A stretch of 64,000 nucleotides of DNA from Nesterenkonia populi. GTDB lineage: Bacteria; Actinomycetota; Actinomycetes; Actinomycetales; Micrococcaceae. The position numbers and the translations under genes were made by a program. Of this stretch, positions 1-64,000 are shown piece by piece; position 1 is the stretch's first letter, and each line of letters begins with the position of its first letter. The notes under the pieces are model-generated. The model was not told the origin of the DNA and searched no databases. It was given only the letters and a program-made list of their open reading frames with translations. The stretch is from NCBI RefSeq assembly GCF_007994735.1, contig NZ_VOIL01000001.1, positions 1,674,001-1,738,000 on the forward strand, written 5' to 3'.

Positions 1-2
1 AT

Positions 3-314
3 ATCAAGCTCAAGGAAGCGTGGTCATGTCACCGAGCGGGCACGCATCTGGCCGCTGTCTTGGTTGCGCGTACCGCCCTTAGCGACGCTCTGGCAGACGC
101 CGGAACGGCCCGTCTGGATTCCCTCATCGAGTCACTGGACGAACTGGCCCAGCAGGGGCACCTGAGCTCGGATCTCGCCAGACGCGCGGCGGCCACCCGC
201 TCGCTCGCGGTGGTGCCCTCCCACCCGCCAGTGACGGCAGACGAGGCCGAAGCTCTCCTGAACCTCGTGGTCGAGATCATCACCAGGATCTATCTCGGCG
301 GCCCGATGACGTAG
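3..314 (+). CDS. DUF4145-like protein, C-terminal fragment
   Basis: The reading frame is open from the window edge, so this is the 3' end of a gene that starts outside. About 103 residues are visible. They match the pattern of the DUF4145 C-terminus: a helical stretch with Ala-rich repeats (HLAAVLVARTALSDAL), then a segment ending in a helix before ITRIYLGG. DUF4145 domains are often found fused to or next to restriction and other defence proteins; their molecular role is unknown. A TIR-domain gene follows 97 bases downstream on the same strand, so both may belong to one defence locus. The family call rests on pattern only. Confidence 0.5.
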   Translation: MKLKEAWSCHRAGTHLAAVLVARTALSDALADAGTARLDSLIESLDELAQQGHLSSDLARRAAATRSLAVVPSHPPVTADEAEALLNLVVEIITRIYLGGPMT

Positions 315-411
315 ACACGGAGCAGCGTTGCGTCGCCGGTTCGGTCCGGTTGTCGGCCAGAACGGGCAAGATGTTGTGTAGATTGAGAAGGCGTTCGGAC
401 CTACGGAGGAG

Positions 412-1494
412 ATGCAGGCGGGTATGGATGGGACGGAACGGGAATACGACTACGACGTCGCGGTCACTTTCGCTGGAGAGGACCGGGTGTTCGTCGAGGC
501 GGTCGTGAGGTCGATAACTGCTGACGGTTTCACGGTGTTCTACGACCAGGACGAGCAGGTCTCGCTCTGGGGTGAAGACCTGACCGAGTTCTTCCCCAAG
601 GTGTATGAAGAGCGCGCCCGATACGCGGTGATGTTTGTCTCGCGCCACTATGCGGCGAAACCGTGGACACGGCTTGAACGGCGCAGTGTCCTCGTCCGTG
701 CTCTGAATCAACCGACCCCCTACCTTCTGCCGGTCCGTCTAGACGCCACCGAGCTCGATGGAGTCAGGTCGACGATCAGCTATCTTGACGGCAACGCCAT
801 GGGTCACAGCGGGGTCGCGATGGCGCTTCGTCAGAAGCTGAGCGGTGAGCAGGCTGAGGGCGGGGGCCGATTCAACGGCTATGTCCCACGGAACGAGCAC
901 GAAGCCACGATCTTGGTCGGTGAACGTCCGCCAGGGTGGGAGTACCTGCTGTTTTCCTACTCCGTGGTCAGGGGTGTCGAGTGCCTCCATTCCCGCTATC
1001 TCGATCATTCCATGGGGTTCGCCCAGCCAGGAGAGGTCATCGCCCCCGACCAGGTCCAAGATGTCATCCAGCGTGAGCTGGCAACGGTTAACGGCATCAT
1101 CCGCAACTTCGCCACCGTCTTGTCCGAACCCGTCCAGAGGTCAGCCTTCGGTGCACCGGGTGAGCCAGGCGATGTTGATCAGATTCTTCACGTCGCGAGT
1201 CGATACGTCGCCGTGTACGAGTCGTTCGTCGATTGGGCAGCCAGGCTGCGCAGCGTGGCCAGCCAGTCCGACGACGTTCACGAGGTCCTTGCGGCCCTGG
1301 CCTCATATGCGAACCAGCCGGTCGAGCTGTTACGGAGTTTCGCCTACGAGTTCCGCGACCTAGCCGATCCCATGCACGCCAAGCTGATCGCAGGAGAAGA
1401 CATCGTTATCGAACTTGCCCTGAAGCTAGAGATCGCACCCGAATCCCTAGACCGATTCGATCGCGCCCTCAAGAAGTTGGAACGGTCACTATGA
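412..1494 (+). CDS. TIR-domain protein with uncharacterised C-terminal domain
   Basis: The first ~130 residues read as a TIR domain: DVAVTFAGED opening strand, GFTVFYDQDEQ, then a LWGEDLTEFFPKVYEERARYAVMFVS segment, where the Glu of FFPKVYEER lies near the usual catalytic position, followed by YAAKPWTRLE. Bacterial TIR domains often cleave NAD+ or make cyclic signals in anti-phage defence. Residues ~160-360 form a mostly helical domain I do not recognise; it may be the sensor. The start is uncertain: ATG 412 lies only one base after GGAGGA, whereas in-frame ATG 424 lies 13 bases after it. The gene stands alone apart from the upstream DUF4145-like fragment. Confidence 0.75.
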   Translation: MQAGMDGTEREYDYDVAVTFAGEDRVFVEAVVRSITADGFTVFYDQDEQVSLWGEDLTEFFPKVYEERARYAVMFVSRHYAAKPWTRLERRSVLVRALNQPTPYLLPVRLDATELDGVRSTISYLDGNAMGHSGVAMALRQKLSGEQAEGGGRFNGYVPRNEHEATILVGERPPGWEYLLFSYSVVRGVECLHSRYLDHSMGFAQPGEVIAPDQVQDVIQRELATVNGIIRNFATVLSEPVQRSAFGAPGEPGDVDQILHVASRYVAVYESFVDWAARLRSVASQSDDVHEVLAALASYANQPVELLRSFAYEFRDLADPMHAKLIAGEDIVIELALKLEIAPESLDRFDRALKKLERSL

Positions 1495-1545
1495 ACCTGA
1501 TGGATGAAGCGCGTTTTACATGACGGGCTCGAGAGGCTGACACGT

Positions 1546-1569
1546 CCCGGTTCGCGATGCCGAACCGGG
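1546..1569 (+). terminator. Perfect 8-bp hairpin after the TIR gene
   Basis: CCCGGTTC and GAACCGGG form a perfect stem around an 8-base loop about 50 bases after the TIR stop codon. There is no U-tract, so it may act as a factor-assisted terminator or only as an RNA 3' stabiliser. Confidence 0.35.
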
Positions 1570-2285
1570 CACCGACAGCCCCATGAGTCCTGGCCGGTTC
1601 ATTTCAGTGGCTACCGATGGCTCGCGACGCGGCCCGCGGGCGTACCCTTTGGCAGTTTCCACTGGCTGAGTGAAGTCGATGCCACGGTGAGACAACAAGG
1701 GAGCCGATGTAAGGACAGTGCCGGTCGTTCGGAGGATGGGTCATGAAAGGGCGTTGCCAGGGACGTAGGCGGTGTTCTCGTGCTCGCTATTGTCTTGAGT
1801 GCGCGGGGGTGGGGTGCGGTACTTCCTACTGGGCCGTAGGGCGAGGCCCGACAACCGCGCGGGGGCCGTCCATGTCGAGGGTGACGGCGTACCAGGTGCA
1901 GGTTATGAGACGCCGGGGTTGAGATTTGGGCGACACCCCGAGGCATGGTTGCCCGCGGGCAACTTTCTTCGCGCCGTCGCCACCAGATACTCACCCGAAT
2001 GATCCGCCACGGACCTCCACCAACCGGCTACACTCGTATCAAGCGAACCGCCTGGTTCCCTGTCAACACAAGGGAATCCGCGAGTTTCTGAGACGATCGA
2101 CGGAGACCGGAAATGAGCCGGATCCGCCAAGGGCTCGCAGGTTCAAATTTTCTGAATCTGGCCAAAAAGTCGTAGGCCATCGGCAACGCCAGGGCGCTTT
2201 CTGAACAGTGCAGCGTTCATGTTGCAAGCAATACGAGCGGGCCTTTCATGCTCAACGTGCTTTCTCGGCCCTGCCCCCCACTCCT
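1570..2285. other. About 700 bases without a recognisable gene
   Basis: Short open frames on both strands here show neither a convincing ribosome binding site nor any family pattern. I see nothing that qualifies as a gene. The stretch separates the TIR locus from the VOC gene and may be degraded sequence. Confidence 0.5.
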
Positions 2286-2681
2286 CTATGCCTCACAGAG
2301 GCAGAACGGGTGGCCCGCCGGATCGAGGAAAACCACGAAAGAACCGTCCTCACTCGGCTGATGGGCGTGCCTTGTCGCGCCAGCAGCCTCAGCCAGAGGG
2401 ACGGACTCCGCGATCGAATCGACGTAAAAGTCCAAGTGGACCTGCTGGGGGACCGGTCCATCAGGCCACTCCGGTGCCCGGTAGTCCTCGACCCGCTGAC
2501 ATGCCAATGCAATGCCGCTGTCCTCTCCCTCGGGAGGCAGTACGTCGACCCAGTCGGGGTACTCCTCTGCGGATCGCGTCTGCCAGCCGAGCAGCTGCGC
2601 ATAGAACTCGGCCAGGGCCTCCGCATCCGGACAGTCAAGGGCGACCACGTGCTTCTTGGTACGAATCGAGGTGCTGTTCAT
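2286..2681 (-). CDS. VOC (glyoxalase/bleomycin-resistance fold) protein
   Basis: 131 residues, the usual length of a single-domain VOC protein. The two beta-alpha-beta-beta-beta modules are visible: VVALDCPDAEALAEFYAQLLGW near the start and VHLDFYVDSIAESVPLAEAAGA in the second half, ending in the typical FLDPAGHPFCLCE. Members use a metal in a dimer to act on small molecules such as hemithioacetals, dioxygenase substrates or antibiotics. The substrate here is unknown. The start ATG at 2681 is used because the family begins just before the first beta strand. The gene stands alone, facing away from the esterase downstream. Confidence 0.85.
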   Translation of the reverse strand: MNSTSIRTKKHVVALDCPDAEALAEFYAQLLGWQTRSAEEYPDWVDVLPPEGEDSGIALACQRVEDYRAPEWPDGPVPQQVHLDFYVDSIAESVPLAEAAGATRHAHQPSEDGSFVVFLDPAGHPFCLCEA

Positions 2682-2935
2682 CCCACGAAGTCTAGGCCTG
2701 TGCAGAGTGCGGCGAAAGACCTCTGACCTCTTCACCGTCACGTCTCGCGCGTGGTGCCGCAGCTGATGCCCGGCGTGGGGGAGGGGACGGGTGTTATAGG
2801 CCGTGCAGGAAGGGCCGTCACCCCAGAGCGCATCAAAGGTTAACCACCGACCCAGACCAGACTCCTTACCCTTTGCCCGTATGGTGACACCTGAGCCAAC
2901 CAGATTCTCAGACGTCATACGGAAGGCGGCAGCGC

Positions 2936-3835
2936 ATGGCATTCCCTCTCTGGCTCGCGGACGGCATCGCCCGACTTGCTCAGAAGGCGCCAGGATCCTT
3001 ACGAGTCTCTTCGGAGACCAACTTCGCTGAGATTCCCGCGGTGACCGAGGATATGAGGATCCCCACCCGGCACGGGGATCTTCACGCCACGGTGTACTCC
3101 CCGCCGAACGGTTCAGCGGAGCGCGGCGTGTACCTGAACTTCCACGGAGGCGGGTTCGTGATGCGCCATCCCGAACAGGACGACCCCCTGTGCCGCTACA
3201 TCGCCGCACACGCGGACGTCACTGTCGTGAACATCGACTACACGCCGGCACCGCAGTCTCGTTTCCCCGGCCCCGTGGAGCAGGCGTACGATGCTGCACT
3301 CTGGGCGGCCTCCTCCGACCGGCCATGGGACGGCTCGAGGCTCGTGGTAGGCGGACAGTCCGCGGGCGGGGCACTCGCAGCCGGCGCGTCGCGGCTCGCC
3401 CTCGAGGCGAACGGGCCATCGATCTCGCTGCAGGTTCTGATGTATCCGGCGCTCGACCTGACCATTCCCGCACGGCAGAAGAAAACCGCCGGGAAAGAGT
3501 CCTTCCTGGTGCCCATGGGGCCGATCTTCGACACCGCCTACTGCCCTGACGTCGCACGGCGCTCAGATCGGCTCGCCTCACCTGCGGCGCCAGCGGACAC
3601 CGCCTCCCTGGAGGGCATTGCGCCCGCGCTCATCGTGACGGCCCACAAGGACATCCTCCGCGAGGAGGCCATCCGCTACGCGGAGAGGCTGGAGCACGCC
3701 GGAGCACTCACTGGACACCTCGACCTGCCGGACTACGGCCACGGCTTCAACATTCTGGGGGCTCCCCGTGACATCGTCGCGGAGATCTATGACCGCATTG
3801 TCGAGTGCACGCAAGCTGCCCTCGCGCAGACCTGA
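2936..3835 (+). CDS. Alpha/beta hydrolase, HSL-type esterase/lipase
   Basis: 299 residues, normal for the hormone-sensitive-lipase family of carboxylesterases. The oxyanion-hole HGGG is at residues 70-73 and the nucleophile elbow GQSAGG puts the catalytic Ser at 142. Asp239 (HKDILREEA) and His269 (YGHGFN) complete the triad. The family usually has GDSAGG, so the Gln is a mild variation. No signal peptide or membrane segment is seen, so it should act in the cytosol on short-chain esters. The start is ATG 2936 after a GGAAGG site. No neighbour points to a specific substrate. Confidence 0.88.
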   Translation: MAFPLWLADGIARLAQKAPGSLRVSSETNFAEIPAVTEDMRIPTRHGDLHATVYSPPNGSAERGVYLNFHGGGFVMRHPEQDDPLCRYIAAHADVTVVNIDYTPAPQSRFPGPVEQAYDAALWAASSDRPWDGSRLVVGGQSAGGALAAGASRLALEANGPSISLQVLMYPALDLTIPARQKKTAGKESFLVPMGPIFDTAYCPDVARRSDRLASPAAPADTASLEGIAPALIVTAHKDILREEAIRYAERLEHAGALTGHLDLPDYGHGFNILGAPRDIVAEIYDRIVECTQAALAQT

Positions 3836-3948
3836 GAGCTACCTGGTGGCCAGCTTCCGCGCACGTCTTCGAGCCTTGTCGCTGCTCGGGTCTCGCCCCA
3901 GCCTCATTATGGTCAGTAACAGTACATCGGCGCCGCATGATCAGGTGC

Positions 3949-4617
3949 TCACTGCGTGGTGAAGCGTGCTTTCATGGTCAGCACGGATTCGGGTGGCGCG
4001 ACACCGCTTTGGGTTGCCGACGAGGTTTCGGGCTCTCCGGCAACTACGTGAAGCGGCAGCGTTCCTGCCCACACAGAATGGTCATCGTTGGGTTCGTCCG
4101 GGCTGGAAGCACGATTGTCTTTCACGCTCGCCGTCTCAAGAGGAATGCGCAGCACCATGGTGGCGGCAAGCTCTTTTTGGGTCATCGGGCGGATCTCTCG
4201 CTGCCGTTGAGGCATGAGATGCTCGGCAAGCTTCAGCAAGGCAGCCTCTTTCTTCTGGGCCGAGACAACTGATGCTCGCCCATAGATCACCGCTGCCCGG
4301 TAACGCATCGAACTGTCGAACAGCGAGCGGGCGTACATGATGCCGTCCAAATGAGTCACGTTCACACAGAATTCCTGACCTTCGGCGACGTCGCGGAAGA
4401 ACGCGCTCCCGGTGGATCCGTGAATGAGGATCGAATCACCGTCTCGGGCGAAGCCCACCGGCAACGCCATGGGACATCCGTGCCGGACGATGGACAGGTG
4501 CGCGACCAATGCTTGATCCAGAACTGCGTACAAGGCCCGGCGGTCGGTCTGCTGATAGTGGGACATGCGGCCCACACGGGTACGTCCATCTTTAGGAAGG
4601 GCAGATAACTTTGGCAT
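3949..4617 (-). CDS. Pyridoxamine 5'-phosphate oxidase-family (Nim-like flavin) protein
   Basis: 222 residues with the FMN split-barrel pattern of the PNPOx-like family: GRTRVGR and YQQTDRRALYAVLDQALVAHLSIV at the N-terminus, then PVGFARDGDSILIHGSTGSAFFRD, CVNVTHLDGIMYARSLFDSSMRYRAAVIYG. Members bind FMN and reduce or oxidise small molecules; some reduce nitroimidazoles. Start ATG 4617 is preferred over ATG 4566 because the family keeps an RTR segment before the barrel. It is divergent from a MocR-type regulator 83 bases away, an arrangement often seen when the regulator controls vitamin B6-linked or flavin-linked genes. Confidence 0.8.
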   Translation of the reverse strand: MPKLSALPKDGRTRVGRMSHYQQTDRRALYAVLDQALVAHLSIVRHGCPMALPVGFARDGDSILIHGSTGSAFFRDVAEGQEFCVNVTHLDGIMYARSLFDSSMRYRAAVIYGRASVVSAQKKEAALLKLAEHLMPQRQREIRPMTQKELAATMVLRIPLETASVKDNRASSPDEPNDDHSVWAGTLPLHVVAGEPETSSATQSGVAPPESVLTMKARFTTQ

Positions 4618-4700
4618 GACCCCCAGCCTGGACCCCCATCTGGTCCATCACATAGGCCAATTTCCCGCTATCCAGCTAGACCAGTGGAAGAGTAAGGGTT
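4618..4700. promoter_or_regulatory. Shared divergent promoter region with possible MocR operator
   Basis: This 83-base gap separates the flavoprotein gene from the MocR gene. It contains CTGGTCC (4640-4646) and an imperfect inverted partner TAGACCAG (4677-4684). MocR/PdxR regulators commonly bind repeated half-sites in such gaps. The operator call is an inference from this symmetry. Confidence 0.35.
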
Positions 4701-6113
4701 ATGACTGTGGACCTTGTGCTCTCGGTAGACCGTGCTGCAAAGCTCAGCCTGCAATCACAACTGGCAGAACAGCTAAGGCGTGCAGTGCTGGAGGGCCGAC
4801 TGGAAGCAGGGGACCCCATCCCCGCAAGCAGGCCTCTGGCCAAGCATCTGGGGATCTCGCGCGGCACTGTCGTGGCGGCACTGGAGCAGCTGCACGGTGA
4901 GGGGTACATCGAGTCTCATCCCGGGAGAGGAAGCGTCGTCGCCCCCATCAGGCACCTCCAATTTTCTGCTCACCCCGCCGGGGGACTACCCGAAGGAAGT
5001 CATCTCAAGCGTCGATCCGACAGTGGCGAAGTCTCCGTGGATCTGCGGCCGGGATATCCCTGGACCCGGGACCTCAGCGGCGACTCGGCCTGGAGAGCTG
5101 CGTGGCGGACGGCCAGCCGGAATGTCCCCGCTGCCACCGTCCATGAGGACGACCCCGCGGGGGCTCATGCGCTGCGCCGTGCTCTGGCAGAGCACCTGCG
5201 CCGAGCCCGAGGGGTCACTGCCGGCCCCGAAGACCTGCACATCACAGCTGGCACTAGCGACGCCCTTCTCCTGCTGGTTCTCGCGCTGAAGCACGAGCAT
5301 GGACAGGTGTCCGTGGCGGTTGAAGACCCCGGGTATCCCTCGGCACGCCGAACGCTTACAGCCGCCGGCGCTGACCTGCACCCTCTGTCTGTCACCGAGC
5401 AGACAAGCATCGACATCGAACTCCTGCCTCAAGCTGTCCAGGCGGTGATGGTGACTCCGAGTCATCAGTACCCGCTTGGCGGGATTATGAGCGTCGGCGA
5501 CCGGCTCAAGCTGCTGAAATGGGCCCAAGACCATGGTGCTCTGGTGATCGAGGACGACTACGACAGTGAGTTCCGATACGATCGGGCTTCGCTGCCCGCG
5601 CTGTCAAGCCTCTCTGAGGAAAATAACGTAGTGACAGTGGGAAGTTTCTCCAAGATACTCAGCCCAGCCCTGCGGATGGGCTACATCTACGCCCCCGGTG
5701 CGATGGGAGACAAACTGCTGCGGACCAGACAAGCAGTGGGTCCATCAGTCTCCTACATCCAACAGCACGCTCTGGCCCAGTACATCGATGGAGGTGGGCT
5801 ATCCCGTCATATCAGCAGGACCCGACGGGAATATCGTCACCGCAGAGATCTCCTTCTCAATCACCTCACCGGCATACCCGGCGTGGAAGTCTCCGCCACC
5901 TCCGGCGGGCTTCATGCCATCATCCACACTCCGAGCCCGGCAGATCAGCTCGCCGCATCCCTGCGCAAAGACGGGATCGCCGTGGGACTTCTATCCGACT
6001 ACGGGTTCGGAGAGCTCTGCGAGGAGGAGAACGCCCTGGTCATCGGATACGGCAACGTGACGAGCCTTCAACTGACACAAGCCCTGGCCCGCATGGATCG
6101 AATCCTGCGTTGA
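4701..6113 (+). CDS. MocR-type (GntR-aminotransferase fusion) transcriptional regulator
   Basis: 470 residues, the typical length of MocR/PdxR proteins. An N-terminal GntR winged helix spans ~10-75 (SRPLAKHLGISRGTVVAALEQLHGEGYI). A class I aminotransferase-like domain follows, with the PLP lysine at 318 in GSFSKILSP and the cofactor Asp in EDDYDSEFRY near 284. Such proteins sense PLP or an amine adduct of it. The divergent PNPOx-like gene is the likely target; whether this is a true PdxR controlling vitamin B6 synthesis cannot be settled because no pdxS/pdxT genes are adjacent. The start is ATG 4701. Confidence 0.88.
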   Translation: MTVDLVLSVDRAAKLSLQSQLAEQLRRAVLEGRLEAGDPIPASRPLAKHLGISRGTVVAALEQLHGEGYIESHPGRGSVVAPIRHLQFSAHPAGGLPEGSHLKRRSDSGEVSVDLRPGYPWTRDLSGDSAWRAAWRTASRNVPAATVHEDDPAGAHALRRALAEHLRRARGVTAGPEDLHITAGTSDALLLLVLALKHEHGQVSVAVEDPGYPSARRTLTAAGADLHPLSVTEQTSIDIELLPQAVQAVMVTPSHQYPLGGIMSVGDRLKLLKWAQDHGALVIEDDYDSEFRYDRASLPALSSLSEENNVVTVGSFSKILSPALRMGYIYAPGAMGDKLLRTRQAVGPSVSYIQQHALAQYIDGGGLSRHISRTRREYRHRRDLLLNHLTGIPGVEVSATSGGLHAIIHTPSPADQLAASLRKDGIAVGLLSDYGFGELCEEENALVIGYGNVTSLQLTQALARMDRILR

Positions 6114-6172
6114 CCGTTCTTCCACGGCCCTGCCAGTTTTGGTCCTTGGTTCATTCAGCCCGGTACGGGGCC

Positions 6173-6188
6173 GTAACCTCCGGGTAAC
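6173..6188. promoter_or_regulatory. GlnR-like nitrogen-control box
   Basis: Two GTAAC half-sites are separated by exactly 6 bases (GTAAC-N6-GTAAC), the spacing of actinobacterial GlnR boxes. It lies 35 bases upstream of the fmdB start, before a nitrogen-releasing amidase, which fits nitrogen control. That GlnR itself binds is inferred. Confidence 0.5.
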
Positions 6189-6223
6189 AGTGCCTGACTA
6201 GCGTCATGGGGCAGGAGGTTCCT

Positions 6224-6505
6224 ATGCCGCTGTATGAATTCCGATGCGCCCGCTGCGGGGTCTTCGACTCCCACCATTCCATGGCTGATGTGCCCCGAGA
6301 GCGGGGCTGTCCCCAGTGCGCGGACAGATCTCGCCGCGTCTTCACCGCCGTCGGCCTCACCCGGCTCGGCAGCGCCCAGGCGAAGGCCATCGACCGTGCC
6401 CAGAAGTCCGCCTCCGAGCCCGAGGTGGTCACCGGAGCGGCAGGCCGGCCTCGTGCCACGCCTGTCACCAACGATCCGCGTCACCAGAAGCTGCCGCGGC
6501 CTTAG
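6224..6505 (+). CDS. fmdB: FmdB-family zinc ribbon protein
   Basis: 93 residues. MPLYEFRC at the start and two knuckles, C8-x2-C11 and C29-x2-C32, define the FmdB zinc ribbon. The family is named for a gene in the formamidase region of Methylophilus and is proposed to regulate or assist formamidase expression; its biochemical role is not established. The start is ATG 6224 because GGAGG lies just before it; the upstream in-frame ATG at 6206 lacks such a site. The formamidase gene follows 54 bases later, so the two are likely one transcript behind the GlnR-like box. Confidence 0.85.
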   Translation: MPLYEFRCARCGVFDSHHSMADVPRERGCPQCADRSRRVFTAVGLTRLGSAQAKAIDRAQKSASEPEVVTGAAGRPRATPVTNDPRHQKLPRP

Positions 6506-6559
6506 CTCACCCGGCGTCCCCGATCCCCATGCAGAACTGAAGAACTGAGAGGAAGTCCC

Positions 6560-7819
6560 ATGCCTGAGGTGCTCTTTCCGCTGGACTCGACCAAGCCGTT
6601 CACCGAGCAGGAGAAGACCGGCCACAACCGGTGGCACCCGGATATCCCACCGGTCGCCGCAGTGAAGCCCGGGGACAGCTTCCGCGCTGAGGTCCGGGAG
6701 TGGTTCGACGGCGCCATCAAGAACGACGACTCCGCCGAAGACATCCGCGACGCGCCCCTGAAAGGAGTGCACTGCCTCTCCGGGCCCTTCGCCGTGGAAG
6801 GCGCACAGCCCGGTGACCTGCTGGTGGTCGACATCCTCGACATCGGACCCATCCCGCAGGAAGAAGGACCGCTCGCCGGACAGGGCTGGGGCTACACCGG
6901 CGTCTTCCCCAAGAACAACGGCGGCGGCTTCCTCACCGACCAGTTCCCGGATGCCTACAAAGCGATCTGGGACTTCTCCGGGCAGACCGCCTCCTCCCGT
7001 CACATCCCCGGTGTCAGCTACACCGGCATGGTCCACCCCGGCCTGATGGGCACCGCACCGTCACCGGAGCTGCTGGCCACGTGGAACAAGCGCGAGGGCG
7101 ACCTCATCGCCACCGACCCACAGCGGATCCCGCCGCTGGCCCTGCCCCCGGAGCCGGACCAGGCGATCCTCGGCAACGTTGCCGCCGAGCAGTTCGACCG
7201 TGTGGCCGGGGAAGCCGCCCGCACCGCGCCCCCGCGGGAGAACGGCGGCAACCAGGACATCAAGAACCTCACCAAAGGATCCCGGGTGTTCTACCCGGTG
7301 TTCGTCGAGGGCGGGCACCTCTCCGTAGGCGACCTGCACTTCTCCCAGGGCGACGGAGAGATCACCTTCTGCGGCGCCATCGAGATGGGCGGCTACATCG
7401 ACCTGCACGTCGACATCATCAAAGGCGGGATGCAGACCTACGGGGTCTCAGAGAACGCGATCTTCATGCCCGGGCGCACCGACCCCCAGTACTCCGAGTG
7501 GCTCGCCTTCTCCGGCACCTCCGTCACCCTGGAGGGCGAGCAGAAGTACCTGGACTCCCAGCTGGCCTACCAGCGGGCCATCCTGCACGCCATCGACTAC
7601 CTGACCACCTTCGGCTACACCCCCGAGCAGGCCTACCTGCTGCTCGGCGCCGCCCCGATCGAAGGCCGGTTCTCCGGAGTGGTGGACATCCCCAACTCCT
7701 GCGCCACGGTCTACATCCCCACCGAAATCTTCGACTTCGACCCGCGGCCCTCCGCCGAGGGACCCACCCAGATCTCCGGGGGAGTGCCGGTCCCCAGAGC
7801 AGCCAACCCCGCGCTCTAG
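6560..7819 (+). CDS. fmdA: Formamidase (acetamidase/formamidase family)
   Basis: 419 residues, close to known FmdA length. The family pattern is clear throughout: FHxW-like opening around LFPLDSTKPF and KTGHNRWHPDIPP, GPFAVEGAQPGDLLVVDILDIGP, VHPGLMGTAPS, VFVEGGHLSVGDLHFSQGDGEITFCGAIEM and the C-terminal AYLLLGAAPIEGRFSGVVDIPNSCATVYIP. The enzyme hydrolyses formamide (and some short amides) to formate and ammonia in the cytosol. Together with fmdB and the GTAAC-N6-GTAAC box it forms a probable nitrogen-scavenging operon. The start ATG 6560 follows GAGAGGAA. Confidence 0.92.
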   Translation: MPEVLFPLDSTKPFTEQEKTGHNRWHPDIPPVAAVKPGDSFRAEVREWFDGAIKNDDSAEDIRDAPLKGVHCLSGPFAVEGAQPGDLLVVDILDIGPIPQEEGPLAGQGWGYTGVFPKNNGGGFLTDQFPDAYKAIWDFSGQTASSRHIPGVSYTGMVHPGLMGTAPSPELLATWNKREGDLIATDPQRIPPLALPPEPDQAILGNVAAEQFDRVAGEAARTAPPRENGGNQDIKNLTKGSRVFYPVFVEGGHLSVGDLHFSQGDGEITFCGAIEMGGYIDLHVDIIKGGMQTYGVSENAIFMPGRTDPQYSEWLAFSGTSVTLEGEQKYLDSQLAYQRAILHAIDYLTTFGYTPEQAYLLLGAAPIEGRFSGVVDIPNSCATVYIPTEIFDFDPRPSAEGPTQISGGVPVPRAANPAL

Positions 7820-7927
7820 GGTTCCACCGGCTTCCCTTCGGTGACCCGACCCAGTGACGGTCGGACCACTACGTCCTGCTGCTGACTGACCACCGTCTCT
7901 GCCCACCGCGGTGACGAGCGTGCTGGG

Positions 7928-8329
7928 TCAGCAATCCCAGTTGTACTCTCGCTCCTCGTCGCTGAGCCAGGCCGTGATGCCGCTCTCAGACTCCCAATAG
8001 GCCATGCCGTCGTCATAGATCCTCAGGGTGCCGGCATCATCACCGGGACCAGGTGGTGCGACGGCGATGAGCGGGCCGGCGGACCCCGGACGCGCTGAGG
8101 AGGAGTAGGGGCTCTCGTCGAAGTCGTCCTGCTCCTGAGGCAACAGCGGGTAGAAGACCCGTCCATCCTGCAGATGCAGCGTTTCATTGCCGCAGGCATG
8201 GTAATACTCCACATCCTCGACGACCTCGGCCGTCTCGATGGGCCCCTCAGGAGACTCTTCGGTCGCGCAGCCCACCATGACGGCACCAAGTGCGATGCCC
8301 AGGATCGTCTCTGTCATCCGCCGCTGCAC
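7928..8329 (-). CDS. Small secreted lipoprotein, unknown function
   Basis: 133 residues with a short N-terminal signal (TILGIALGAVMVGC) whose VMVGC end is a lipobox, so the mature protein should be anchored to the outer face of the membrane by Cys. The mature part is acidic and has the sequence GRVFYPLLPQEQDDFDES. A loosely similar pattern, SYYLPLFPDEE, occurs in the lipoprotein at 18.4-18.8 kb, so the two may belong to one family. The start is GTG 8329; ATG 8317 is an alternative. No neighbour suggests a role. Confidence 0.65.
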   Translation of the reverse strand: MQRRMTETILGIALGAVMVGCATEESPEGPIETAEVVEDVEYYHACGNETLHLQDGRVFYPLLPQEQDDFDESPYSSSARPGSAGPLIAVAPPGPGDDAGTLRIYDDGMAYWESESGITAWLSDEEREYNWDC

Positions 8330-8429
8330 CTGACCAGGCTACCAATCACGGGCTGACACAGGCCCTGGACAGCGACGTGAGACGCAGCCATCAGCGCCCG
8401 CCCTGGACAGCCATTTCCCGCGGATTCGC

Positions 8430-10271
8430 CTAAAGGCCGCTGCCGCTGCCCTCATGCTCGGTGGGCAGGTGCCGGTCCTGCTCGATCGCGAGGTAGCGGT
8501 GCATCAGCGCGGCAGGATGATCACCTGATTGCTCACCAGCCATCGCCTCATCCATCGGGCCCGCCAAGGTCAGCGCATACGGAACCGGAGGCAGCAGAGG
8601 AGCGTCTGCGTCCGTGCGCAGGTCAATCAGGACGGGCCGGTCTGCGGCGAAAGCTTCGCTGTAAGCCTGCGCCAACTGATCCGGCGAGGTGACCGTGAAG
8701 CTCAAAAGACCGTTGAGCTCGGCGTACTGCGCGTAGTCGAACGAGGGAATCTCCTGGCTGTCCGGGAACCGCGGCTCGTTCTCCTTCTCCCGCTGCTCCC
8801 AGCTGACCTCGCCGAGGTCCCCGTTGTTCAGCACGACCATCACAAAACGAGGGTCCTGCCACTGCCGCCAGATATGGGCCACCGTGATCAGCTCATTGAT
8901 GCCGAGCATCTGCATGGCCCCATCGCCGCTCAGAACCACCGCTGGCTGGTCCGATGCGGCATTCTTCGCCGCAATCGCGTAGGGGATGGAGCACCCCATG
9001 CTGGCCAAGGTGCTGGAAAGATGCGCCGAGCCCTGTTCGGGAACAGCCATCTGGCGGGCATACCAGTACACGCAGCTGCCCACGTCCACTGCCAGAAGGA
9101 CATCCTCCGGCAGATGCTGATTCAAAGTGCGCACAGCGGCCTCCGGGTTGACCTGCCGCATGGGCACCTCGGACCGGCGGGCCGCGGCACTCTCCTCCTC
9201 TGTGACCAGCCGGCGAACGGTGTCCGCCCACTCGCCCGCTTCCCGTGTCTCCACCAGGGCGCTCAGCGCTTCTACAGAGGCGGCGGCATCTCCTACGACT
9301 CCGACATCGATGGGGTACCGGTCACCGAGCTTCGAGGGGTCGTTGTCGATCTGCACGGTCCTGCACGCACCAGGCTGCGGGTAATACTCGGTCCATGGAT
9401 TGTTGGAGCCGATGATGACAAGCGTGTCGCAGCTCAGGAGAACCTGCGCACTGGCTGTCGTGCCCAAATGCCCCATAGTCCCCGCCGCCAACGGGTGCTT
9501 CTCATCGATGTGAGGCTTCCCCAGCAAGCTGGTGGTGACCCCCGCACCGATCTTCTCCGCGAGCTTCAGCACCTGGTCCCCGCAGTCGCGAGCTCCCTGC
9601 CCCACCAGGAAGGCAACCCGCTCACCGGAGCTGATCACCTGTGCGGCGTCCTCCAGATCTGAGGCTGCAGGCGTCACCACTGGAGTGCGCCATGCAGGGG
9701 TGGTCCGCACATACCCATGCTCATGCGGAATCTCGGGAGCCGGAGCAGCCTGAACATCCTGAGGAATGATCACCACCGCCGGCCCCGAGGAGCTCAACGC
9801 GTGGCGGAACGCCTTATCAAGCGCCAACGGGAGCTGCTCCGGGGAAGAGACCTGCAGGGTGAAGCTCGCCACATCCTGGAAAAGAGTGTGCAGGTCGACC
9901 TCCTGCTGATCCCCTGACCCCAAGGTGGTCGTGGGCTGCTGCCCAATGATCGCAAGCACCGGGGCGCTGTCCAGCTTGGCGTCATAGAGGCCGTTCAGCA
10001 GATGGATCGCGCCCGGCCCCTGAGTCGCTGTCACCACGCCGACCTCCCCGGAGTACTTCGCGTGGCCGACCGCCATGAAAGCGGCAGGCTCCTCATGCCG
10101 GGCCGCAGTCAGCTCAAGACGCGGGTCGCTGCCCTGGGAGCGTCTTATCGCCCCCAGCAAGGCGTTGTTGCCGTCTCCCGAGTACCCATAGACGCGCTCA
10201 ACACCCCATTCGAGCAGTCGAGAAACAACAAAATCGGCGCTATTGGGCTGTCCATGTCGTTCCTGAGCCAT
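8430..10271 (-). CDS. Thiamine pyrophosphate-requiring oxidase/decarboxylase (pyruvate oxidase-like)
   Basis: 613 residues with the three domains of the POX/acetolactate synthase superfamily. The N-terminal pyrimidine-binding domain carries the essential Glu in TAARHEEPAAFMAVGHAK; the middle domain has GERVAFLVGQGARDC; the C-terminal TPP domain has the GDG motif (GDGAMQM) followed after ~25 residues by LNN. The sequence resembles pyruvate oxidase or pyruvate:quinone dehydrogenase more than acetolactate synthase, and no small regulatory subunit gene is nearby. The substrate is not proven. ATG 10271 is chosen because AGGAGGAG ends six bases before it; ATG 10277 would overlap the spacer. Confidence 0.85.
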   Translation of the reverse strand: MAQERHGQPNSADFVVSRLLEWGVERVYGYSGDGNNALLGAIRRSQGSDPRLELTAARHEEPAAFMAVGHAKYSGEVGVVTATQGPGAIHLLNGLYDAKLDSAPVLAIIGQQPTTTLGSGDQQEVDLHTLFQDVASFTLQVSSPEQLPLALDKAFRHALSSSGPAVVIIPQDVQAAPAPEIPHEHGYVRTTPAWRTPVVTPAASDLEDAAQVISSGERVAFLVGQGARDCGDQVLKLAEKIGAGVTTSLLGKPHIDEKHPLAAGTMGHLGTTASAQVLLSCDTLVIIGSNNPWTEYYPQPGACRTVQIDNDPSKLGDRYPIDVGVVGDAAASVEALSALVETREAGEWADTVRRLVTEEESAAARRSEVPMRQVNPEAAVRTLNQHLPEDVLLAVDVGSCVYWYARQMAVPEQGSAHLSSTLASMGCSIPYAIAAKNAASDQPAVVLSGDGAMQMLGINELITVAHIWRQWQDPRFVMVVLNNGDLGEVSWEQREKENEPRFPDSQEIPSFDYAQYAELNGLLSFTVTSPDQLAQAYSEAFAADRPVLIDLRTDADAPLLPPVPYALTLAGPMDEAMAGEQSGDHPAALMHRYLAIEQDRHLPTEHEGSGSGL

Positions 10272-10355
10272 GTGCATCTCCTCCTGCTCGTGCGGCGGGT
10301 CGTCACTGCCAGATCTATGATCTGCGTCTCAATGTACTCCCACGGCCTGGGACGG

Positions 10356-11561
10356 CTATGTCTTCGGGTTCTGCCTGGTCGCTTCGCGGGCCTCTCGGGC
10401 GGAGGCGACATCATCGACGATGATCACGATGTGGCGGACGCTGGTGATCAGGGAGCCGTAGGTCGGCCACAGGTCACGCGGCAGCTCGTCGTCGTCGGAC
10501 ATGTCCGAGGCGAGCTGGACCAACCGGTCATTGATGGGCTCGACGGGGGCGTCGGGGTCAGCGATGGCCTCCCCGGTGTCCCTGACGATCGCGACCCACC
10601 GCTCCCGGAACTTCTCATCCCAGGAGCCCTCGGCGTATGAGGCCTCGCGCAGGGTGCGAGCCAGCAGGCGCAGGTGGGAGATGCCCTCATCAGAGCGACC
10701 CAGAATCTCCTCATAGCTGACCTGCTCACCGTGCCGCTCCCGGCGTGCCCGTCGGCTGGCGCGTCCGGGAAGCGGCAGAAAACCACGCGGATTCTGACGG
10801 CGGCTCTCCCTGGCGAAGCGGACCACCGACCACGCCGAGCTCAGCTCAGCGCTGATCGACTCGGTCTCCTGGAACCACGAGTCCTCCTTATCCGTCTCCC
10901 AAGAGGCGGAGAACTCGTCTGCCATATCAGTGAGCACCTCACCCATGCGCTCGTTGACACGGTCGACGTGGCGAGCGGCCTGCCGGTCTCGCAGAGGAGG
11001 GACGATCAGCAGATTCACCGCGATGCCCGCCGCGACGCCGACGCCCACCTCGAAAAGCCGCTCGTCCAGAAGCGGCTCCTGCTCCGAGAAGCCGCTGCCC
11101 AGCACGAAAATGGCCGTGGTCGCGATCGCTATTCCCTCATCCTTGATCCACCTGATGCGCGCAGCCGCCACACCGATGAAGAGCGCCAAGGCGAACGTCC
11201 ACACACTGACACCCAGATAGGAGCCGATCACGAACGAGATAGCCACCCCGATCGCCGAGGCGACAGTGGTCTGCACACCGTGGGAGAACGACCGATGGAC
11301 CGTGGCGTGAACAGTCAGCAGGGCCGTCCACGGGGCGAGGAACGGCAGCGGGGACTCCAAGACATAGACGGCGAACCACCAGGCGGACGTTCCGGCGATC
11401 ACTGCCTTGATGATCTGCAGCAGATCGGTGACGAAGTCGGGACGGCTCCGGAGGTCTCGCGCGCGTCGCGCTGCCCCGCGCGCGATCCTGGTGATGCTGG
11501 ATTGCTTCCCGGATCCCCTCCGGTCCTGCTTAGTCTCCGGTCTTGCTGGCACAGTGGCCAT
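10356..11561 (-). CDS. FUSC-family / aromatic acid exporter-like membrane protein
   Basis: 401 residues. After a basic N-terminus, about six hydrophobic segments lie between ~50 and 190 (TSAWWFAVYVL, PWTALLTVHATVHRSFSHGVQTTVASAIGVAISFVIGSYL pattern, AVNLLIVPP), typical of the FUSC/ArAE N-terminal domain. A long soluble helical tail follows. Members export aromatic acids or form membrane assemblies in other bacteria; the substrate here is unknown. The start ATG 11561 follows GGAGGG. It is divergent from the mannosyltransferase operon with only ~77 bases between starts, so both promoters lie in a short shared region. Confidence 0.8.
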   Translation of the reverse strand: MATVPARPETKQDRRGSGKQSSITRIARGAARRARDLRSRPDFVTDLLQIIKAVIAGTSAWWFAVYVLESPLPFLAPWTALLTVHATVHRSFSHGVQTTVASAIGVAISFVIGSYLGVSVWTFALALFIGVAAARIRWIKDEGIAIATTAIFVLGSGFSEQEPLLDERLFEVGVGVAAGIAVNLLIVPPLRDRQAARHVDRVNERMGEVLTDMADEFSASWETDKEDSWFQETESISAELSSAWSVVRFARESRRQNPRGFLPLPGRASRRARRERHGEQVSYEEILGRSDEGISHLRLLARTLREASYAEGSWDEKFRERWVAIVRDTGEAIADPDAPVEPINDRLVQLASDMSDDDELPRDLWPTYGSLITSVRHIVIIVDDVASAREAREATRQNPKT

Positions 11562-11638
11562 CGGGCCCTCCTTTGAGTCGCTCCGCGACGCGGAACTGCC
11601 AGTCTATTGCGCCCGTTCCGGCCGGTAGGATGTGGACA

Positions 11639-13318
11639 ATGACGATGCCCAGGCCCGCACGCGCCGTAAGCGCGCTTCCGGGCACCCGGGGTCCCCTCCT
11701 CGAAGGGCTCATCGGATCCCTTCTGCTCCTCCTGGGCTCCTTCGGCGTCGGCTGGCTCATCGCCGTCTCGCCCATCGCCCGCTGGGACTGGGTCATCCGG
11801 CTGCGCACCGAATCCGACGGCGTCATCCTCTCCACCGTCCTGCTCACCCTCGGCTGCTGGGTGATGTTCCGCGCCTGGCTGCGGCTCGGCAAAGCCCTGG
11901 GCGAGGCCAAGCTCCACACACAGCACGACGACGCCGCCCGTGCCGGCCGGCACGACCTCGGCACAGGGAAAGTCCAATGGCCGCCCGGCGCCCTGAAGAC
12001 CGTCAACATCGCAGTGGTGCTCTGGAGCCTGCCGCAGCTCATCGCCATCCCGATCTTCTCCCGAGACGTCTTCGCCTACCTCAACCAGGGCAGGCTCGTC
12101 CTCGCCGGGCAGGACCCCTACGTCACCGGGGTCTCCGCGCTCGACAACTGGTTCCACCTCGGCACCGACCCTGTCTGGGCCGAAGACGAAACCCCCTACG
12201 GCCCCCTGTTCCTCTGGATCGAAGCCGCTGTCATGCGGGTCGCCGGTGACGCCCCGGATCTGGCCATCTTCCTGTTCCGCCTGGCCTGCGCCGGCGGCGT
12301 CGTGCTCATCATGATCTTCCTGCCCAAGCTCGCCGCCCTCCACGGGGTCGACGGCGCCAGGGCCCAGTGGATCGCTGTGGCGAACCCGCTGCTGATCATC
12401 AGCTTCATCTCCAGTGCTCACAACGACGCACTGATGGTCGGCTTCGCCATGGCCGGCATCTGGTACGCCGCTCACGGCCGAGGCGTCCTCGCCACCGTGC
12501 TGATCGTGCTGTCCATCGGGATGAAGCCCATCACTCTGGTGCTGCTGCCGTTCATCGGGCTGCTGTGGGCCGGCCCCGGCTCGGACTGGATGCGGAAGCT
12601 TCGGTACTGGGTCGCCACCGCAGGGATCGCCGGGGCGCTGCTGCTGGGCATCGGCCTGGCGCAGGGCTACGGCTTCGGCTGGGTCGAGGTGATGGCCGGC
12701 ACCGGCACCGGCAGCGTCTTCTGGTCACCCGTCGGAATTCTCGACGGGGTGCTCTCCGGCCTGCTGAGCAACCTGGGGCTGACCCACTACTGGACCTTGG
12801 ACACGCTGCAGCTCATCGGACGCCTCGGCAGCGTCGCGGTGGTGCTGTGGCTGATGTTCCGCGGCAGCGACCAAAAGATCACCCAGCGGATGATGTGGGC
12901 GTTCACCGCCCTGGTGGTGCTCTCACCGATCATCCAGCCCTGGTACCTGCTGTGGCTGCTGCCGCTGTTCGCGATGACCGGGATCCGTCCCAACTGGCAG
13001 CTGAAGTGGGTGGTCTTCACCGTCGCGTTCTTCCTGACCTTCGGCGCTGCGGACCAGCTCTCCATCTACCAGTTCCTCGAGCTCGACCAGCAGATGGAGC
13101 TGCTCTCCCTCGCCATCTCCTACGTCTGCCTGGCCCTGATGGCCCTCATCGACCCGGGCACCCGCTGGCTGGTGATGAGCGGATGGCGGCGCCGCCGGAC
13201 CCCGGCCGCTCAGACCAGCGCCGAACAGCCGGCGGACGCGGACGAGCAGCTCACACCGGCTGCTCATGCTGACAGTGGCCCGGCAGCGGCGGGACGGGAG
13301 CCCGAGTCCAGTGCCTGA
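11639..13318 (+). CDS. mptB: MptB-type alpha-1,6-mannosyltransferase (polyprenol-phosphomannose dependent)
   Basis: About 559 residues with ~12 membrane segments. The GT-C motif is visible: after the first loop IPIFSRDVFAYLNQGRL carries the acidic residues expected to bind the polyprenyl sugar phosphate, followed by GQDPYVTGV and ETPYGPLFL. MptA/MptB enzymes extend the alpha-1,6-mannan core of lipomannan and lipoarabinomannan on the outer membrane face, using polyprenyl-phosphomannose. ATG 11639 is selected about 10 bases after GGTAGG; ATG 11630 and 11645 are alternatives. The next gene overlaps it and encodes a paralogue, so the two probably work in successive steps. Confidence 0.85.
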   Translation: MTMPRPARAVSALPGTRGPLLEGLIGSLLLLLGSFGVGWLIAVSPIARWDWVIRLRTESDGVILSTVLLTLGCWVMFRAWLRLGKALGEAKLHTQHDDAARAGRHDLGTGKVQWPPGALKTVNIAVVLWSLPQLIAIPIFSRDVFAYLNQGRLVLAGQDPYVTGVSALDNWFHLGTDPVWAEDETPYGPLFLWIEAAVMRVAGDAPDLAIFLFRLACAGGVVLIMIFLPKLAALHGVDGARAQWIAVANPLLIISFISSAHNDALMVGFAMAGIWYAAHGRGVLATVLIVLSIGMKPITLVLLPFIGLLWAGPGSDWMRKLRYWVATAGIAGALLLGIGLAQGYGFGWVEVMAGTGTGSVFWSPVGILDGVLSGLLSNLGLTHYWTLDTLQLIGRLGSVAVVLWLMFRGSDQKITQRMMWAFTALVVLSPIIQPWYLLWLLPLFAMTGIRPNWQLKWVVFTVAFFLTFGAADQLSIYQFLELDQQMELLSLAISYVCLALMALIDPGTRWLVMSGWRRRRTPAAQTSAEQPADADEQLTPAAHADSGPAAAGREPESSA

Positions 13319-15026
13319 GGGCCGCTTCTACCCCAAGACAGGCCCGGTCTCGACGCGGCCCGAGCCGGAGGCGCCAGCAGGCTTCCGGATCACCCGGGCC
13401 GCCAACGCCGCACGGCGCTGGCTGAGCGGCTTCGTCCTCACCAGGTGGCTCATCGGCGGACCGGAGGGGCAGGCCTCCCACACGATGCGGCAAGGTCTGC
13501 TGGCCGCCCTGATGATCATGGTCGGCTCCTGGGGCGCCGGCTGGATCCCGCTGCACGCCGCAGTCGCCGTCCACCCGGCGGTGCTGCCGCTGCGCACCAC
13601 CGACGCCGGGGCGGTCACCTCCGCGATCCTGCTGGTGGTGGGCGCGCTGCTGCTGATGCGATCCTGGCTGCGGCTGATCCAGCGCGTCGATGTCCGCAGT
13701 CCCGGGGCGGTCGCGGCAATGAGACGGGCCCTGATCATGTGGGGGACTCCGATGCTGCTCTGCCTGCCGATCTTCTCCCGGGACGTCTACTCGTACATGG
13801 CGCAGGGCCGCGTGCTCCACGCCGGGCTGAACCCCTACGAGTCCGGGGTCTCAGAACTGCCGGGATGGTTCGCCGAAGGCGCGGACGGGCTCTGGGCAGA
13901 ATCGCCCTCCCCCTACGGGCCGCTGTTCCTTCTGATCGCCCAGACCGTCTGGTTCGCCACCGGCGGCAGCCCCGAGCTGGGGATTCTCGCCTTCCGGGCC
14001 CTGGCCGTCCTCGGCGTGGTCCTGATGGTCATCTACATTCCTCGCCTGGCGGCGGCGTTCGGCGCCCGGCCGGCCTGGGCCGTCTGGCTCTGCGTGCTGA
14101 ACCCGCTGAGCCTCATCGTCTTCCTCCCCGCCGCCCACAACGACCCGCTGATGATCGGGCTCATGCTCGCCGGAGCCTGGTACTCGCTGAAGCGCAAGCG
14201 CCTCGCCGCCGTCCTGCTGGTCACCGCGGCCGTGGCCGTGAAGCCCATCGCGATGGTGGTGCTTCCCTTTGTGATCCTGCTGGCCCTGCCCGATACGCGC
14301 AGCTACCTGCTTCGGGTCCGCGAGTGGGCCTTCGCCGGAAGCCTGGCCGGTGCGCTGCTGGTGGCCGGGGGACTGGCGCTCGGCGTGGGGCTCGGCTGGT
14401 TCACCGCGGCGCTGTCCGCCGGAGCCGCCGTGCTGCAGGGCGCACCAGTGGGACTGCTCGGCATCGGCATCGGCGAGCTCGCGGCCCTGGTCAGCGGCCT
14501 TGACGCCGACGCGGTCGCAGTGACCGTCTACGACGTTGCCCGCATCCTCTCTGCCGTCGCCCTGGCCGCCATGCTGCTGAAGCCCCGGCTGGGCAACCCG
14601 GTGCTGTGGTCGGCCTACGGGCTGACCGTCGTCGTCCTGGCCTCCTCGGTGATCCAGCCCTGGTACGTGCTGTGGATCCTGCCGCTCTACGCCGTGGTGC
14701 ACGCCTACCGGGGCCGGGTGATGACCAGCATCATTGTGCTGATCACGGCGATGGTGCTGCTGTCGATGGTCGGTCAGCTCTCCGTGCCGCAGTGGATCGA
14801 CCAGTGGGTGGTCCGGGGCATCGCCGCCGGGGTCGCCGCCCTGTACCTGATCTACCTGGCGGTGTTCGACCCCTCCACCTCCCGCATGTTCACCCTCCGG
14901 GACCGCTCCGAGCGGTGGAATGCCGCTGACGGGTGGCTGAGGCTGAGAGAATTGTCGACGCCCGACGCCTCCTGGCGGGCCGCTGAACTCTCCCAGGAGG
15001 ACTCTGAGCAGAAAGCCGGTACGTGA
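13311..15026 (+). CDS. Second MptA/MptB-type mannosyltransferase
   Basis: A paralogue of the preceding gene: LPIFSRDVYSYMAQGRV, GLNPYESGV and SPYGPLFLL repeat the same GT-C loop motifs, and the order of ~12 membrane segments is the same. One of the pair may start and the other extend the mannan backbone, as MptB and MptA do in corynebacteria. The GTG at 13311 overlaps the upstream stop by 8 bases, implying translational coupling; ATG 13266 would overlap by 53 bases and is a possible longer start. An N-terminal ~45-residue soluble tail precedes the first membrane segment. Confidence 0.8.
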   Translation: MPEGRFYPKTGPVSTRPEPEAPAGFRITRAANAARRWLSGFVLTRWLIGGPEGQASHTMRQGLLAALMIMVGSWGAGWIPLHAAVAVHPAVLPLRTTDAGAVTSAILLVVGALLLMRSWLRLIQRVDVRSPGAVAAMRRALIMWGTPMLLCLPIFSRDVYSYMAQGRVLHAGLNPYESGVSELPGWFAEGADGLWAESPSPYGPLFLLIAQTVWFATGGSPELGILAFRALAVLGVVLMVIYIPRLAAAFGARPAWAVWLCVLNPLSLIVFLPAAHNDPLMIGLMLAGAWYSLKRKRLAAVLLVTAAVAVKPIAMVVLPFVILLALPDTRSYLLRVREWAFAGSLAGALLVAGGLALGVGLGWFTAALSAGAAVLQGAPVGLLGIGIGELAALVSGLDADAVAVTVYDVARILSAVALAAMLLKPRLGNPVLWSAYGLTVVVLASSVIQPWYVLWILPLYAVVHAYRGRVMTSIIVLITAMVLLSMVGQLSVPQWIDQWVVRGIAAGVAALYLIYLAVFDPSTSRMFTLRDRSERWNAADGWLRLRELSTPDASWRAAELSQEDSEQKAGT

Positions 15027-16351
15027 ATCTGAGATCGAAGCTGCTGTGGACGCTGCTGGCGGCCACGGTCCTGGGGGCGGCCCTCTCCGTTCTTGCCGTG
15101 CAGTGGTGCCGAATGAACGGGTGGACGGACCCGGACCAGCACCTGGCGATGTGCTATTCGGACTTCTCGCTGCTCTACGGCGAACGCGGCCTGGCCGACG
15201 GGCTGTTCCCGTTCGTGGACGACGTCCCCCCGGACCAGGTCATGGAGTACCCAGTGCTGATCGCGCTGGTCGCAGGGGCCATGGCCGCCGCGGTGGATCT
15301 GATCCTGCCGGGCGCCGGAGCCACGGCGGAGCGCACCCTGGCCTTCTACGACCTCAACCACCTGGCGGCCATCCTCGGCTGGATCGGGGTGGTCATCATC
15401 ACCGCCCTGTCCACGGCCCGGAAGCGTCGAAAGGACGCGCTGATGGTTGCGCTGGCGCCGGGGATCATCCTGACCCTGTCGATCAACTGGGACATGTGGG
15501 CTGTCTTCCTGGGCTCCTTCGGCCTGCTGCTGTGGGGGCGGTCCCGTCCCGGCTGGGCCGGGGTGCTGCTGGGGCTGGGCGCGGCGATGAAGCTCTACCC
15601 CCTCTTCTTCCTCGGCGCGATCCTGGTGCTGGCGGTGCGCGCCGGGCGGATCCGCGACGTCGTGACCGTGCTGATCACCGGTGCGGCCACCTGGCTGGCG
15701 GTGAACCTGCCGTTCATGCTCATCCAGTTCGACCAGTGGGCGACCTTCTACCGGTTCTCCTCGGAGAGGGAGGTCAGCTTCTCCTCGATGTGGCTGGCGT
15801 TCACCTGGCTTCCCCTGAACGGTGAGGGGTTCAGCCTGCTGTCCAACGGGCTGTTCCTGCTGTGCTGCCTCGCCATCGCCTGGCTGGGCTGGTCCGCGCC
15901 CCAGCGCCCGCGGATGGCCCAGCTGTGCTTCCTGATCGTCGCCAGCTTCATCCTGCTGGGCAAGGTCTACTCCCCGCAGTTCGTGATGTGGCTGATCCCG
16001 CTGTTCGTCCTGGCGCTGCCGCGGGTGCGCCTGTTCATCATCTGGATGGCCATTGAGGCGTTCCACTGGGCGGCGGTGTGGCTGCTGAGCGCGAAGATCA
16101 CCTCCGGCGGCGAGTTCGGCGGCGGCCACCACCTCATCGAGGCTGCCTACGGGATCGGGATCGTGGGGCATATGGCCGCGGTCATCTGGATCATGGCACT
16201 GGTGGTCAGGGACATCCTCAAGCCTGAGCACGACGTCGTACGGGCAGCCCACGGCGGGGAGGACCCCCTGGCGGGCACAGTCGCCGGCCGGGACAGCGTC
16301 TTCACCCTTCCCGGGCGCGGTGAGCCGGCGCGGCTGAAGCTTCAGTGGTGA
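15023..16351 (+). CDS. GT87/DUF2029-type polyprenol-linked glycosyltransferase
   Basis: 442 residues with ~10 membrane segments. The first large outer loop has the sequence GWTDPDQHLAMCYSDFSLLYGERGLADGLFPF ending in EYPVLIALVAG, which fits GT87 mannosyltransferase-like proteins (PimE type) with an Asp near the first segment. Later, INWDMWAVFLG and GLGAAMKLYPLFFLG are typical of the family. The GTG start at 15023 overlaps the upstream TGA, so the three transferases are translationally coupled. A joint role in lipomannan or related glycan assembly at the membrane is inferred from this coupling. Donor and acceptor are not proven. Confidence 0.78.
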   Translation: MNLRSKLLWTLLAATVLGAALSVLAVQWCRMNGWTDPDQHLAMCYSDFSLLYGERGLADGLFPFVDDVPPDQVMEYPVLIALVAGAMAAAVDLILPGAGATAERTLAFYDLNHLAAILGWIGVVIITALSTARKRRKDALMVALAPGIILTLSINWDMWAVFLGSFGLLLWGRSRPGWAGVLLGLGAAMKLYPLFFLGAILVLAVRAGRIRDVVTVLITGAATWLAVNLPFMLIQFDQWATFYRFSSEREVSFSSMWLAFTWLPLNGEGFSLLSNGLFLLCCLAIAWLGWSAPQRPRMAQLCFLIVASFILLGKVYSPQFVMWLIPLFVLALPRVRLFIIWMAIEAFHWAAVWLLSAKITSGGEFGGGHHLIEAAYGIGIVGHMAAVIWIMALVVRDILKPEHDVVRAAHGGEDPLAGTVAGRDSVFTLPGRGEPARLKLQW

Positions 16352-16363
16352 GGGGGAGCGCCG

Positions 16364-17368
16364 ATGCTTGAGATGCTCAGCGTGATCGCTCCGATGTTCC
16401 TGGTCATCGTGGTGGGCTTCGCCTCCGGGTTCGTGCGCCGCTTCCGGCAGGCGGGCCCGCATCTGAACGCGTTCGTCTTCTACTTCGCGCTGCCCACGTT
16501 CGTCTATACGGCGATGGTCACCGCCCCGCCGGTTCCGGAGTACCCGGTGATGGCGATGCTCATCCCTGTGATCGTCACCCCGGTGCTCTCCGTGATCATC
16601 TACGTGCTGGCCCAGTGGATGACTCGTTCCCAGGTTCCGGCCGGTGCGGCGCCGGACGCAATGGCCGCCCCCACCTCCCTTTCGGCGACTTTCGGCAATG
16701 TGGGCTACTTCGGCATCCCGATCAGCATCGGGGTGCTCGGGCCGGAGGCGGGTCTGGTGGCCGGCATCGTGCATACCCTGCACAACATCCTGTATATGAA
16801 CGGCTACCCGCTGGTGCGCACCACGGTGAACACCCTGCGCGCATCCGACGGCGAGCTGGGCAGCCTGGGGGAGCTGTGGCGGCGGGTGGTCTGGCCCATC
16901 CTGAAGCGGGCAGTGCTGCTGAACCCGGTGATGCTGTTCATCGCCCTGGCGCTGATCATCGTCTTCACGCCGCTGCAGATGCCGTCGCTGTTCGACGAGC
17001 CGGTCGCGATGCTGGGGGAGACGGCGGTGCCGCTGGCGCTGTTCTGCGTGGGCCTGGCCCTGCACCCGGCGCTGGAGGGCGTCCGCAGCGGTGGAGTGCC
17101 CAAGGCCCCGATTGCCGTGGCCACTCTGGTGAAGCTCATCGCCCTTCCGGCGGCGACCTGGCTGGCGATCCTTCCGTTCTACGATTCCATCGGGCCCATC
17201 TGGGCAGGCGTGCTCATCATCATCGCCGCCACCCCCTCCTCCACCACGGTGTTCCTGTTCTCTGAGGAGTACGACGGCGACGGCCGACTGGCTGCGGCGA
17301 TCCTCGTCGCGTCTACGGCGCTGAGTCTGATCACTTTGCCCTTGATCGCTGAGTTCATGCTGATCTAG
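16364..17368 (+). CDS. AEC-family (auxin efflux carrier) transporter, chimeric 3' end
   Basis: 334 residues with ten hydrophobic segments and the AEC signature (FVFYFALPTFVYTAM, SATFGNVGYFGIPI, IIIAATPSSTTVFLFSEEYDGDG). Members export or import small carboxylates; the substrate is unknown. The gene follows the mannosyltransferase operon by 12 bases. The last ~39 codons occur again at 21827-21945 with many synonymous differences. The copy here uses more T and A at third positions than the rest of the gene. This suggests that the 3' end was replaced by element-borne sequence when an island inserted at 17250-17280, while the original end was displaced downstream. Confidence 0.85.
   Translation: MLEMLSVIAPMFLVIVVGFASGFVRRFRQAGPHLNAFVFYFALPTFVYTAMVTAPPVPEYPVMAMLIPVIVTPVLSVIIYVLAQWMTRSQVPAGAAPDAMAAPTSLSATFGNVGYFGIPISIGVLGPEAGLVAGIVHTLHNILYMNGYPLVRTTVNTLRASDGELGSLGELWRRVVWPILKRAVLLNPVMLFIALALIIVFTPLQMPSLFDEPVAMLGETAVPLALFCVGLALHPALEGVRSGGVPKAPIAVATLVKLIALPAATWLAILPFYDSIGPIWAGVLIIIAATPSSTTVFLFSEEYDGDGRLAAAILVASTALSLITLPLIAEFMLI
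17250..17280. repeat. Left direct repeat, probable att core (attL) in the AEC gene
   Basis: 31 bases that match 21827-21857 at 29 positions, including an uninterrupted 17-base run beginning GAGGAGTACG. Homology with the right copy starts abruptly here and continues, with silent differences, to the stop codon. This is the pattern left by an integrase that uses the 3' end of a coding gene and restores it. Confidence 0.6.
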
Positions 17369-17370
17369 GT

Positions 17371-18300
17371 GTACTGACCGGGGACGTTGGTTAAGTCGGT
17401 GTGATCCGCTGATCTGAACACTGGCGCGAGGAGAGCCTCCTGCGGTGGAGTGGAACTGCCTAGGTATCCGCTCACGCACAGGAGGCTCCCATGTCCCACG
17501 CTAACGCTGCTCTGACCCCGCGTCACCGTCTGAAGGTCGCTCAACTGGTCATCGATCAAGGTGTTCCGATCTCCGAAGTCGCGGCCCGATTCCAATGCGC
17601 GTGGCCTACCGTTAAGCGATGGGCGGCCCGGTACGCAGCCGGGGAACCAATGACTGATCGCTCCAGCCGTCCACACCGGATGCCTTCAAAGACGCCTCCG
17701 GTAGTGATGAAGCGGATCGTGTCGCTGCGGCTTCGCAAACGCCTCGGCCCGGTCCAGCTTGCCGCCGCGACCGGGGTCGCTGCATCGACTGCTCACCGGG
17801 TGTTGACTCGGTGCGGGCTGCCCAGGCTCTCCCACGTGGACCGTGCCACCGGTGAGCCCGTGCGCCGCTACGAACACGTTGCTCCTGGGGACCTGCTGCA
17901 CGTCGATGTCAAGAAGCTCGGCAACATCCCTGACGGTGGTGGCTGGCGCTTCGTGGGTCGTTCCCAAGGCAACAGGAATCGGGCAACGACGCCCGGGAAG
18001 CCGAAGAACGAGTATCGCAACCCGAAGATGGGGTATGCCTTCGTGCATACGGTGATCGATGATCACTCTCGTGTGGCCTATGCAGAGGTCCACGACGAGG
18101 AGACTGCTGCGACGGCCGTTGAAGTGCTTACCCGGGCTGTGGAGTGGTTTGCCGACCGCGGGATCATCACCCGCCGGGTGCTATCGGACAACGGCTCGGC
18201 CTATGTCTCACGCTTGTGGTCAGAGACATGCGTCCAGCTCGGGATCAGGCATCGCCGGACTCGACCTCGCAGGCCACAGACCAACGGAAAGATCGAGCGA
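17371..18300 (+). mobile_element. IS481-family insertion sequence, truncated at the right
   Basis: It begins a few bases after the AEC stop, where the sequence GACCGGGGACGTTGG resembles an IS481-type terminus, and continues through the transposase until 18300, where the transposase pattern ends abruptly. The exact left tip and any target duplication cannot be fixed because the right terminus is missing. Confidence 0.6.
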
Positions 18301-18387
18301 GGGGCTGCGGTTGAAGAGGCAGACGGTGAGCAGACCAGCAGGAGCATTAAAGTCCTGCAGCCCGAGGGTGCTCAGGAAGAGCCGTAA
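17491..18387 (+). pseudogene. IS481-family transposase, 3' truncated
   Basis: The N-terminus holds a helix-turn-helix (ISEVAARFQCAWPTVKRWAARY), then a DDE catalytic core: Asp ~139 (LLHVDVKKLG), Asp233 (VLSDNGSAY) and Glu269 (QTNGKIERG). Family members continue after IER with a Phe-His/Arg-rich helix and ~50-80 further residues. Here the frame switches at about base 18300 into unrelated codons and ends in a charged tail. All three catalytic residues remain, but the missing end and missing right terminus make it very probably inactive. The start ATG 17491 follows AGGAGG. Confidence 0.75.
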
Positions 18388-18824
18388 CGTGCTTCTGAAG
18401 CCACGGTGAACATCCGCGCGTCTCCTCGGCAGTCCTCGGATATCGAACTGTTCTCTGGGAGGGCGTCGTCGGCTATCGCTTCGTCCAAGGTATGACGTGG
18501 TCCTCCTCCGCCCAGATCAATAGGGTCCCCGTTCTGATACCTCGTGTCGTTGTATTCGAGCGCATCGCCGTCGAGGAGTTGGACCTCCTCATCAGGGAAC
18601 AGCGGTAAGTAATAGGACAGTTCGGGGTCGTCTGGGTGTCTTTGAGCCTTCACGTAGGCGCAACCGTCCTCAAGGTGGAACTCGCCCTGCAACAGGGACA
18701 TATCTCCGGCCCCGGGCTGAGTGGGCTCATAGGTCGCCAAGGGGCTATCGGCCTCATCCGTGCAGGACACGAAGAACGATCCGGCCATCGTTAGCGGGAT
18801 TAAGAGGAGGAAACTGCGTCGCAC
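18372..18824 (-). CDS. Secreted lipoprotein, unknown function
   Basis: 150 residues. The signal RRSFLLLIPLTMAGSFFVSC ends in a lipobox-like FVSC, so the mature protein should be lipid-anchored outside the membrane. The mature region is acidic, with a YYLPLFPDEE segment resembling the lipoprotein at 7.9-8.3 kb, and it ends with a two-Cys pattern (DGCAYV and EDCRGDARMFTVAS) that could form a disulfide. GTG 18824 is the start. Its 3' end abuts the truncated transposase on the other strand, so the last few codons may come from the junction. Confidence 0.6.
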   Translation of the reverse strand: MRRSFLLLIPLTMAGSFFVSCTDEADSPLATYEPTQPGAGDMSLLQGEFHLEDGCAYVKAQRHPDDPELSYYLPLFPDEEVQLLDGDALEYNDTRYQNGDPIDLGGGGPRHTLDEAIADDALPENSSISEDCRGDARMFTVASEARYGSS

Positions 18825-19184
18825 GGGTTCAGCAGTCTCCCTGCTGAGTGTCAGGGCAGCTTTGGTGGGGTAGAAGACGAAGTGCTGCAGTTTCTGAGGT
18901 GCGGGGCTTGCCCATGTGCGGTCCTGACGTAGCGAGTGAACTGTGCGGCACCCTAGTGTGCGTTTCAGGAGAGTCTCAAGGGTCTGGCAGGTACTGATTC
19001 ACCGGTCCTCGGCTCTCGCGCCTGAACGCTGTTCCAGGACCAGTGCGCTTCGAGGTACACCCTGAAAAGGGTTTACCTCGATACTGAAGGCCCCACCTCG
19101 CTGCGGCAAAGATCTTCTGACTGTGCAGGCAGCCACCGGGGGATACGCTGGCCGGGCGTCACGGCACCCCAGGGGAGGTTTAGC
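18825..19184. other. Intergenic region with a long hairpin
   Basis: 360 bases with no gene that I recognise. The only clear structure is the inverted repeat at 19051-19080; the NUDIX gene's ribosome site GGGGAGG lies at the right edge. Confidence 0.5.
19051..19080. repeat. Thirty-base inverted repeat
   Basis: CGAGGT and ACCTCG pair at the outside and ACCCT with AGGGT inside, with a two-base internal mismatch and a GAAA tetraloop. The RNA would form a very stable hairpin. No U-tract follows on either strand, so a terminator role is possible but not secure. Confidence 0.5.
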
Positions 19185-19679
19185 ATGTCACTTATCAGCA
19201 GCGCCGCAGGTATGAAGAAGCAGTTCACCGCCACCGGGTACGTGGTCAATCCTGATCGCACGCGAATGCTCATGATCTTCCACAAGGGCCTCCAACGCTG
19301 GCTGCCACCGGGTGGGCACGTAGACCCGGACGAGTTCCCCAGCGACACGGTCACCCGAGAGATTCTCGAGGAGACAGGGGTGAACGCTCACCACATTGGA
19401 ACCGGAGCAATGGACCTGGCCCTGACCGCGAATGACGAGGCGCAGCTGCCCACACCGTTTGCGATGGCGGCTCAGCTCATCCCTGAATCTCACAAGGACA
19501 TCGAGCACATCCACATGGACATGATGTACCTGCTGGAAGCCGAGGACTCAGACCCGATCAGCGCTCGGATCAGCGAGGTTGATGCCGCGCGATGGTTCAA
19601 CCGGACCAGCATCATCAACGAACTGACAACGACCGACAGTGTCCGCAGCTTCGTCAGGAACACCCTCGAGGAGACCTGA
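19185..19679 (+). CDS. NUDIX hydrolase
   Basis: 164 residues. The full Nudix box GxxxxxEx7REUxEExGU occupies residues 44-66, with Glu50, REILEETGV and all metal-binding Glu residues present. Before it, FHKGLQRWLPPGGHVDPDE is typical of ADP-ribose or nucleoside-diphosphate-linked hydrolases. The enzyme should cleave a phosphoanhydride in a nucleotide-linked compound with Mg2+; which compound is unknown. The start ATG 19185 follows GGGGAGG. It sits inside the island, so it is accessory rather than core. Confidence 0.88.
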   Translation: MSLISSAAGMKKQFTATGYVVNPDRTRMLMIFHKGLQRWLPPGGHVDPDEFPSDTVTREILEETGVNAHHIGTGAMDLALTANDEAQLPTPFAMAAQLIPESHKDIEHIHMDMMYLLEAEDSDPISARISEVDAARWFNRTSIINELTTTDSVRSFVRNTLEET

Positions 19680-19905
19680 GAACTTTCGACTGGTCAGGTC
19701 AGTGCCACGGTGAGCACTGAGATCGGGGAGTCTCGCTTCCTCAGGGGCGCAGAAGCCAGTCAGTGACTAGTCGGCATTCCCATCGTCGCCGATCTGTGGC
19801 ATCTGCATGTTATGCCTGAGGTCTCTGCCTCACTGGCGGACCGATCACAACTTTTCGAAGAACTAAGCCTCGTCGCGAGTCGGCCGACCCTTGTATTGCA
19901 GTGCC

Positions 19906-19922
19906 GGTACATGATTTGTACC
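19906..19922. promoter_or_regulatory. GGTACA-N5-TGTACC palindrome, probable YtrA-type operator
   Basis: A perfect 6+6 base inverted repeat with a 5-base spacer, 54 bases before the start of the membrane protein. Another GTAC follows at 19932-19935. YtrA-subfamily GntR repressors bind palindromes of this kind in the promoters of their own operons, and such a regulator gene is the second gene of this unit. Autoregulation is inferred. Confidence 0.55.
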
Positions 19923-19976
19923 GTGATGGCAGTACATAACCGATAGGTCAACCAAACTTCGTTCGAGGAGACACTC

Positions 19977-20948
19977 GTGCTTCCCATTGCTATCTACCTT
20001 GCTCTGGCCCCGCTGCTGGTGGCGGCTGTGATCGTTGCCTGCCTGTGGCTACCCGGCCCGCGGAAGGGGCTGCCTCAGGTTCAGCGCTTGGTACGCGGGT
20101 CTCGACCCGACAGTGCGGTGCTGCTGGTGCTGGGAACCAGTGCGGCCCTGATGATCGTGCACTACTTCGCTGATGGTCTTCTGCCTCGCTGGGCTTGGGC
20201 TGACCCGCTGAGGGAGGAATATCGTTGGTGGACACACGCGGAGATGCTGCTCGGTGCCAGTGTGATTCTTGTCTGTGTACTTGTGCTCCTGCGCGTGTTC
20301 AGGTATTCACCTGAGGCTCGGGTGGCCCCGTCTCGCCCGCGAACGTTGCGCTCCTTCGCCAGCAAGGGTCAGATATCGCTTCTTGTCGCAACAACTGTGG
20401 CGATATTGGGGCTCGTTGCGTTTGCGGGGGCGGCGTCCAGCCCGAATTCCGAGGGGATCTATCGCTGGTTGACCATCGATCCCGGGGGTGAGACCTCGGC
20501 TGCGACAGTCTTCTTCGGCTGGGCCTACGGGATCCCCGTGGCCGGCGCAGCCCTGCTGCTGGTGGCACTGGTGCTCGCAGCACTGCACGTCAACGCCGCG
20601 CGACCATTCTTCCAAGCGCAGACGGTGTCTGAGGAGGAAGTCTCGCGCTCAACGCTCTCCACTCTGACCCTGTGGTTCTCAACCGGCGTCATCCTCGCCA
20701 CCCTGGCCCGGGCACTGAGTGAAGTAGCGTCGTCCGGCGGCAGCCTGGCCATGCAGGAACTCGGACTCACCTGGGAGTCCAGTCTCGCGGCCCTCTCTAC
20801 ACCGCTGACCTGGGCCTCCTACGCATCGGAGACGGTCGCGTATGTGCTGCTGCTGCTCGTCGTCACGGTCGCACTGAGGCCGCGGAACAGTGCAGCTGTG
20901 GCCGACCGGGGTTTTGCACATGGCCAGAGGCTCGGTAGTCGTGGCTGA
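19977..20948 (+). CDS. Multi-spanning membrane protein, unknown function
   Basis: 323 residues with about seven hydrophobic segments: at the N-terminus (YLALAPLLVAAVIVACLWLPG), then SAVLLVLGTSAALMIVHYF, MLLGASVILVCVLVLLRVF, ISLLVATTVAILGLVAFAG, a segment ending LLLVALVLAAL, and one near the C-terminus (VAYVLLLLVVTVAL). I recognise no conserved motif. It starts with GTG 19977 after GAGGAG and is followed by an overlapping GntR regulator. In other actinobacteria YtrA-type regulators are commonly paired with membrane or ABC-transporter genes that they repress, so a membrane-stress role is possible but unproven. Confidence 0.7.
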   Translation: MLPIAIYLALAPLLVAAVIVACLWLPGPRKGLPQVQRLVRGSRPDSAVLLVLGTSAALMIVHYFADGLLPRWAWADPLREEYRWWTHAEMLLGASVILVCVLVLLRVFRYSPEARVAPSRPRTLRSFASKGQISLLVATTVAILGLVAFAGAASSPNSEGIYRWLTIDPGGETSAATVFFGWAYGIPVAGAALLLVALVLAALHVNAARPFFQAQTVSEEEVSRSTLSTLTLWFSTGVILATLARALSEVASSGGSLAMQELGLTWESSLAALSTPLTWASYASETVAYVLLLLVVTVALRPRNSAAVADRGFAHGQRLGSRG

Positions 20949-21267
20949 GTACACCTCCGCCCAGATCGCGGATCACTACCGGGGCCTGATTCTTTCCGGG
21001 CGGTTGGGTGCCGGAGACCGGCTCCCTTCGGTTCGGCAGACTGCCCGTGATCTGGGGGTCGCCCCCAGCACTGCGGCCAAGGCCTACCGAACCTTGGAAT
21101 CGGAAGGGATCATCGTGACCCGCGGAGCCTCTGGGACGCGGGTCGCTGAACAGCCAGCGGTCCTGCCTGGTGAGCTGCTCGGTCATCTGCGCGCCGCCGT
21201 CGCTTGCGCAAAGGATACCGACATCAGCACCGAAGACCTGCTCAACGCAGTGCGAGCAATCTGGTGA
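20920..21267 (+). CDS. GntR-family regulator, YtrA subfamily
   Basis: 115 residues, the short form without an effector domain that defines YtrA. The winged helix-turn-helix reads IADHYRGLILSGRLGAGDRLPSVRQTARDLGVAPSTAAKAYRTLESEGII, followed by a small C-terminal dimerisation helix. ATG 20920 overlaps the upstream membrane gene by 29 bases; GTG 20941 is an alternative. Overlap plus the palindrome at 19906-19922 point to an autoregulated two-gene operon. The inducing signal is unknown. Confidence 0.85.
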   Translation: MARGSVVVAEYTSAQIADHYRGLILSGRLGAGDRLPSVRQTARDLGVAPSTAAKAYRTLESEGIIVTRGASGTRVAEQPAVLPGELLGHLRAAVACAKDTDISTEDLLNAVRAIW

Positions 21268-21429
21268 CCAGAGGTGTGCCATTCGATGCGGTGCAACAGA
21301 TCACCCTCGTCGGGGTAGGGCAGGTCATACTGATGCTGGACGCCGCGTTTGACTTACCCCGCCGCCAAGACGCGCATCGCCCCGCAAGTTGGTCAGTGTC
21401 CGAGGGGTCGATGCGAAAGGTTCGGATGA

Positions 21430-21645
21430 TCAGGCCAGCATCGGTTCTCGACGGTCACGCACCCACTCTTCAACATCATCCGGCACGTACCGCACGGTCG
21501 AGGTTCCGTACTTCACGGGTGCTGGGACCCGGCCAGCGGAGTTCCAGTTGCGCAGTGTTCCCTCGGCGACACCGAGGTGTTCCGCAACTTCGCGTCGGGT
21601 CATCAGCCGGGGGAGATCGTCCTTGGTGAGCATCTTGTGAGCCAT
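21430..21645 (-). CDS. Small MerR/AlpA-type HTH protein, excisionase-like
   Basis: 71 residues with a MerR-like winged helix: LMTRREVAEHLGVAEGTLRNWNSAGRVPAPVKYGTSTVRYVPDDVEEWVRDR. This pattern is typical of excisionases and AlpA-type directionality factors of tyrosine-integrase elements. It sits ~180 bases from the right AEC repeat, where such a gene is expected. No integrase gene adjoins it, so it may be a leftover. ATG 21645 is used; ATG 21633 is possible. Confidence 0.75.
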   Translation of the reverse strand: MAHKMLTKDDLPRLMTRREVAEHLGVAEGTLRNWNSAGRVPAPVKYGTSTVRYVPDDVEEWVRDRREPMLA

Positions 21646-21695
21646 ACCCTGACTGTGTCCGGCGGTGACTGTGCCCTTCTCGTGAAAAACGGGTG

Positions 21696-21802
21696 CGACC
21701 GTTTTACGACCACTTTTGGGCGTGACGGCGCTCAGCAGGCGGTTACCGTCAGTGACGGTCTAAGGCGGTCGGATGCCCGGAAGCTCGCGGCAAACGACCG
21801 TT
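21696..21802. repeat. Repeated CGACCGTT motif beside the right att repeat
   Basis: CGACCGTT occurs at 21696-21703 and 21795-21802 in the same orientation, with a TACCGTCAGTGACGGT inverted repeat between them. The position between the excisionase-like gene and the right AEC repeat would suit arm-type integrase or excisionase sites. Confidence 0.3.
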
Positions 21803-21826
21803 ATGGCGGGCAACGGTGCGGGTCCA

Positions 21827-21945
21827 TGTTCCTCTTCTCCGAGGAGTACGACGGCGATGGGCGCCTCGCAGCGGCCATCCTCGTGGCCTCCACGGCCCTG
21901 AGCCTCATCACTCTGCCGCTGATCGCCGAGCTGCTGCTGGTGTAG
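21827..21945 (+). pseudogene. Displaced 3' end of an AEC transporter gene (with attR core)
   Basis: Encodes the last ~39 residues of the AEC family (FLFSEEYDGDGRLAAAILVASTALSLITLPLIAE then LLLV) and ends with TAG. It lacks any upstream part of the gene. Its GC-rich codons match the native neighbourhood better than the same stretch in the complete gene at 17250-17368. It is most simply the original AEC gene end, displaced by island insertion. The first 31 bases form the right repeat. Confidence 0.75.
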
Positions 21946-21975
21946 TTTTCCTGCTGTTCACCTTCGAAGGATGGG

Positions 21976-23214
21976 ATGGAGGCCATGTCCGAGCAGTCTG
22001 AGCAGGAGCGCACACCAGCCCAGCGGGGGAGTGCGCTGGAGGTCTTCCTCATCTTCCTGCGTCTGGGCGCCACCAGCTTCGGAGGGCCCGTCGCCCACTT
22101 GGCCTACTTCCGTGAGGCATTCGTGGAGCGGCGGAAATGGCTCACCGACAAGGCCTACACGGACCTCGTGGCATTCTGTCAGTTCCTGCCCGGCCCCGCC
22201 TCCTCCCAGGTGGGAATGGCCCTCGGCCTCCACCGGGCCGGGGCAGGCGGAATGCTCGCCGCCTGGATCGCCTTCACCCTTCCCTCCGCGGTGCTGATGG
22301 TCGCCTTCGCCTACGGAGTCACCGCCGCCGGAGACCTCGCCGAAGCCGGATGGGTCCAAGGGCTGAAGGCGGCCGCGGTCGCCGTCGTCGCGCACGCGGT
22401 GCTCGGCATGGCGAAGACCATGACCCCGGATGCGCCGCGGGCCACCCTCGCCGCACTGGCCGCCGGCGCGGTGCTGCTGGCGCCCCACCCGCTGGTCCTG
22501 GTGGCAGCGATCGCCGCGGCAGGGCTCATCGGCTTCCTCTGGCTGCAGCCGGAGGAGCAGGCCCGCAGCACCGAGGACGCGTTCCACGTCCGCCTGCCGC
22601 GCTGGGCCTCCTGGAGCGCGATCGCCGGGTTCCTCCTCCTGCTGGGAGGCCTGCCGCTGCTCGTCTGGTCCGGGGCGGCCGGCCCCGCAGAGGTGGCCGA
22701 CACCTTCTACCGGGCAGGCGCCCTGGTCTTCGGCGGCGGGCATGTGGTCCTGCCGCTGCTGCAGGCCGAGACCGTAGAGACCGGCGTCGTCGACCCCGAT
22801 GTCTTCCTCGCCGGCTACGGGGCTGCCCAGGCTATGCCCGGCCCGCTCTTCGCCTTCGCCGGGTTCCTCGGCGCTGCACCCGGTGATGCGGGCGCACACG
22901 GACTGCTCGGTGCGGTCATCGCGCTGATCGCGATCTTCCTGCCCGGTGCGCTGCTGATCATCGGCTGCCTGCACTACTGGGAGAGGCTGCGCTTCAGCCG
23001 GACCGCTCAGAGGGTGCTGATGGGCTTCAACGCCGGCGTCGTCGGGATCCTCGGAGCGGCCCTCTATGATCCGGTGTTCACGGCCGGAGTGCTGGACGTC
23101 GGCACCCGGGGGCTTGTCATCGCGGTGCTCGCCTTCGTGGCGCTGCGCAGCTGGAAGGCCCCGGCCTGGGCGGTGGTCCTCGCGGCCGGGCTGGCCGGCT
23201 GGGCCATGCTGTGA
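21976..23214 (+). CDS. chrA: ChrA-type chromate transporter (two CHR domains)
   Basis: 412 residues, the bidomain length. The first CHR domain has FLRLGATSFGGPVAHLAYFREAFVERRKWLTDKAYTDLVAFCQFLPGPASSQVG; the second has GALVFGGGHVVLPLL and YGAAQAMPGPLFAFAGFLGA, the two antiparallel homologous halves of the family. Members export chromate, and perhaps sulfate, from the cytosol using the proton gradient. ATG 21976 follows GAAGG; ATG 21985 is an alternative. Before the island inserted, this gene probably followed the AEC gene directly. Confidence 0.9.
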   Translation: MEAMSEQSEQERTPAQRGSALEVFLIFLRLGATSFGGPVAHLAYFREAFVERRKWLTDKAYTDLVAFCQFLPGPASSQVGMALGLHRAGAGGMLAAWIAFTLPSAVLMVAFAYGVTAAGDLAEAGWVQGLKAAAVAVVAHAVLGMAKTMTPDAPRATLAALAAGAVLLAPHPLVLVAAIAAAGLIGFLWLQPEEQARSTEDAFHVRLPRWASWSAIAGFLLLLGGLPLLVWSGAAGPAEVADTFYRAGALVFGGGHVVLPLLQAETVETGVVDPDVFLAGYGAAQAMPGPLFAFAGFLGAAPGDAGAHGLLGAVIALIAIFLPGALLIIGCLHYWERLRFSRTAQRVLMGFNAGVVGILGAALYDPVFTAGVLDVGTRGLVIAVLAFVALRSWKAPAWAVVLAAGLAGWAML

Positions 23215-23314
23215 ACGTCCAGGCCGCGGACCTGCATCATGGCCGCTGACCTCCTACACTGCACGGGATTGCCCCATGCACTGCTGAGCTGATCCCACGG
23301 GAGGGTCTTCGACG

Positions 23315-25009
23315 ATGAGCGCGACAGGTGAGAGAACTGTTCGGCTGCGCCTGAGCACGGTCGCCGCGGTGACTGTGCTGGCCGTGGCCTCCTGCGGCAT
23401 CACCGAGGACGAGCCGGAGCCGGCCGAGGAGGCAGAGGGCACCGGGGAGGCCCAGCCCGGCCAGGACCTCGGTGAGGACGCCCCTGAGGCGGAGCCCGAT
23501 GAGGAGGACGAGGCCGAGGAGGCCCCCCGCCTCGCCCAGCAGGGGGTGAGCGCCGGGCACCCCCTCGCGGTCGAAGTCGGTGAGGAGGTTCTGGCTGAGG
23601 GCGGCAACGCGGTGGACGCCGTGATCGCCGCCGCCTTCGCAGTGGGCGCCGTGGAGCCCCCGGCTTCCGGCATCGGCGGTGGCGGCTCGGTGATCCTCGC
23701 CGGCCCGGACGGCGACCCGGTCTTCTACGACTTCCGTGAGGTGGTCAGCAACGACGGCGAGATCCCCGACTCCGGGACCGGCATCCCCGGGTTCGTCGCC
23801 GGCATGGGCCAGCTGCACGAGGACTACGGCACCCAGGAGTGGGCTGATCTGCTGGAGCCCACCCGTGACCTTGCCGAGGAGGGCTTCGAGGTCAGCGATT
23901 ACCTCTCCCAGCGGATCGGCGGGGGGTGGGGCCCCGAGTACCTCTCTGACCTGGAGGCCTTCAGCCCGGACGGGGCCCCGCTGGAGGCTGGGGACGACCT
24001 GGTCCAGCCGGAGCTCGCAGACACCATGCAGCAGCTGATGGACGCCGGGTGGGAGGACTACTACACCGGTGAGCTCGCCGAGTCCGTCGTCGAGCAGGTC
24101 GATGGGATCGACGCAGAATCCCTGGCCGACTACGAAGTGATCCAGGGCGAGCCGGCCACCGGGGCATTCGGCGACTATGAGATCGCCTCCGCGGCCCCCG
24201 GGCTGCCGGGAGCCGCGCTCATCCAGACGCTGCAGATCGCCGAGCACAACGGCATCGGCGACATGGAGCCCGGATCCGCGGAGTACATCAGCACCCTCTC
24301 CGAGGCGTGGGCCGCGGGGGAGGAGACCATGCACAACGATCTCGGCGACCCCAACTTCGTAGAGGTCGACACCGGTGAGCTCACCGACCCTGAGGCGAAC
24401 GCCGAGGTTCAGGCCTCCGGTGCCCAGACGGCCTCCGGCGACCCCGACGCCTCCGCGCCGAACACCACCCACCTGGTGGTGGTGGACGAGGACGGGCTCG
24501 CGGTCTCGATGACCAACACCATCACGGACTTCTGGGGCTCAGGGAAGGGAGTGGACGGCTACTTCATGAACAACTCGCTGATGCGCTTCGAGACCTTCGA
24601 CTCAGAGATGAACCAGCCCGAGCCCGGACGCCGCTCCGTCACCTGGTCGAACCCGACCGTGGTGATGGATGACCAGGGACGCCCCATCATGCCCATCGGC
24701 ACCCCGGGCGGCGCGCAGATCCTCCCCACCACGGCGAACGCCCTTATCCTGCGGTACCTGCACGGGATGAGCGCCCAGGAGGCGGTGGACGCCCTGCGAT
24801 TCCGCAACGAGGACTCTTCCCTCTACCTGGAGGAGGGCCACGACGAAGCGCTCCTCGACGAGCTGTCCCAGGAGGGCTGGCAGCCCGAGGAATGGGAGTC
24901 CCCCAGCTTCGGCTCCGTGCAGCTGCTGGAGATCGACTACGAGACCGGCGAGCTCACCGGCCCCGACGACTCGCGCCGCGACGGCGCCCACGCGATCATC
25001 GGAGACTGA
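23315..25009 (+). CDS. ggt: Gamma-glutamyltransferase, lipoprotein form
   Basis: 564 residues. The N-terminus has a lipoprotein signal ending VLAVASC, then a long acidic linker (~27-70), then the Ntn-hydrolase fold: GGNAVDAVIAAAFAVGAVEPPASGIGGGG and, in the second half, NTTHLVVVDEDG. The catalytic Thr is 384, the first of the TT pair, and self-cleavage there would create two subunits. GTPGGAQI and GYFMNNSLMRF are substrate-site motifs. The enzyme transfers or hydrolyses the gamma-glutamyl group of glutathione or related peptides outside the membrane. The start is ATG 23315 after GGGAGG. Confidence 0.9.
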   Translation: MSATGERTVRLRLSTVAAVTVLAVASCGITEDEPEPAEEAEGTGEAQPGQDLGEDAPEAEPDEEDEAEEAPRLAQQGVSAGHPLAVEVGEEVLAEGGNAVDAVIAAAFAVGAVEPPASGIGGGGSVILAGPDGDPVFYDFREVVSNDGEIPDSGTGIPGFVAGMGQLHEDYGTQEWADLLEPTRDLAEEGFEVSDYLSQRIGGGWGPEYLSDLEAFSPDGAPLEAGDDLVQPELADTMQQLMDAGWEDYYTGELAESVVEQVDGIDAESLADYEVIQGEPATGAFGDYEIASAAPGLPGAALIQTLQIAEHNGIGDMEPGSAEYISTLSEAWAAGEETMHNDLGDPNFVEVDTGELTDPEANAEVQASGAQTASGDPDASAPNTTHLVVVDEDGLAVSMTNTITDFWGSGKGVDGYFMNNSLMRFETFDSEMNQPEPGRRSVTWSNPTVVMDDQGRPIMPIGTPGGAQILPTTANALILRYLHGMSAQEAVDALRFRNEDSSLYLEEGHDEALLDELSQEGWQPEEWESPSFGSVQLLEIDYETGELTGPDDSRRDGAHAIIGD

Positions 25010-25027
25010 TCCACTAGGCTGGGAGCA

Positions 25028-25106
25028 CACCACGGGGTGCCCGCAAGACCGCCGCGGGCTGAGAGAACACCCGTCGAACCTGTGAGTCAGCACTCGCGAA
25101 GGGAAT
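25028..25106 (+). ncRNA. TPP riboswitch (THI element)
   Basis: The conserved blocks occur in order: ACGGGGTGCC, then GGGCTGAGAG with ACACCC, then GAACCTG, then GTCAG and GCGAAGGGA. They form the two-armed TPP-binding fold; the variable P3 arm (CCGCAAGACCGCCGCGG) is also paired. The AAGGGA at the 3' end overlaps the thiD ribosome site, so thiamine pyrophosphate binding likely blocks translation. It lies 19 bases after the gamma-glutamyltransferase stop. Confidence 0.9.
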
Positions 25107-25110
25107 GGTT

Positions 25111-25941
25111 ATGCCGATCCCCAATGTCCTGTCGATCGCTGGGACCGACCCGACCGGCGGCGCCGGGACCCAGGCGGACCTGAAGAGCTTCGCCGCCTTC
25201 GAGGCGTACGGGATGTGCGCAGTCACCGCCCTGGTGGCCCAGAACACCCAGGGGGTCCGGGAGATCCACGCCCCGCCGACGGATTTCCTCCGCGCCCAGC
25301 TCGATGCCGTCTCCGACGATGTCCGGGTGGACGCAGTGAAGACTGGGATGCTCGGCACCGCCGGCATCATCGAGACCATCACCTCCTGGTGGGAGGAGAC
25401 GTATGCGGCAGATGCGCGTCCGGCGCTCATCGTTGACCCGGTCATGATTGCCACCAGCGGGGACCGGCTCCTGGAGAAGGAGGCGGAGCAGGCGCTGATC
25501 GGGTTCCTGGACCACGCGGATCTCATCACCCCCAACGCCCCCGAGCTCGCCCTGCTGGCCGGGGCGGAGGAGGCGGAGACCCCGGAGCAGCTGGTGGAGC
25601 AGGCGGAAAGGGTCGCTGACACGCATGACGTCGTGGTGCTGGCCAAGGGCGGGCACCTCACCCAGCAGGCCGTCGTCGACACTCTGGTCTTCCCGGAGGG
25701 AACGGACGGCCGCCCGGAGGCGTACAGCCTCAGCTCGCCGAAGGTGGACACCAAGAACACCCACGGCACCGGCTGCTCGGTCTCAGCGGCCTTCGCCGCA
25801 CTGCGCGCCAGAGGACTGTCCTGGCAGGAGAGCCTCAACCAGGTGAAGCCCTGGGTCACCGCCGCCCTGCGGCAGTCGGACCAGCTGAGCGTCGGCCGGG
25901 GCAGCGGTCCCATCCACCACGCGGCGACGTACGAGCTTTAG
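25111..25941 (+). CDS. thiD: Hydroxymethylpyrimidine/phosphomethylpyrimidine kinase
   Basis: 276 residues, ribokinase fold. Characteristic blocks are SIAGTDPTGGAGTQADLK at the start, VKTGMLG, DPVMIATSGDRLL, TPNAPELALLAG, and the phosphate-binding KNTHGTGCS near the C-terminus with its catalytic Cys. The enzyme makes HMP-PP for thiamine synthesis. ATG 25111 fits the AAGGGA site with six bases spacing; ATG 25105 lies too close but is in frame. The TPP riboswitch immediately upstream confirms the pathway. The 3' end overlaps the convergent SAS gene by 4 bases. Confidence 0.93.
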   Translation: MPIPNVLSIAGTDPTGGAGTQADLKSFAAFEAYGMCAVTALVAQNTQGVREIHAPPTDFLRAQLDAVSDDVRVDAVKTGMLGTAGIIETITSWWEETYAADARPALIVDPVMIATSGDRLLEKEAEQALIGFLDHADLITPNAPELALLAGAEEAETPEQLVEQAERVADTHDVVVLAKGGHLTQQAVVDTLVFPEGTDGRPEAYSLSSPKVDTKNTHGTGCSVSAAFAALRARGLSWQESLNQVKPWVTAALRQSDQLSVGRGSGPIHHAATYEL

Positions 25942-26792
25942 TTGTTCTCGGAGCGCTGGACGATGTCGTCCCAGTTCCAGACAGGGGTCCGGCCGTCGCC
26001 GGCGAACCACTGGGCGGGGTCCGGCTCGTCGGCCCGGGGCGCCTGTCTGCGCAGGGCGGTGACCTTGTCGCGGATCTCAGCCATCTGGGCGTCCAGGGCG
26101 GAGGCCTTGTCCGCGGCGTCGCGGAGCTCGTCGAGGATCTCGGAAGGCACCTCGCCCTCGTAGGTGTAGTAGATCTTGTGCTCCAGCGAGGCCCAGAAGT
26201 CCATGGCGACGGTGCGGATCTGGACCTCCACGTAGACGAACTCCGTCCGGTTGGAGAGGAACACCGGGACCTGCAGGATGACGTGAAGGGACTGGTAGCC
26301 GTTGAGCTTGGGCCGGCTGATGTAGTCCTTGACTTCCACGACGCGCAGATCGGGCTGGGAGCAGAGCATCTCGGCGACCCAGTAGGCATCGGACACGAAG
26401 CTGCAGGTGATGCGGATGCCGGCGATGTCGCGGATGCTGTGCCGGATGGACTCCAGAGTGGGCTCGCAGCCGTACCGGTCCGTCTTCTCGAGGATGCGTT
26501 CCAGGGTCTTGAGACGGTAGTTGACGTGCTCGATGGGGGAGTAGTCGCGCGTGTGCTCGAACTCCTCCCGCAGCACGTTGATCTTGGTGAGGACCTCGTC
26601 CATCCCGAACTTGTAGTGCAGCTGGAATTCGGTCAGCTGCCGACGAATGTCGATCATCCGGTCGAGATGGGAGGCGGACCCGTTGGAGTCGGCGTTGGTG
26701 GTCAGCTGATCGAGCAGCTTGCGATAGGGATGACCTGCTCCGCCGAGCGTCTCATCGGGCGAAGTGAGTGCCTGGGTTGGCTCCATGGGCAT
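25938..26792 (-). CDS. Small alarmone synthetase (GTP pyrophosphokinase, RelP/RelQ type)
   Basis: 284 residues, only the RelA/SpoT synthetase domain: no HD hydrolase or TGS domain. Motifs are HVNYRLKTLERILEKTDRYG, IRDIAGIRITCSF, YISRPKLNGYQSLH, EVQIRTVAMDFWASLEHKIYY. It makes (p)ppGpp from ATP and GDP/GTP. Such small synthetases are usually transcriptionally induced by stress and complement a long Rel. The ATG 26792 follows GGGAG with six bases spacing. It is convergent with thiD, with which it shares only the overlap at the 3' end. Confidence 0.9.
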   Translation of the reverse strand: MPMEPTQALTSPDETLGGAGHPYRKLLDQLTTNADSNGSASHLDRMIDIRRQLTEFQLHYKFGMDEVLTKINVLREEFEHTRDYSPIEHVNYRLKTLERILEKTDRYGCEPTLESIRHSIRDIAGIRITCSFVSDAYWVAEMLCSQPDLRVVEVKDYISRPKLNGYQSLHVILQVPVFLSNRTEFVYVEVQIRTVAMDFWASLEHKIYYTYEGEVPSEILDELRDAADKASALDAQMAEIRDKVTALRRQAPRADEPDPAQWFAGDGRTPVWNWDDIVQRSENN

Positions 26793-26842
26793 GATTGTCT
26801 CCCGATCCCGGCAGGAATGTGAAGACCGACTCAGCCGAGCGG

Positions 26843-27496
26843 TCAGCCGCGGATTTCGGCGACGGCGGCCGCCGCCTCAGCCGCCAGGTGCCTGATCTGG
26901 GCGTAGTCGCCTGCGTTCAGGGCCCCTTGGGGTGTGATCCAGGAGCCGCCGACGGCGCGGACGGCCGGCAGGCTCAGGTAGTCGGCGAGGTTGTTGAGGC
27001 TGACCCCGCCGGTGGGGACGAAGCTGAGCCCCCCGAAGGGTGCTGCCAGCGCTTTGATGGCGGCCGGGCCCCCGGAGGTGCCGGCTGGGAAGAACTTCAC
27101 GGTGTCGAGGCCGCATTCGAGGGCTGCCTGGATCTCGGTGGCGGTGACCGCGCCGGGCAGCACGGGCAGGCCTCGGTGCTGGGCGCGCTCGATGACGCGG
27201 GCGGAGGTGCCGGGGGAGACGATGTACTGGGCACCGGCGTCGGCGGCGGCGTCGACCTGCTCGGCGGCGACGACTGTGCCCGCGCCGACGAGCACGTCAG
27301 GGCGGGCCTGGACGGCTGCGGCGATGGCCTCGGCGGCGGCGTCGGTGCGGAAGGTGATCTCCGCGGCGGGCAGACCTCCCTCGGCGAGCGCCTCAGCCAG
27401 CGGCGCGGCCTGCGCGGCGTCGTCGAGGGCGATGACGGGGATGACCCCGACGGCGGAGAGCCGGTCGAGGACAGTGCTTGTGCTGGCGGACATCAT
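26843..27496 (-). CDS. eda: 2-dehydro-3-deoxyphosphogluconate (KDPG/KHG) aldolase
   Basis: 217 residues, TIM barrel class I aldolase. Glu46 in AEITFR and the Schiff-base Lys134 in DTVKFFPA are present, with GAGTVV and VPTGGVSLNNLADY phosphate-binding loops. It cleaves KDPG to pyruvate and glyceraldehyde 3-phosphate, and some members cleave 4-hydroxy-2-oxoglutarate. It is divergent from the FGGY kinase with 137 bases between. No 6-phosphogluconate dehydratase (Edd) or KDG kinase is present in the window, so how KDPG would be made here is open. The start ATG 27496 follows AGGAAAGG. Confidence 0.9.
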   Translation of the reverse strand: MMSASTSTVLDRLSAVGVIPVIALDDAAQAAPLAEALAEGGLPAAEITFRTDAAAEAIAAAVQARPDVLVGAGTVVAAEQVDAAADAGAQYIVSPGTSARVIERAQHRGLPVLPGAVTATEIQAALECGLDTVKFFPAGTSGGPAAIKALAAPFGGLSFVPTGGVSLNNLADYLSLPAVRAVGGSWITPQGALNAGDYAQIRHLAAEAAAAVAEIRG

Positions 27497-27532
27497 TGGC
27501 CTTTCCTGTGCTGCACTTCACTTTTAGGCAGA

Positions 27533-27547
27533 AATGATCATACCATT
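27533..27547. promoter_or_regulatory. Possible GntR operator in eda/kinase divergent region
   Basis: AATGATCATACCATT contains the perfect palindrome ATGATCAT; read on the other strand it gives GGTATGATCATT. The gntP promoter region contains GGTATGAC at 30862-30869. Shared elements of this kind suggest control by the cluster's GntR protein. The call rests only on the match. Confidence 0.35.
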
Positions 27548-27633
27548 GGGGAGCTGCGAGGCCCGGGCGAGGATGCCCGCTGCTGAGCAGCAGTGACCTC
27601 TTTTCTCCTCAGCAGACTCAAGGATGCGACTGC

Positions 27634-29088
27634 ATGAAGATCCTCGCGCTGGAAGCGAGCACCACCTCGGCCAAGTCGATGCTGTTCGACACCGAGACGC
27701 AAGAGACCATAGTGGAGACCCGCCGCTTCGAAGTCGACGGGCCGGACACCTCCGTCAGGGATGCCGAGAGCATCTTCACCCAGCTGATGGCGCTGGGCCG
27801 CGAGTCAGCCCTGGGGCACAGCGTGGACCTCGTCGCGCTCTCCGGCACCTGGCACGGCCTGACCCTCCGCGATGCAGAGCTCAATGAGATCTCGCCGGTG
27901 CAGGAGTGGTCCTACACCGGCGCCCAGGATCTCTGCGCGAACCTGCGGCAGGACGAGCAGTTCACCGAGTGGTTCTACCGCCGGACCGGATGCATGGTCA
28001 ACGCGATCTACCCGGCGTTCAAGCTGATGCTGCTGCGCGAGAACGGGGTGGACATCAGCGGCGGGACGGTGCTTGACCAGAACAGCTACAACTTCGCCCG
28101 GATGACCGGCTGGAGGGCCACCAGCGTCTCCCAGGCGTCCGGGACGGGACTGCTGAACGCAGAGACCTGCGCCTGGGACCAGGAGATCCTCACGGAGCTG
28201 GGTCTGACCGAGGTGCACCTGCCTGAGCTCACCGACGGCGAGACCACCGCGCCCCTTCAGGCGGAGGCCGCCGCGCTGCTCGGCATGGAGCAAGGGGTGC
28301 GCGTGCTGGTGCCCGGCCCCGACGGCGGCATGAACCAGGTGGGCAATGCCGCCACCAGCCCGGGGGAGATGACCTTCTCCATGGGGACTTCGGGTGCGCT
28401 GCGCCTGGCCGCGGAGGCGCCCTCGTTCTCCCCGAGGATGAGCACCTGGTCCTACCGCTCGCCGGTGGGATGGCTCTCCGGGGCGGCGGCCTCGGGATGC
28501 ACCAACTGTGTGGACTGGGCGAAGGACCGCCTGTTCGAGCCCGGCACCACCTATGCGGATATTGAGCCTCAGCTCTCGGATGAGGTCAGGGACCTGCCGC
28601 TGTTCATGCCCTTCCTCTTCGGGGAGCGGTGCCCGGGCTGGCAGGACCAGCGCCGCGGCGGCTTCCTCGAGCTGCATCCCTCGCACAGCCGGGCGGACAT
28701 GTACCAGTCCGTGCTGCACGGGGTCACCCTCTCCCTCTACCACTGCTACCGGGAGCTGACCGCGCTCAACGGCGCCCCGGAGCGGATCATCCTCTCCGGC
28801 GGGGTGCTGTCCTCACCGTTCTGGACGCAGCTGGTCGCTGACGTCTTCAGGGTTCCCATGGAGCTCTCGGAGCTGCAGCACAGCTCCGTGGTGGGCGCCG
28901 TGCGCATGGGGCTGCGGGCACTGGGCCTGGACGAGGACCAGCCGGCGTTCCGGGAGGAGAGCCGACGGGTGGTCCGTCCTCGGCCGGAGCTTGCCGACTA
29001 CTACGCCGCTCAGTTCCAGCGATACCTGGAGGGCTACACCCGCACCCACCCCGGGTCGGCGAGCCTTGCGAAGGAGGATGCTGCATGA
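27634..29088 (+). CDS. FGGY-family carbohydrate kinase
   Basis: 484 residues with the two actin-like domains: ILALEASTTSAKSMLFD at the start binds phosphate, DGGMNQVGNAATSPGEMTFSMGTSGALRL in the middle, and RIILSGGVLSSPFWTQLVADVF near the C-terminus is the FGGY signature 2 region. The family phosphorylates gluconate, xylulose, glycerol and other polyols. The substrate is not identifiable from motifs, but the neighbourhood points to a sugar acid. The start is ATG 27634. The next gene overlaps it by 4 bases, so the kinase and a 2-hydroxyacid dehydrogenase are coupled. Confidence 0.88.
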   Translation: MKILALEASTTSAKSMLFDTETQETIVETRRFEVDGPDTSVRDAESIFTQLMALGRESALGHSVDLVALSGTWHGLTLRDAELNEISPVQEWSYTGAQDLCANLRQDEQFTEWFYRRTGCMVNAIYPAFKLMLLRENGVDISGGTVLDQNSYNFARMTGWRATSVSQASGTGLLNAETCAWDQEILTELGLTEVHLPELTDGETTAPLQAEAAALLGMEQGVRVLVPGPDGGMNQVGNAATSPGEMTFSMGTSGALRLAAEAPSFSPRMSTWSYRSPVGWLSGAAASGCTNCVDWAKDRLFEPGTTYADIEPQLSDEVRDLPLFMPFLFGERCPGWQDQRRGGFLELHPSHSRADMYQSVLHGVTLSLYHCYRELTALNGAPERIILSGGVLSSPFWTQLVADVFRVPMELSELQHSSVVGAVRMGLRALGLDEDQPAFREESRRVVRPRPELADYYAAQFQRYLEGYTRTHPGSASLAKEDAA

Positions 29089-30035
29089 AGGTCCTGATCA
29101 CCCCCACCTCGCTCTCCAAGCAGCCCGACCACCCCGCGCTTGACCCTCTGCGGCAGGCGGGTGCGGAGATCACGGTGAACCCGTACGGACGGCCTATGGC
29201 TCCCGATGAGCTCATCGAAGCGCTTGACGGAGTCGAAGGCGTGATCGCCGGCCTGGACAGCTTCACCGAGGAGGTCTTCGCCGCGGCGGACAGTCTGCGC
29301 GTGATTGCCCGGTACGGGGTCGGCTATGACCGGATCGACCTGGAGGCTGCCCAGCGGGCGGAGGTCCGCGTCACCAACGCACCCGGTGCCAACGGGCACT
29401 CGGTCGCAGAGCTTGCGCTGGGACTGATGTTCGCCGTCGCCCGGCAGATCCCGCAGACCTCCTCGGCGGTGGCCGCGGGCCAGTGGCCGCGCTTCCAGGG
29501 GATCGAGCTGGCCGGCCGCCGCCTGGGCGTGCTGGGCCTCGGCTTCATCGGGCGAGGTCTGGCGCGGATGGCGTCCGGCATCGGCATGGACGTCTGCGGC
29601 TTCGACCCTGGTCTCACCGAGGAGCAGATCCGCGGGTTCGGCGTCACCCCTGCCGGGCAGGACGAGATCTTCTCCAGCTGCGACGTCCTCAGCCTCCACA
29701 TTCCGCTGAACGAGCACACTCGCCACCTGGTCTCCGCGCAGCGGATCGCGGGCATGCCGCAGGGCGGCATCATCATCAACACTGCTCGCGGCGGGCTCAT
29801 CGACGAGCAGGCAGCGGCCGAGGCCCTGGACGCTGGTCAGCTGCACGGGATCGGGCTGGACGCCTATGAGACCGAGCCGCCCACCGGCTCCCCTCTGGTG
29901 AGGCACCCCAGGGTGGTTGCCACCCCGCATTCCGGGGCGCACAGCGAGGAGTCCGTGGCACGCACCGCCTCTGCGGCGGTGGAGAACCTCCTGGCGGCTA
30001 TGCGCGGCGAGGAGCCGCCCAGCCCCATCGTCTGA
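29085..30035 (+). CDS. D-isomer-specific 2-hydroxyacid dehydrogenase (PGDH-like)
   Basis: 316 residues, the two-domain fold of the SerA/hydroxyacid dehydrogenase family without an ACT domain. The NAD-binding GLGFIGRGLARMA, GVGYDRIDL, and catalytic NTARGGLIDEQA (Arg), DAYETEPP (Glu) and PHSGAHSEES (His) are all present. It should interconvert a 2-keto acid and a D-2-hydroxy acid with NAD(P)H. It overlaps the kinase by 4 bases. The real substrate may be a phosphorylated or free sugar acid of this cluster, not phosphoserine precursor. Confidence 0.87.
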   Translation: MKVLITPTSLSKQPDHPALDPLRQAGAEITVNPYGRPMAPDELIEALDGVEGVIAGLDSFTEEVFAAADSLRVIARYGVGYDRIDLEAAQRAEVRVTNAPGANGHSVAELALGLMFAVARQIPQTSSAVAAGQWPRFQGIELAGRRLGVLGLGFIGRGLARMASGIGMDVCGFDPGLTEEQIRGFGVTPAGQDEIFSSCDVLSLHIPLNEHTRHLVSAQRIAGMPQGGIIINTARGGLIDEQAAAEALDAGQLHGIGLDAYETEPPTGSPLVRHPRVVATPHSGAHSEESVARTASAAVENLLAAMRGEEPPSPIV

Positions 30036-30059
30036 CCGGGACTGCGCCAAGGGGCGAGC

Positions 30060-30752
30060 TCAGCCCAGCGTGCGGACCTCGTTGAGGATGGAGTCGCAGT
30101 AGGCCCGCACATACTTCTCGGCGGCGTCGGCGTCGCCGCGGACGATCGCGGTGGCGGCCTCGACGTGGTTGTGCAGGGATTCCTCCACCGGGTCGCCGGG
30201 GGTGAGGCCAGCGTTGTGCCGGCCGCTGATCATCTCTGCCACCGGCTCTTTGAGCGCGGCGAGCATCAGGTTGCCGCAGGTGTCGAGCAGCAGGTTGTGG
30301 AAGGCGATGTCCGCGGCGAGGTACTCCTCGGTGTCGCCTTTGCCGGCGTCGCCGAGGGTCTGCAGCACGTGCGCGAGCCGGCCCATCTCAGTGCGGTCCT
30401 CCTCGGAGGCGCGCAGGGCGGTCAGCCGTGCGGCGGCAGGCTCAACGGCCACGCGCAGCTCGGTCAGCGCAACAAGCTGCTGGGGGCGGGCGGGGGAGTC
30501 CAGCCGCCAGCAGATCAGCGCGGAGTCCAATGCGCTCCACCGGGACATGGGGGTCACGGTGACGCCCACCCGCCGCTTGGACTCCACCATGTGCTTGGAC
30601 TCCAGGACGCGGACGGCCTCACGGATGACAGTGCGGGACACCTGGTAGTCGGCCTCGAGCCCGGCTAGGGTGAGCACCGTGCCGGAGGGGATCTCCCCGC
30701 CGGCGATGCGTCTGCCGAGGTCATCGAGCACAGAGTTGTGTGAGGGCTGCAC
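30060..30752 (-). CDS. GntR-family regulator, FadR/FCD type
   Basis: 230 residues. The winged helix reads GRRIAGGEIPSGTVLTLAGLEADYQVSRTVIREAVRVLESKHMVESKRRVGVTV, followed by an all-helical FCD effector domain with AADIAFHNLLLDTCGN and a His in SLHNHVEAATAI, which would hold a metal-bound carboxylate effector. The start is taken as GTG 30752, 10 residues before the HTH; the frame remains open further upstream. It lies between the catabolic genes and the divergent gntP-idn operon, so it is the natural local regulator and probably senses gluconate or a related acid. Confidence 0.85.
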   Translation of the reverse strand: MQPSHNSVLDDLGRRIAGGEIPSGTVLTLAGLEADYQVSRTVIREAVRVLESKHMVESKRRVGVTVTPMSRWSALDSALICWRLDSPARPQQLVALTELRVAVEPAAARLTALRASEEDRTEMGRLAHVLQTLGDAGKGDTEEYLAADIAFHNLLLDTCGNLMLAALKEPVAEMISGRHNAGLTPGDPVEESLHNHVEAATAIVRGDADAAEKYVRAYCDSILNEVRTLG

Positions 30753-30965
30753 AAGACCTGCTTTCTTCTGGTCGGGGCCGCGGAGAAGTGCGGGCACCAG
30801 CTCCACACTATGGGATCTGCGCCACACGCCATGACCACAGGTGTGCCTAATGATTGAAAAAGGTATGACGTTTGTGGCAAGCTCTTCCACGTTCCTTCGT
30901 GTGATCGTTGACACAGACGTCAGAAGCGGTCAGCACGAGTTCCTGCAGATTCAACGGAGATTCTT
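30753..30965. promoter_or_regulatory. Divergent gntR / gntP promoter region
   Basis: 213 bases between the regulator and permease genes. It includes GGTATGAC (30862-30869), which shares GGTATGA with the eda/kinase gap, and an ATTGAAAAA tract. I see no further site with certainty. Confidence 0.4.
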
Positions 30966-32360
30966 ATGGACGACTGGACCCAGACACTGGGCACCGGGCC
31001 GCTTCTGGCCATCGCAGTGGGCGCCATCGCGCTCATCCTTCTTCTCATCATCAAGTTCAAGGTTCATGCCTTCCTCACCCTGATCATCGTCTCCGCGCTG
31101 ACCGCTGTGGTCGCCGGGGTCCCCATGGGCAGCGTGTACGACGTCATGACCGACGGATTCGGCTCCACCCTTGCCGGGGTCGCCCTGCTGGTCGCGCTGG
31201 GCGCGATGCTGGGCCGCCTGATCGAGCACTCCGGCGGCGCCAAAGCACTGGCGGACAAGATGATCTCAACCTTCGGCGAGAAGAGGGCGCCGATGGCCCT
31301 CGGCATCGCCTCGCTGCTGCTGGGCTTCCCGATGTTCTTCGACGCGGGCCTGGTCATGATGCTGCCCATCGTGTTCGCCGTCGCCCGCCGCATCTCGGAC
31401 AAGTCCGTGCTGACCTTCGGCATCCCCACCGCGGCCGCCTTCTCCGTGATGCACGTGTTCCTGCCGCCCCACCCGGGCCCGGTGACCGCTGCCAGCCCGG
31501 ACTTCTACGACGCCAACATCGGCCTGGTGCTCCTCATCGGCCTGATCATCGCCTACCCGCTGTGGCACATCGCCGGCTACATGTGGGGCCGCTACGTGGG
31601 TGATCGAATCTTCGTGCCCACGCCCACCATCTTCGGTGAGCGTGATGACGATCAGCCCTCCAACCCGCCGCACGTGGGCACCATCATCGGTCTGCTGCTG
31701 ACCCCCATGACGCTGATCCTGTTCAACACCGGGCTGGACACCCTGGCCACCGCTGGGGTGGTCAACGAGGACGAGCTGTGGGTGGAGACCCTGAGCTTCC
31801 TCGGAAACTCCGCGATCGCCCTGCTGATCACGGTGCTGATCGCAAGCTTCCTGCTGGGATACCGCCGAGGCGAGAACGGCACCGCCCTCGAGAAGCTGCT
31901 CGACTCGTCTCTGGGCCCCATCTGCTCGGTCATCCTGATCACCGGCGCCGGCGGCATGTTCGGCGGGGTGCTCCAGGCATCCGGCATCGGCGAGGCGATC
32001 GCCGAGGCCCTCTCCGGCACCGGCATGCCCGTGATCCTGGCCGCATACCTCATTGCCGCAGCCATCCGGCTGGCTCAGGGCTCAGCAACCGTGGCGCTGG
32101 TCACCGCGGCAGGCCTCGCTGCTCCCGCTGTGGTCGCAGGCGACTTCAGCGAGCTGCAGGTGGCCTGCATCGTGCTCGCCACCGCCGCGGGCTCGGTGTT
32201 CGCCGGACACGTCAACGACTCCGGCTTCTGGCTGGTGGGCCGGCTCATGGGCATGGACGTGAAGACCACCCTGAAGGTCTGGACCGTGCAGCAGGGCCTG
32301 CAGTCCCTGATCGGCTTCGGGCTGGTGTCCGTCGTCTACGCCGGAGTGTCTCTGCTGTGA
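30966..32360 (+). CDS. gntP: Gluconate:H+ symporter (GntP family)
   Basis: 464 residues with ~12 hydrophobic segments. Family blocks are visible: LLAIAVGAIALILLLIIKFKVHAFLTLI, FGSTLAGVALLVALGAMLGRLIEHSGGA, GFPMFFDAGLVMMLPI, PPHPGPVTAA, and near the end RLAQGSATVALVTAAGL and HVNDSGFWLV. The protein imports gluconate or related sugar acids. The start ATG follows GGAG. A 4-base stop/start overlap couples it to the gluconate 5-dehydrogenase gene, linking uptake to oxidation or reduction of the substrate. Confidence 0.9.
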   Translation: MDDWTQTLGTGPLLAIAVGAIALILLLIIKFKVHAFLTLIIVSALTAVVAGVPMGSVYDVMTDGFGSTLAGVALLVALGAMLGRLIEHSGGAKALADKMISTFGEKRAPMALGIASLLLGFPMFFDAGLVMMLPIVFAVARRISDKSVLTFGIPTAAAFSVMHVFLPPHPGPVTAASPDFYDANIGLVLLIGLIIAYPLWHIAGYMWGRYVGDRIFVPTPTIFGERDDDQPSNPPHVGTIIGLLLTPMTLILFNTGLDTLATAGVVNEDELWVETLSFLGNSAIALLITVLIASFLLGYRRGENGTALEKLLDSSLGPICSVILITGAGGMFGGVLQASGIGEAIAEALSGTGMPVILAAYLIAAAIRLAQGSATVALVTAAGLAAPAVVAGDFSELQVACIVLATAAGSVFAGHVNDSGFWLVGRLMGMDVKTTLKVWTVQQGLQSLIGFGLVSVVYAGVSLL

Positions 32361-33139
32361 CGGCTTCGCGAGCGACCCAGCTGTTCGACATCACCGGCAG
32401 GCTCGCGCTGGTCACCGGCTCCTCCCGCGGACTGGGCCGAGCGCTCGCCCTGGCCCTCGCCGAGGCGGGAGCACGAGTCATCCTGCACGGACGAAGCGCC
32501 GAAGCGCTGGCTGAGACGTCTGAGCTCATCGAGCAGCGCGGGCAGCAGCCTGCGGGCTCGGTCCGCTTCGACGTCACGGACAAGGACGCCGTCGAGCAGG
32601 GCCTCGAAGCTCTGCTCAAGGAGCACGGCACTCCCGACATCGTGGTCAACAACGCGGGACTGCAGCGTCGGGCGCCCATCCACGAGTTCGACCCGGACGA
32701 CTGGGACGCGGTGCTGGCCTCCAACCTCTCCAGCGCCTTCTACGTCTCTCGGTTCGTCACACCCTCGATGGTGGAGCGCGGATCCGGGAAGATCATCAAC
32801 ATCGCTTCGGTGCAGTCCCAGCTGGCTCGCCAGACCATTGCCCCCTACTCGGCGAGCAAGGGCGGGGTAGCGCAGCTGACCAAGGGCATGGCCGCCGACC
32901 TGGCTCGGCACAACATTCAGGTCAACGCCCTCTCGCCCGGATACTTCGCCACGGAGATGAACCGCGAGCTCGTGGAGGACGAGGCCTTCGACTCCTGGCT
33001 GCGCGCCCGCACCCCGGCGGGGCGGTGGGGCAGCTTCGACGAACTGGCAGGGGCCCTGCTGTTCCTCTCATCCGAGGCATCCAGCTTTGTCTCCGGGCAG
33101 AACATCTTTGTCGACGGCGGCATGACGGCCGTGGTCTGA
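32357..33139 (+). CDS. idnO: Gluconate 5-dehydrogenase-like SDR oxidoreductase
   Basis: 260 residues. The NAD(P)-binding TGSSRGLG at 20-27, NNAG near 98, Ser151, Tyr164 and Lys168 (YSASK) complete the SDR active site. The C-terminal IFVDGGMTAV is typical of the gluconate 5-dehydrogenase branch, which interconverts gluconate and 5-ketogluconate. The GTG start overlaps the GntP stop. The following gene is L-idonate dehydrogenase-like, so 5-ketogluconate produced from idonate would be reduced here to gluconate. Confidence 0.82.
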   Translation: MTASRATQLFDITGRLALVTGSSRGLGRALALALAEAGARVILHGRSAEALAETSELIEQRGQQPAGSVRFDVTDKDAVEQGLEALLKEHGTPDIVVNNAGLQRRAPIHEFDPDDWDAVLASNLSSAFYVSRFVTPSMVERGSGKIINIASVQSQLARQTIAPYSASKGGVAQLTKGMAADLARHNIQVNALSPGYFATEMNRELVEDEAFDSWLRARTPAGRWGSFDELAGALLFLSSEASSFVSGQNIFVDGGMTAVV

Positions 33140-33164
33140 GCCGCGGCGCCGAGGAAGGAGACCC

Positions 33165-34169
33165 ATGCGCGCGCTTTATATCGAGTCGGCCGAGCAGGCC
33201 GCCGTCAGGATTGTTGAGGTGCCCCAGCCGGCTGCCGGCCAAGTGCTCATCGACGTGGAGTATGTGGGGATCTGCGGGTCAGACCTCCATTACTTCTATG
33301 AGGGTGCCAACGGCGAGTTTGAGGTCCGTGAGCCGCTGATTCCGGGCCATGAGCTCAGCGGTCGCGTGGCCGAGGACCCCTCGGGCACGTTCGAGGCGGG
33401 CCAGCCGGTCACGGTTCACCCCGCACGCTTCGGCCGGCAGCAGGCCGAGTACCCGGATGACCCTCACCTCTGGCCCGGGGGATCGTACTTGGGTAGCGCG
33501 TCGACGTGGCCCCACACCCAGGGGGCTGCGGCCCAGCAGCTGCTGGTCGAGTCCGGAATGGTGGTCCCGCTGCCGGAGTCGCTTCCTGTGCGCCGGGCAG
33601 CGCTGGCCGAGCCGCTGGCGGTTGCTCTGCACGGTGCATCCAGGGCAGGAGACCTCACGGGCAGGACGGTGCTCGTCTCCGGCGCCGGACCGATCGGTCT
33701 GCTGGCGCTGGTGGCAGCGCGCGCCGGAGGGGCTGCCGCGGTGCATGTCAGCGACGTCCTTCCGGGGCCGCTCGAGCGGGCACTGAGAATGGGCGCCGAT
33801 GAGACCATCAACGTTGCCGAGCAGCCGGTGCCGGTGAGCTCATACGACGTGGTGCTGGAGTGCTCGGGGGCCGCGCAGGCCATATCGGCGGCTCTGACGG
33901 CCGCCAGGCCCGCGGGGACCGTGGTGCAGGTGGGGATGGTGCCCAGCCAGGCGCGTCCTGTGAGCCTTGCTCCTTACATCTCCAAGGAGCTCACGCTTCT
34001 GGGCACATTCCGCTTCAAGGATGAGATCCACCGAGCGGTGGAGGTTCTGGCCTCGGATGATTCCGTCGAGGCCCTGCTGACGCACGAGTTCAGCATCGAT
34101 GAGTCCGACGCCGCATTTGCGGCGGCGCGGGACGCTCAGAGCAGCGGCAAGGTGCTTCTGCGCCTGTAG
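33165..34169 (+). CDS. idnD: L-idonate 5-dehydrogenase-like medium-chain dehydrogenase lacking the structural zinc lobe
   Basis: 334 residues, zinc-dependent alcohol dehydrogenase fold. The catalytic zinc ligands Cys37 (GICGSD) and His62-Glu63 (GHE) are present, and GAGPIGLLAL binds NAD. In the usual position of the four Cys structural zinc motif (after ~85) there is instead PARFGRQQAEYPDDPHLWPGG without a single Cys. The family oxidises L-idonate to 5-ketogluconate, matching the preceding idnO-like gene. The start ATG 33165 follows AGGAAGGAG. The loss of the structural zinc is unusual but does not rule out activity. Confidence 0.8.
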   Translation: MRALYIESAEQAAVRIVEVPQPAAGQVLIDVEYVGICGSDLHYFYEGANGEFEVREPLIPGHELSGRVAEDPSGTFEAGQPVTVHPARFGRQQAEYPDDPHLWPGGSYLGSASTWPHTQGAAAQQLLVESGMVVPLPESLPVRRAALAEPLAVALHGASRAGDLTGRTVLVSGAGPIGLLALVAARAGGAAAVHVSDVLPGPLERALRMGADETINVAEQPVPVSSYDVVLECSGAAQAISAALTAARPAGTVVQVGMVPSQARPVSLAPYISKELTLLGTFRFKDEIHRAVEVLASDDSVEALLTHEFSIDESDAAFAAARDAQSSGKVLLRL

Positions 34170-34177
34170 TTCCAGCC

Positions 34178-34223
34178 TGCGAAAAGCGGCCCTCACCACA
34201 TCATGTGGCGGGGGCCGCTTTCG
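34178..34223 (+). terminator. Strong hairpin after idnD
   Basis: AAAGCGGCCCtcaccacat pairs with atgtggcgGGGGCCGCTTT across a short loop, giving a stem of ~18 pairs with A-tract and T-tract flanks. It lies just after the idnD stop and would end the gntP-idnO-idnD transcript before nrdH. Confidence 0.75.
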
Positions 34224-34389
34224 TCCAGCACCACATATTGTGCCGACACGCCCGGCCGCAATTGTGGATCGGATAAGTGCACACCTGTGGAGGAGGGGCA
34301 GTCCGCGACGCCGGATCCGCAGTATTGCGCCGAAGTTCTCATCCACAGGCGCTGTGCACTTCGATGAGGAGAACTACACTGGTGTGAGT

Positions 34390-34436
34390 ACATCATCTTG
34401 TGCCTGCTGACGGGAGCAGACCCAAGATGTAGTATT
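34390..34436 (+). promoter_or_regulatory. Paired NrdR-like boxes upstream of nrdH
   Basis: Box 1 (34390-34403, ACATCATCTTGTGC) and box 2 (34421-34436, CCCAAGATGTAGTATT) are near inverted versions of one another. Their centres are about 32 bases apart, three helical turns, as expected for cooperative NrdR binding before class Ib reductase operons. NrdR repression at high dATP is known for the family; binding here is inferred. Confidence 0.6.
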
Positions 34437-34523
34437 GAGGCAGTCCGCAGGGGGCAGGCGGAGAGCGGCCTGAAACCACGGACCCCCAATATTTCACGCA
34501 GCAATGGTTCGAGGAGTCTTCCC

Positions 34524-34769
34524 ATGAGCGTCACCGTCTACACCAAGCCGGCATGCGTCCAGTGCAACGCCACCTACCGTGCCCTCGACAAGAACGGCGT
34601 GGTCTACCAGACCGTCGACATCTCACAGGATGCTGAGGCGCTCGAGCGGGTCCGCGCACTCGGCTACATGCAGGCTCCCGTGGTGATCACCGATGCTGAC
34701 CACTGGTCAGGCTTCCGTCCGGACAAGATCAGCGAGCTGGCCGTCCAGGCCCAGGCCGCCGCAGCCTGA
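34524..34769 (+). CDS. nrdH: Glutaredoxin-like NrdH redoxin
   Basis: 81 residues. The thioredoxin-type active site Cys11-Val-Gln-Cys14 lies in VYTKPACVQCNAT, and WSGFRPDKI near the C-terminus is the NrdH signature. It is the electron donor for class Ib ribonucleotide reductase, reduced by thioredoxin reductase. ATG 34524 follows GAGGAG. It is the first gene of nrdHIEF. Confidence 0.93.
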   Translation: MSVTVYTKPACVQCNATYRALDKNGVVYQTVDISQDAEALERVRALGYMQAPVVITDADHWSGFRPDKISELAVQAQAAAA

Positions 34770-34789
34770 TCGCCTGATAGGAGAGTCCC

Positions 34790-35227
34790 GTGCTCACCTC
34801 AGCCACGCTGATCTACTTCTCCTCGGTGTCGAACAACACGCACCGGTTCGTGGAGAAGCTGAGCCTGCCTGAGGACGAAACCGCGCGGCTGCCGCTGCGC
34901 ACCAGTGAGGACACCCTGCAGGCCACGGAGCCCTTCGTGCTCGTCGCCCCCAGCTATGGGGCTGACGGCGGCGAGGGCTCGGTGCCCAAGCAGGTCATCA
35001 AGTTCCTCAACGTAGAGTCCAACCGGCGGCTGCTGCGCGGCGTCATCGGCTCGGGCAACACGAACTTTCAGGAGAGCTACTGCATCGCCGGCGACATCAT
35101 CGCCGCCAAATGCGGGGTTCCTCACCTGTACCGATTTGAACTCATGGGCACTGAGAAGGACGTCTCCACAGTGCTGAAGGGATTGGAAGAATTTTGGAAA
35201 CAGCAGTCAAGCCTCTCAGCCGCGTAG
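34790..35227 (+). CDS. nrdI: Flavodoxin-like NrdI protein
   Basis: 145 residues. [18 protein letters not shown] binds FMN phosphate and [20 protein letters not shown] and [23 protein letters not shown] are NrdI blocks. It supplies the oxidant that converts the dimanganese-bound NrdF to the tyrosyl radical form. The start GTG 34790 follows GGAGAG. The nrdE start lies inside its 3' end, a 34-base overlap. Confidence 0.93.
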
Positions 35228-37371
35228 CCGACCCTGCCCTGGCCAAGGAGGTTCCCCCGCAGTGGGAGGGCCTGAGCTACCACGAGCTCAACGCCATGCT
35301 GAACCTCTACGGCCCTGACGGCCAGATCCAGTTCGAGGCTGACCAGCTGGCTGCCCGGAAGTACTTCCTCAACAACGTGAACACCAACACGGTGTTCTTC
35401 CATGACCTCGATGAGAAGCTCAACTACCTCGTGGAGAACGACTACTACGAGCCTGAGACCATCGACCAGTACTCCCGCGAGTTCGTCCGCCGCCTGTGGG
35501 ACGAGGCCTACGCCTATAAGTTCCGGTTCCCCACCTTTCTCGGCGCCTTCAAGTTCTACACCTCGTATGCGCTGAAGACCTTCGACGGCAATCGCTACCT
35601 GGAGCGGTTCGAGGACCGCGTCTGCATGGTGGCCCTGCACCTGGGCCGCGGCAGCGAGGATCTGGCCACCCGCATCATGCAGGAGATCGTCTCCGGACGG
35701 TTCCAGCCGGCCACCCCCACCTTCCTCAACTCCGGGAAGAAGCAGCGCGGCGAGCTGGTCTCCTGCTTCCTGCTGCGGATCGAGGACAACATGGAGTCCA
35801 TCGCCCGCGGCATCAACTCCGCCCTGCAGCTCTCCAAGCGCGGCGGCGGCGTGGCGCTCTCGCTGACCAACGTCCGTGAGAACGGCGCCCCCATCAAGCA
35901 GATCCAGAACCAGTCCTCGGGCGTCATCCCGGTGATGAAGCTGCTGGAGGACTCCTTTTCCTACGCGAACCAGCTGGGCGCCCGGCAGGGTGCCGGTGCG
36001 GTGTACCTCAACGCCCACCACCCGGACATCCACCGGTTCCTGGACACCAAGCGGGAGAACGCGGACGAGAAGATCCGCATCAAGACCCTCAGCCTCGGCG
36101 TCGTCGTCCCAGACATCACCTTTGAGCTGGCCAAGAAGAACGAGGACATGTACCTCTTCAGCCCGTACGACGTCGAGCGCGTCTACGGGAAGCCGTTCAG
36201 CGAGATCTCGGTGACCGAGAAGTACTACGAGATGGTCGACGACGGCCGGATCCGCAAGACCAAGATCAACGCCCGCGAGTTCTTCCAGACCCTGGCGGAG
36301 ATCCAGTTCGAGTCCGGCTACCCGTACATCATGTTCGAGGACACCGTGAACCGGGCCAACCCCATCGAGGGCCGGATCACCATGTCCAACCTGTGCTCCG
36401 AGATCCTGCAGGTCTCCGAGCCCTCCGAGTACGAGGCGGACCTGGGCTACGCGCAGGTCGGCAAGGACATCTCCTGCAACCTGGGCTCGCTGAACATCGC
36501 CAAGACGATGGACTCGGTGGACTTCGGCCAGACCATCGAGACCGCCATCCGGTCCCTGACCGCGGTCTCCGACATGTCCTACATCGAGTCTGTGCCCTCC
36601 ATCGCTGAAGGAAACAAGCGCAGCCACGCCATCGGCCTGGGCCAGATGAACCTCCACGGCTACCTGGCCCGCGAGCGGGTCCACTACGGCTCCGAGGAGG
36701 GCCTGGACTTCACCAACATCTACTTCTACACGGTGCTGTTCCACTGCCTGCGCGCATCGAACATGATCGCGAAGGAGACCGGCCAGGTCTTCGACGGCTT
36801 CGAGCGCTCCCAGTACGCCACCGGCGAGTTCTTCGACAAGTACACCGAGCAGGCCTGGGCGCCCAAGACGGAGAAGGTCCGGCAGCTGTTCGGCCACGTG
36901 CACATCCCCACCCAGGCGGACTGGCGTGAGCTGCAGGCTGAGGTCCAGAAGCACGGGATCTACAACCAGAACCTGCAGGCTGTGCCGCCGACGGGCTCCA
37001 TCAGCTACATCAACAACTCCACCTCCTCGATCCACCCGGTGGCCTCGCCCATCGAGATCCGCAAGGAGGGCAAGCTCGGCCGCGTCTACTACCCGGCGCC
37101 GTATCTCACCAACGAGAACCTGGAGTACTACCAGGACGCGTACGAGATCGGCTATGAGAAGATCATCGACACCTACGCCGCGGCCACCCAGCACGTGGAT
37201 CAGGGGCTGAGCCTGACGCTGTTCTTCAAGGACACTGCCAGCACACGTGACATCAACAAGGCGCAGATCTACGCGTGGAAGAAGGGGATCAAGACCCTCT
37301 ACTACATCCGCCTGCGGCAGCTGGCCCTTGAGGGCACAGAGGTCGAGGGCTGCGTCTCCTGCATGCTGTAG
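35194..37371 (+). CDS. nrdE: Class Ib ribonucleoside-diphosphate reductase alpha subunit
   Basis: 725 residues. The active-site cysteines are visible in [16 protein letters not shown] and the C-terminal GCVSCML tail, with the disulfide-exchange pair there. [33 protein letters not shown] and [20 protein letters not shown] are class I alpha-subunit motifs. It reduces NDPs to dNDPs with NrdF radical and NrdH electrons. There is no N-terminal ATP cone. The start TTG 35194 is preceded by GGAAGA and overlaps nrdI, implying translational coupling. Confidence 0.95.
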
Positions 37372-37445
37372 GCTCCCCGTGCGCTGAGCGCGGAGACCAG
37401 ACGTTTTCGAATAAGCACGTGGCGCCGTCGGGGCGCCGGCCGTGA

Positions 37446-38465
<1,020 letters not shown>

Positions 38466-38514
38466 GCCTTTCTAAAGACAGATGTCCTGAGTTGTCGCCG
38501 TAAGGCTTGGTAAG

Positions 38515-38555
38515 GGGCCCGGATCCGCAGGTTTCTGCAGGTCCGGGCCCTTTTT
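38515..38555 (+). terminator. Rho-independent terminator after nrdF
   Basis: GGGCCCGGA(TCCGCAG)-GTTT-(CTGCAGG)TCCGGGCCC forms a stem of ~16 pairs, followed by TTTTT. It lies 50 bases after the nrdF stop and closes the nrdHIEF transcript just before the element boundary. Confidence 0.88.
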
Positions 38556-38613
38556 CGTGCCTCCTCCTAACGAACACAGGAGGACGAATATGCCCACCAG
38601 CAGCCTTACGCAA

Positions 38614-38800
38614 TGGCACGAAGGTGGCACGCGCACACCTTCCGGGTGCAAGCAGAGCGGACTGCGAGCCCTATTTTGGCTCGGTGACCCCGTCAGTCTC
38701 GTGCCACAACGTGCCATAGAGGGTTCACGGAATGACGTAAAACACTTTGTCAGACCCGGTTTCAGGGGCTCTGTGAGACCTAGTGGCACGAAGTGGCACG
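38614..38800. repeat. Three pairs of TGGCACG repeats, probable integrase arm sites
   Basis: TGGCACG occurs at 38614-38620 and 38625-38631 (direct), CGTGCCA at 38700-38706 and 38710-38716 (inverted), and TGGCACG at 38784-38790 and 38794-38800 (direct). Each pair has a 10-11 base period, one helical turn. This is how tyrosine integrase arm-type sites are arranged around an att core, and the integrase gene starts 40 bases later. Confidence 0.6.
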
Positions 38801-38840
38801 GCGGTCCGCTCCAGTCCATCCGAGACCTGGGGAGGACCCG

Positions 38841-40154
38841 ATGACGGCCACGACGGATCGAAAGACACGCTCACGACGGGAAGGCTGGGGGAGCCTGCGC
38901 AAGCTCTCCTCGGGTCGGTGGCAGGCAAGGTACCCCGGGCCAGACGGACAGACCTATACGGCCCGGACCGAGGACGATAAGCCGCTGACCTTCCTGACCA
39001 AGACCGACGCACGAACCTGGCTGGCCAACGTCCATACACAGATCGCCCGAGGACAATGGGAACCCCCGGCCGTGGTGGCGGCTCGTCGACGGGCAGAGGC
39101 CGAGGCGGAGAGGGCGCGGACCCTCGGTTTCGCTGAATATGCGGAGCGCTGGATGGAAATGATCCGTACCCAGCCCAACCGCAGCGGCAAGAAGCGTTCC
39201 GAAGGGACGATCCGGTCCTACCAGAGCAAGGTCAGCGGATACCTCATACCGGAGTTCGGAGATACACCGCTGCGGGACATCGACGCCGCACGTATCAAAG
39301 TGATGACCGATCGGCTGGATGCGATCCCTTCACCGTTGAACCCGAAGTCCAAGTTCAACGGAGTCACCCGGCCAGTGCTGGCGGTGCTGATGATGATCCT
39401 GCGCCAAGCCGCCCGGGACGGAATCATCCCAGCAGCACCCCCGGTCTCAGTGCCGAAGCAGGAATCTGTCCGCTACGACTCCGACCACGCCGAGACTGAC
39501 GACGTCGCCAGACCCGACCAGGTGGAGGCCTTGTACGACGCCACACCTGAGCATTTCGGGATCATGGTGCTGCTGGCCGCGTGGTGTCAGCTCAGGCGAG
39601 GGGAGTGCTTGGGTCTGCAGCGTCGGGACATCATCTGGCATGAGGACGGCACCGCGACCCTTTACGTCCATCGTCAGCTTAACGCCAACACTGGTGACCT
39701 GACCATGCCGAAGACCGAGGCCGGCAAACGCCCGCTGAGCGTCCCCGACATCATGCTCCACCGTCTGAGGAAGCACCTGGAAAGCAATGTGGCGCCCGAG
39801 GCGAAAGCACCCGTGGTGCCAACAACACGGCGGGGCAGTGTCCCCTTGTCGAACACCCGGTGGGGGTACATATGGGCCGAAGTCCGTGAGAAGGTCAACG
39901 ATCTGCCCCACCGTTATCGCTTCCACGACCTGCGCCATACGGGACTTACTATCTTCGCCCAAGAGGGAGCGACACTGGCCGAGCTGATGCGCCGCGGAGG
40001 TCACTCAGACATCCGAGTCGTCCTGCGCTACCAGCACAGCACCATGGCGCGGGACCGGGAGCTGGCTGAGCGAATGAGCAGAACGGCTCAGGCCAAGATC
40101 GAGGCCCGAAAGAAGGCAGATAAGGAGTGCCAGGGCCGAGATGGACACCTATGA
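38841..40154 (+). CDS. Tyrosine recombinase / site-specific integrase
   Basis: 437 residues. An N-terminal AP2-like arm-binding domain (SGRWQARYPGPDGQTYTART, 25-45), a SAM-like core-binding domain (~95-200) and a catalytic domain with Arg253 (LRRGE), Lys291, His362-x2-Arg365 (HDLRH), His388 (GGHSD) and the nucleophile Tyr397 (RYQH). It integrates and excises the element. ATG 38841 follows GGAGG with five bases between; an earlier in-frame start lacks a site. The excisionase gene follows after 35 bases, so both are probably co-transcribed. Confidence 0.93.
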   Translation: MTATTDRKTRSRREGWGSLRKLSSGRWQARYPGPDGQTYTARTEDDKPLTFLTKTDARTWLANVHTQIARGQWEPPAVVAARRRAEAEAERARTLGFAEYAERWMEMIRTQPNRSGKKRSEGTIRSYQSKVSGYLIPEFGDTPLRDIDAARIKVMTDRLDAIPSPLNPKSKFNGVTRPVLAVLMMILRQAARDGIIPAAPPVSVPKQESVRYDSDHAETDDVARPDQVEALYDATPEHFGIMVLLAAWCQLRRGECLGLQRRDIIWHEDGTATLYVHRQLNANTGDLTMPKTEAGKRPLSVPDIMLHRLRKHLESNVAPEAKAPVVPTTRRGSVPLSNTRWGYIWAEVREKVNDLPHRYRFHDLRHTGLTIFAQEGATLAELMRRGGHSDIRVVLRYQHSTMARDRELAERMSRTAQAKIEARKKADKECQGRDGHL

Positions 40155-40189
40155 GATGTCAGAGCCACGAAGAAGGGGGGTGACACCTC

Positions 40190-40396
40190 ATGGCAATGCA
40201 GGACAAGAAGGCATCAGCCGATCAGCAGCTGGTCTCGCTCGCGGAAGCGGCTGAACAGTTCGGCGTCTCGGTGAAGACCATTCGACGCCGCATCGCTGAC
40301 GGCACAGTACATGGTTACCGTGTCGGGCGACTGATCCGGGTGGACCTCAACGAGCTCCAGCAACAGCTGCTGGTAGAGATCCCCTCGTTGAAGTAG
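40190..40396 (+). CDS. xis: Excisionase-family DNA-binding protein
   Basis: 68 residues with a MerR-like winged helix (LAEAAEQFGVSVKTIRRRIADGTVHGYRVGRLIRVDLNEL) that defines the excisionase family. It would bend the att DNA and set the direction of the integrase reaction. It starts at ATG 40190; the GAAGGGGGG site is ~10 bases before. It is convergent with the DUF4913 gene, with a large hairpin between. Confidence 0.88.
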   Translation: MAMQDKKASADQQLVSLAEAAEQFGVSVKTIRRRIADGTVHGYRVGRLIRVDLNELQQQLLVEIPSLK

Positions 40397-40419
40397 AAAG
40401 TCGATCTTCGCACCCAATA

Positions 40420-40466
40420 CTGGTGGAGGATGGTCCCGCTCAAACAGCGAGGCCATCCTCCACCAG
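40420..40466. terminator. Bidirectional hairpin between xis and the transfer genes
   Basis: CTGGTGGAGGATGG and CCATCCTCCACCAG form a perfect 14-base stem; the loop holds a second short stem (GCT/AGC). It lies between convergent genes and would stop transcription from both sides. No clear U-tract is present. Confidence 0.6.
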
Positions 40467-40483
40467 CGTGAAGCGCAAGCCGA

Positions 40484-41095
40484 TCAATAGGTCTCTGCCT
40501 GGTCGTCGAGGTGTCGGAAGAACTCGTCTTCGGCTTGGCGTCGTTGTGCGACTTGGGCCATTACGAAGTCCACGAACTCGTTTTCGCGGTTTTCGATGGT
40601 GAGGTCTTCTATGGTTGGTGCGCGGTCTTCTCCGGGCCAGGAGGTCTGGCGGGTGGGTCGGTCCCTGTCTAGCCGGGTGCCGGACGCTGCGACCCATTCG
40701 CGGAGCCGGGCTCTGGCGTCTGCGAAGTCGCGGTGCCAGCCGATGGGGACTGAGGCGTTCTGTTCGGGGTCGTAGGCTCCGAGCCAGTGCAGGTGTAGGG
40801 CGGAGAGTTCCCACACCAGTTCCGGGTGGTGGTGCCAGAACGGTGGGATCACACTGGCTGGTAGCCCGTAGGTGCGCCGCAGCCAGTGGACCCATTTGTT
40901 TAGTTCCAGCCATTCAGCTTCCAGGTCATCGGCGGAAAGCAGGTTCCAGTTGATCGGCTTCGGTGGCTCAGGGAGGTCACCGCCGGGGTCGAAACCCGGC
41001 TCAAAGCCGGGGTCCGGTTCGTCATAGGCCGTGTCATAGGTGTCGTGGGCCTGGTAGTCCTCCGGCCCCGGGTCGTGTGGGGTGTGCTGGTTCAT
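40484..41095 (-). CDS. DUF4913-like protein of conjugative elements
   Basis: 203 residues. A charged, disordered N-terminus (to ~45) precedes the conserved core: DDLEAEWLELNKWVHWLRRTYGLPASVIPPFWHHHPELVWELSALHLHWLGAY and GWHRDFADARARLREW, the DUF4913 pattern of Trp and His residues. The family occurs in actinobacterial mobile elements and its role is unknown. It is the last gene of the long minus-strand operon. Confidence 0.78.
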   Translation of the reverse strand: MNQHTPHDPGPEDYQAHDTYDTAYDEPDPGFEPGFDPGGDLPEPPKPINWNLLSADDLEAEWLELNKWVHWLRRTYGLPASVIPPFWHHHPELVWELSALHLHWLGAYDPEQNASVPIGWHRDFADARARLREWVAASGTRLDRDRPTRQTSWPGEDRAPTIEDLTIENRENEFVDFVMAQVAQRRQAEDEFFRHLDDQAETY

Positions 41096-41116
41096 GGCTC
41101 TGGCTCCTGGCCGGTG

Positions 41117-41563
41117 TCAGAGGCTGAGGTTGGGCGGTTCGGACTGCGGGTTCTGCCGCTGGGGTGCCTCGAACCCTGCGGCGTCGCGTTCGACACTGCG
41201 GCGGGGTGTGCGGTCCACCTCGTAGCGGGTGCGGGCCATGTCATGACCGATCCGGCGGGCCACGAACTCCTCACCGGGAGCGGTCAGCCCGTTAGCGTCG
41301 GTGTATTCGTATTCGCGCACGTAGCCTTCGGCGATGATCTTGTCGCCCTTGGCCAGGCGTTCATGGCCCTGCTCGGCGGCGGCTTTGAAGGCCACCAGGT
41401 TGTGGAAGGTGGTGTCCTTCTGCGTGAACGACCCATCGGCCTCGCGCTGGTAGTGCTCCTTGCCCACCTTGACGAACAAGCGCGGGTCACCGTTTTCGGT
41501 GTAGCTCAGCTGCGGTGCTGAGGCGATGAAACCGGAGAATGACTGCTGGGTATGGATCGCCAT
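41117..41563 (-). CDS. ssb: Single-stranded DNA-binding protein
   Basis: 148 residues. OB-fold blocks are recognisable: FSGFIASAPQLSYTENGDPRLFVKVGKEHYQRE, TTFHNLVAFKAAAEQGHERLAKGDKIIAEGYVREYEYTDANG. The C-terminal tail PNLSL lacks the acidic tip of the chromosomal SSB. It would coat the transferred strand. ATG 41563 follows GGAG. It is an element-encoded copy rather than the chromosomal ssb. Confidence 0.88.
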   Translation of the reverse strand: MAIHTQQSFSGFIASAPQLSYTENGDPRLFVKVGKEHYQREADGSFTQKDTTFHNLVAFKAAAEQGHERLAKGDKIIAEGYVREYEYTDANGLTAPGEEFVARRIGHDMARTRYEVDRTPRRSVERDAAGFEAPQRQNPQSEPPNLSL

Positions 41564-41620
41564 GACCAGGGCTCCTTATCTGCCACGGCCACCGCCCTTG
41601 TGCAGGTGGCCTCTGCCAGA

Positions 41621-41630
41621 CAGGTGCACC
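41621..41630. repeat. GTGCAC motif copy 1
   Basis: CAGGTGCACC, with perfect GGTGCACC symmetry, lies between the ssb start and the coupling-protein stop; one of six related copies in the element. Confidence 0.35.
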
Positions 41631-41643
41631 CAGCACCCCGGCG

Positions 41644-43437
41644 CTAGGTACGCGGGTGGTGTTGGAGCATGGCTTCGATCTGCTCCCGGTCGGCCCTCAG
41701 GTCGGTGGCCTCTGGTCGTTCGGTCCAGCGGCGCAGGTCGGTGATGATCGGCGGTGCCGTCCGCAAAAGGGTGACCCCGGTGCCGAAGGGCAGGGTCCTG
41801 ATCCGGTCTGGTGGCAGCACCGAGACCCGGCGAACAGATCGCTGGTTCGAGCGGGTGCCGTGATCCCCGATGGTGGTCGAATCGGTGTACTCGTCACGTT
41901 CCCCGATGAGGGTGGAGAGGTCTTGGAGGTCCCGGGAGTTCGAGGCTCCACCGAGGATGATTTTGACGATCGCGGCATCCCAGATCGCCCCGGCCTGGTT
42001 CTCTGACCACTTCTCCCTGGCCTGTGCCAGCGACTGAAGCACCGGCAGGGTGGTGATTCCGGTGCCCCCGCCTTCAGCCATCAACGTCGGCAGGCTGGGT
42101 AGGGGTGCGAGGTTGCCGATCTCATCCAGCGCCAACAACAGCGGCGGGTCCAACCGTGCACCGGGTAACCTGGCGGCCATACGCCGGGCGGTCTCAACCA
42201 GGTCTTCCACGAACGCCGCCACCAGAGAGGCAGAAGCCCCGGCGCCTGCGCCGGTGGCCAGCAGGAACAGGCTGCCTCGGTCCTGGATGAACTGCTCGGG
42301 GTCGAAGTCCTCCCCGGCCCGGGGTGAGACCGCATCCAACACCCGAGGGTCAGCCAGAGCCGACAAAGCGAGGGAGACGCCCTGCCAGATGGAATCCCGG
42401 GTCTTCGGGTCAGCTTCCAGCATGGAGGCCAGCGAGTCATCCCATCCGGTCGCCGCCCTGGGGGTGCTGGCCAGGATGGTGACCGCCTCGGCGGCGGCTG
42501 AGGGGTCCAGGGTCCAGCGGAACAACTCAGCCGGTGACCGATGATCCAACGCTGCCGCATGGAGTAGGGATTGGAGGGCGGTGCGGGTTTTGCCTTCCCA
42601 GAACCCGCCGGATTCGACACCGCCAGCGGACATGCCAGTCGCTGAAGCCAGCCCGGTGGCCCGGATCATCGCCATCAGCGGGTCCTCACACCCCCGGATA
42701 GGTGACCAGCGCATCCCCGCAGGGATGCCCTCTGCCAGGTGTTGGGGGTCGAAGACCGCTACCGGGCCGATCTTCTCCCGTGCCCGCAGTGTGGCGGTGA
42801 GATTATCCGGCCGGGTGGATGTCGTCACTACTGCCCCGGGTGCATCCAGGATCGCGTTGATGACGATGTGGAGGCCTTTACCGGATCGGGGTGGGCCGAT
42901 CAGCAGGATCGAGTCCTCCACCGAGGCCCACACCTGCTTGCCCGCAGAGGTCCCCAGCAGGTAGCCGACATCCTCGGCCCGCGGCTTCACCAGGGAAGGC
43001 CGCAGCGTCTCAGCCCGGCGTAACAGTGCTTTTGGTGTGGCGACTTTGGCGATGTCGCCACTGGTGGCGGTGCCTACCAGTCGATGCGGATCGGCTTGTT
43101 TCTGTTGGCCCCAGCGGCGCACCCGCACCCACACCCAGGTACCGGCCCCGGCCAGCCCGGCGAGCATCACCCCACTGGTTATCCAGTAGGCCACCGGATG
43201 CAGCCCCTCCGCTGCTAGCGCGGCGGCAGGACCACCAGGGCTGAACAACACCGCCAGCCCAGCAGCCGGACCAGCCTCCGGCAGTGATGCGCCGGTGATC
43301 CAAGCGGCGACAGTACCAGCGGCACGCAGGATCACCGCCACACCCGCCGTCACCATGAGCAGGATGATCAAGGCGTTAGTGACCTCATCACCCATACCCC
43401 CGGCCTGACGAGACCCCGGAGTGATACCCCGGGTCAC
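41644..43437 (-). CDS. Type IV coupling protein (VirD4/TraG-like ATPase)
   Basis: 597 residues. Two to three N-terminal membrane segments (~22-105) precede the ATPase domain with Walker A GPPRSGKG at 181-188 and Walker B LLLALDEIG. TALQSLLHAAA and ITTLPVLQSLAQAREKWSENQAGAIWD are typical of TraG/VirD4 family hexamers. It couples the relaxase-DNA complex to the secretion channel. The GTG start overlaps the upstream stop. Its partner VirB4-like ATPase lies 1.5 kb away. Confidence 0.9.
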   Translation of the reverse strand: MTRGITPGSRQAGGMGDEVTNALIILLMVTAGVAVILRAAGTVAAWITGASLPEAGPAAGLAVLFSPGGPAAALAAEGLHPVAYWITSGVMLAGLAGAGTWVWVRVRRWGQQKQADPHRLVGTATSGDIAKVATPKALLRRAETLRPSLVKPRAEDVGYLLGTSAGKQVWASVEDSILLIGPPRSGKGLHIVINAILDAPGAVVTTSTRPDNLTATLRAREKIGPVAVFDPQHLAEGIPAGMRWSPIRGCEDPLMAMIRATGLASATGMSAGGVESGGFWEGKTRTALQSLLHAAALDHRSPAELFRWTLDPSAAAEAVTILASTPRAATGWDDSLASMLEADPKTRDSIWQGVSLALSALADPRVLDAVSPRAGEDFDPEQFIQDRGSLFLLATGAGAGASASLVAAFVEDLVETARRMAARLPGARLDPPLLLALDEIGNLAPLPSLPTLMAEGGGTGITTLPVLQSLAQAREKWSENQAGAIWDAAIVKIILGGASNSRDLQDLSTLIGERDEYTDSTTIGDHGTRSNQRSVRRVSVLPPDRIRTLPFGTGVTLLRTAPPIITDLRRWTERPEATDLRADREQIEAMLQHHPRT

Positions 43438-44012
43438 GGCAACCGCCTCACCAGCGTGGTCCCCGAGGACCGGCCAAAGACCAGCACCTCAGCACCAGCG
43501 CGCAGGGTGGCCTTCTGCCGCCTGCTCAGACGGGCCTCAACCTCCCCGTCCTCATTGGCCGTGGTGTCGGTGACCACCGCAGCGATAGCCACGTCTTCAC
43601 CGGGCAGGAACCCCTCACCCGAGACCGTGGCCGTAGCTGGCTTCCCGCCGGGCTTAGACCGTGCCGACTCTGACGGTTCCTGCTCGGGGGCAGGCTCGGC
43701 CTGGGTGCGGCGATGGGCTCGGATGATGTCAGTAAAAGTGGACCCGTCGGTTTCGTGGACCTCGATCCGCACCGTCCGAGTCCGGTCCTCAGTGACCGCA
43801 TCCAGCACCTCACCGAATCGGGCACGACTCCACGCCCCCTCGTTTTCTGGCGCCGGGAAGTCCTCGCCATCCACGGTGACCGCCATGGTCCCGGTGGGAT
43901 CAGTGACGGTGATGACTACATGCGGCAAGACCGGAGGAACGGAGGGTTCGTCGTGAGGCCGGTCGTTCTTCTGCGGTTTACGGCGTGGAGGACCGGGGTT
44001 CTTTCGGCTCAT
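43434..44012 (-). CDS. Conserved element protein, unknown function
   Basis: 192 residues. A basic N-terminus is followed by beta-rich stretches (VVITVTDPTGTMAVTVDGEDFPAP and PATATVSGEGFLPGEDVAIAAVV) joined by a helical and Glu/Pro-rich linker. I do not recognise a family. ATG 44012 is used, though ATG 44018 and GTG 44027 are in frame, the latter inside a copy of the GTGCAC motif. It is translationally coupled to the VirD4-like gene and so probably belongs to the transfer apparatus or its regulation. Confidence 0.6.
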   Translation of the reverse strand: MSRKNPGPPRRKPQKNDRPHDEPSVPPVLPHVVITVTDPTGTMAVTVDGEDFPAPENEGAWSRARFGEVLDAVTEDRTRTVRIEVHETDGSTFTDIIRAHRRTQAEPAPEQEPSESARSKPGGKPATATVSGEGFLPGEDVAIAAVVTDTTANEDGEVEARLSRRQKATLRAGAEVLVFGRSSGTTLVRRLP

Positions 44013-44015
44013 GCC

Positions 44016-44028
44016 CATCAGGTGCACA
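44016..44028. repeat. GTGCAC motif copy 2
   Basis: CATCAGGTGCACA lies directly at a gene start. In gene orientation it reads GTGCACCTGATGGG followed by the start codon, the same arrangement as at 56307-56321. Confidence 0.4.
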
Positions 44029-44155
44029 AGTCGAACCAGATGTTATTGACTGCACGCCAGCGAGGGCACATCAGCTCCCGCAAGGGAACCAAGACGGTCG
44101 AACAGGTAATCACTAGTATGTGTTGGTGGTGTCTTGGGGCGAAGGAGGACGGAAC

Positions 44156-44800
44156 TTGATTGAAGCGTTCGAGGGAATCCCTGATTTGGTGACATTCGTA
44201 GTGTCTGTCCTCGCAGGCCTGATTTCAGTTGTTTCGTTTCTTCTGGCAAGGCGAGCAGAAAGAAGTTCTGGAGCTCTTGCGATGGACAGCAACCTTCTTC
44301 AGCTTCGAGAAATCATGCTGAGCGATGAAGTTAGGCGGGCGATGCGAACAGTCGTGTATTCGCCGCCAATCATCCGAAAGGCCGAAGAAGACTATTCCCC
44401 GTGGTCGTCCTCCCAGACTTACCTTTCCGACCAGTCGGTCAGTGAGGCAGTTCAAAAGGGCGGCGCTTCAGATCTCTACCAGTTCACCGAGGCATATGCC
44501 ACACTGGTCATGATTGTTTCTCGGATGGAGACAGCAGCGCCCCTCTCGCGTAGAGGCTTCTTGGCTAAACGATGGCGGAAACGAAGTACCGAACTGTACG
44601 GCCACCTGAATGAAATTTTGAGCGTGACTCGTGAAGCGAGGCACGAGCTGAGAAAGTTCGATCTGCTGTGGCCGCTTGGCCAGGAAACCCTGGGAGGCCC
44701 ACCCACCTTGCTTTCCGATGACTCAATAGAGTCTCAGCTCTCGCGCCTGAATAAAGTAAGGGACAATAAAAATGCCATGGAAGTAAAGCTTCCTAGCTAG
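44156..44800 (+). CDS. Single-membrane-segment cargo protein, unknown function
   Basis: 214 residues from TTG 44156, which lies 8 bases after AAGGAGG; ATG 44120 is a longer alternative. One N-terminal membrane helix (LVTFVVSVLAGLISVVSFLLA) is followed by a charged soluble domain with several helices (LLQLREIMLSDEVRRAM, LNEILSVTREARHELRKFDLLW). Codon use is clearly lower in GC than that of the transfer genes, and it lies on the opposite strand, so it was probably acquired separately. Entry exclusion or defence are possible roles, but nothing in the sequence proves them. Confidence 0.6.
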   Translation: MIEAFEGIPDLVTFVVSVLAGLISVVSFLLARRAERSSGALAMDSNLLQLREIMLSDEVRRAMRTVVYSPPIIRKAEEDYSPWSSSQTYLSDQSVSEAVQKGGASDLYQFTEAYATLVMIVSRMETAAPLSRRGFLAKRWRKRSTELYGHLNEILSVTREARHELRKFDLLWPLGQETLGGPPTLLSDDSIESQLSRLNKVRDNKNAMEVKLPS

Positions 44801-44937
44801 CAGTTCCTGAATGACAGGGATATATCTTTGAGGCGATGCAGGACTGAGCTTCAGGGCTAGAAGCTACCCATGTATGTGCGGGTTAGCGATGGATCAGCCA
44901 CTGACGGTGTTCATCGACAATGACAAGGCCCCTTCGG

Positions 44938-46425
44938 CTACGCCCTGCCGGTCATCCGGCGTGTGGTGTCGAAAGCCGCGAGTTCGTCGGGGTGGAGTTG
45001 GTGTTGGACCACGAAAGAGCGGTCCTTGATCCGCCAGAGGCCTTGTCCGACCCCGAGGGTGGGTAGCAGTCTCTGTTCGGTGCCGGTCAGCCCCAAGGTT
45101 TGTGCGGTGGTGCCGAGTTGGTCGGATTCTTGCCGGTAGACAATCCGGGTCTCCGCATTGGCCAGCAGACTGTTGGCGAGGGAGCGCATGGCGGAGCCGG
45201 CGTCGCCGACGTTGTCCAGGTCAGTGAGCTTATGGAAGACCAGCAGGTTGGCGATGCCGTAGTGGCGGGCCAGTCGCCAATGAGCATCCATGCGCCGCAG
45301 CAGTGCCGGATGGGACATAAGTCTCCAGGCTTCGTCGTAGACCACCCAGCGTTGGCCTCCATTGGGGTCGAGCAGGGCTGATTCCATCCACGCTGAGGCA
45401 CAGGTCATCAGTACTGAGATGAGGGTGCTGTTTTCGGTGACGCGGGAGAGGTCCAGGCTGATCATCGGCAGGGAGGGGTCGAACTCGACGGTGGAGGGGC
45501 CGTCGAAGAGACCCCCGAGGTCACCGGCGACCAGGCGGCGCATCGCATGCCCGACCAGCCTGCCGTCTTCTGCCAGGCGGCCGGTGGAGTCATCGGAGGG
45601 GTCGAGGATGCGGTCTACGACCATGGGCAAGATCGGCACGGAGTTCTCTGCCACGGTCTGGGTCAGGGCCAGGTCGATGGCGGTGTGCTCCAACGGAGTC
45701 AGCCCCCGGGCCAGCACGGTCTCTGCCAGTGCCCCGAGCAGGCTGCGACGGCGTGAGGCCACCGTGGTCGCCCACTCAGCGTCCGAGAGGCCACTGGGCC
45801 GGTGGCCTTCATCCAGAGGGTTGAGCCGGTTGGCCAGTCCTGCACCCAGGGCGATGGCCCTGCCGCCCACTGCCTCGGCGACCGGGGTGTGTTCCCCTTT
45901 GGGGTCGCCAGGGACATAGACCCTGCGTCCGAAGGGCAGGCTTCGGGTGTAGAGGGATTTGGCGAGGCTGGATTTGCCGGAGCCCACGATGCCTGCCAGC
46001 ACGATGTTAGGTGCGGTGATGATCCCGCGCTGGTAGAGCACCCAGGGGTCATAGACGAAGCTGGCCCCGGAGTAGAGGTCCTGGCCGATGAACATCCCAT
46101 CAGCACCCAAGCCCCCTTCAGCGAGGAAGGGATATGCCCCGGCCAGGGTGGCGCTGGTGTCCTGATGCCGCGGCAACCGAAACCGCCCCGGACTCCGTAG
46201 CGCCGCAGGTCCAGACTCACCAGCAGCGGGCAAGTACTGCCGTGCCCGCCGCTCAGCACGCTCAGCCTCAGCCTTCTGCCGGAGGGCATGTTTCTCGGCT
46301 TGGCGCTGCTGGGCGCGTAGGCGGGCAGCAGCTTCCCGGCGTTGTTTGCGTAGGCGACGACGCTCAGCAGCCGGAGCCACCAGTACTGAGGTATGCAGTC
46401 TCTCCTGGTCGGGGTCCGGGCTCAT
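44938..46425 (-). CDS. VirB4/TraE-like conjugation ATPase
   Basis: 495 residues. A long basic coiled-coil N-terminus (~20-65) precedes the ATPase domain with Walker A GIVGSGKS at 145-152, GDPKGEH, and Walker B RWVVYDEAWRLM. The pattern fits the conjugation ATPases of Gram-positive elements paired with SCO6880-type proteins; its N-terminal part is shorter than VirB4. It should power assembly and transfer at the membrane. ATG 46425 overlaps the upstream stop (ATGA). Confidence 0.85.
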   Translation of the reverse strand: MSPDPDQERLHTSVLVAPAAERRRLRKQRREAAARLRAQQRQAEKHALRQKAEAERAERRARQYLPAAGESGPAALRSPGRFRLPRHQDTSATLAGAYPFLAEGGLGADGMFIGQDLYSGASFVYDPWVLYQRGIITAPNIVLAGIVGSGKSSLAKSLYTRSLPFGRRVYVPGDPKGEHTPVAEAVGGRAIALGAGLANRLNPLDEGHRPSGLSDAEWATTVASRRRSLLGALAETVLARGLTPLEHTAIDLALTQTVAENSVPILPMVVDRILDPSDDSTGRLAEDGRLVGHAMRRLVAGDLGGLFDGPSTVEFDPSLPMISLDLSRVTENSTLISVLMTCASAWMESALLDPNGGQRWVVYDEAWRLMSHPALLRRMDAHWRLARHYGIANLLVFHKLTDLDNVGDAGSAMRSLANSLLANAETRIVYRQESDQLGTTAQTLGLTGTEQRLLPTLGVGQGLWRIKDRSFVVQHQLHPDELAAFDTTRRMTGRA

Positions 46426-47360
46426 CGAGACAGCCCCCGACCGGTACTTGTGCTGGCGGGCCGGTTCTGGCTGGCATACCAATCCCGCTGAGCTTGGGAT
46501 TCCTGATGCTTCGTCACAGAACCCAGCCGCCCCACAGCGTCCTGACTGGTGGCCCGGCGCGCACCCGCTCTGCCTGCGTAGACGGCTCCGGCTGCTGCGG
46601 CAGCACCGGCTGATGAGCCTCCCGCTGGCCCGGCCAGGCTGCGCCCACCTGCCGCGGCATATGCCAGCCCGTTGCGGCGCGGAGAGGGCTCGGCAGGCAG
46701 GGGGTCGTCAGGGGCGGGGATGGGCCGGTAGAGGGCGACGTGACCCATCTGCTGGTTATACGAGATGGTGTAGTCACCCTCGGTGATCAGATGGTCCCCA
46801 TCAGCAGCCGGGGGCTGGTCGTAGACGTAGCCGTTCTCCATCGCCGCATCAGTGGTCTCTTGACCGGTGTCCCACTGGGCAAGGTGGGTAATGCCGGCTT
46901 GGGCTCCGTCCTCATCAATGAGGTCAAGCACCCCATCGGCCTGACCACGATCGAGGAAGACCACGTTGACCCACCGCCGAGCCGCATCCTGGGCGACGGG
47001 GGTGTGTTCGGTCTGGGAGTGCCAGGCGATACGCCCTGAAGCTTGCGACGCCCGGTCAATACGGTAGCCGGCTTCCGCGACCGCCTGCGCGGCTTCAAAA
47101 AGTGCCTCTGCCGCCGCCGCTGCAGCAGCTCTACCAGCGGGCCGATAACCCTCATCAGAACTCGCTGCATCCAAATGATCCAGGTGCGCGGCGGCAAGTT
47201 GATCGAGGACCTGTTCCAAGGCACGAGTCCCACTGATCAACTCCGCGAGAACCTCATACACTTTGGAAGGATCATCGAAGCTTCGGGTGGCATGAGCGAG
47301 GCCCCGCAGCGCCTGGGATGCTTCCCCACCGTCGGCTTGGGGGTCGTTGAAGGTTGTCAT
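46422..47360 (-). CDS. Conserved element protein, helical, unknown function
   Basis: 312 residues. An Ala-rich helical N-terminal half (GRAAAAAAAEALFEAAQAVAEAGYRIDRAS) is followed by ARRWVNVVFLDRGQADGVLDLIDEDGAQAGITHLAQWD, then a Pro/Gly/Ala-rich tail. I recognise no domain with known function. ATG 47360 lies after AAGGAGGAG. It is translationally coupled to the VirB4-like gene, so it probably acts in the same transfer operon. Confidence 0.65.
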   Translation of the reverse strand: MTTFNDPQADGGEASQALRGLAHATRSFDDPSKVYEVLAELISGTRALEQVLDQLAAAHLDHLDAASSDEGYRPAGRAAAAAAAEALFEAAQAVAEAGYRIDRASQASGRIAWHSQTEHTPVAQDAARRWVNVVFLDRGQADGVLDLIDEDGAQAGITHLAQWDTGQETTDAAMENGYVYDQPPAADGDHLITEGDYTISYNQQMGHVALYRPIPAPDDPLPAEPSPRRNGLAYAAAGGRSLAGPAGGSSAGAAAAAGAVYAGRAGARRATSQDAVGRLGSVTKHQESQAQRDWYASQNRPASTSTGRGLSR

Positions 47361-47443
47361 GGTGGCTCCTCCTTGGCGGTTATGCCAGGGAGGTGAGCAC
47401 GAGGTCACCAGACCATGTCAGTGGCCCCACATAGGATGCCGAT

Positions 47444-48301
47444 ATGGCCTACACAGCGAATGTTCTCCGGGTAATGATCGCTTCACCGTCTGACATCACA
47501 CAGGCCCGAGACGCCGTCGAAGCAGCCATCCACGGGTGGAACGACGCCAACGCCGAAGCAAAGAAGACGATCCTCCAACCGTGGCGCTACGAAACATCTT
47601 CTGTCCCAATGCTGGGTGAGCATCCTCAGGCGCTGATCAACTCTCAAGGCGTAGACCGGTCAGACATTGTGTTCGCCCTCTTCGGCAGCCGGCTTGGATC
47701 ACCGACACCTGAAGCCATCTCAGGCACTGTGGAAGAAATTCAGCGAGCCAAAGATCAGAACAAGCCAGTACACCTGTACTTCTCCGCAGCACCGCACCCT
47801 AATGACGTCGACACCGAACAGCTCGCTGGCCTTCGAGAGTTCAAGGAAGAGATCAGCCAGCTGGGCCTCTTTGGGGAGTTCAACACCCCCGACCAGCTCA
47901 CCCACAAGGTGTGGAGCGCTATCGAGTACGACATCCAGAAGATCTCCTTGGGAACGCCACGCCTTGAGAATTCCCGTGGCGGAGTGCACTTCACCGCACA
48001 GGCTCAGAGTGACCGTGAGTTGCGCGATTACGACAAGAGGGGCAGACCCCGATACCGAACTCGGAACTGGATCGATGTGACAAATGCCGGAGAGACGGAC
48101 GCCGAGCAGGTCACCTTCGAGGTCGTTGGGGATGAGCCTCGCATGGACCTTATCGGCGCCCATGGTCCCACCACGATCCATGCAGGACAGACACGGCCAT
48201 TGACAGTTGGGTTTTCTGGCGGCCTACCGGGACCGGACATTCTGAGGATCCGTTGGGTCGAAGATGGGGAACCAAAGAAGAAGGACATCCACGTCGGATA
48301 G
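47444..48301 (+). CDS. DUF4062-type (TIR-like) cargo protein with C-terminal beta domain
   Basis: 285 residues. The N-terminus matches the DUF4062 pattern: LRVMIASPSDITQARDAVEAAIHGWNDANAE, then RSDIVFALFGSRLGSPTPEAISGTVEEIQRAKDQNKPVHLYFS, a flavodoxin-like alpha/beta domain related to TIR/STALD modules found in defence. After residue ~170 a second domain is rich in beta strands (WIDVTNAGETDAEQVTFEVVGDEP, VGFSGGLPGPDILRIRWVE). It is on the strand opposite to the transfer operon, and between two of its genes, so it is accessory cargo. The ATG 47444 has a weak AGGA. No effector motif is certain. Confidence 0.7.
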   Translation: MAYTANVLRVMIASPSDITQARDAVEAAIHGWNDANAEAKKTILQPWRYETSSVPMLGEHPQALINSQGVDRSDIVFALFGSRLGSPTPEAISGTVEEIQRAKDQNKPVHLYFSAAPHPNDVDTEQLAGLREFKEEISQLGLFGEFNTPDQLTHKVWSAIEYDIQKISLGTPRLENSRGGVHFTAQAQSDRELRDYDKRGRPRYRTRNWIDVTNAGETDAEQVTFEVVGDEPRMDLIGAHGPTTIHAGQTRPLTVGFSGGLPGPDILRIRWVEDGEPKKKDIHVG

Positions 48302-48304
48302 TCC

Positions 48305-49774
48305 TTAGAGCTTTCTGCACAGAGGTAGGGCTGCGGCGGTGAAGGCTGCTGCTTGTTGGCCCACTAGGAGGCGGGTTTCGCAGGAGGCTTGGATCGCAGC
48401 CTGCTCGATTGCCGTCACATTCGCATCCAGTTCCTCCACGGTGGATGCGGTGGCTGAGATAAGTCCGGTGTAGCGCAGGACGCCGTGGCCGGCGGTGAGG
48501 TCTGCTTCTTGTTGGAGGACGTCGTCGAACTCGGCCAGGTCTGCGGCGTCTTCGATCTGGCCGATCTTGGCCCGTTGGGCCTGGTCGCTGATGTGCTCGA
48601 CCTTCTTCTTCCGTATGTCCCTGGCGGCTTGGTCGGAGCGCATCGGGGTACACAGCAGGCTGAACGAGCGTTGGATACCGGTGGAGAGCAGTACCGGTGA
48701 GAGGAATTCGGGGTGGACCATCGACCGGGGCCACTCGCTGACCCAGAGCACCGCGTGGTGGGCTGAGTCGGTGCGCAGCCTCGGCCAGGTCTCGTTGACA
48801 GCTACCGGTCCGGCGGTGGCCAGGCTTTGACCGAGTTCCCCGTGCCGTTGGAGGACCGGTGCGATGGCCGGATCGTAGGCCGAGCGTAGGATCACCGCGA
48901 TCTCACCAGGAGTCAGCCACCCCGATGGGGTGAGATCGGCGGTGCGCAGCGCGGTGGTCAGAGTGTTCATTTCTTGGCGAAGGACACCTGCAGCCCCACG
49001 GATGCCGCCTCCGGCGGTGCGTATTTGCCGGGCGGCGGCCTTCATATCCAACGAGAGGCTGATCGTGGTGGCGTGGCGTTCCCCAGCCGGACCAGCCCGG
49101 TCAATCAGCTCTGCGTAGGTCTCAGCGGCCCACGATCCGTCGTCGGTGCCGTGTTTGGCCCACCACTCCGCCAACCCGGTCCCGGAGTCCGGCAGGGTGC
49201 GCTCTAAGACTTGCAGAGTGGCGACCCGGCCGGAGCGGCACACCGTTGCCAGCACCCGGCCCCAGGCGGTGACTCGGCGTTGCTGCTCAGCAGGGTCTAA
49301 CAGTACGAAGGCGGGGTGGGAGACCTCGGTGACCACGGTCAGAGTGTTCGCGGTGGGGTCGTGGATCATCCCGGCCCCGGTCTCGGGGTCGGTGTATTCC
49401 CGCAGCCGGGCCATATCCCCAGGCAACGCCAGAGTCCCCTCCGGCCGGGGTGTAGTAATCCGCCGTCGGTACAACAACTGCCCGCCGGTGGTGCGCCAGA
49501 CCCACCAGAAGCACACCGGCAGCCACTCCACCACCGGGCGTCCGGCAACGGGTATCCACGTCAAGGCGGCGGCGAGGACCCAGATGGGTGCGGTGTAGGC
49601 CAGCAGGATGCCGCCCCCGGCGTAGAGGGCACCCACAAGGGACAGTCCACCGATCCCGAGGGTGATCAACTGAGTCAGGGAGAGACCGAGCAGGATGCCG
49701 CGGCGGGTCAGCCGGGAGAACTTCACCGGCACCAACTCCACCGACGAACCCGTCGATGTTGTCTCGCTAGGCAT
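48305..49774 (-). CDS. SCO6880-family conjugation protein
   Basis: 489 residues from ATG 49774, or GTG 49786 (which directly abuts AGGAAGGGG). Two N-terminal membrane segments (ILLGLSLTQLITLGIGGLSLVGALY, APIWVLAAALTWIPV) are followed by a large soluble region with ERHATTISLSLDMKAAARQIRTAGGG and RSDQAARDIRKKKVEHISDQAQRAKIGQIEDA. This is the SCO6880 family, which accompanies the transfer ATPase in actinobacterial elements and may be its membrane platform. It overlaps the TrbL-like gene, so the two are coupled. Confidence 0.85.
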   Translation of the reverse strand: MPSETTSTGSSVELVPVKFSRLTRRGILLGLSLTQLITLGIGGLSLVGALYAGGGILLAYTAPIWVLAAALTWIPVAGRPVVEWLPVCFWWVWRTTGGQLLYRRRITTPRPEGTLALPGDMARLREYTDPETGAGMIHDPTANTLTVVTEVSHPAFVLLDPAEQQRRVTAWGRVLATVCRSGRVATLQVLERTLPDSGTGLAEWWAKHGTDDGSWAAETYAELIDRAGPAGERHATTISLSLDMKAAARQIRTAGGGIRGAAGVLRQEMNTLTTALRTADLTPSGWLTPGEIAVILRSAYDPAIAPVLQRHGELGQSLATAGPVAVNETWPRLRTDSAHHAVLWVSEWPRSMVHPEFLSPVLLSTGIQRSFSLLCTPMRSDQAARDIRKKKVEHISDQAQRAKIGQIEDAADLAEFDDVLQQEADLTAGHGVLRYTGLISATASTVEELDANVTAIEQAAIQASCETRLLVGQQAAAFTAAALPLCRKL

Positions 49775-49782
49775 GGCCTGTT

Positions 49783-51273
49783 TCACCCCTTCCTTCGCCT
49801 GTACACATCAGCGGTCGGGTCCTGTGGCTGAGGCCCTGAGTGTGGTGGCCGTGGGGGTGGCGGGTCGGCAGGCTGGCGCGGGGTCTTCGGCACAGGCTGC
49901 CCAGGGGTCCTGTCTTGTCCGCCCCTGGGTCCTTGGGCGGCGGGGACGCCGGAGGGTCCGGGGTGCTGGCCCTCCTGGCCCGGGCGCGGGCCGCCACCGG
50001 TATTGGTGTCGGCATCGGCGGCGGTTTCTGCCTGATTACCCAGGGCTTGGCCTGCTTTGGGGCCGGCTTCGGCGGAGTCCTTGGCGACTTTGGCCCCGAT
50101 CACCGCCGCAGCAGCAGGACCCCCAGCCGCCGCGCCACCGCCTGCCGCACCACCACCAGCAGTTCCGCCGCCGGTAGCTGTGGTGCCTGATCCGGCGGTG
50201 GCACCTGGACCACCTGGACCGCCGGGAGGCGGGCCTCCGCTGGGTTTTCCTCCTGTGGGTTTCTGCCCACCCGGGCCACCACTGTTGGGTGGTGCGTCAC
50301 TGTTGCCGTCGAGGACTTTCTTCGGCCCCTCGCCCTGGGGCTTGTTCGGGGTGGGCACCGGACGGTTCAACGACTGTTTGGCTTCCTGCTCAGCACCGAT
50401 GGAGTGGTACATGTCGGCTCCGACGAAGGAAAGGAACCGGTAGGTCATATACGGGGCAAAGGCAGCCATCAACATCAGCACCACCCCGGCCAGCGGATCA
50501 CTGACCGAAGCCAAGTCCGCCTCGATCGGTGCGGAGACTTGGGTGATGGCCACCAGAAACATCACGGTGAGCACGAGTTTGGAGACGGCTAGGGCGATCA
50601 CGAACATGGCCCATTTGGCGATCCAGCCTTTGCTGGCATCCCAGGAGGCCCCAGCGAAAGCCAACGGGGCAAGGACGACGGCGACGAGGATCAGGGCTTT
50701 GCGGACCAGTAGGGAGAGCCAGACGATCGCTGCGGCCGAGATGGCAAGGCCTGCCATGAAGATGGTGATGATTGCACCCACACCGGGGGTGGCAATATTG
50801 ATGGCTGTCAGTCCTGCGGCGAGAGCGGCGATTTTGTTGCCCATGGATTCGGTGGTTTCTCCGGCGGCTTGGATGATCCCCAGACTCAGCTGATCTACGA
50901 CTTCCAGCAGCAGGGCGGTCAGGGTGACCGCGATGAAGGAGCCGAGTACGGATTTCGCCAGCCCGAGGGCGGCTCTGGTGAGTGCGCCGGGGTCCCGGCG
51001 GATCAGGCCGGTGATCAGTTGCAGGCAGAAGAACAGCAACATCACGAAGACCGCGATGCCGAAGACGATGTTGTAGACCCCCAGGTACTCGTCACTGGTG
51101 ACATCAACCAGGGTGGTGGTATCGAACACGGCCCAGACGGCTTCAAAGAGCCAGCCGGCGGCAGCCCCCATGGCTTGGGCGAGCCAGTCGAATGGGGCTG
51201 AGATGAGGCTGGCGGCTGCTTCGCCTGCTGTATCGCAGACGTTGGAGATGACGGGAACATCGCACAGGCCCAC
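49783..51273 (-). CDS. TrbL/VirB6-like polytopic conjugation protein
   Basis: 496 residues. Six to eight membrane segments lie in the first 300 residues (IVFGIAVFVMLLFFCLQLITGLI, ALGLAKSVLGSFIAVTLTALLLEVV, FMAGLAISAAAIVWLSLLV, AMFVIALAVSKLVLTVMFLVAI). The last ~190 residues form a Gly/Pro/Gln-rich, low-complexity tail. The layout is that of TrbL/VirB6 proteins, which line the DNA channel. GTG 51273 is the start, after AAGGAGTG. It lies next to two pilin-like genes and the SCO6880 gene. Confidence 0.8.
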   Translation of the reverse strand: MGLCDVPVISNVCDTAGEAAASLISAPFDWLAQAMGAAAGWLFEAVWAVFDTTTLVDVTSDEYLGVYNIVFGIAVFVMLLFFCLQLITGLIRRDPGALTRAALGLAKSVLGSFIAVTLTALLLEVVDQLSLGIIQAAGETTESMGNKIAALAAGLTAINIATPGVGAIITIFMAGLAISAAAIVWLSLLVRKALILVAVVLAPLAFAGASWDASKGWIAKWAMFVIALAVSKLVLTVMFLVAITQVSAPIEADLASVSDPLAGVVLMLMAAFAPYMTYRFLSFVGADMYHSIGAEQEAKQSLNRPVPTPNKPQGEGPKKVLDGNSDAPPNSGGPGGQKPTGGKPSGGPPPGGPGGPGATAGSGTTATGGGTAGGGAAGGGAAAGGPAAAAVIGAKVAKDSAEAGPKAGQALGNQAETAADADTNTGGGPRPGQEGQHPGPSGVPAAQGPRGGQDRTPGQPVPKTPRQPADPPPPRPPHSGPQPQDPTADVYRRRKG

Positions 51274-51319
51274 CGCACATCACTCCTTCACAAACAAAGG
51301 GGGTTGGAGACGGTGGGGG

Positions 51320-51676
51320 TTAGACCTGTTGGCCGACGTTCCAGAAGAAGTTGATCAATGTGACGCTGGCTCCGCAGATGATCGCCGCCCCGCAGGAGAC
51401 CAGCACGCCGATCTTTCCTCGGCCTGCCAGATGCGGATTGGAGCTGTTAGCTCCAAAGCCCCACACGATCGCCGAGATGATCAGCGCCAACACGGAGAGC
51501 ACCAGGCCGATGGTCATGACCGCCCCGACGATCGTGCGCAGCTGGCTGATCCCCGGCAGCCCGGATTCATTCGGGCTGATGTCGATCTGAGCGACCACCA
51601 TCGGGTCAGCCACCAGGGTGGGGGTGGTGAGTGTTGCGGTGTGGATGGCCTCGGAGAGGGCGATGAGAGTGTCCAC
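51320..51676 (-). CDS. DUF6112-type pilin-like membrane protein A
   Basis: 118 residues. Two hydrophobic segments (TIVGAVMTIGLVLSVLALIISAIVWGFG and IGVLVSCGAAIICGASVTLINFFW) with a short polar loop give the VirB2/TrbC-like hairpin. It resembles protein B at 51770-52036 along its whole length. GTG 51676 follows AAGGAG. In the element it would be a channel or pilus subunit. Confidence 0.72.
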   Translation of the reverse strand: MDTLIALSEAIHTATLTTPTLVADPMVVAQIDISPNESGLPGISQLRTIVGAVMTIGLVLSVLALIISAIVWGFGANSSNPHLAGRGKIGVLVSCGAAIICGASVTLINFFWNVGQQV

Positions 51677-51718
51677 GACAGATGCTCCTTCAGATGAGAA
51701 ACGAGTGGGTCGTGAAGG

Positions 51719-51730
51719 AGGTGCACACCT
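51719..51730. repeat. GTGCAC motif copy 3
   Basis: AGGTGCACACCT sits between the two pilin-like genes. It is the closest copy to a full palindrome. Confidence 0.35.
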
Positions 51731-51769
51731 CATCCCCGCCCTGCATGGACCGGCCTCGGGTGAGGGCGG

Positions 51770-52036
51770 TTAGAGTTGTTCGCCGAGGTCGATCAGCCAG
51801 TTCATCCAGGTCATCGCCCCGCCGGCGAGGATCGCCGCTCCCAGGCAGACCAGCACCCCGGTCCTGCCCTTAGCGGCGGAGGCTGGGTTCCCGTGTGAGG
51901 AGGCCACACCCCAAATGATGGCGGAGACGATGAGCATCAACACTGCGATCACTAGGACGAAGGTCAGCAGAGCCCCGACCACCTCGCGCAGGTCGGTGAT
52001 CCCGGAGAGACCCTCGAAATCAGGAAACACGTTCAT
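51770..52036 (-). CDS. DUF6112-type pilin-like membrane protein B
   Basis: 88 residues, shorter than its neighbour. LREVVGALLTFVLVIAVLMLIVSAIIWGVASSHGNP and TGVLVCLGAAILAGGAMTWMNWLIDLG correspond segment by segment to protein A: both have a small residue-rich hairpin, an SxxNP loop and a KGRTGVLV / RGKIGVLV stretch. Two related subunits may assemble together. ATG 52036 is the start. Confidence 0.72.
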   Translation of the reverse strand: MNVFPDFEGLSGITDLREVVGALLTFVLVIAVLMLIVSAIIWGVASSHGNPASAAKGRTGVLVCLGAAILAGGAMTWMNWLIDLGEQL

Positions 52037-52181
52037 ACCGAACAGGTATGCCCAACTGACCTAGATGGCCTGGTTCCAGTTGTGTGTTGACTGTGCGCCC
52101 AAGAGTCCCTCGATATGGTTCTACCGGAGATTTCCTTGCTTTCCATGACGCGCAATCCGGTTGCACCCCGACGGTGTTCTG

Positions 52182-52688
52182 CTAGTCACGTCTTTTCATC
52201 TGAGGAGCGTCCGCTGGGACCACCTGATCGCTGTGGTCCACAATGAAGAGGCTGTTCCGCAGCCAATACACGCTCCGTCCGAAACGAGTGATCAGCAGGC
52301 TTGCGGCGTATATGACAACTCCAAAGGCCCAATAAGGACGATATTCGTCCACGAAGATCGACAAGATAGGAATGACGGCACAGAAGAGGCAGGACAGGAT
52401 AATCGCGGTCCAGTTCCGCTTGAGAACCTTATGGTGCTGAGCTCGCATGTCCTTCAGCAGAGGATCAGCGCTCTGATACGTCATGGTGCACGAGAAAGTT
52501 GCCGACGCAAGGGCCAGACCAGCTAGTGTAGCGACCCCTGTGTAGATCCCGTGGCGAACAGTGATGTCCTCCGGGAGCCAGTCATCACCCCACAGGATCC
52601 ACGCAAAGAGCGATAGAAGGGGGAGTACTTGGTCGAAGGCAGGACGGTTGGCGATCGTGTAGCGCAGCTTCTTGGCCACGATGATCAC
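52182..52688 (-). CDS. Four-TM membrane protein of a two-gene cargo cassette
   Basis: 168 residues with four hydrophobic segments near 18-36, 45-70, 93-114 and 118-137 (FAWILWGDDW, IYTGVATLAGLALASATFSCTMTY, WTAIILSCLFCAVIPILSIFV, YWAFGVVIYAASLLI) and a polar C-terminal tail. The GTG start overlaps the upstream stop (GTGA), coupling it to the soluble gene. Codon use is lower in GC than that of the transfer genes around it. No known family is recognisable. A small membrane protein fed by a cytosolic partner is a common layout of defence systems, though none is matched here. Confidence 0.65.
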   Translation of the reverse strand: MIIVAKKLRYTIANRPAFDQVLPLLSLFAWILWGDDWLPEDITVRHGIYTGVATLAGLALASATFSCTMTYQSADPLLKDMRAQHHKVLKRNWTAIILSCLFCAVIPILSIFVDEYRPYWAFGVVIYAASLLITRFGRSVYWLRNSLFIVDHSDQVVPADAPQMKRRD

Positions 52689-53593
52689 CCCTGCTCGAGT
52701 TCTCTGATTCTCTGGTTGATCTCTGGGCTGATCTCCACCAGCCCATTGAGCAGGTCCGAATACAACCTTCGCTCTGGTCCGACAGCATTGAGCTCAAACT
52801 TGGTAGCCATCTTATGTGCCACCAGGGACAACTCCTCGGTCAGCTCCTCGTCAATCACAGCTTCAGCGCGTGTCTTCGACTTCTCTGTGATCGTGCGCTT
52901 GAGATCCCCAGTCACCAGATTGAGGAACTTGCGCATGGTCTGCTGGCCGCGAGCTTCCTTGGGGAGCTTGATCTTGATCTCAATCTCAACATCCTGCCCT
53001 ACGGCATCAGCTATCCGATCTGCGTAACCCGCTGGCCCCTCAGAGGGCTCGTCCAAGGAGAACAAGTCTCGGTGGGTGGAGAAGCGTGAGGAGAAGCTAA
53101 CAAGCCCCTTTGCTTCGCGCAATCGATCAATCTGTGGGCGGTCCATGTAGGGCCCCACTTTCCAGTACTCCGACTCAGCACCGGGAAAGAAGTGTTGGAG
53201 GAATGGTTCAAGAGCATTAGCTTGTGGTGCGCTCGTGCCTCCGGAGGCGATCATGAAGATGTGCTTGGTTTCGGAGAACAGCACGGCGCTTGAGTAATAG
53301 GCATTGCCCTCTTCTTCGTCGTCCATCATGAGATCTTTGACGGAAGCGCTACTTTCATCAAGCTGCGTCATGAAGGACCCATCCACTGGCTTGTGAACAC
53401 CCAGCAGGTATGTGCCATTCACTTCGATGGGGTCGTAGAGAACACCGTTGAGCTTCCGCTCCTTGAGGGGGTATTCCTCTTTGAACTCTCGTAGAGTGCG
53501 ATTCCAATCCCTTGATTTCAACCTACGAGAGGACCCCTTTGAGAGAAGCTTGGCCTCATAGACGTGTGCGACCTTTTCTTTAGGTTTGACCAT
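52685..53593 (-). CDS. Soluble protein of the two-gene cargo cassette, unknown function
   Basis: 302 residues. No membrane segment. The N-terminus is basic (KLLSKGSSRRLKSRDWNRTL), then comes an alpha/beta stretch with YYSSAVLFSETKHIFMIASGGTSAPQANALEPFLQHFFP and a helical C-terminal half with VEIEIKIKLPKEARGQQTMRKFLNLVTGDLKRTITEKSKTRAEAVIDEEL. No nuclease, kinase or nucleotidyltransferase motif could be seen. The ATG follows GGAG by 8 bases. It is the first gene of the cassette and is coupled to the four-TM gene. Base composition marks both as later acquisitions in the element. Confidence 0.65.
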   Translation of the reverse strand: MVKPKEKVAHVYEAKLLSKGSSRRLKSRDWNRTLREFKEEYPLKERKLNGVLYDPIEVNGTYLLGVHKPVDGSFMTQLDESSASVKDLMMDDEEEGNAYYSSAVLFSETKHIFMIASGGTSAPQANALEPFLQHFFPGAESEYWKVGPYMDRPQIDRLREAKGLVSFSSRFSTHRDLFSLDEPSEGPAGYADRIADAVGQDVEIEIKIKLPKEARGQQTMRKFLNLVTGDLKRTITEKSKTRAEAVIDEELTEELSLVAHKMATKFELNAVGPERRLYSDLLNGLVEISPEINQRIRELEQG

Positions 53594-53913
53594 TGTTCAA
53601 GCTCCTTCGCTAGGTCGCTGACAGCCTGGGGCGAGAAACCCCCGGCACTTATCCCACTACGTGGAGGGCGAGATTAGACGGTTATAGGTCGTCCCACGGC
53701 CTAGTACGGTTTGCAAGCTTGCCCCTCAGCAGTAAGTCAGATTCTACGAATCAGCCTATGTGAGGCCCAGGCAATTTTGTGTGACCCGTTACTGACTATG
53801 GCCTCGTAGTGCTAGACGGCAGCCGCGGGGGAGCAATCACTGCGTCCGGGATGGACGTCTATTTCCTATTCTCTTCGATCGAGGTTGCTGACAGTCGGGC
53901 CAACCCCGGGGGA
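53594..53913. other. Intergenic region before the cargo cassette
   Basis: 320 bases that probably hold the promoter of the two-gene cassette. I see no gene and no clear promoter motif. Confidence 0.45.
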
Positions 53914-55560
53914 TCACTCGGTGACGGTGAGGTGGAGGTGGTCATAGTGACCACCTGTGGGGTCGGTGGGGTCGTGCATGCCGCCGCCGTCGTAGGGCCG
54001 CCAGCCTTCATCGGCCTGTGAGGTGACCCAGATTTTGCCGTCGAAGATCAGGTATTCGACCCCGAGGGTTTCGGCGTGGTCTTTGACCCAGTTGGTGACC
54101 TCCCACCCGGCTTGCCGCTGGGCCTCGGTGGGGAAGCTGCCGATGGGGTTGCCGAAGGTGACATCGCAGGCCCGCCCCAGCGGGTGCTCGGAGTCCTGGC
54201 CGGGGCGTTCGTCCCAACAAACCCAGGAAGTCTCCGGGAAGGCGTCGCTGGTCTGCTGGTAGAGGTGCAGCATCCGGGCGGTGATCTGGCCACCGGTGGT
54301 GGGGTCATCGACCATCTGCGACCCATCACCATCACTTGGCTCCGGCTCGCCGGCTTCCGCTGCCTGGTCGGGTTCGGTGGGGCAGTCCTCATTGTCAGCA
54401 CCAGCCGGTTGGGTGCTGCTGCCTGATCCCCGGGGGGCGGGGTGGGCGTCGTGGGTCTCCAACCATGGTTCAGGGTCGGTGTGTTCCCCGGTCTCGCGGC
54501 CGCCGGGCCAGATTTCTAAGTGCAGGTGCGGGCCAGTGGACTGCCCCGAGTTGCCCACATCCCCAATGTGATCCCCGGCGGTGACGGTCTCACCGGGCTG
54601 GACGTGGATGCCGGTCTCCCACATATGGATATACACCGACGACACCGCTTCGCCACCGATGGTGTGATCAATGACGACCACCCCGCCGCGGGCCTCGTTG
54701 TAGTCAGCGGAGGCGACTACTCCATCGGCGATGGCATAGATCGGTGTCCCATCCGGTGCTGCCCAATCGGTACCAGCATGGAAGCTGTCTTCCCTCGTCA
54801 CCGGGTGGACCCGTGGCCCGTAGTCGCTGGTCTGAACCGCAGCATCCTCCGGTAATGGGAAGACCACCCTGCCGGACTCCGGCACCGAGGCTGGCCCGGC
54901 TTCACTGCCGGTGGTGAGTGCTTCCAGGATGGTCTCTGCGACCGGTTCATAGTTCTGATACCGGTCCGGGTAGGCCGAGACCTCCACGGCTTGGGCGACC
55001 TCGCCCTTATCCATCTCCTGCCACGCAGGGATGTCGAGCAACCCACGGGGTGAACCACTGTTGGGGCCGCCGGGGCCGCCGAAGAACGCTTGGGCTTGGT
55101 AGACCGGGTCCATGAGGTCTTCAACGGAGCCCCACCCGGTGGACGGGCGCATCTGAAACAACCCCAGGCTGTCGTGATCAGAGCCATCGCCGTCGTTGGG
55201 ATAGTCAGCAGAGTCCGGGTAGGCGGCTTCGTTGGAGAGCTGGCGGAGGGTGGATTCAGTCAGTGCGGCCATCAGTGCGATCACCAGCCCATCCCGGCTC
55301 ACCCCTTCGATGCCGCTGCCGGTGTCGATGATCGTGGCCGCATGGCCCAGCTGCTCCTGCTTCAGGGTGAAGGTCTCCCCATTGGTGGTGGTGACCTCCA
55401 GTTCGTCGGGGACTTCCCCGATGGTGAGGTGCGGGCTTGCTCCGGGCACAGTGCAGGAGGCTCCGGCACCTGGGCTCATCAATGCGCCCACTGAGACCAG
55501 GGCGACGGAGGGGCCGAGCATGGCGAGTAGGACCAGGATGATGGCTGCTTCCTTCAACAC
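53914..55560 (-). CDS. Three-part cell-wall hydrolase (lytic, M23 peptidase, C-terminal peptidase-like)
   Basis: 548 residues. After an N-terminal membrane anchor (AIILVLLAMLGPSVALVSVGAL), residues ~85-215 look like a lysozyme-type region (ALTES with Glu102, then SLGLFQMRPSTGWG). An M23/LytM domain follows (~230-360) with zinc ligands His261 and Asp265 (FHAGTDW) and His345/His347 (GPHLHLE). The C-terminal ~140 residues (ARMLHLYQQ, HPLGRACDVTFG, GHYDHLHLTV) resemble a zinc carboxypeptidase fold. It should open peptidoglycan for the transfer channel. It starts at GTG 55560 after GGGAGG. Confidence 0.82.
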   Translation of the reverse strand: MLKEAAIILVLLAMLGPSVALVSVGALMSPGAGASCTVPGASPHLTIGEVPDELEVTTTNGETFTLKQEQLGHAATIIDTGSGIEGVSRDGLVIALMAALTESTLRQLSNEAAYPDSADYPNDGDGSDHDSLGLFQMRPSTGWGSVEDLMDPVYQAQAFFGGPGGPNSGSPRGLLDIPAWQEMDKGEVAQAVEVSAYPDRYQNYEPVAETILEALTTGSEAGPASVPESGRVVFPLPEDAAVQTSDYGPRVHPVTREDSFHAGTDWAAPDGTPIYAIADGVVASADYNEARGGVVVIDHTIGGEAVSSVYIHMWETGIHVQPGETVTAGDHIGDVGNSGQSTGPHLHLEIWPGGRETGEHTDPEPWLETHDAHPAPRGSGSSTQPAGADNEDCPTEPDQAAEAGEPEPSDGDGSQMVDDPTTGGQITARMLHLYQQTSDAFPETSWVCWDERPGQDSEHPLGRACDVTFGNPIGSFPTEAQRQAGWEVTNWVKDHAETLGVEYLIFDGKIWVTSQADEGWRPYDGGGMHDPTDPTGGHYDHLHLTVTE

Positions 55561-55586
55561 CGGTCAGGCACCTCCCTTCATGCCGG

Positions 55587-56309
55587 TCAGGTGAGGGGGT
55601 TGTCGAGTTCGGAGAACCGCAGCAGGTGGCAGGTCTCATAGGCCGGGGCGCAGACGATGAACACCGTGAAGGAGACCTCGTGCTCACTGGTGACCGGTTC
55701 GTCGTTCCAGGTGCCGTGGCGGTGGCGGGTGCCGGTGATTGTGTAGGCCACCGTGCCTTCGGTGATCTGCCCGGGCTGGGCCTGCTCCAGTGCTTCTTCC
55801 CACGCCTTGGGGACATAGGCCTCATCAATGGAGAGGTGTTGGCGGGTGGAGTGCTGACGCAGCTGAGTCCATGCCTCACGAGTGGGCAGATAGGCGGCCA
55901 CATCAGAGGCCAGCCCGGCTTGCTCGGCCCCGGTAGGGTCACCGACATCCAACAGTGCGGAGGTGTAGTCCAAGGGCATCAACCCCGATGCGGTATCCCA
56001 CTCAAACAAGGCGGTGGCGACGTTGCGGGCGAAGGCCTCTGGGTCATCAGACGGTTCCACTGGCGGCACCACCGGTTGCCGAACATCACCCTCAGCCTCC
56101 GGCTGCTCAGTGCCCTCACTGGCTGCGGTGGGGGCGGGGTCTGCGGTCTCGGCAGTTGTGGGTGTGGCCGGTTCGGGTTCGCGGGGGCCGGCTGCGAGTC
56201 CGTAGATGCCGACGATGATCAGCAGGATCAGGGCCACACCAGCAGCAAGGCCGGCCAGCAGTTTGGGCCGGGAGAACGCGGCGGAGAACTCAGGGAGCTT
56301 CATACCCAT
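55587..56309 (-). CDS. Membrane-anchored conjugation protein, TcpC/VirB8-like layout
   Basis: About 240 residues. A single N-terminal membrane helix (LLAGLAAGVALILLIIVGIYGLA) is followed by an acidic Pro/Thr/Glu linker and a soluble domain (~85-240) with FARNVATALFEWDT and GTVAYTITGTRHRHG. This layout matches TcpC/VirB8-type assembly factors, though sequence similarity is weak. Starts at ATG 56309 or 56303 adjoin a copy of the GTGCAC motif. Gene order next to the cell-wall hydrolase supports a transfer role. Confidence 0.6.
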   Translation of the reverse strand: MGMKLPEFSAAFSRPKLLAGLAAGVALILLIIVGIYGLAAGPREPEPATPTTAETADPAPTAASEGTEQPEAEGDVRQPVVPPVEPSDDPEAFARNVATALFEWDTASGLMPLDYTSALLDVGDPTGAEQAGLASDVAAYLPTREAWTQLRQHSTRQHLSIDEAYVPKAWEEALEQAQPGQITEGTVAYTITGTRHRHGTWNDEPVTSEHEVSFTVFIVCAPAYETCHLLRFSELDNPLT

Positions 56310-56321
56310 CAGGTGCACACC
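56307..56321. repeat. GTGCAC motif copy 4
   Basis: CATCAGGTGCACACC overlaps the start of the membrane-anchored gene; in gene orientation GGTGTGCACCTGATGG ends directly at the start codon. Confidence 0.4.
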
Positions 56322-56366
56322 CAACCCCGGACAGACACCGCCGCTGGGCGGGCATAGGGGGTGGTG

Positions 56367-57395
56367 TTATAGGGCGCGTAGATGAGCCCGCACCGGGGCA
56401 GTCTCTCGGCCGTGAGTGTCCTCGTCGTGGGGTTCGCGGGATGCTTGAAGTTTCTCGGCGAAGGCGACTGTGGCTTCCACGGTGCTTAGGAAGCTGCGGT
56501 ACTGCTCATCAGTCAGCTCGACGGCCAGCTGGTCGGGGTCGTAGTGGGTCCACCAGTTGGCCAGTTCGCCCCAGGTCGCCCAGAACGCCCGGGTCGGATA
56601 CCGCCGCGGCACCTCATCTGCTATTGGCTCTGTTGCCTGGGTTCCAGTAGGGGTGGTGCGTTTCTTGGTGGTGGCTTTCACCTTGGCCACTGCCTCATCG
56701 GCGAGACGGTGCAGCTCATCCACGCGCTCTCGTTGAGCGGCCTCGGCAGCTCCGCGCAGCTGCCGGTAGGCCGGGTCCACCGGCGCACCAGCGTCAATCC
56801 GAGCCAGCTCACCCTCAGCGTCCTGCCGTAGTTCCTCGGGCACAGTCGGATCGGTGGCGAGGTGTTGGAGGTAGCTGATCTTCTCGAGGGTCTTATAGGA
56901 GGCGCTGCCGGGGGTCATCGCCGCAGCCTGCTCCCGGGTCTTGCCGTTGCTGCCTGTTGGTGGTGGAAAGTTTCCACCACCATGCTCCCCGGGCTGGTGC
57001 CCGTCGTGGAACTGGGTGGAGGCCTTCCTGCGCTCGGCATCCTCAGCCAGGAGCTGCTTCAGCTCCCGGTAGAGAGCGGCGGCTTCCTGCTGGGTCAGGG
57101 GCTTGTGGAGGGTGTTCTCGTCCTGCTCGGCGAGCAGGTGGCCCAGCTTGTCGGAGATACCTGAGCGGACCCACACGTTGGTCTTGCGCCATCCGAGCTG
57201 CTTGATCGCGGCCAACCGGCGGGCACCGCAGACCAGCAGACCTTCGGGAGTAATCGTGATGGGCTGCAACAGGCCTTCGCGGGCGATGGAGGCTGCGAGT
57301 TCTTCGATGTCCCCGAAGTCAGCGCGGTGCCGCGGACCGACCGTGATGGCCTCCACCGCGCGGTCGAGCTCGATGAAGCCGGTCTGCTCACTCAT
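56367..57395 (-). CDS. ParB-like nuclease-domain protein
   Basis: 342 residues. The ParB/Srx fold is visible in IEELAASIAREGLLQPITITPEGLLVCGARRLAAIKQLGW (~28-70); VCGARRLAA corresponds to the ParB box. A basic helical C-terminal half follows (DELHRLADEAVAKVKATTKKRT). Such proteins help maintain or transfer conjugative elements. No ParA ATPase gene is seen nearby. ATG 57395 overlaps the upstream stop; the first in-frame GTG is at 57398. Confidence 0.8.
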   Translation of the reverse strand: MSEQTGFIELDRAVEAITVGPRHRADFGDIEELAASIAREGLLQPITITPEGLLVCGARRLAAIKQLGWRKTNVWVRSGISDKLGHLLAEQDENTLHKPLTQQEAAALYRELKQLLAEDAERRKASTQFHDGHQPGEHGGGNFPPPTGSNGKTREQAAAMTPGSASYKTLEKISYLQHLATDPTVPEELRQDAEGELARIDAGAPVDPAYRQLRGAAEAAQRERVDELHRLADEAVAKVKATTKKRTTPTGTQATEPIADEVPRRYPTRAFWATWGELANWWTHYDPDQLAVELTDEQYRSFLSTVEATVAFAEKLQASREPHDEDTHGRETAPVRAHLRAL

Positions 57396-58285
57396 CACCG
57401 GCCCCCACCAGAACGAGCATGGCCGGGGGCGGTAAAGGCGATCAGCATCACCAGGTCCTCATCGCGCAGCAGCATCGGCAGACTCTCACCGATTAGCAGC
57501 CTCAGCAGCACACCGCGGCCGGCGTTAGTGGCCGCATAGGCGGCATCGGGGTGGCCCAGCAGGGCTTTGAGCATCGCCGTCCAGGACTCACTGGGGATGT
57601 CCAGCACGGCGCGGGCATGCTTATCCCGCCGCAAAGCCTCATACGCCGCCTGCCGGCTGGAGGTCCGTGTCAACGCGGAGCAGATGTGTTCGATCCCAGC
57701 GCGAGCCGTCCTGGGGTGCCAATCCAACAAGGTAAACAGCTCGATCGCATCCTCCACCGCAGTACGTGCCGCAGTCACCACCGACCCATCAGCCGTATCC
57801 TCCGCGTCCTCTGGCTCGTGGTCGGTGGTGTGGAAGGCAGGGTGATAGTCGGTCAGGGGTGTTTCGCGGTCGCTGAAGCGCACGGGGTCATGGAAGGCGG
57901 AGATGTGTGGGCGGCGGGCCTGGTGGACCGAGCAGAGCAGCCCTTGGGCGCGTTCCTCGGCGATGCAGGTGATCCGTACCGCGTGGGTGACCACCGCCCA
58001 CGGGTCGGCTGCTTCCCGGGTGGAGCGGCTGCGCATCACATCGAACGCCGCTGAGGCTGCCTCCCAGGGGTCGAGTCCGTGTTTGCGGGCCAGGGCGGCG
58101 TACTTCTCAGCGGTGAAGGCCATCAGCTGCGCGGCCTCGGCATCGTTTTCCCACGCCCCGGGACCGGTATGGTGCAGACGCCTGAGTAGGGCTCGTAGTC
58201 CTGCGCTGGACTGGAACGTTCGCCCGCTCCGCCCGTTGCCGGTATTGCCGTTGGGTTGTGGGTTGGGGTTGGTGGTGGTTTGCAT
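57395..58285 (-). CDS. Conserved element protein, helical, unknown function
   Basis: 296 residues from ATG 58285, which follows AGGAGG. An N-terminal Asn/Gly-rich region is followed by FTAEKYAALARKHGLDPWEAASAAFDVMRSRSTREAADPWAVVTHAVRITCIAEERAQGLLCS, a helical pattern with a regularly spaced Ala and Trp that looks like a replication or DNA-binding factor, then another helical part. I cannot name a family. It is coupled to the ParB-like gene, so a role in element maintenance is likely. Confidence 0.6.
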   Translation of the reverse strand: MQTTTNPNPQPNGNTGNGRSGRTFQSSAGLRALLRRLHHTGPGAWENDAEAAQLMAFTAEKYAALARKHGLDPWEAASAAFDVMRSRSTREAADPWAVVTHAVRITCIAEERAQGLLCSVHQARRPHISAFHDPVRFSDRETPLTDYHPAFHTTDHEPEDAEDTADGSVVTAARTAVEDAIELFTLLDWHPRTARAGIEHICSALTRTSSRQAAYEALRRDKHARAVLDIPSESWTAMLKALLGHPDAAYAATNAGRGVLLRLLIGESLPMLLRDEDLVMLIAFTAPGHARSGGGR

Positions 58286-58301
58286 TGGTGTACCTCCTGA
58301 C

Positions 58302-58316
58302 CACCAGGTGCACACC
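58302..58316. repeat. GTGCAC motif copy 5
   Basis: CACCAGGTGCACACC, 17 bases before the start of the preceding gene and followed in that direction by AGGAGG. Confidence 0.4.
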
Positions 58317-58427
58317 CCACCCCCAAGGTCTTTCCGGTCCGGCTTCTGGCCGGTCCGGTTGGGGAGTGTCGTTGTTGCGGTGGTCATGACCCATCACCAC
58401 CAACGCAGCACAGCAGACCCCCTGGGG

Positions 58428-58886
58428 TCAGCTGCGTCCCACCGCATCCCGAGCGACCTGATGAGGCCGATGACCGCGGCCGAACGCTGAGACCGGCGGC
58501 AACTGGGCTACCCGGCTCCCAACCCGCCGCACCGGGGCGACTAGTGGGGCGCGGACCCTGCGGGCCAGGGCTGCCTCGAAGTCGATACCGCGGCCAGCGA
58601 CCACCGCAGTGTGCCGGGCCATCAGATCAGTCGGCCTCACCCACTCAACCCCACGAGCACCCCGGGCATACTCCGCCCTGGGCTGGCGGCGGCGGATGTG
58701 GTCAGCCTCGACCGCATTCGGCACACCCTGGCCTCCAGGGCTGTCGGGGCCAGAGACCTCCGGTGTCCTCTCGACGGCAGGCACTTCCGGTCCAAGAGGT
58801 GTTGGCCCCGTGTCTCGAATGTGTTGCGGCTGCCCAGGGGTATCGCCGGGGTCGGGGTGGTGAGTGTGGGGGTTGATGGTGTTCAC
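58428..58886 (-). CDS. Small Pro-rich element protein, unknown function
   Basis: 152 residues, Pro/Gly/His-rich at the N-terminus (HHPDPGDTPGQ) and basic at the C-terminus. No domain is recognisable. It overlaps the next gene by 4 bases, so it is translated from the same operon. A real gene is likely because of the coupling, although the composition is biased. Confidence 0.5.
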   Translation of the reverse strand: MNTINPHTHHPDPGDTPGQPQHIRDTGPTPLGPEVPAVERTPEVSGPDSPGGQGVPNAVEADHIRRRQPRAEYARGARGVEWVRPTDLMARHTAVVAGRGIDFEAALARRVRAPLVAPVRRVGSRVAQLPPVSAFGRGHRPHQVARDAVGRS

Positions 58887-59638
58887 GAGGTTCCTCCCTG
58901 TTCGTTCTTCCCACCAACAGAAGCTCCGGCGCTGCTGTGGATGGATGGTTCATCTGTGAGATGCTCGGCTGCCGCCCAACGGCCCACCGTCGAAGGGTGA
59001 ACCCCCAGCTGCTCGGCAATCCGCTTGTTCGACCACCCCTGATCCCGCAGCAGCCGCGCACGGACACGCCGATCCACCGACACGTCGTCTGTGGCAGGAG
59101 CACCCGTGGTCTCGGAGGCCGGTTCCGGGGTGGGGTCGGTGTCCTCGACCGTGTGGCCGGATACGGAAGTCTGAGATTGGGGCGGGTGGGATCGGACAGT
59201 GGCGAGTTGGGCGGTCGGTCGAGAAGCGCGGGTCAGGATGACAGTGAGGTGGGTGATCGCCAGCAGCACCACCGGCGGGACTGCCGCTACCGAGGCGGCC
59301 AGCACACCAGGAACATCAGCATCGGCAGCGACCACCGCATGCAGACTGTTCGCCGTGACTGAGACCAGTGCGCCGCCGGCCAGCAGAGCCCACGGATACA
59401 AAGCCGCCCGCTGACCCGCTAACGCGACCGCGGAGACGGTGGCGACCACGATGATCCCGTCCACGATCAGTGGCCACACCCATGCCTGACCGGGTTCGAT
59501 GCCGGAGCGGGCTGCCAAGTCGGCCAGGGCGTTGAAGCTGAGCCAAAACGCACCCGCAGCGATGAACACGGTGCCAGCGACCGCGGTGCGCAGCGCCCAT
59601 CGGTGCCCCACACCAGAAACCTGACCTTCGGTGCTCAT
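58883..59638 (-). CDS. DUF2637-family membrane protein with C-terminal HTH
   Basis: 251 residues. The N-terminal half holds four membrane segments: LRTAVAGTVFIAAGAFWLSFNALADLA, WPLIVDGIIVVATVSAVAL, ALYPWALLAGGALVSVTANSLHAV and SVAAVPPVVLLAITHL, with the acidic IVDG residue typical of DUF2637, a family near Streptomyces spread genes (SpdB). A C-terminal helix-turn-helix (LLRDQGWSNKRIAEQLGVHPSTVGRWAA) follows a linker. It may link membrane events to gene control in intramycelial or cell-to-cell spread. Confidence 0.8.
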   Translation of the reverse strand: MSTEGQVSGVGHRWALRTAVAGTVFIAAGAFWLSFNALADLAARSGIEPGQAWVWPLIVDGIIVVATVSAVALAGQRAALYPWALLAGGALVSVTANSLHAVVAADADVPGVLAASVAAVPPVVLLAITHLTVILTRASRPTAQLATVRSHPPQSQTSVSGHTVEDTDPTPEPASETTGAPATDDVSVDRRVRARLLRDQGWSNKRIAEQLGVHPSTVGRWAAAEHLTDEPSIHSSAGASVGGKNEQGGTS

Positions 59639-60576
59639 CCCAGGCCCCTCACCTGTGACGCTGCCTCAGCAGAGGGCTGGCGGCGGCGGGCAAACACTCC
59701 CGGCGCGAGTGACTGCTGTCCATGCGGCTCACGGGCAGTGCCAATGTGGGTGGTGCGGTAGGCCGACCGTATCGTCGCGGAAATCTCCCGCTGCCCCAAC
59801 CCAGCTTGGGACGCCGCAGCAGAAAGCACCTCCACTGCATCCCCGGCTGGAATGTTGTTCTCTGCCAGGCGGCAGGCCGCCCAGAACAACCCCCGGTTGC
59901 GCTCACCCTCCCCACGAGCCGCCACCCACGAAGCCAACCGAGACACATCAGCCTCACGCCGAGGTCCAGGTGCGGTTCGCCGGAAGGCTGGTGCTGACCG
60001 TGGGTCCAGGAACTCCCGCAACCCGGAAGCATCCACAGGCTGGGGCGGAGCCCCAGCGATCCGCGCCATCCGGTAGCACGTGGCAGAACCCTTATTCTGG
60101 ACTACCGAAGGCGGGACGATGATGTAGCCGCCATCGCCACGGAAATCCACACCAGCTGCGGCTGCCTGCCACGACCGCTGCTGCACACCCGGAGCCACCG
60201 GGTAGTAGGCATGCATCCCACCCGAGGGAGTCGAGACCAGCACACCCCACCCCTCCGTCAGTCCGGCACGATGGGATCGGGCAAACGCGGCGTATCCGTC
60301 GGTCTCGGGGTGGACATCGACATCGACCACCACCAGGTTCGAGGCCTGCCCGGTGGGCACACCGATATTCGCCTCCGGGTACCTGCCCCACCACTGTTCG
60401 ACCTGGCCCGGGTCGGTGGTGGCGTCATAGAACCCATGCTCAGTCAGCGGACGCTTAGCCCCCGGCGCACAGGGGAATACCGGCACTCCGGCGGCAGCCA
60501 GCTGGGAAGCCACCACCGGCAGGCCAGCGCCGCGGGTCTGGCGGAGGACCTGTGTGAAGGAGGCCAGCCCGGTCAT
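59635..60576 (-). CDS. Prim-pol-type primase-polymerase, DNA-replication protein
   Basis: 313 residues. The AEP-type prim-pol core is present: LAAAGVPVFPCAPGAKRPLTEHGFYDAT, then NIGVPTGQASNLVVVDVDVHPETDG with the metal-binding DVD triad, and VSTPSGGMHAYYP with the catalytic His. A helical C-terminus (GERNRGLFWAACRLAENNIPAG) follows. It probably makes primers for the element's replication or strand synthesis after transfer. ATG 60576 overlaps the upstream stop. Confidence 0.87.
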   Translation of the reverse strand: MTGLASFTQVLRQTRGAGLPVVASQLAAAGVPVFPCAPGAKRPLTEHGFYDATTDPGQVEQWWGRYPEANIGVPTGQASNLVVVDVDVHPETDGYAAFARSHRAGLTEGWGVLVSTPSGGMHAYYPVAPGVQQRSWQAAAAGVDFRGDGGYIIVPPSVVQNKGSATCYRMARIAGAPPQPVDASGLREFLDPRSAPAFRRTAPGPRREADVSRLASWVAARGEGERNRGLFWAACRLAENNIPAGDAVEVLSAAASQAGLGQREISATIRSAYRTTHIGTAREPHGQQSLAPGVFARRRQPSAEAASQVRGLG

Positions 60577-61685
60577 CACAGCCCCGACCTCTCGACACTA
60601 GAGACCACCGGTTCACGGTGCGGCGCAGCAGCCTCCGGCCCTAACCTCTGCACGTCTTTCGGTTCCGCGCTCTGCCGGGCAACACCGTTCCGCCCGGGCT
60701 GGCCGCGTTCCAGACCGGGCGGTGTGCCATCAGTCACCTGCGGGGTATCCATCCCATCGAGCACTGAGAGGGCGGTCTTACGAACTCGTTCACCGGTGGC
60801 CTTGACCACCTCAACCGGTCCCTGGTCCTTCACCTGCATCGCCCACGTGGACACATACGGGATCGTGTATTCACTGGTGTCCAACCCGTGGGCGGCACCG
60901 ATCATCAGCGCCACCGACTCCGCCTCGACCTCCACCACCCCGCGGTGGCCACGGGCCTCCTGCTGGTTCGGGCCATGCATCATCACATGGCCGAGCTCAT
61001 GAGCCAGGGTCTTTACCTGCGCAGCAGGGTCCATATCCGAACGCACAGCCACCTGCTTGGCCGTGTAATCGGTGATCCCATTGGCCCGACCAAGCTCGGC
61101 GGCACTGCCGGCCCCGACAACGGTGAATCCCTGTGCTCGGATTAGCCGGGACAGCTCCGTGTGCAACCCAGCAGGGGCCTTGCCCTTCAACAATTGCGGT
61201 GACGAGGGCTCGGGAATCGGCTCCCCGGCGGTCTGGGCGGCGTCCCACACATAAGCAGGCTTCGCGCCCACCATGCGGGAGCGCACCACCTCACCTGCCC
61301 GGGGCTTCTCACCGCGATCCAGCCGCCGGCATGAACCCGGATCGGAAGGGTCACTAGTGGCGAACCAGGCGGTGACCGGGGCATAGATCATGTAACCCGG
61401 TTGGCCCTTCTGCACCTGCCGGCCCAACTGCTGCCACTGCCTGTACCCCGCCACATACGACGGAGACGGCACACCCACCAGCCCCTTCTGATAGGCCTCC
61501 TGATGCTGGGCAAAAATCAGCAGAGTGTTGTTGAACGACCGCGACCGGAACCTAGCCGCAAACGCCATCGCCTGCTGCCAATCCTCACCTGAGACCAGCT
61601 GCTCGACCGCAGCGGTCAGCCGCTCGTGCAGCTCACCGAGCTTGGCTTCACGGTTGCTGCGTGAGGGTGTTGATTGCTCCGACAT
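60576..61685 (-). CDS. ArdC-type antirestriction / zinc metallopeptidase-like protein
   Basis: 369 residues. The N-terminal ssDNA-binding ArdC domain (FNNTLLIFAQHQEAYQ, GYRQWQQLGRQVQKGQPG, 50-100) is followed by a zinc-peptidase domain with HELGH at 229-233 and a Glu-rich third-ligand helix (~251-260, VEVEAESVAL). ArdC proteins protect transferred DNA from host restriction. ATG 61685 is the start. It heads the long minus-strand operon. Confidence 0.87.
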   Translation of the reverse strand: MSEQSTPSRSNREAKLGELHERLTAAVEQLVSGEDWQQAMAFAARFRSRSFNNTLLIFAQHQEAYQKGLVGVPSPSYVAGYRQWQQLGRQVQKGQPGYMIYAPVTAWFATSDPSDPGSCRRLDRGEKPRAGEVVRSRMVGAKPAYVWDAAQTAGEPIPEPSSPQLLKGKAPAGLHTELSRLIRAQGFTVVGAGSAAELGRANGITDYTAKQVAVRSDMDPAAQVKTLAHELGHVMMHGPNQQEARGHRGVVEVEAESVALMIGAAHGLDTSEYTIPYVSTWAMQVKDQGPVEVVKATGERVRKTALSVLDGMDTPQVTDGTPPGLERGQPGRNGVARQSAEPKDVQRLGPEAAAPHREPVVSSVERSGL

Positions 61686-61747
61686 GGCATCTGGCCTTCC
61701 TCGTGACCCGGCGGACCAACCGAGCTACAGGAAGCAGCTCGGTCAAC

Positions 61748-61760
61748 CATCAGGTGCGCC
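61748..61760. repeat. GTGCAC motif copy 6 (variant)
   Basis: CATCAGGTGCGCC, upstream of the ArdC-like gene, with GTGCGC instead of GTGCAC. Confidence 0.3.
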
Positions 61761-61951
61761 GGGAAGACCAGCGAGGCGATGACGGACATCGGAGACAACG
61801 TGTACGGCGGTGACCATCAGGGACCGAGGAGGTGAACCCGACAAGTCCTCCCCGGTCTATCAACCCGAGCATCACGGGCGCAGTCCATGGGTCAGCAGCG
61901 TGATAGGAAGTGACGCACAAATGAGAAGAAGTGCATCATCAGCCCCCGGAA

Positions 61952-62860
61952 TCACCTCAGCCGGGTCAGCTCCCGGTACTTAGCCGGAGTCACCCCGAGG
62001 TACTGGCGGAAGAACCGGGCTGCATGGCCTCGGGTGTTCCACCCCACTTTCCGCATCGCTACCTCTATGGGGAGGTCAGTCTCTCGCAGCAGTCGGGCCA
62101 GTCCCTCGGCCCGCAGCATCGTCAGGTAGGTCTGCGGTGTCTTGCCAAAGGCATCCATGAAGACCCGATGGAACTGCGGCACAGATAAGCACACTGTCTC
62201 GGCTAGCTTCGCCGACCCCCATCGGCGAGCGAGGTCTGAGCGCATCATCTCCGCCGCTGTGCGGGCTTCCGGGCGTAGAGGCCGTAGAGCACGACGGCGC
62301 GGCGGGCTGGGCTTGGTCGTATGGCGCTGAGTTGCACTGCGACGGACGGCCGAGACTTCGATGTAAGGCAGGACCACCTGGAGCACAGACAGCAGCAGCC
62401 GCTCAGTCTGAAAGAACACCAAATGCGTATACTCGCAGCCGTTCAGCTGGGTGAGTTCATCTAGACATGGCTGAACTCTGCTGAGGTCATCATCGCTGAG
62501 ACGAAGCAGCTGAGCCGGCTCCACGTAGGGTTCCTCTAGCAGTTCACAGGCTTCCATCCGATCTGCCAGCGCAGCCGAGTGTTGCCAGAAAACCTTGTCA
62601 ACCAGATAATCAAAGTCCAGAAAGACCGTCGTCGTCGTTACAGGTTCTTCCGGGCGGCACCCTGAGAGCACGTTCGCCCCTAACAATAGCCCATCACCGG
62701 GGCGTACCGGCTGTTCACCGAATTCACTGCAGACAATGGCTGTGCCAGACCGAAGGAAGACCAGCCGTACCCAGTCGTAAGCCACCGGAAGTATCGGGCG
62801 CTTATGCGTCGAGGTCTCCGCGACTATCGGACGGAACGGAACTGGATACGCTCTCAGCAT
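61952..62860 (-). CDS. AraC-family transcriptional regulator
   Basis: 302 residues. The C-terminal ~100 residues form the two helix-turn-helix AraC domain: WGSAKLAETVCLSVPQFHRVFMDAFGKTPQTYLTMLRAEGLARLLRETDLPIEVAMRKVGWNTRGHAARFFRQYLGVTPAKYREL. The N-terminal half is beta-rich and has no obvious effector family. The gene follows the ArdC operon by 266 bases on the same strand. It may belong to the element and control it, or to the flanking exporter pair. The start ATG 62860 has no obvious ribosome site. Confidence 0.85.
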   Translation of the reverse strand: MLRAYPVPFRPIVAETSTHKRPILPVAYDWVRLVFLRSGTAIVCSEFGEQPVRPGDGLLLGANVLSGCRPEEPVTTTTVFLDFDYLVDKVFWQHSAALADRMEACELLEEPYVEPAQLLRLSDDDLSRVQPCLDELTQLNGCEYTHLVFFQTERLLLSVLQVVLPYIEVSAVRRSATQRHTTKPSPPRRRALRPLRPEARTAAEMMRSDLARRWGSAKLAETVCLSVPQFHRVFMDAFGKTPQTYLTMLRAEGLARLLRETDLPIEVAMRKVGWNTRGHAARFFRQYLGVTPAKYRELTRLR

Positions 62861-62909
62861 GTCTGGTTCGTCTTGTACCAGATAGTGCTGAGACTGAAAG
62901 CAGGGAGTC

Positions 62910-63542
62910 TCATGCGCTGGGGTCCGCGAGTGCGAGAACGAGTCCCAGGACGATAAGAACTAAACCGGCCACGACGTTCAGAACACGTTGTGCGCGGCTT
63001 GCGCCTAAGAATCGTCGAACGAGTCCGATGGCGTAGATATAGATCAACCACCAGAGGATGCCCAGCGCAATGTCGAGGGCACCGAGAATTGCTATCTGCG
63101 TCAGTAGTGCCGACGACGGGTCGATGAAGTGCGGAAGGACAGCTACGAAGAAGATCGCAGCTTGGGGATTAAGGACGTTGGCGAGCAACGACTTCCAGAA
63201 GATGCCAGGTGCGCCGTGCTCAGGCGCCACGTCACTCTCCTCATCACGCTTCCTAACTCGGCGGGCCTTGACCAAGCTCTGCACGCCGAGCAACACTAGG
63301 TAGCCTGCACCGGCGAACTTGAGAATCGCGAAGGCGGTATCGCCGGCAAGAATCACGGCCGTCACGCCCAGTGCGGCCGCAATGATGTGGGCAGCTAATC
63401 CAGTCTGCACGCCCAGCGCGGAGATAAAACCAGACCGGCGACTGAGTGCGGTGTAGCGCATGATCACGAACCAGTCTGGGCCGGGGGTGACGTAAGCCAA
63501 CAGGCACACTCCCAGGAAGACGATGACCAGCTCTACAGTCAT
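62910..63542 (-). CDS. LysE/RhtB-family amino-acid exporter
   Basis: 210 residues from ATG 63542. LVIVFLGVCLLAYVTPGPDWFVIMRYTALS is the LysE/RhtB opening with its conserved TPGPD, and four further membrane segments follow (GLAAHIIAAALGVTAVIL, LKFAGAGYLVLLGVQSL, SLLANVLNPQAAIFFVAVLP). The ATGA overlap with the upstream EamA gene couples the two. It should export an amino acid or a homoserine-like compound. Confidence 0.88.
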   Translation of the reverse strand: MTVELVIVFLGVCLLAYVTPGPDWFVIMRYTALSRRSGFISALGVQTGLAAHIIAAALGVTAVILAGDTAFAILKFAGAGYLVLLGVQSLVKARRVRKRDEESDVAPEHGAPGIFWKSLLANVLNPQAAIFFVAVLPHFIDPSSALLTQIAILGALDIALGILWWLIYIYAIGLVRRFLGASRAQRVLNVVAGLVLIVLGLVLALADPSA

Positions 63543-64000
63543 GGAGCAGTCCTCGTCCGAGCTGGCCCGGACCGTTGAGGCGTGCGGCCGAACGCAACGA
63601 CTCCGGCGCTTGCTGCCCCAACCAGTACCAACGCGAGCCACTGCAAGGGCGCTAAGTATTGAGCGAGAAGCAGAGTGCCTGCCAACCCGGCTGCTGCCGG
63701 TTCAAGACTCTGCATGACTCCGACTGTCCGTGGCGGTAAACGACGGAGAGCGATGAACTCGAACGAATACGGCAGCACTGAAGCAAGCACCGCCACCGTG
63801 AACCCGATAAGCAGGATACGTAGATCGATGAGACCGGACCCATTCTCGATGATTCCAAGCGGTGCCACCAACAGCGCAGCCCATAACAGCGCCCATGCCA
63901 GAGGACCTAGCGTTACTGCGGATGCACCGGCACGTTTGCTCAACAACAGATAGCCGGCCATGGCCGCCCCCGATGCCAGCGCGAGCGACACTCCCACTAC
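63539..64000 (-). CDS. EamA/RhtA-type exporter, C-terminal part (runs off the window)
   Basis: The visible ~153 residues contain the second EamA domain with five membrane segments (AGYLLLSKRAG, GPLAWALLWAALLVAPLGII, RILLIGFTVAVLASVLPYSFEFIALRRLPPRTVGVMQSLEPAAAGLAGTLLLAQYLAPLQWLALVLVGAASAGVV). The frame is open to the window edge, so the start lies outside. It overlaps the LysE gene by 4 bases; the two exporters probably form one operon. Confidence 0.82.
   Translation of the reverse strand, partial: VVGVSLALASGAAMAGYLLLSKRAGASAVTLGPLAWALLWAALLVAPLGIIENGSGLIDLRILLIGFTVAVLASVLPYSFEFIALRRLPPRTVGVMQSLEPAAAGLAGTLLLAQYLAPLQWLALVLVGAASAGVVAFGRTPQRSGPARTRTAP

Follow-up and report, generated by a model that had tools for sequence, protein, structure and literature searches.

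RexAB of phage lambda, in which a soluble sensor acts with a membrane protein of four transmembrane segments (four-TM), dates to Benzer's T4 rII work. PMC12894663 puts the number of RexAB-like systems described at only five, all presented as phage- or prophage-encoded, and reports that Pseudomonas putida RexABpp (PP_5643/5644), a RexA-fold DNA-binding protein with a four-TM protein, causes growth arrest and membrane damage. Among actinophages, the Rex-like pairs of Sbash (gp30/31), CarolAnn (gp44/43), Toast (gp42/41) and Butters (gp30/31) consist of a soluble protein followed by a four-TM protein, and phage exclusion is reported for the Sbash, CarolAnn and Butters systems (PMC6426606 and PMC6426596 for Sbash and CarolAnn). 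According to those papers, two changes in the predicted cytoplasmic TM2-TM3 loop of Sbash gp31 render defence defective. In Butters, by the account given in PMC12894663, the effector role falls to the soluble protein, which is kept in check by the membrane protein.

Rex-like genes have been noted beyond phages before. The RexA structure paper (PMC11077077) mentions orphan homologues of RexA that lack a neighbouring RexB, lie outside an integrated prophage, or both; its authors regard as unsettled whether Rex homologues truly serve exclusion or cause it as a by-product. Genomes of M. abscessus, Mycobacterium sp. and Rhodococcus likewise contain Butters-type pairs, which belong to a set of syntenic pairs in actinobacterial genomes whose carrier is not stated in section 6 of the Butters paper (PMC7542560). 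Our literature searches for links between Rex systems and conjugative or integrative elements gave no conjugative-element-borne Rex system among the matches listed. Here we analyse a two-gene cassette (genes A and B) within a 64,000-nucleotide stretch of Nesterenkonia populi DNA, hereafter the window (contig NZ_VOIL01000001.1, positions 1,674,001 to 1,738,000). On the basis of intact coupled genes, kept pairing, a predicted RexA fold, a four-helix partner and a cargo-slot position, we propose that this cassette is probably a RexAB-type abortive-infection (phage exclusion) module, by structural modelling and analogy, carried as exchangeable cargo of an integrated conjugative element. This adds a Rex-type pair residing in a cargo slot that holds Gabija in a sister element, with no lysogeny switch seen, and, as far as literature searches show, the conjugative element is a new setting for such a pair.

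The locus resembles lambda RexA/RexB in the predicted RexA fold of A, in the gene order from putative sensor to four-TM protein, in protein sizes (279 and 144 aa in lambda, 302 and 168 aa for A and B), and in a weak, nearly collinear sequence similarity of A. Unlike the lambda genes, A and B fall below detection by the Pfam RexA and RexB models and lie among conjugative transfer genes rather than behind cI. A CI-type repressor neighbours the pairs of lambda, CarolAnn, Toast and Gordonia phage RavenCo17 (see below) but not those of Sbash and Butters, nor was one seen beside A and B, whose neighbours are transfer genes; because it is not universal among Rex systems, a repressor neighbour is not defining for them. 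The actinophage systems share the succession of a soluble and a four-TM protein with A and B, but belong to two other sequence lineages with no detectable similarity to A and were described from phages. RexABpp has, by description, the same architecture, but is prophage-borne.

The gene pair and its predicted proteins

Table 1. Positions in the window of the gene pair and of neighbouring features of the element.
Feature	Position	Strand	Basis
Gene A, RexA-like soluble protein (predicted), 302 aa, ATG start	52685..53593	(-)	ORF call, predicted model
Gene B, putative RexB-like four-TM membrane protein, 168 aa, GTG start	52182..52688	(-)	ORF call, model, hydropathy
320-bp leader 5' of A; missing at empty sister sites	53594..53913	(-)	
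145-bp spacer, B to pilin-like gene; cargo side of junction	52037..52181	(-)	
M23 peptidase; slot border 5' of A in gene direction	53914..55560	(-)	domain match
Small hydrophobic protein, 88 aa, presumed pilin-like; slot border 3' of B	51770..52036	(-)	
Second pilin-like protein, 44% identity to first	51320..51697	(-)	
SCO6880-family and SCO6881-like transfer proteins	48305..51273	(-)	profile matches
ORF left of the pair, presumably tyrosine integrase-like	38793-40154		
ORF left of the pair, presumably VirD4/TraG-like coupling protein	41644-43437		

The sequence-only reading had described two overlapping genes, and both ORFs were recovered, the start of B overlapping the TGA stop of A as GTGA (Table 1). 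It had also ascribed to them a low-GC codon use unlike that of the transfer genes, which we measured as GC and GC3. Overall GC agreed with this description, being 0.538 for A and 0.558 for B compared with 0.616-0.676 in 13 transfer or backbone genes (44938-61685), and two further likely cargo genes of the element are also low in GC (0.529 and 0.578). The agreement was nearly complete for GC3, A (0.653) and B (0.680) lying below 12 of the 13 genes (0.714-0.820), with the remaining gene, at 46422-47408, as an exception whose GC3 of 0.653 equals that of A. The leader probably serves A as a regulatory region of its own; a search of it for sigma-70-like promoters was negative, where 0.9 would be expected by chance.

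In the AlphaFold model of A, a mostly beta domain at the N-terminus is followed by a second domain of alpha/beta type and then by a long helix at the C-terminus, the remaining four models being of lower confidence (68-80). A fold search with this model returned RexA 5 Z units above the next entry, in a match covering model residues 7-302, and global TM-scores against RexA were 0.33-0.35. From this model, the fold of A is predicted to be that of lambda RexA, of the split-domain type. In a single pairwise comparison (hhalign), the A-family profile also aligned to lambda RexA, residues 64-179 pairing nearly collinearly with 54-167 (E 6.4e-4, score 32.5, probability 27.8%); reversed RexA gave 0.034, and the best of 74 unrelated ORFs (78 scored, four A-family members dropped) gave 0.073. 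These values are suggestive, short of proof, of a real sequence likeness. Single comparisons were used because two lineages are mixed in a combined alignment of five known phage RexA-like proteins, which gave E 0.16 against the 38-row A-family alignment and 0.13 against lambda RexA. In single comparisons, the accepted actinophage RexA-like proteins, from two other groups, matched neither lambda RexA nor A; by this test, the A family would be nearer to lambda RexA than they are, in a ranking that sets a 38-row profile for the A family beside single sequences or a five-row mixed profile for the actinophage proteins.

Neither A nor B matched the Pfam RexA (PF15969) or RexB (PF15968) models up to E 1, the lambda proteins matching at 1e-97 and 8.5e-92, respectively, as positive controls. 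When profiles were searched against the sequences of solved structures, RexA was not recovered with A and no convincing match appeared for B; sequence-family searches yielded no convincing family match for either protein. The earlier statement that neither protein matches an identifiable named family is correct for sequence models but not for the predicted fold, by which the closest known system is RexAB, unnamed in that reading.

The AlphaFold2 model of B (mean pLDDT 81.6) contains helices at residues 2-14, 16-36, 42-72, 76-113 and 118-156, corresponding to four long helices after a short one. Hydropathy analysis identified four segments of at least 1.2 (1.25, 1.44, 2.81 and 1.35), of which only two reach 1.4 and three are weak. 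Together with the adjacency of the genes, these features support the proposed coupling of a soluble protein to a four-helix membrane protein. Charges, read from the sequence by eye, indicate a basic N-terminus, an acidic TM1-TM2 loop and a basic TM2-TM3 loop. The last holds R82, N92 and W93, near-invariant in the B-family alignment, at the place of the Sbash gp31 loop changes.

Sequence comparisons of B covered 44 multi-TM ORFs, from which 13 family members, lambda RexB and several known phage partners were set apart by eye. Lambda RexB was the top non-family multi-TM protein for the B profile (0.003), a weak result given the next ORF at 0.0093, which lies in genome G088 and was itself recruited by the B profile. 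The membrane partners of CarolAnn, Sbash, Sejanus, Toast and Butters gave 0.047-0.25 against B and were undetectable, reversed controls of the B targets giving 0.037-0.65. A comparison of B with a mixed RexB-like set (E 3.3e-5) was discarded, since single comparisons score lambda RexB only. The RexB likeness of B is thus weak at the sequence level, and a fold search with the B model against solved structures returned no match (best E 0.41).

Homologues and their neighbourhoods

Protein searches identified six other close relatives of A, none of them named, whereas a search with B returned only B itself. Relatives of A were present in 3 of 146 other related genomes (147 including its own), and a profile search of A likewise found three among 393 other genomes of the class (394 including its own). 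A ten-sequence A profile, applied to 7995 candidates sharing most words, recruited 32 proteins, including members from Streptomyces and Kitasatospora and three labelled DUF6731. A itself had no match in plasmids, phages or viral contigs, nor in the first genome-contig scan; gp42 of Gordonia phage RavenCo17, the only matching record among 50,697, was reached via the intermediates P0028 (E 6e-48) and P0009 (E 2e-16). DUF6731 (PF20505) is given by Pfam as a family of unknown function, and the name was present in none of the papers covered by our literature search. Two of the three labelled proteins, when rescanned, scored 28.2 and 28.3 bits (cut-off 27), and 7 of 38 members of the A-family alignment matched the model at E<=1 (best 2.5e-7), but A itself and RavenCo17 gp42 had no match and are linked to it through intermediates only. 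Of 396 genomes of the phylum, none matched the model at E<=0.001. The present analysis offers a structural and functional reading for the proteins around DUF6731.

Each of the 14 outside loci (L002-L015) has an ORF with four hydrophobic segments whose start falls in the range from 47 bp before to 54 bp after the point where the A relative ends. All 14 partner ORFs have four segments of at least 1.2 hydropathy, and 11 have four at 1.4 or above; 13 are 164-184 aa long, the RavenCo17 ORF measuring 332 aa. The sequence-only reading had called for a survey of co-occurrence, and, since the pair is kept in every one of these loci, we conclude that pairing of A and B reflects more than chance. Homologues occurring mainly as single genes in core genomes, or clearly assignable to transfer or housekeeping families, which that reading held to speak against its proposal, were not encountered in the loci seen. 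Across the 147 genomes, a B profile that already contained the B sequences of the own genome and of the three A-holding genomes matched these four and two more. One of the latter, in G088, is a weak match over 45 positions that we judged spurious. The other, without a visible A (G019; L068 4399-4938), is found in another species of the genus, among transposase-like neighbours on a contig that ends 267 bp past B, so that any A partner would be located off the contig.

In RavenCo17, the immunity repressor gene (gp43) is followed by the overlapping A relative, B and an opposite-strand integrase, with an HTH protein diverging at the other side, an order that corresponds to the lambda cI-rexA-rexB plan. 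The RavenCo17 B ORF (L015 7001-7999) is unannotated; its residues 1-170 hold the four segments, its terminal part extends antisense into the integrase gene, and its first 197 residues align to a B profile built without it (E 2.7e-14). Parts of this region are shared by 83 Gordonia phage records, with query cover of at least 80% only in RavenCo17 itself, which is consistent with a variable insert there too. Other neighbourhoods vary: the order HTH, A, B and IrrE-type peptidase in L003 is the same as that of phage Sejanus (HTH, RexA-family protein, small protein, IrrE-like), an HTH-like protein just below cut-off precedes A and B in L005/L073 with a serine recombinase further on, and the L007 pair adjoins an HmaC-like gene. 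Among the seven named Streptomyces loci, the two in which an ORF was tested for it have FtsK-type proteins within ~6 kb, as would fit actinomycete integrative elements. Because fold, pairing and setting fit RexAB as far as the sequence can show, but A and B stand outside Pfam RexA, RexB and DUF6731, we call the pair RexAB-type and a separate sequence lineage.

The conjugative element and its cargo slot

The element surrounding the pair encodes an SCO6880-family protein (E 2.2e-136), as well as SCO6881-like and VirB4-like proteins that score below curated cut-offs. No direct repeat marking the element ends was found, one 15-bp match being judged chance. The peptidase-to-pilin interval of the window spans 1,877 bp and holds A and B. 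We compared it with ten sister-element stretches from six genomes of the genus, representing 10 of 12 strong outside peptidase matches (the partial G014:C8 and G005:C20 were left out). The peptidase-pilin junction is readable in eight of them, from five genomes. Four (L058, L064, L065 and L066) have an empty slot, with the two genes at most 17 bp apart. The other four hold different cargo: a Gabija pair, GajA and GajB (L067 2461-5143), CopC/CopD-type genes (L061), a 276-aa protein without family matches (L062 4630-5460) and a tyrosine-phosphatase-like gene (L063 2550-3002). In L059 and L060, no pilin gene is reached beyond the CopD-like ORF (by eye) or recombinase-type insert that comes after the peptidase. 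Neither A nor B had a match in any of the ten stretches. The existence of empty and differently filled sister slots, one with Gabija, bears out the suggestion that the site between the pilin-like and cell-wall hydrolase genes is a cargo position.

The L060 insert (1726-6282), adjoining the same peptidase, is transposon-like with recombinase-type genes, and also includes a small protein that we take to be multidrug-resistance-like.

Function of the pair and other variable intervals

As a RexAB-type exclusion module, the pair would comprise in A a RexA-fold sensor whose split globular domain (N-terminal half and C-terminal helix) is arranged around a second domain corresponding to the RexA dimerisation domain, and which, by analogy with RexA, may form a dimeric clamp on DNA. 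Its trigger could be an intermediate of phage replication or a protein made early by the phage, upon which A would act on B, probably through the basic TM2-TM3 loop. From what is described or postulated for RexB, Sbash gp31 and P. putida RexB, B might then oligomerise to form a channel or lesion in the inner membrane, resulting in loss of membrane potential or integrity, a stop of growth and abortion of the infection. The opposite polarity, as in Butters, with a soluble effector restrained by the membrane protein, is an alternative for A and B.

Lambda RexA modulates the CI-Cro switch, and its structure authors leave open whether exclusion is its true function (PMC11077077). A and B might likewise act as RexA-like regulators tuning the integrated or excised state of the element, with phage exclusion as a side effect, and the RavenCo17 pair does adjoin its repressor. 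We consider this unlikely, given that no repressor was seen next to the window pair, which lies among transfer genes, that none of the ten sister stretches examined contains the pair and in four the flanking genes are joined directly, such that related elements do without it, and that the slot also takes Gabija and copper-type genes. The close joining of the flanking genes in the four stretches without the pair also speaks against a transfer accessory, for example in entry exclusion or conjugation-channel assembly, despite the location of both genes between peptidase and pilin-like genes on the same strand and the fact that small membrane proteins are typical exclusion factors. As homologues are found within the immunity region of a phage and next to an HmaC-like gene, we regard such a role as very improbable.

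Kiwa (KwaA/KwaB) comprises a soluble protein of about 300 aa and a four-TM protein, like A and B, but in reversed gene order. The likeness to Kiwa, CBASS and retrons put forward in the sequence-only reading was not upheld, as a PADLOC search of A and B gave no match up to E 1, whether to KwaA/KwaB, to retrons or to other systems, and KwaB, like others, was absent from the fold matches listed for A. For CBASS with a 4TM effector, the S_4TM model gave B 13.8 bits against a cut-off of 26.9, and no adjacent nucleotidyltransferase was noticed among the neighbouring ORFs, inspected by eye. An unrelated soluble and membrane defence system, Kiwa-like or with a CBASS-like 4TM effector, would share the architecture and accommodate the sub-threshold S_4TM score, the RexA match then being a coincidence of a common beta-sheet fold; the lead of that match over the next entry, its nearly full span of the model and its echo in sequence make this improbable. 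What stands of the original proposal is a cassette carried as cargo by a conjugative element, serving most likely in phage defence.

The conjugative-element setting separates exclusion from lysogeny-switch function, making the question of true Rex function testable. A broader and more tentative possibility, to which we give somewhat less than even weight, is that a single superfamily unites lambda RexAB with the window pair, the pairs of Streptomyces and the Gordonia phage, and DUF6731-type proteins. Rex would then be a free-standing mobile anti-phage module rather than, in essence, an accessory of the prophage switch; it would move between conjugative elements, other islands and temperate phages, and be carried by prophages for defence. 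If so, the copy on the conjugative element, which lacks CI and Cro, would directly reveal the function under selection.

The element has two more intervals that vary likewise in the four stretches examined (L078-L081). A DUF4062 protein gene at 47444-48301 (+) (PADLOC candidate PDC-S60, E 6.8e-25) lies between the SCO6880 gene and a 328-aa gene; its interval, almost empty in L080 and L081, measures about 0.8-1.2 kb in L078 and L079, and is a second cargo slot. A third is the interval of a 226-aa gene at 44120-44800 (+) (GC 0.529), without convincing family matches, between the VirB4-like and 197-aa genes; this interval contains almost nothing in L079 and L080, but measures about 0.5 kb in L078 and reaches about 7 kb in L081. 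Also, to the right of the window, we observed another helicase and OLD-like ATPase pair (L076 3041-6378), which by eye resembles Gabija and precedes a large relaxase-like ORF that begins at 6703.
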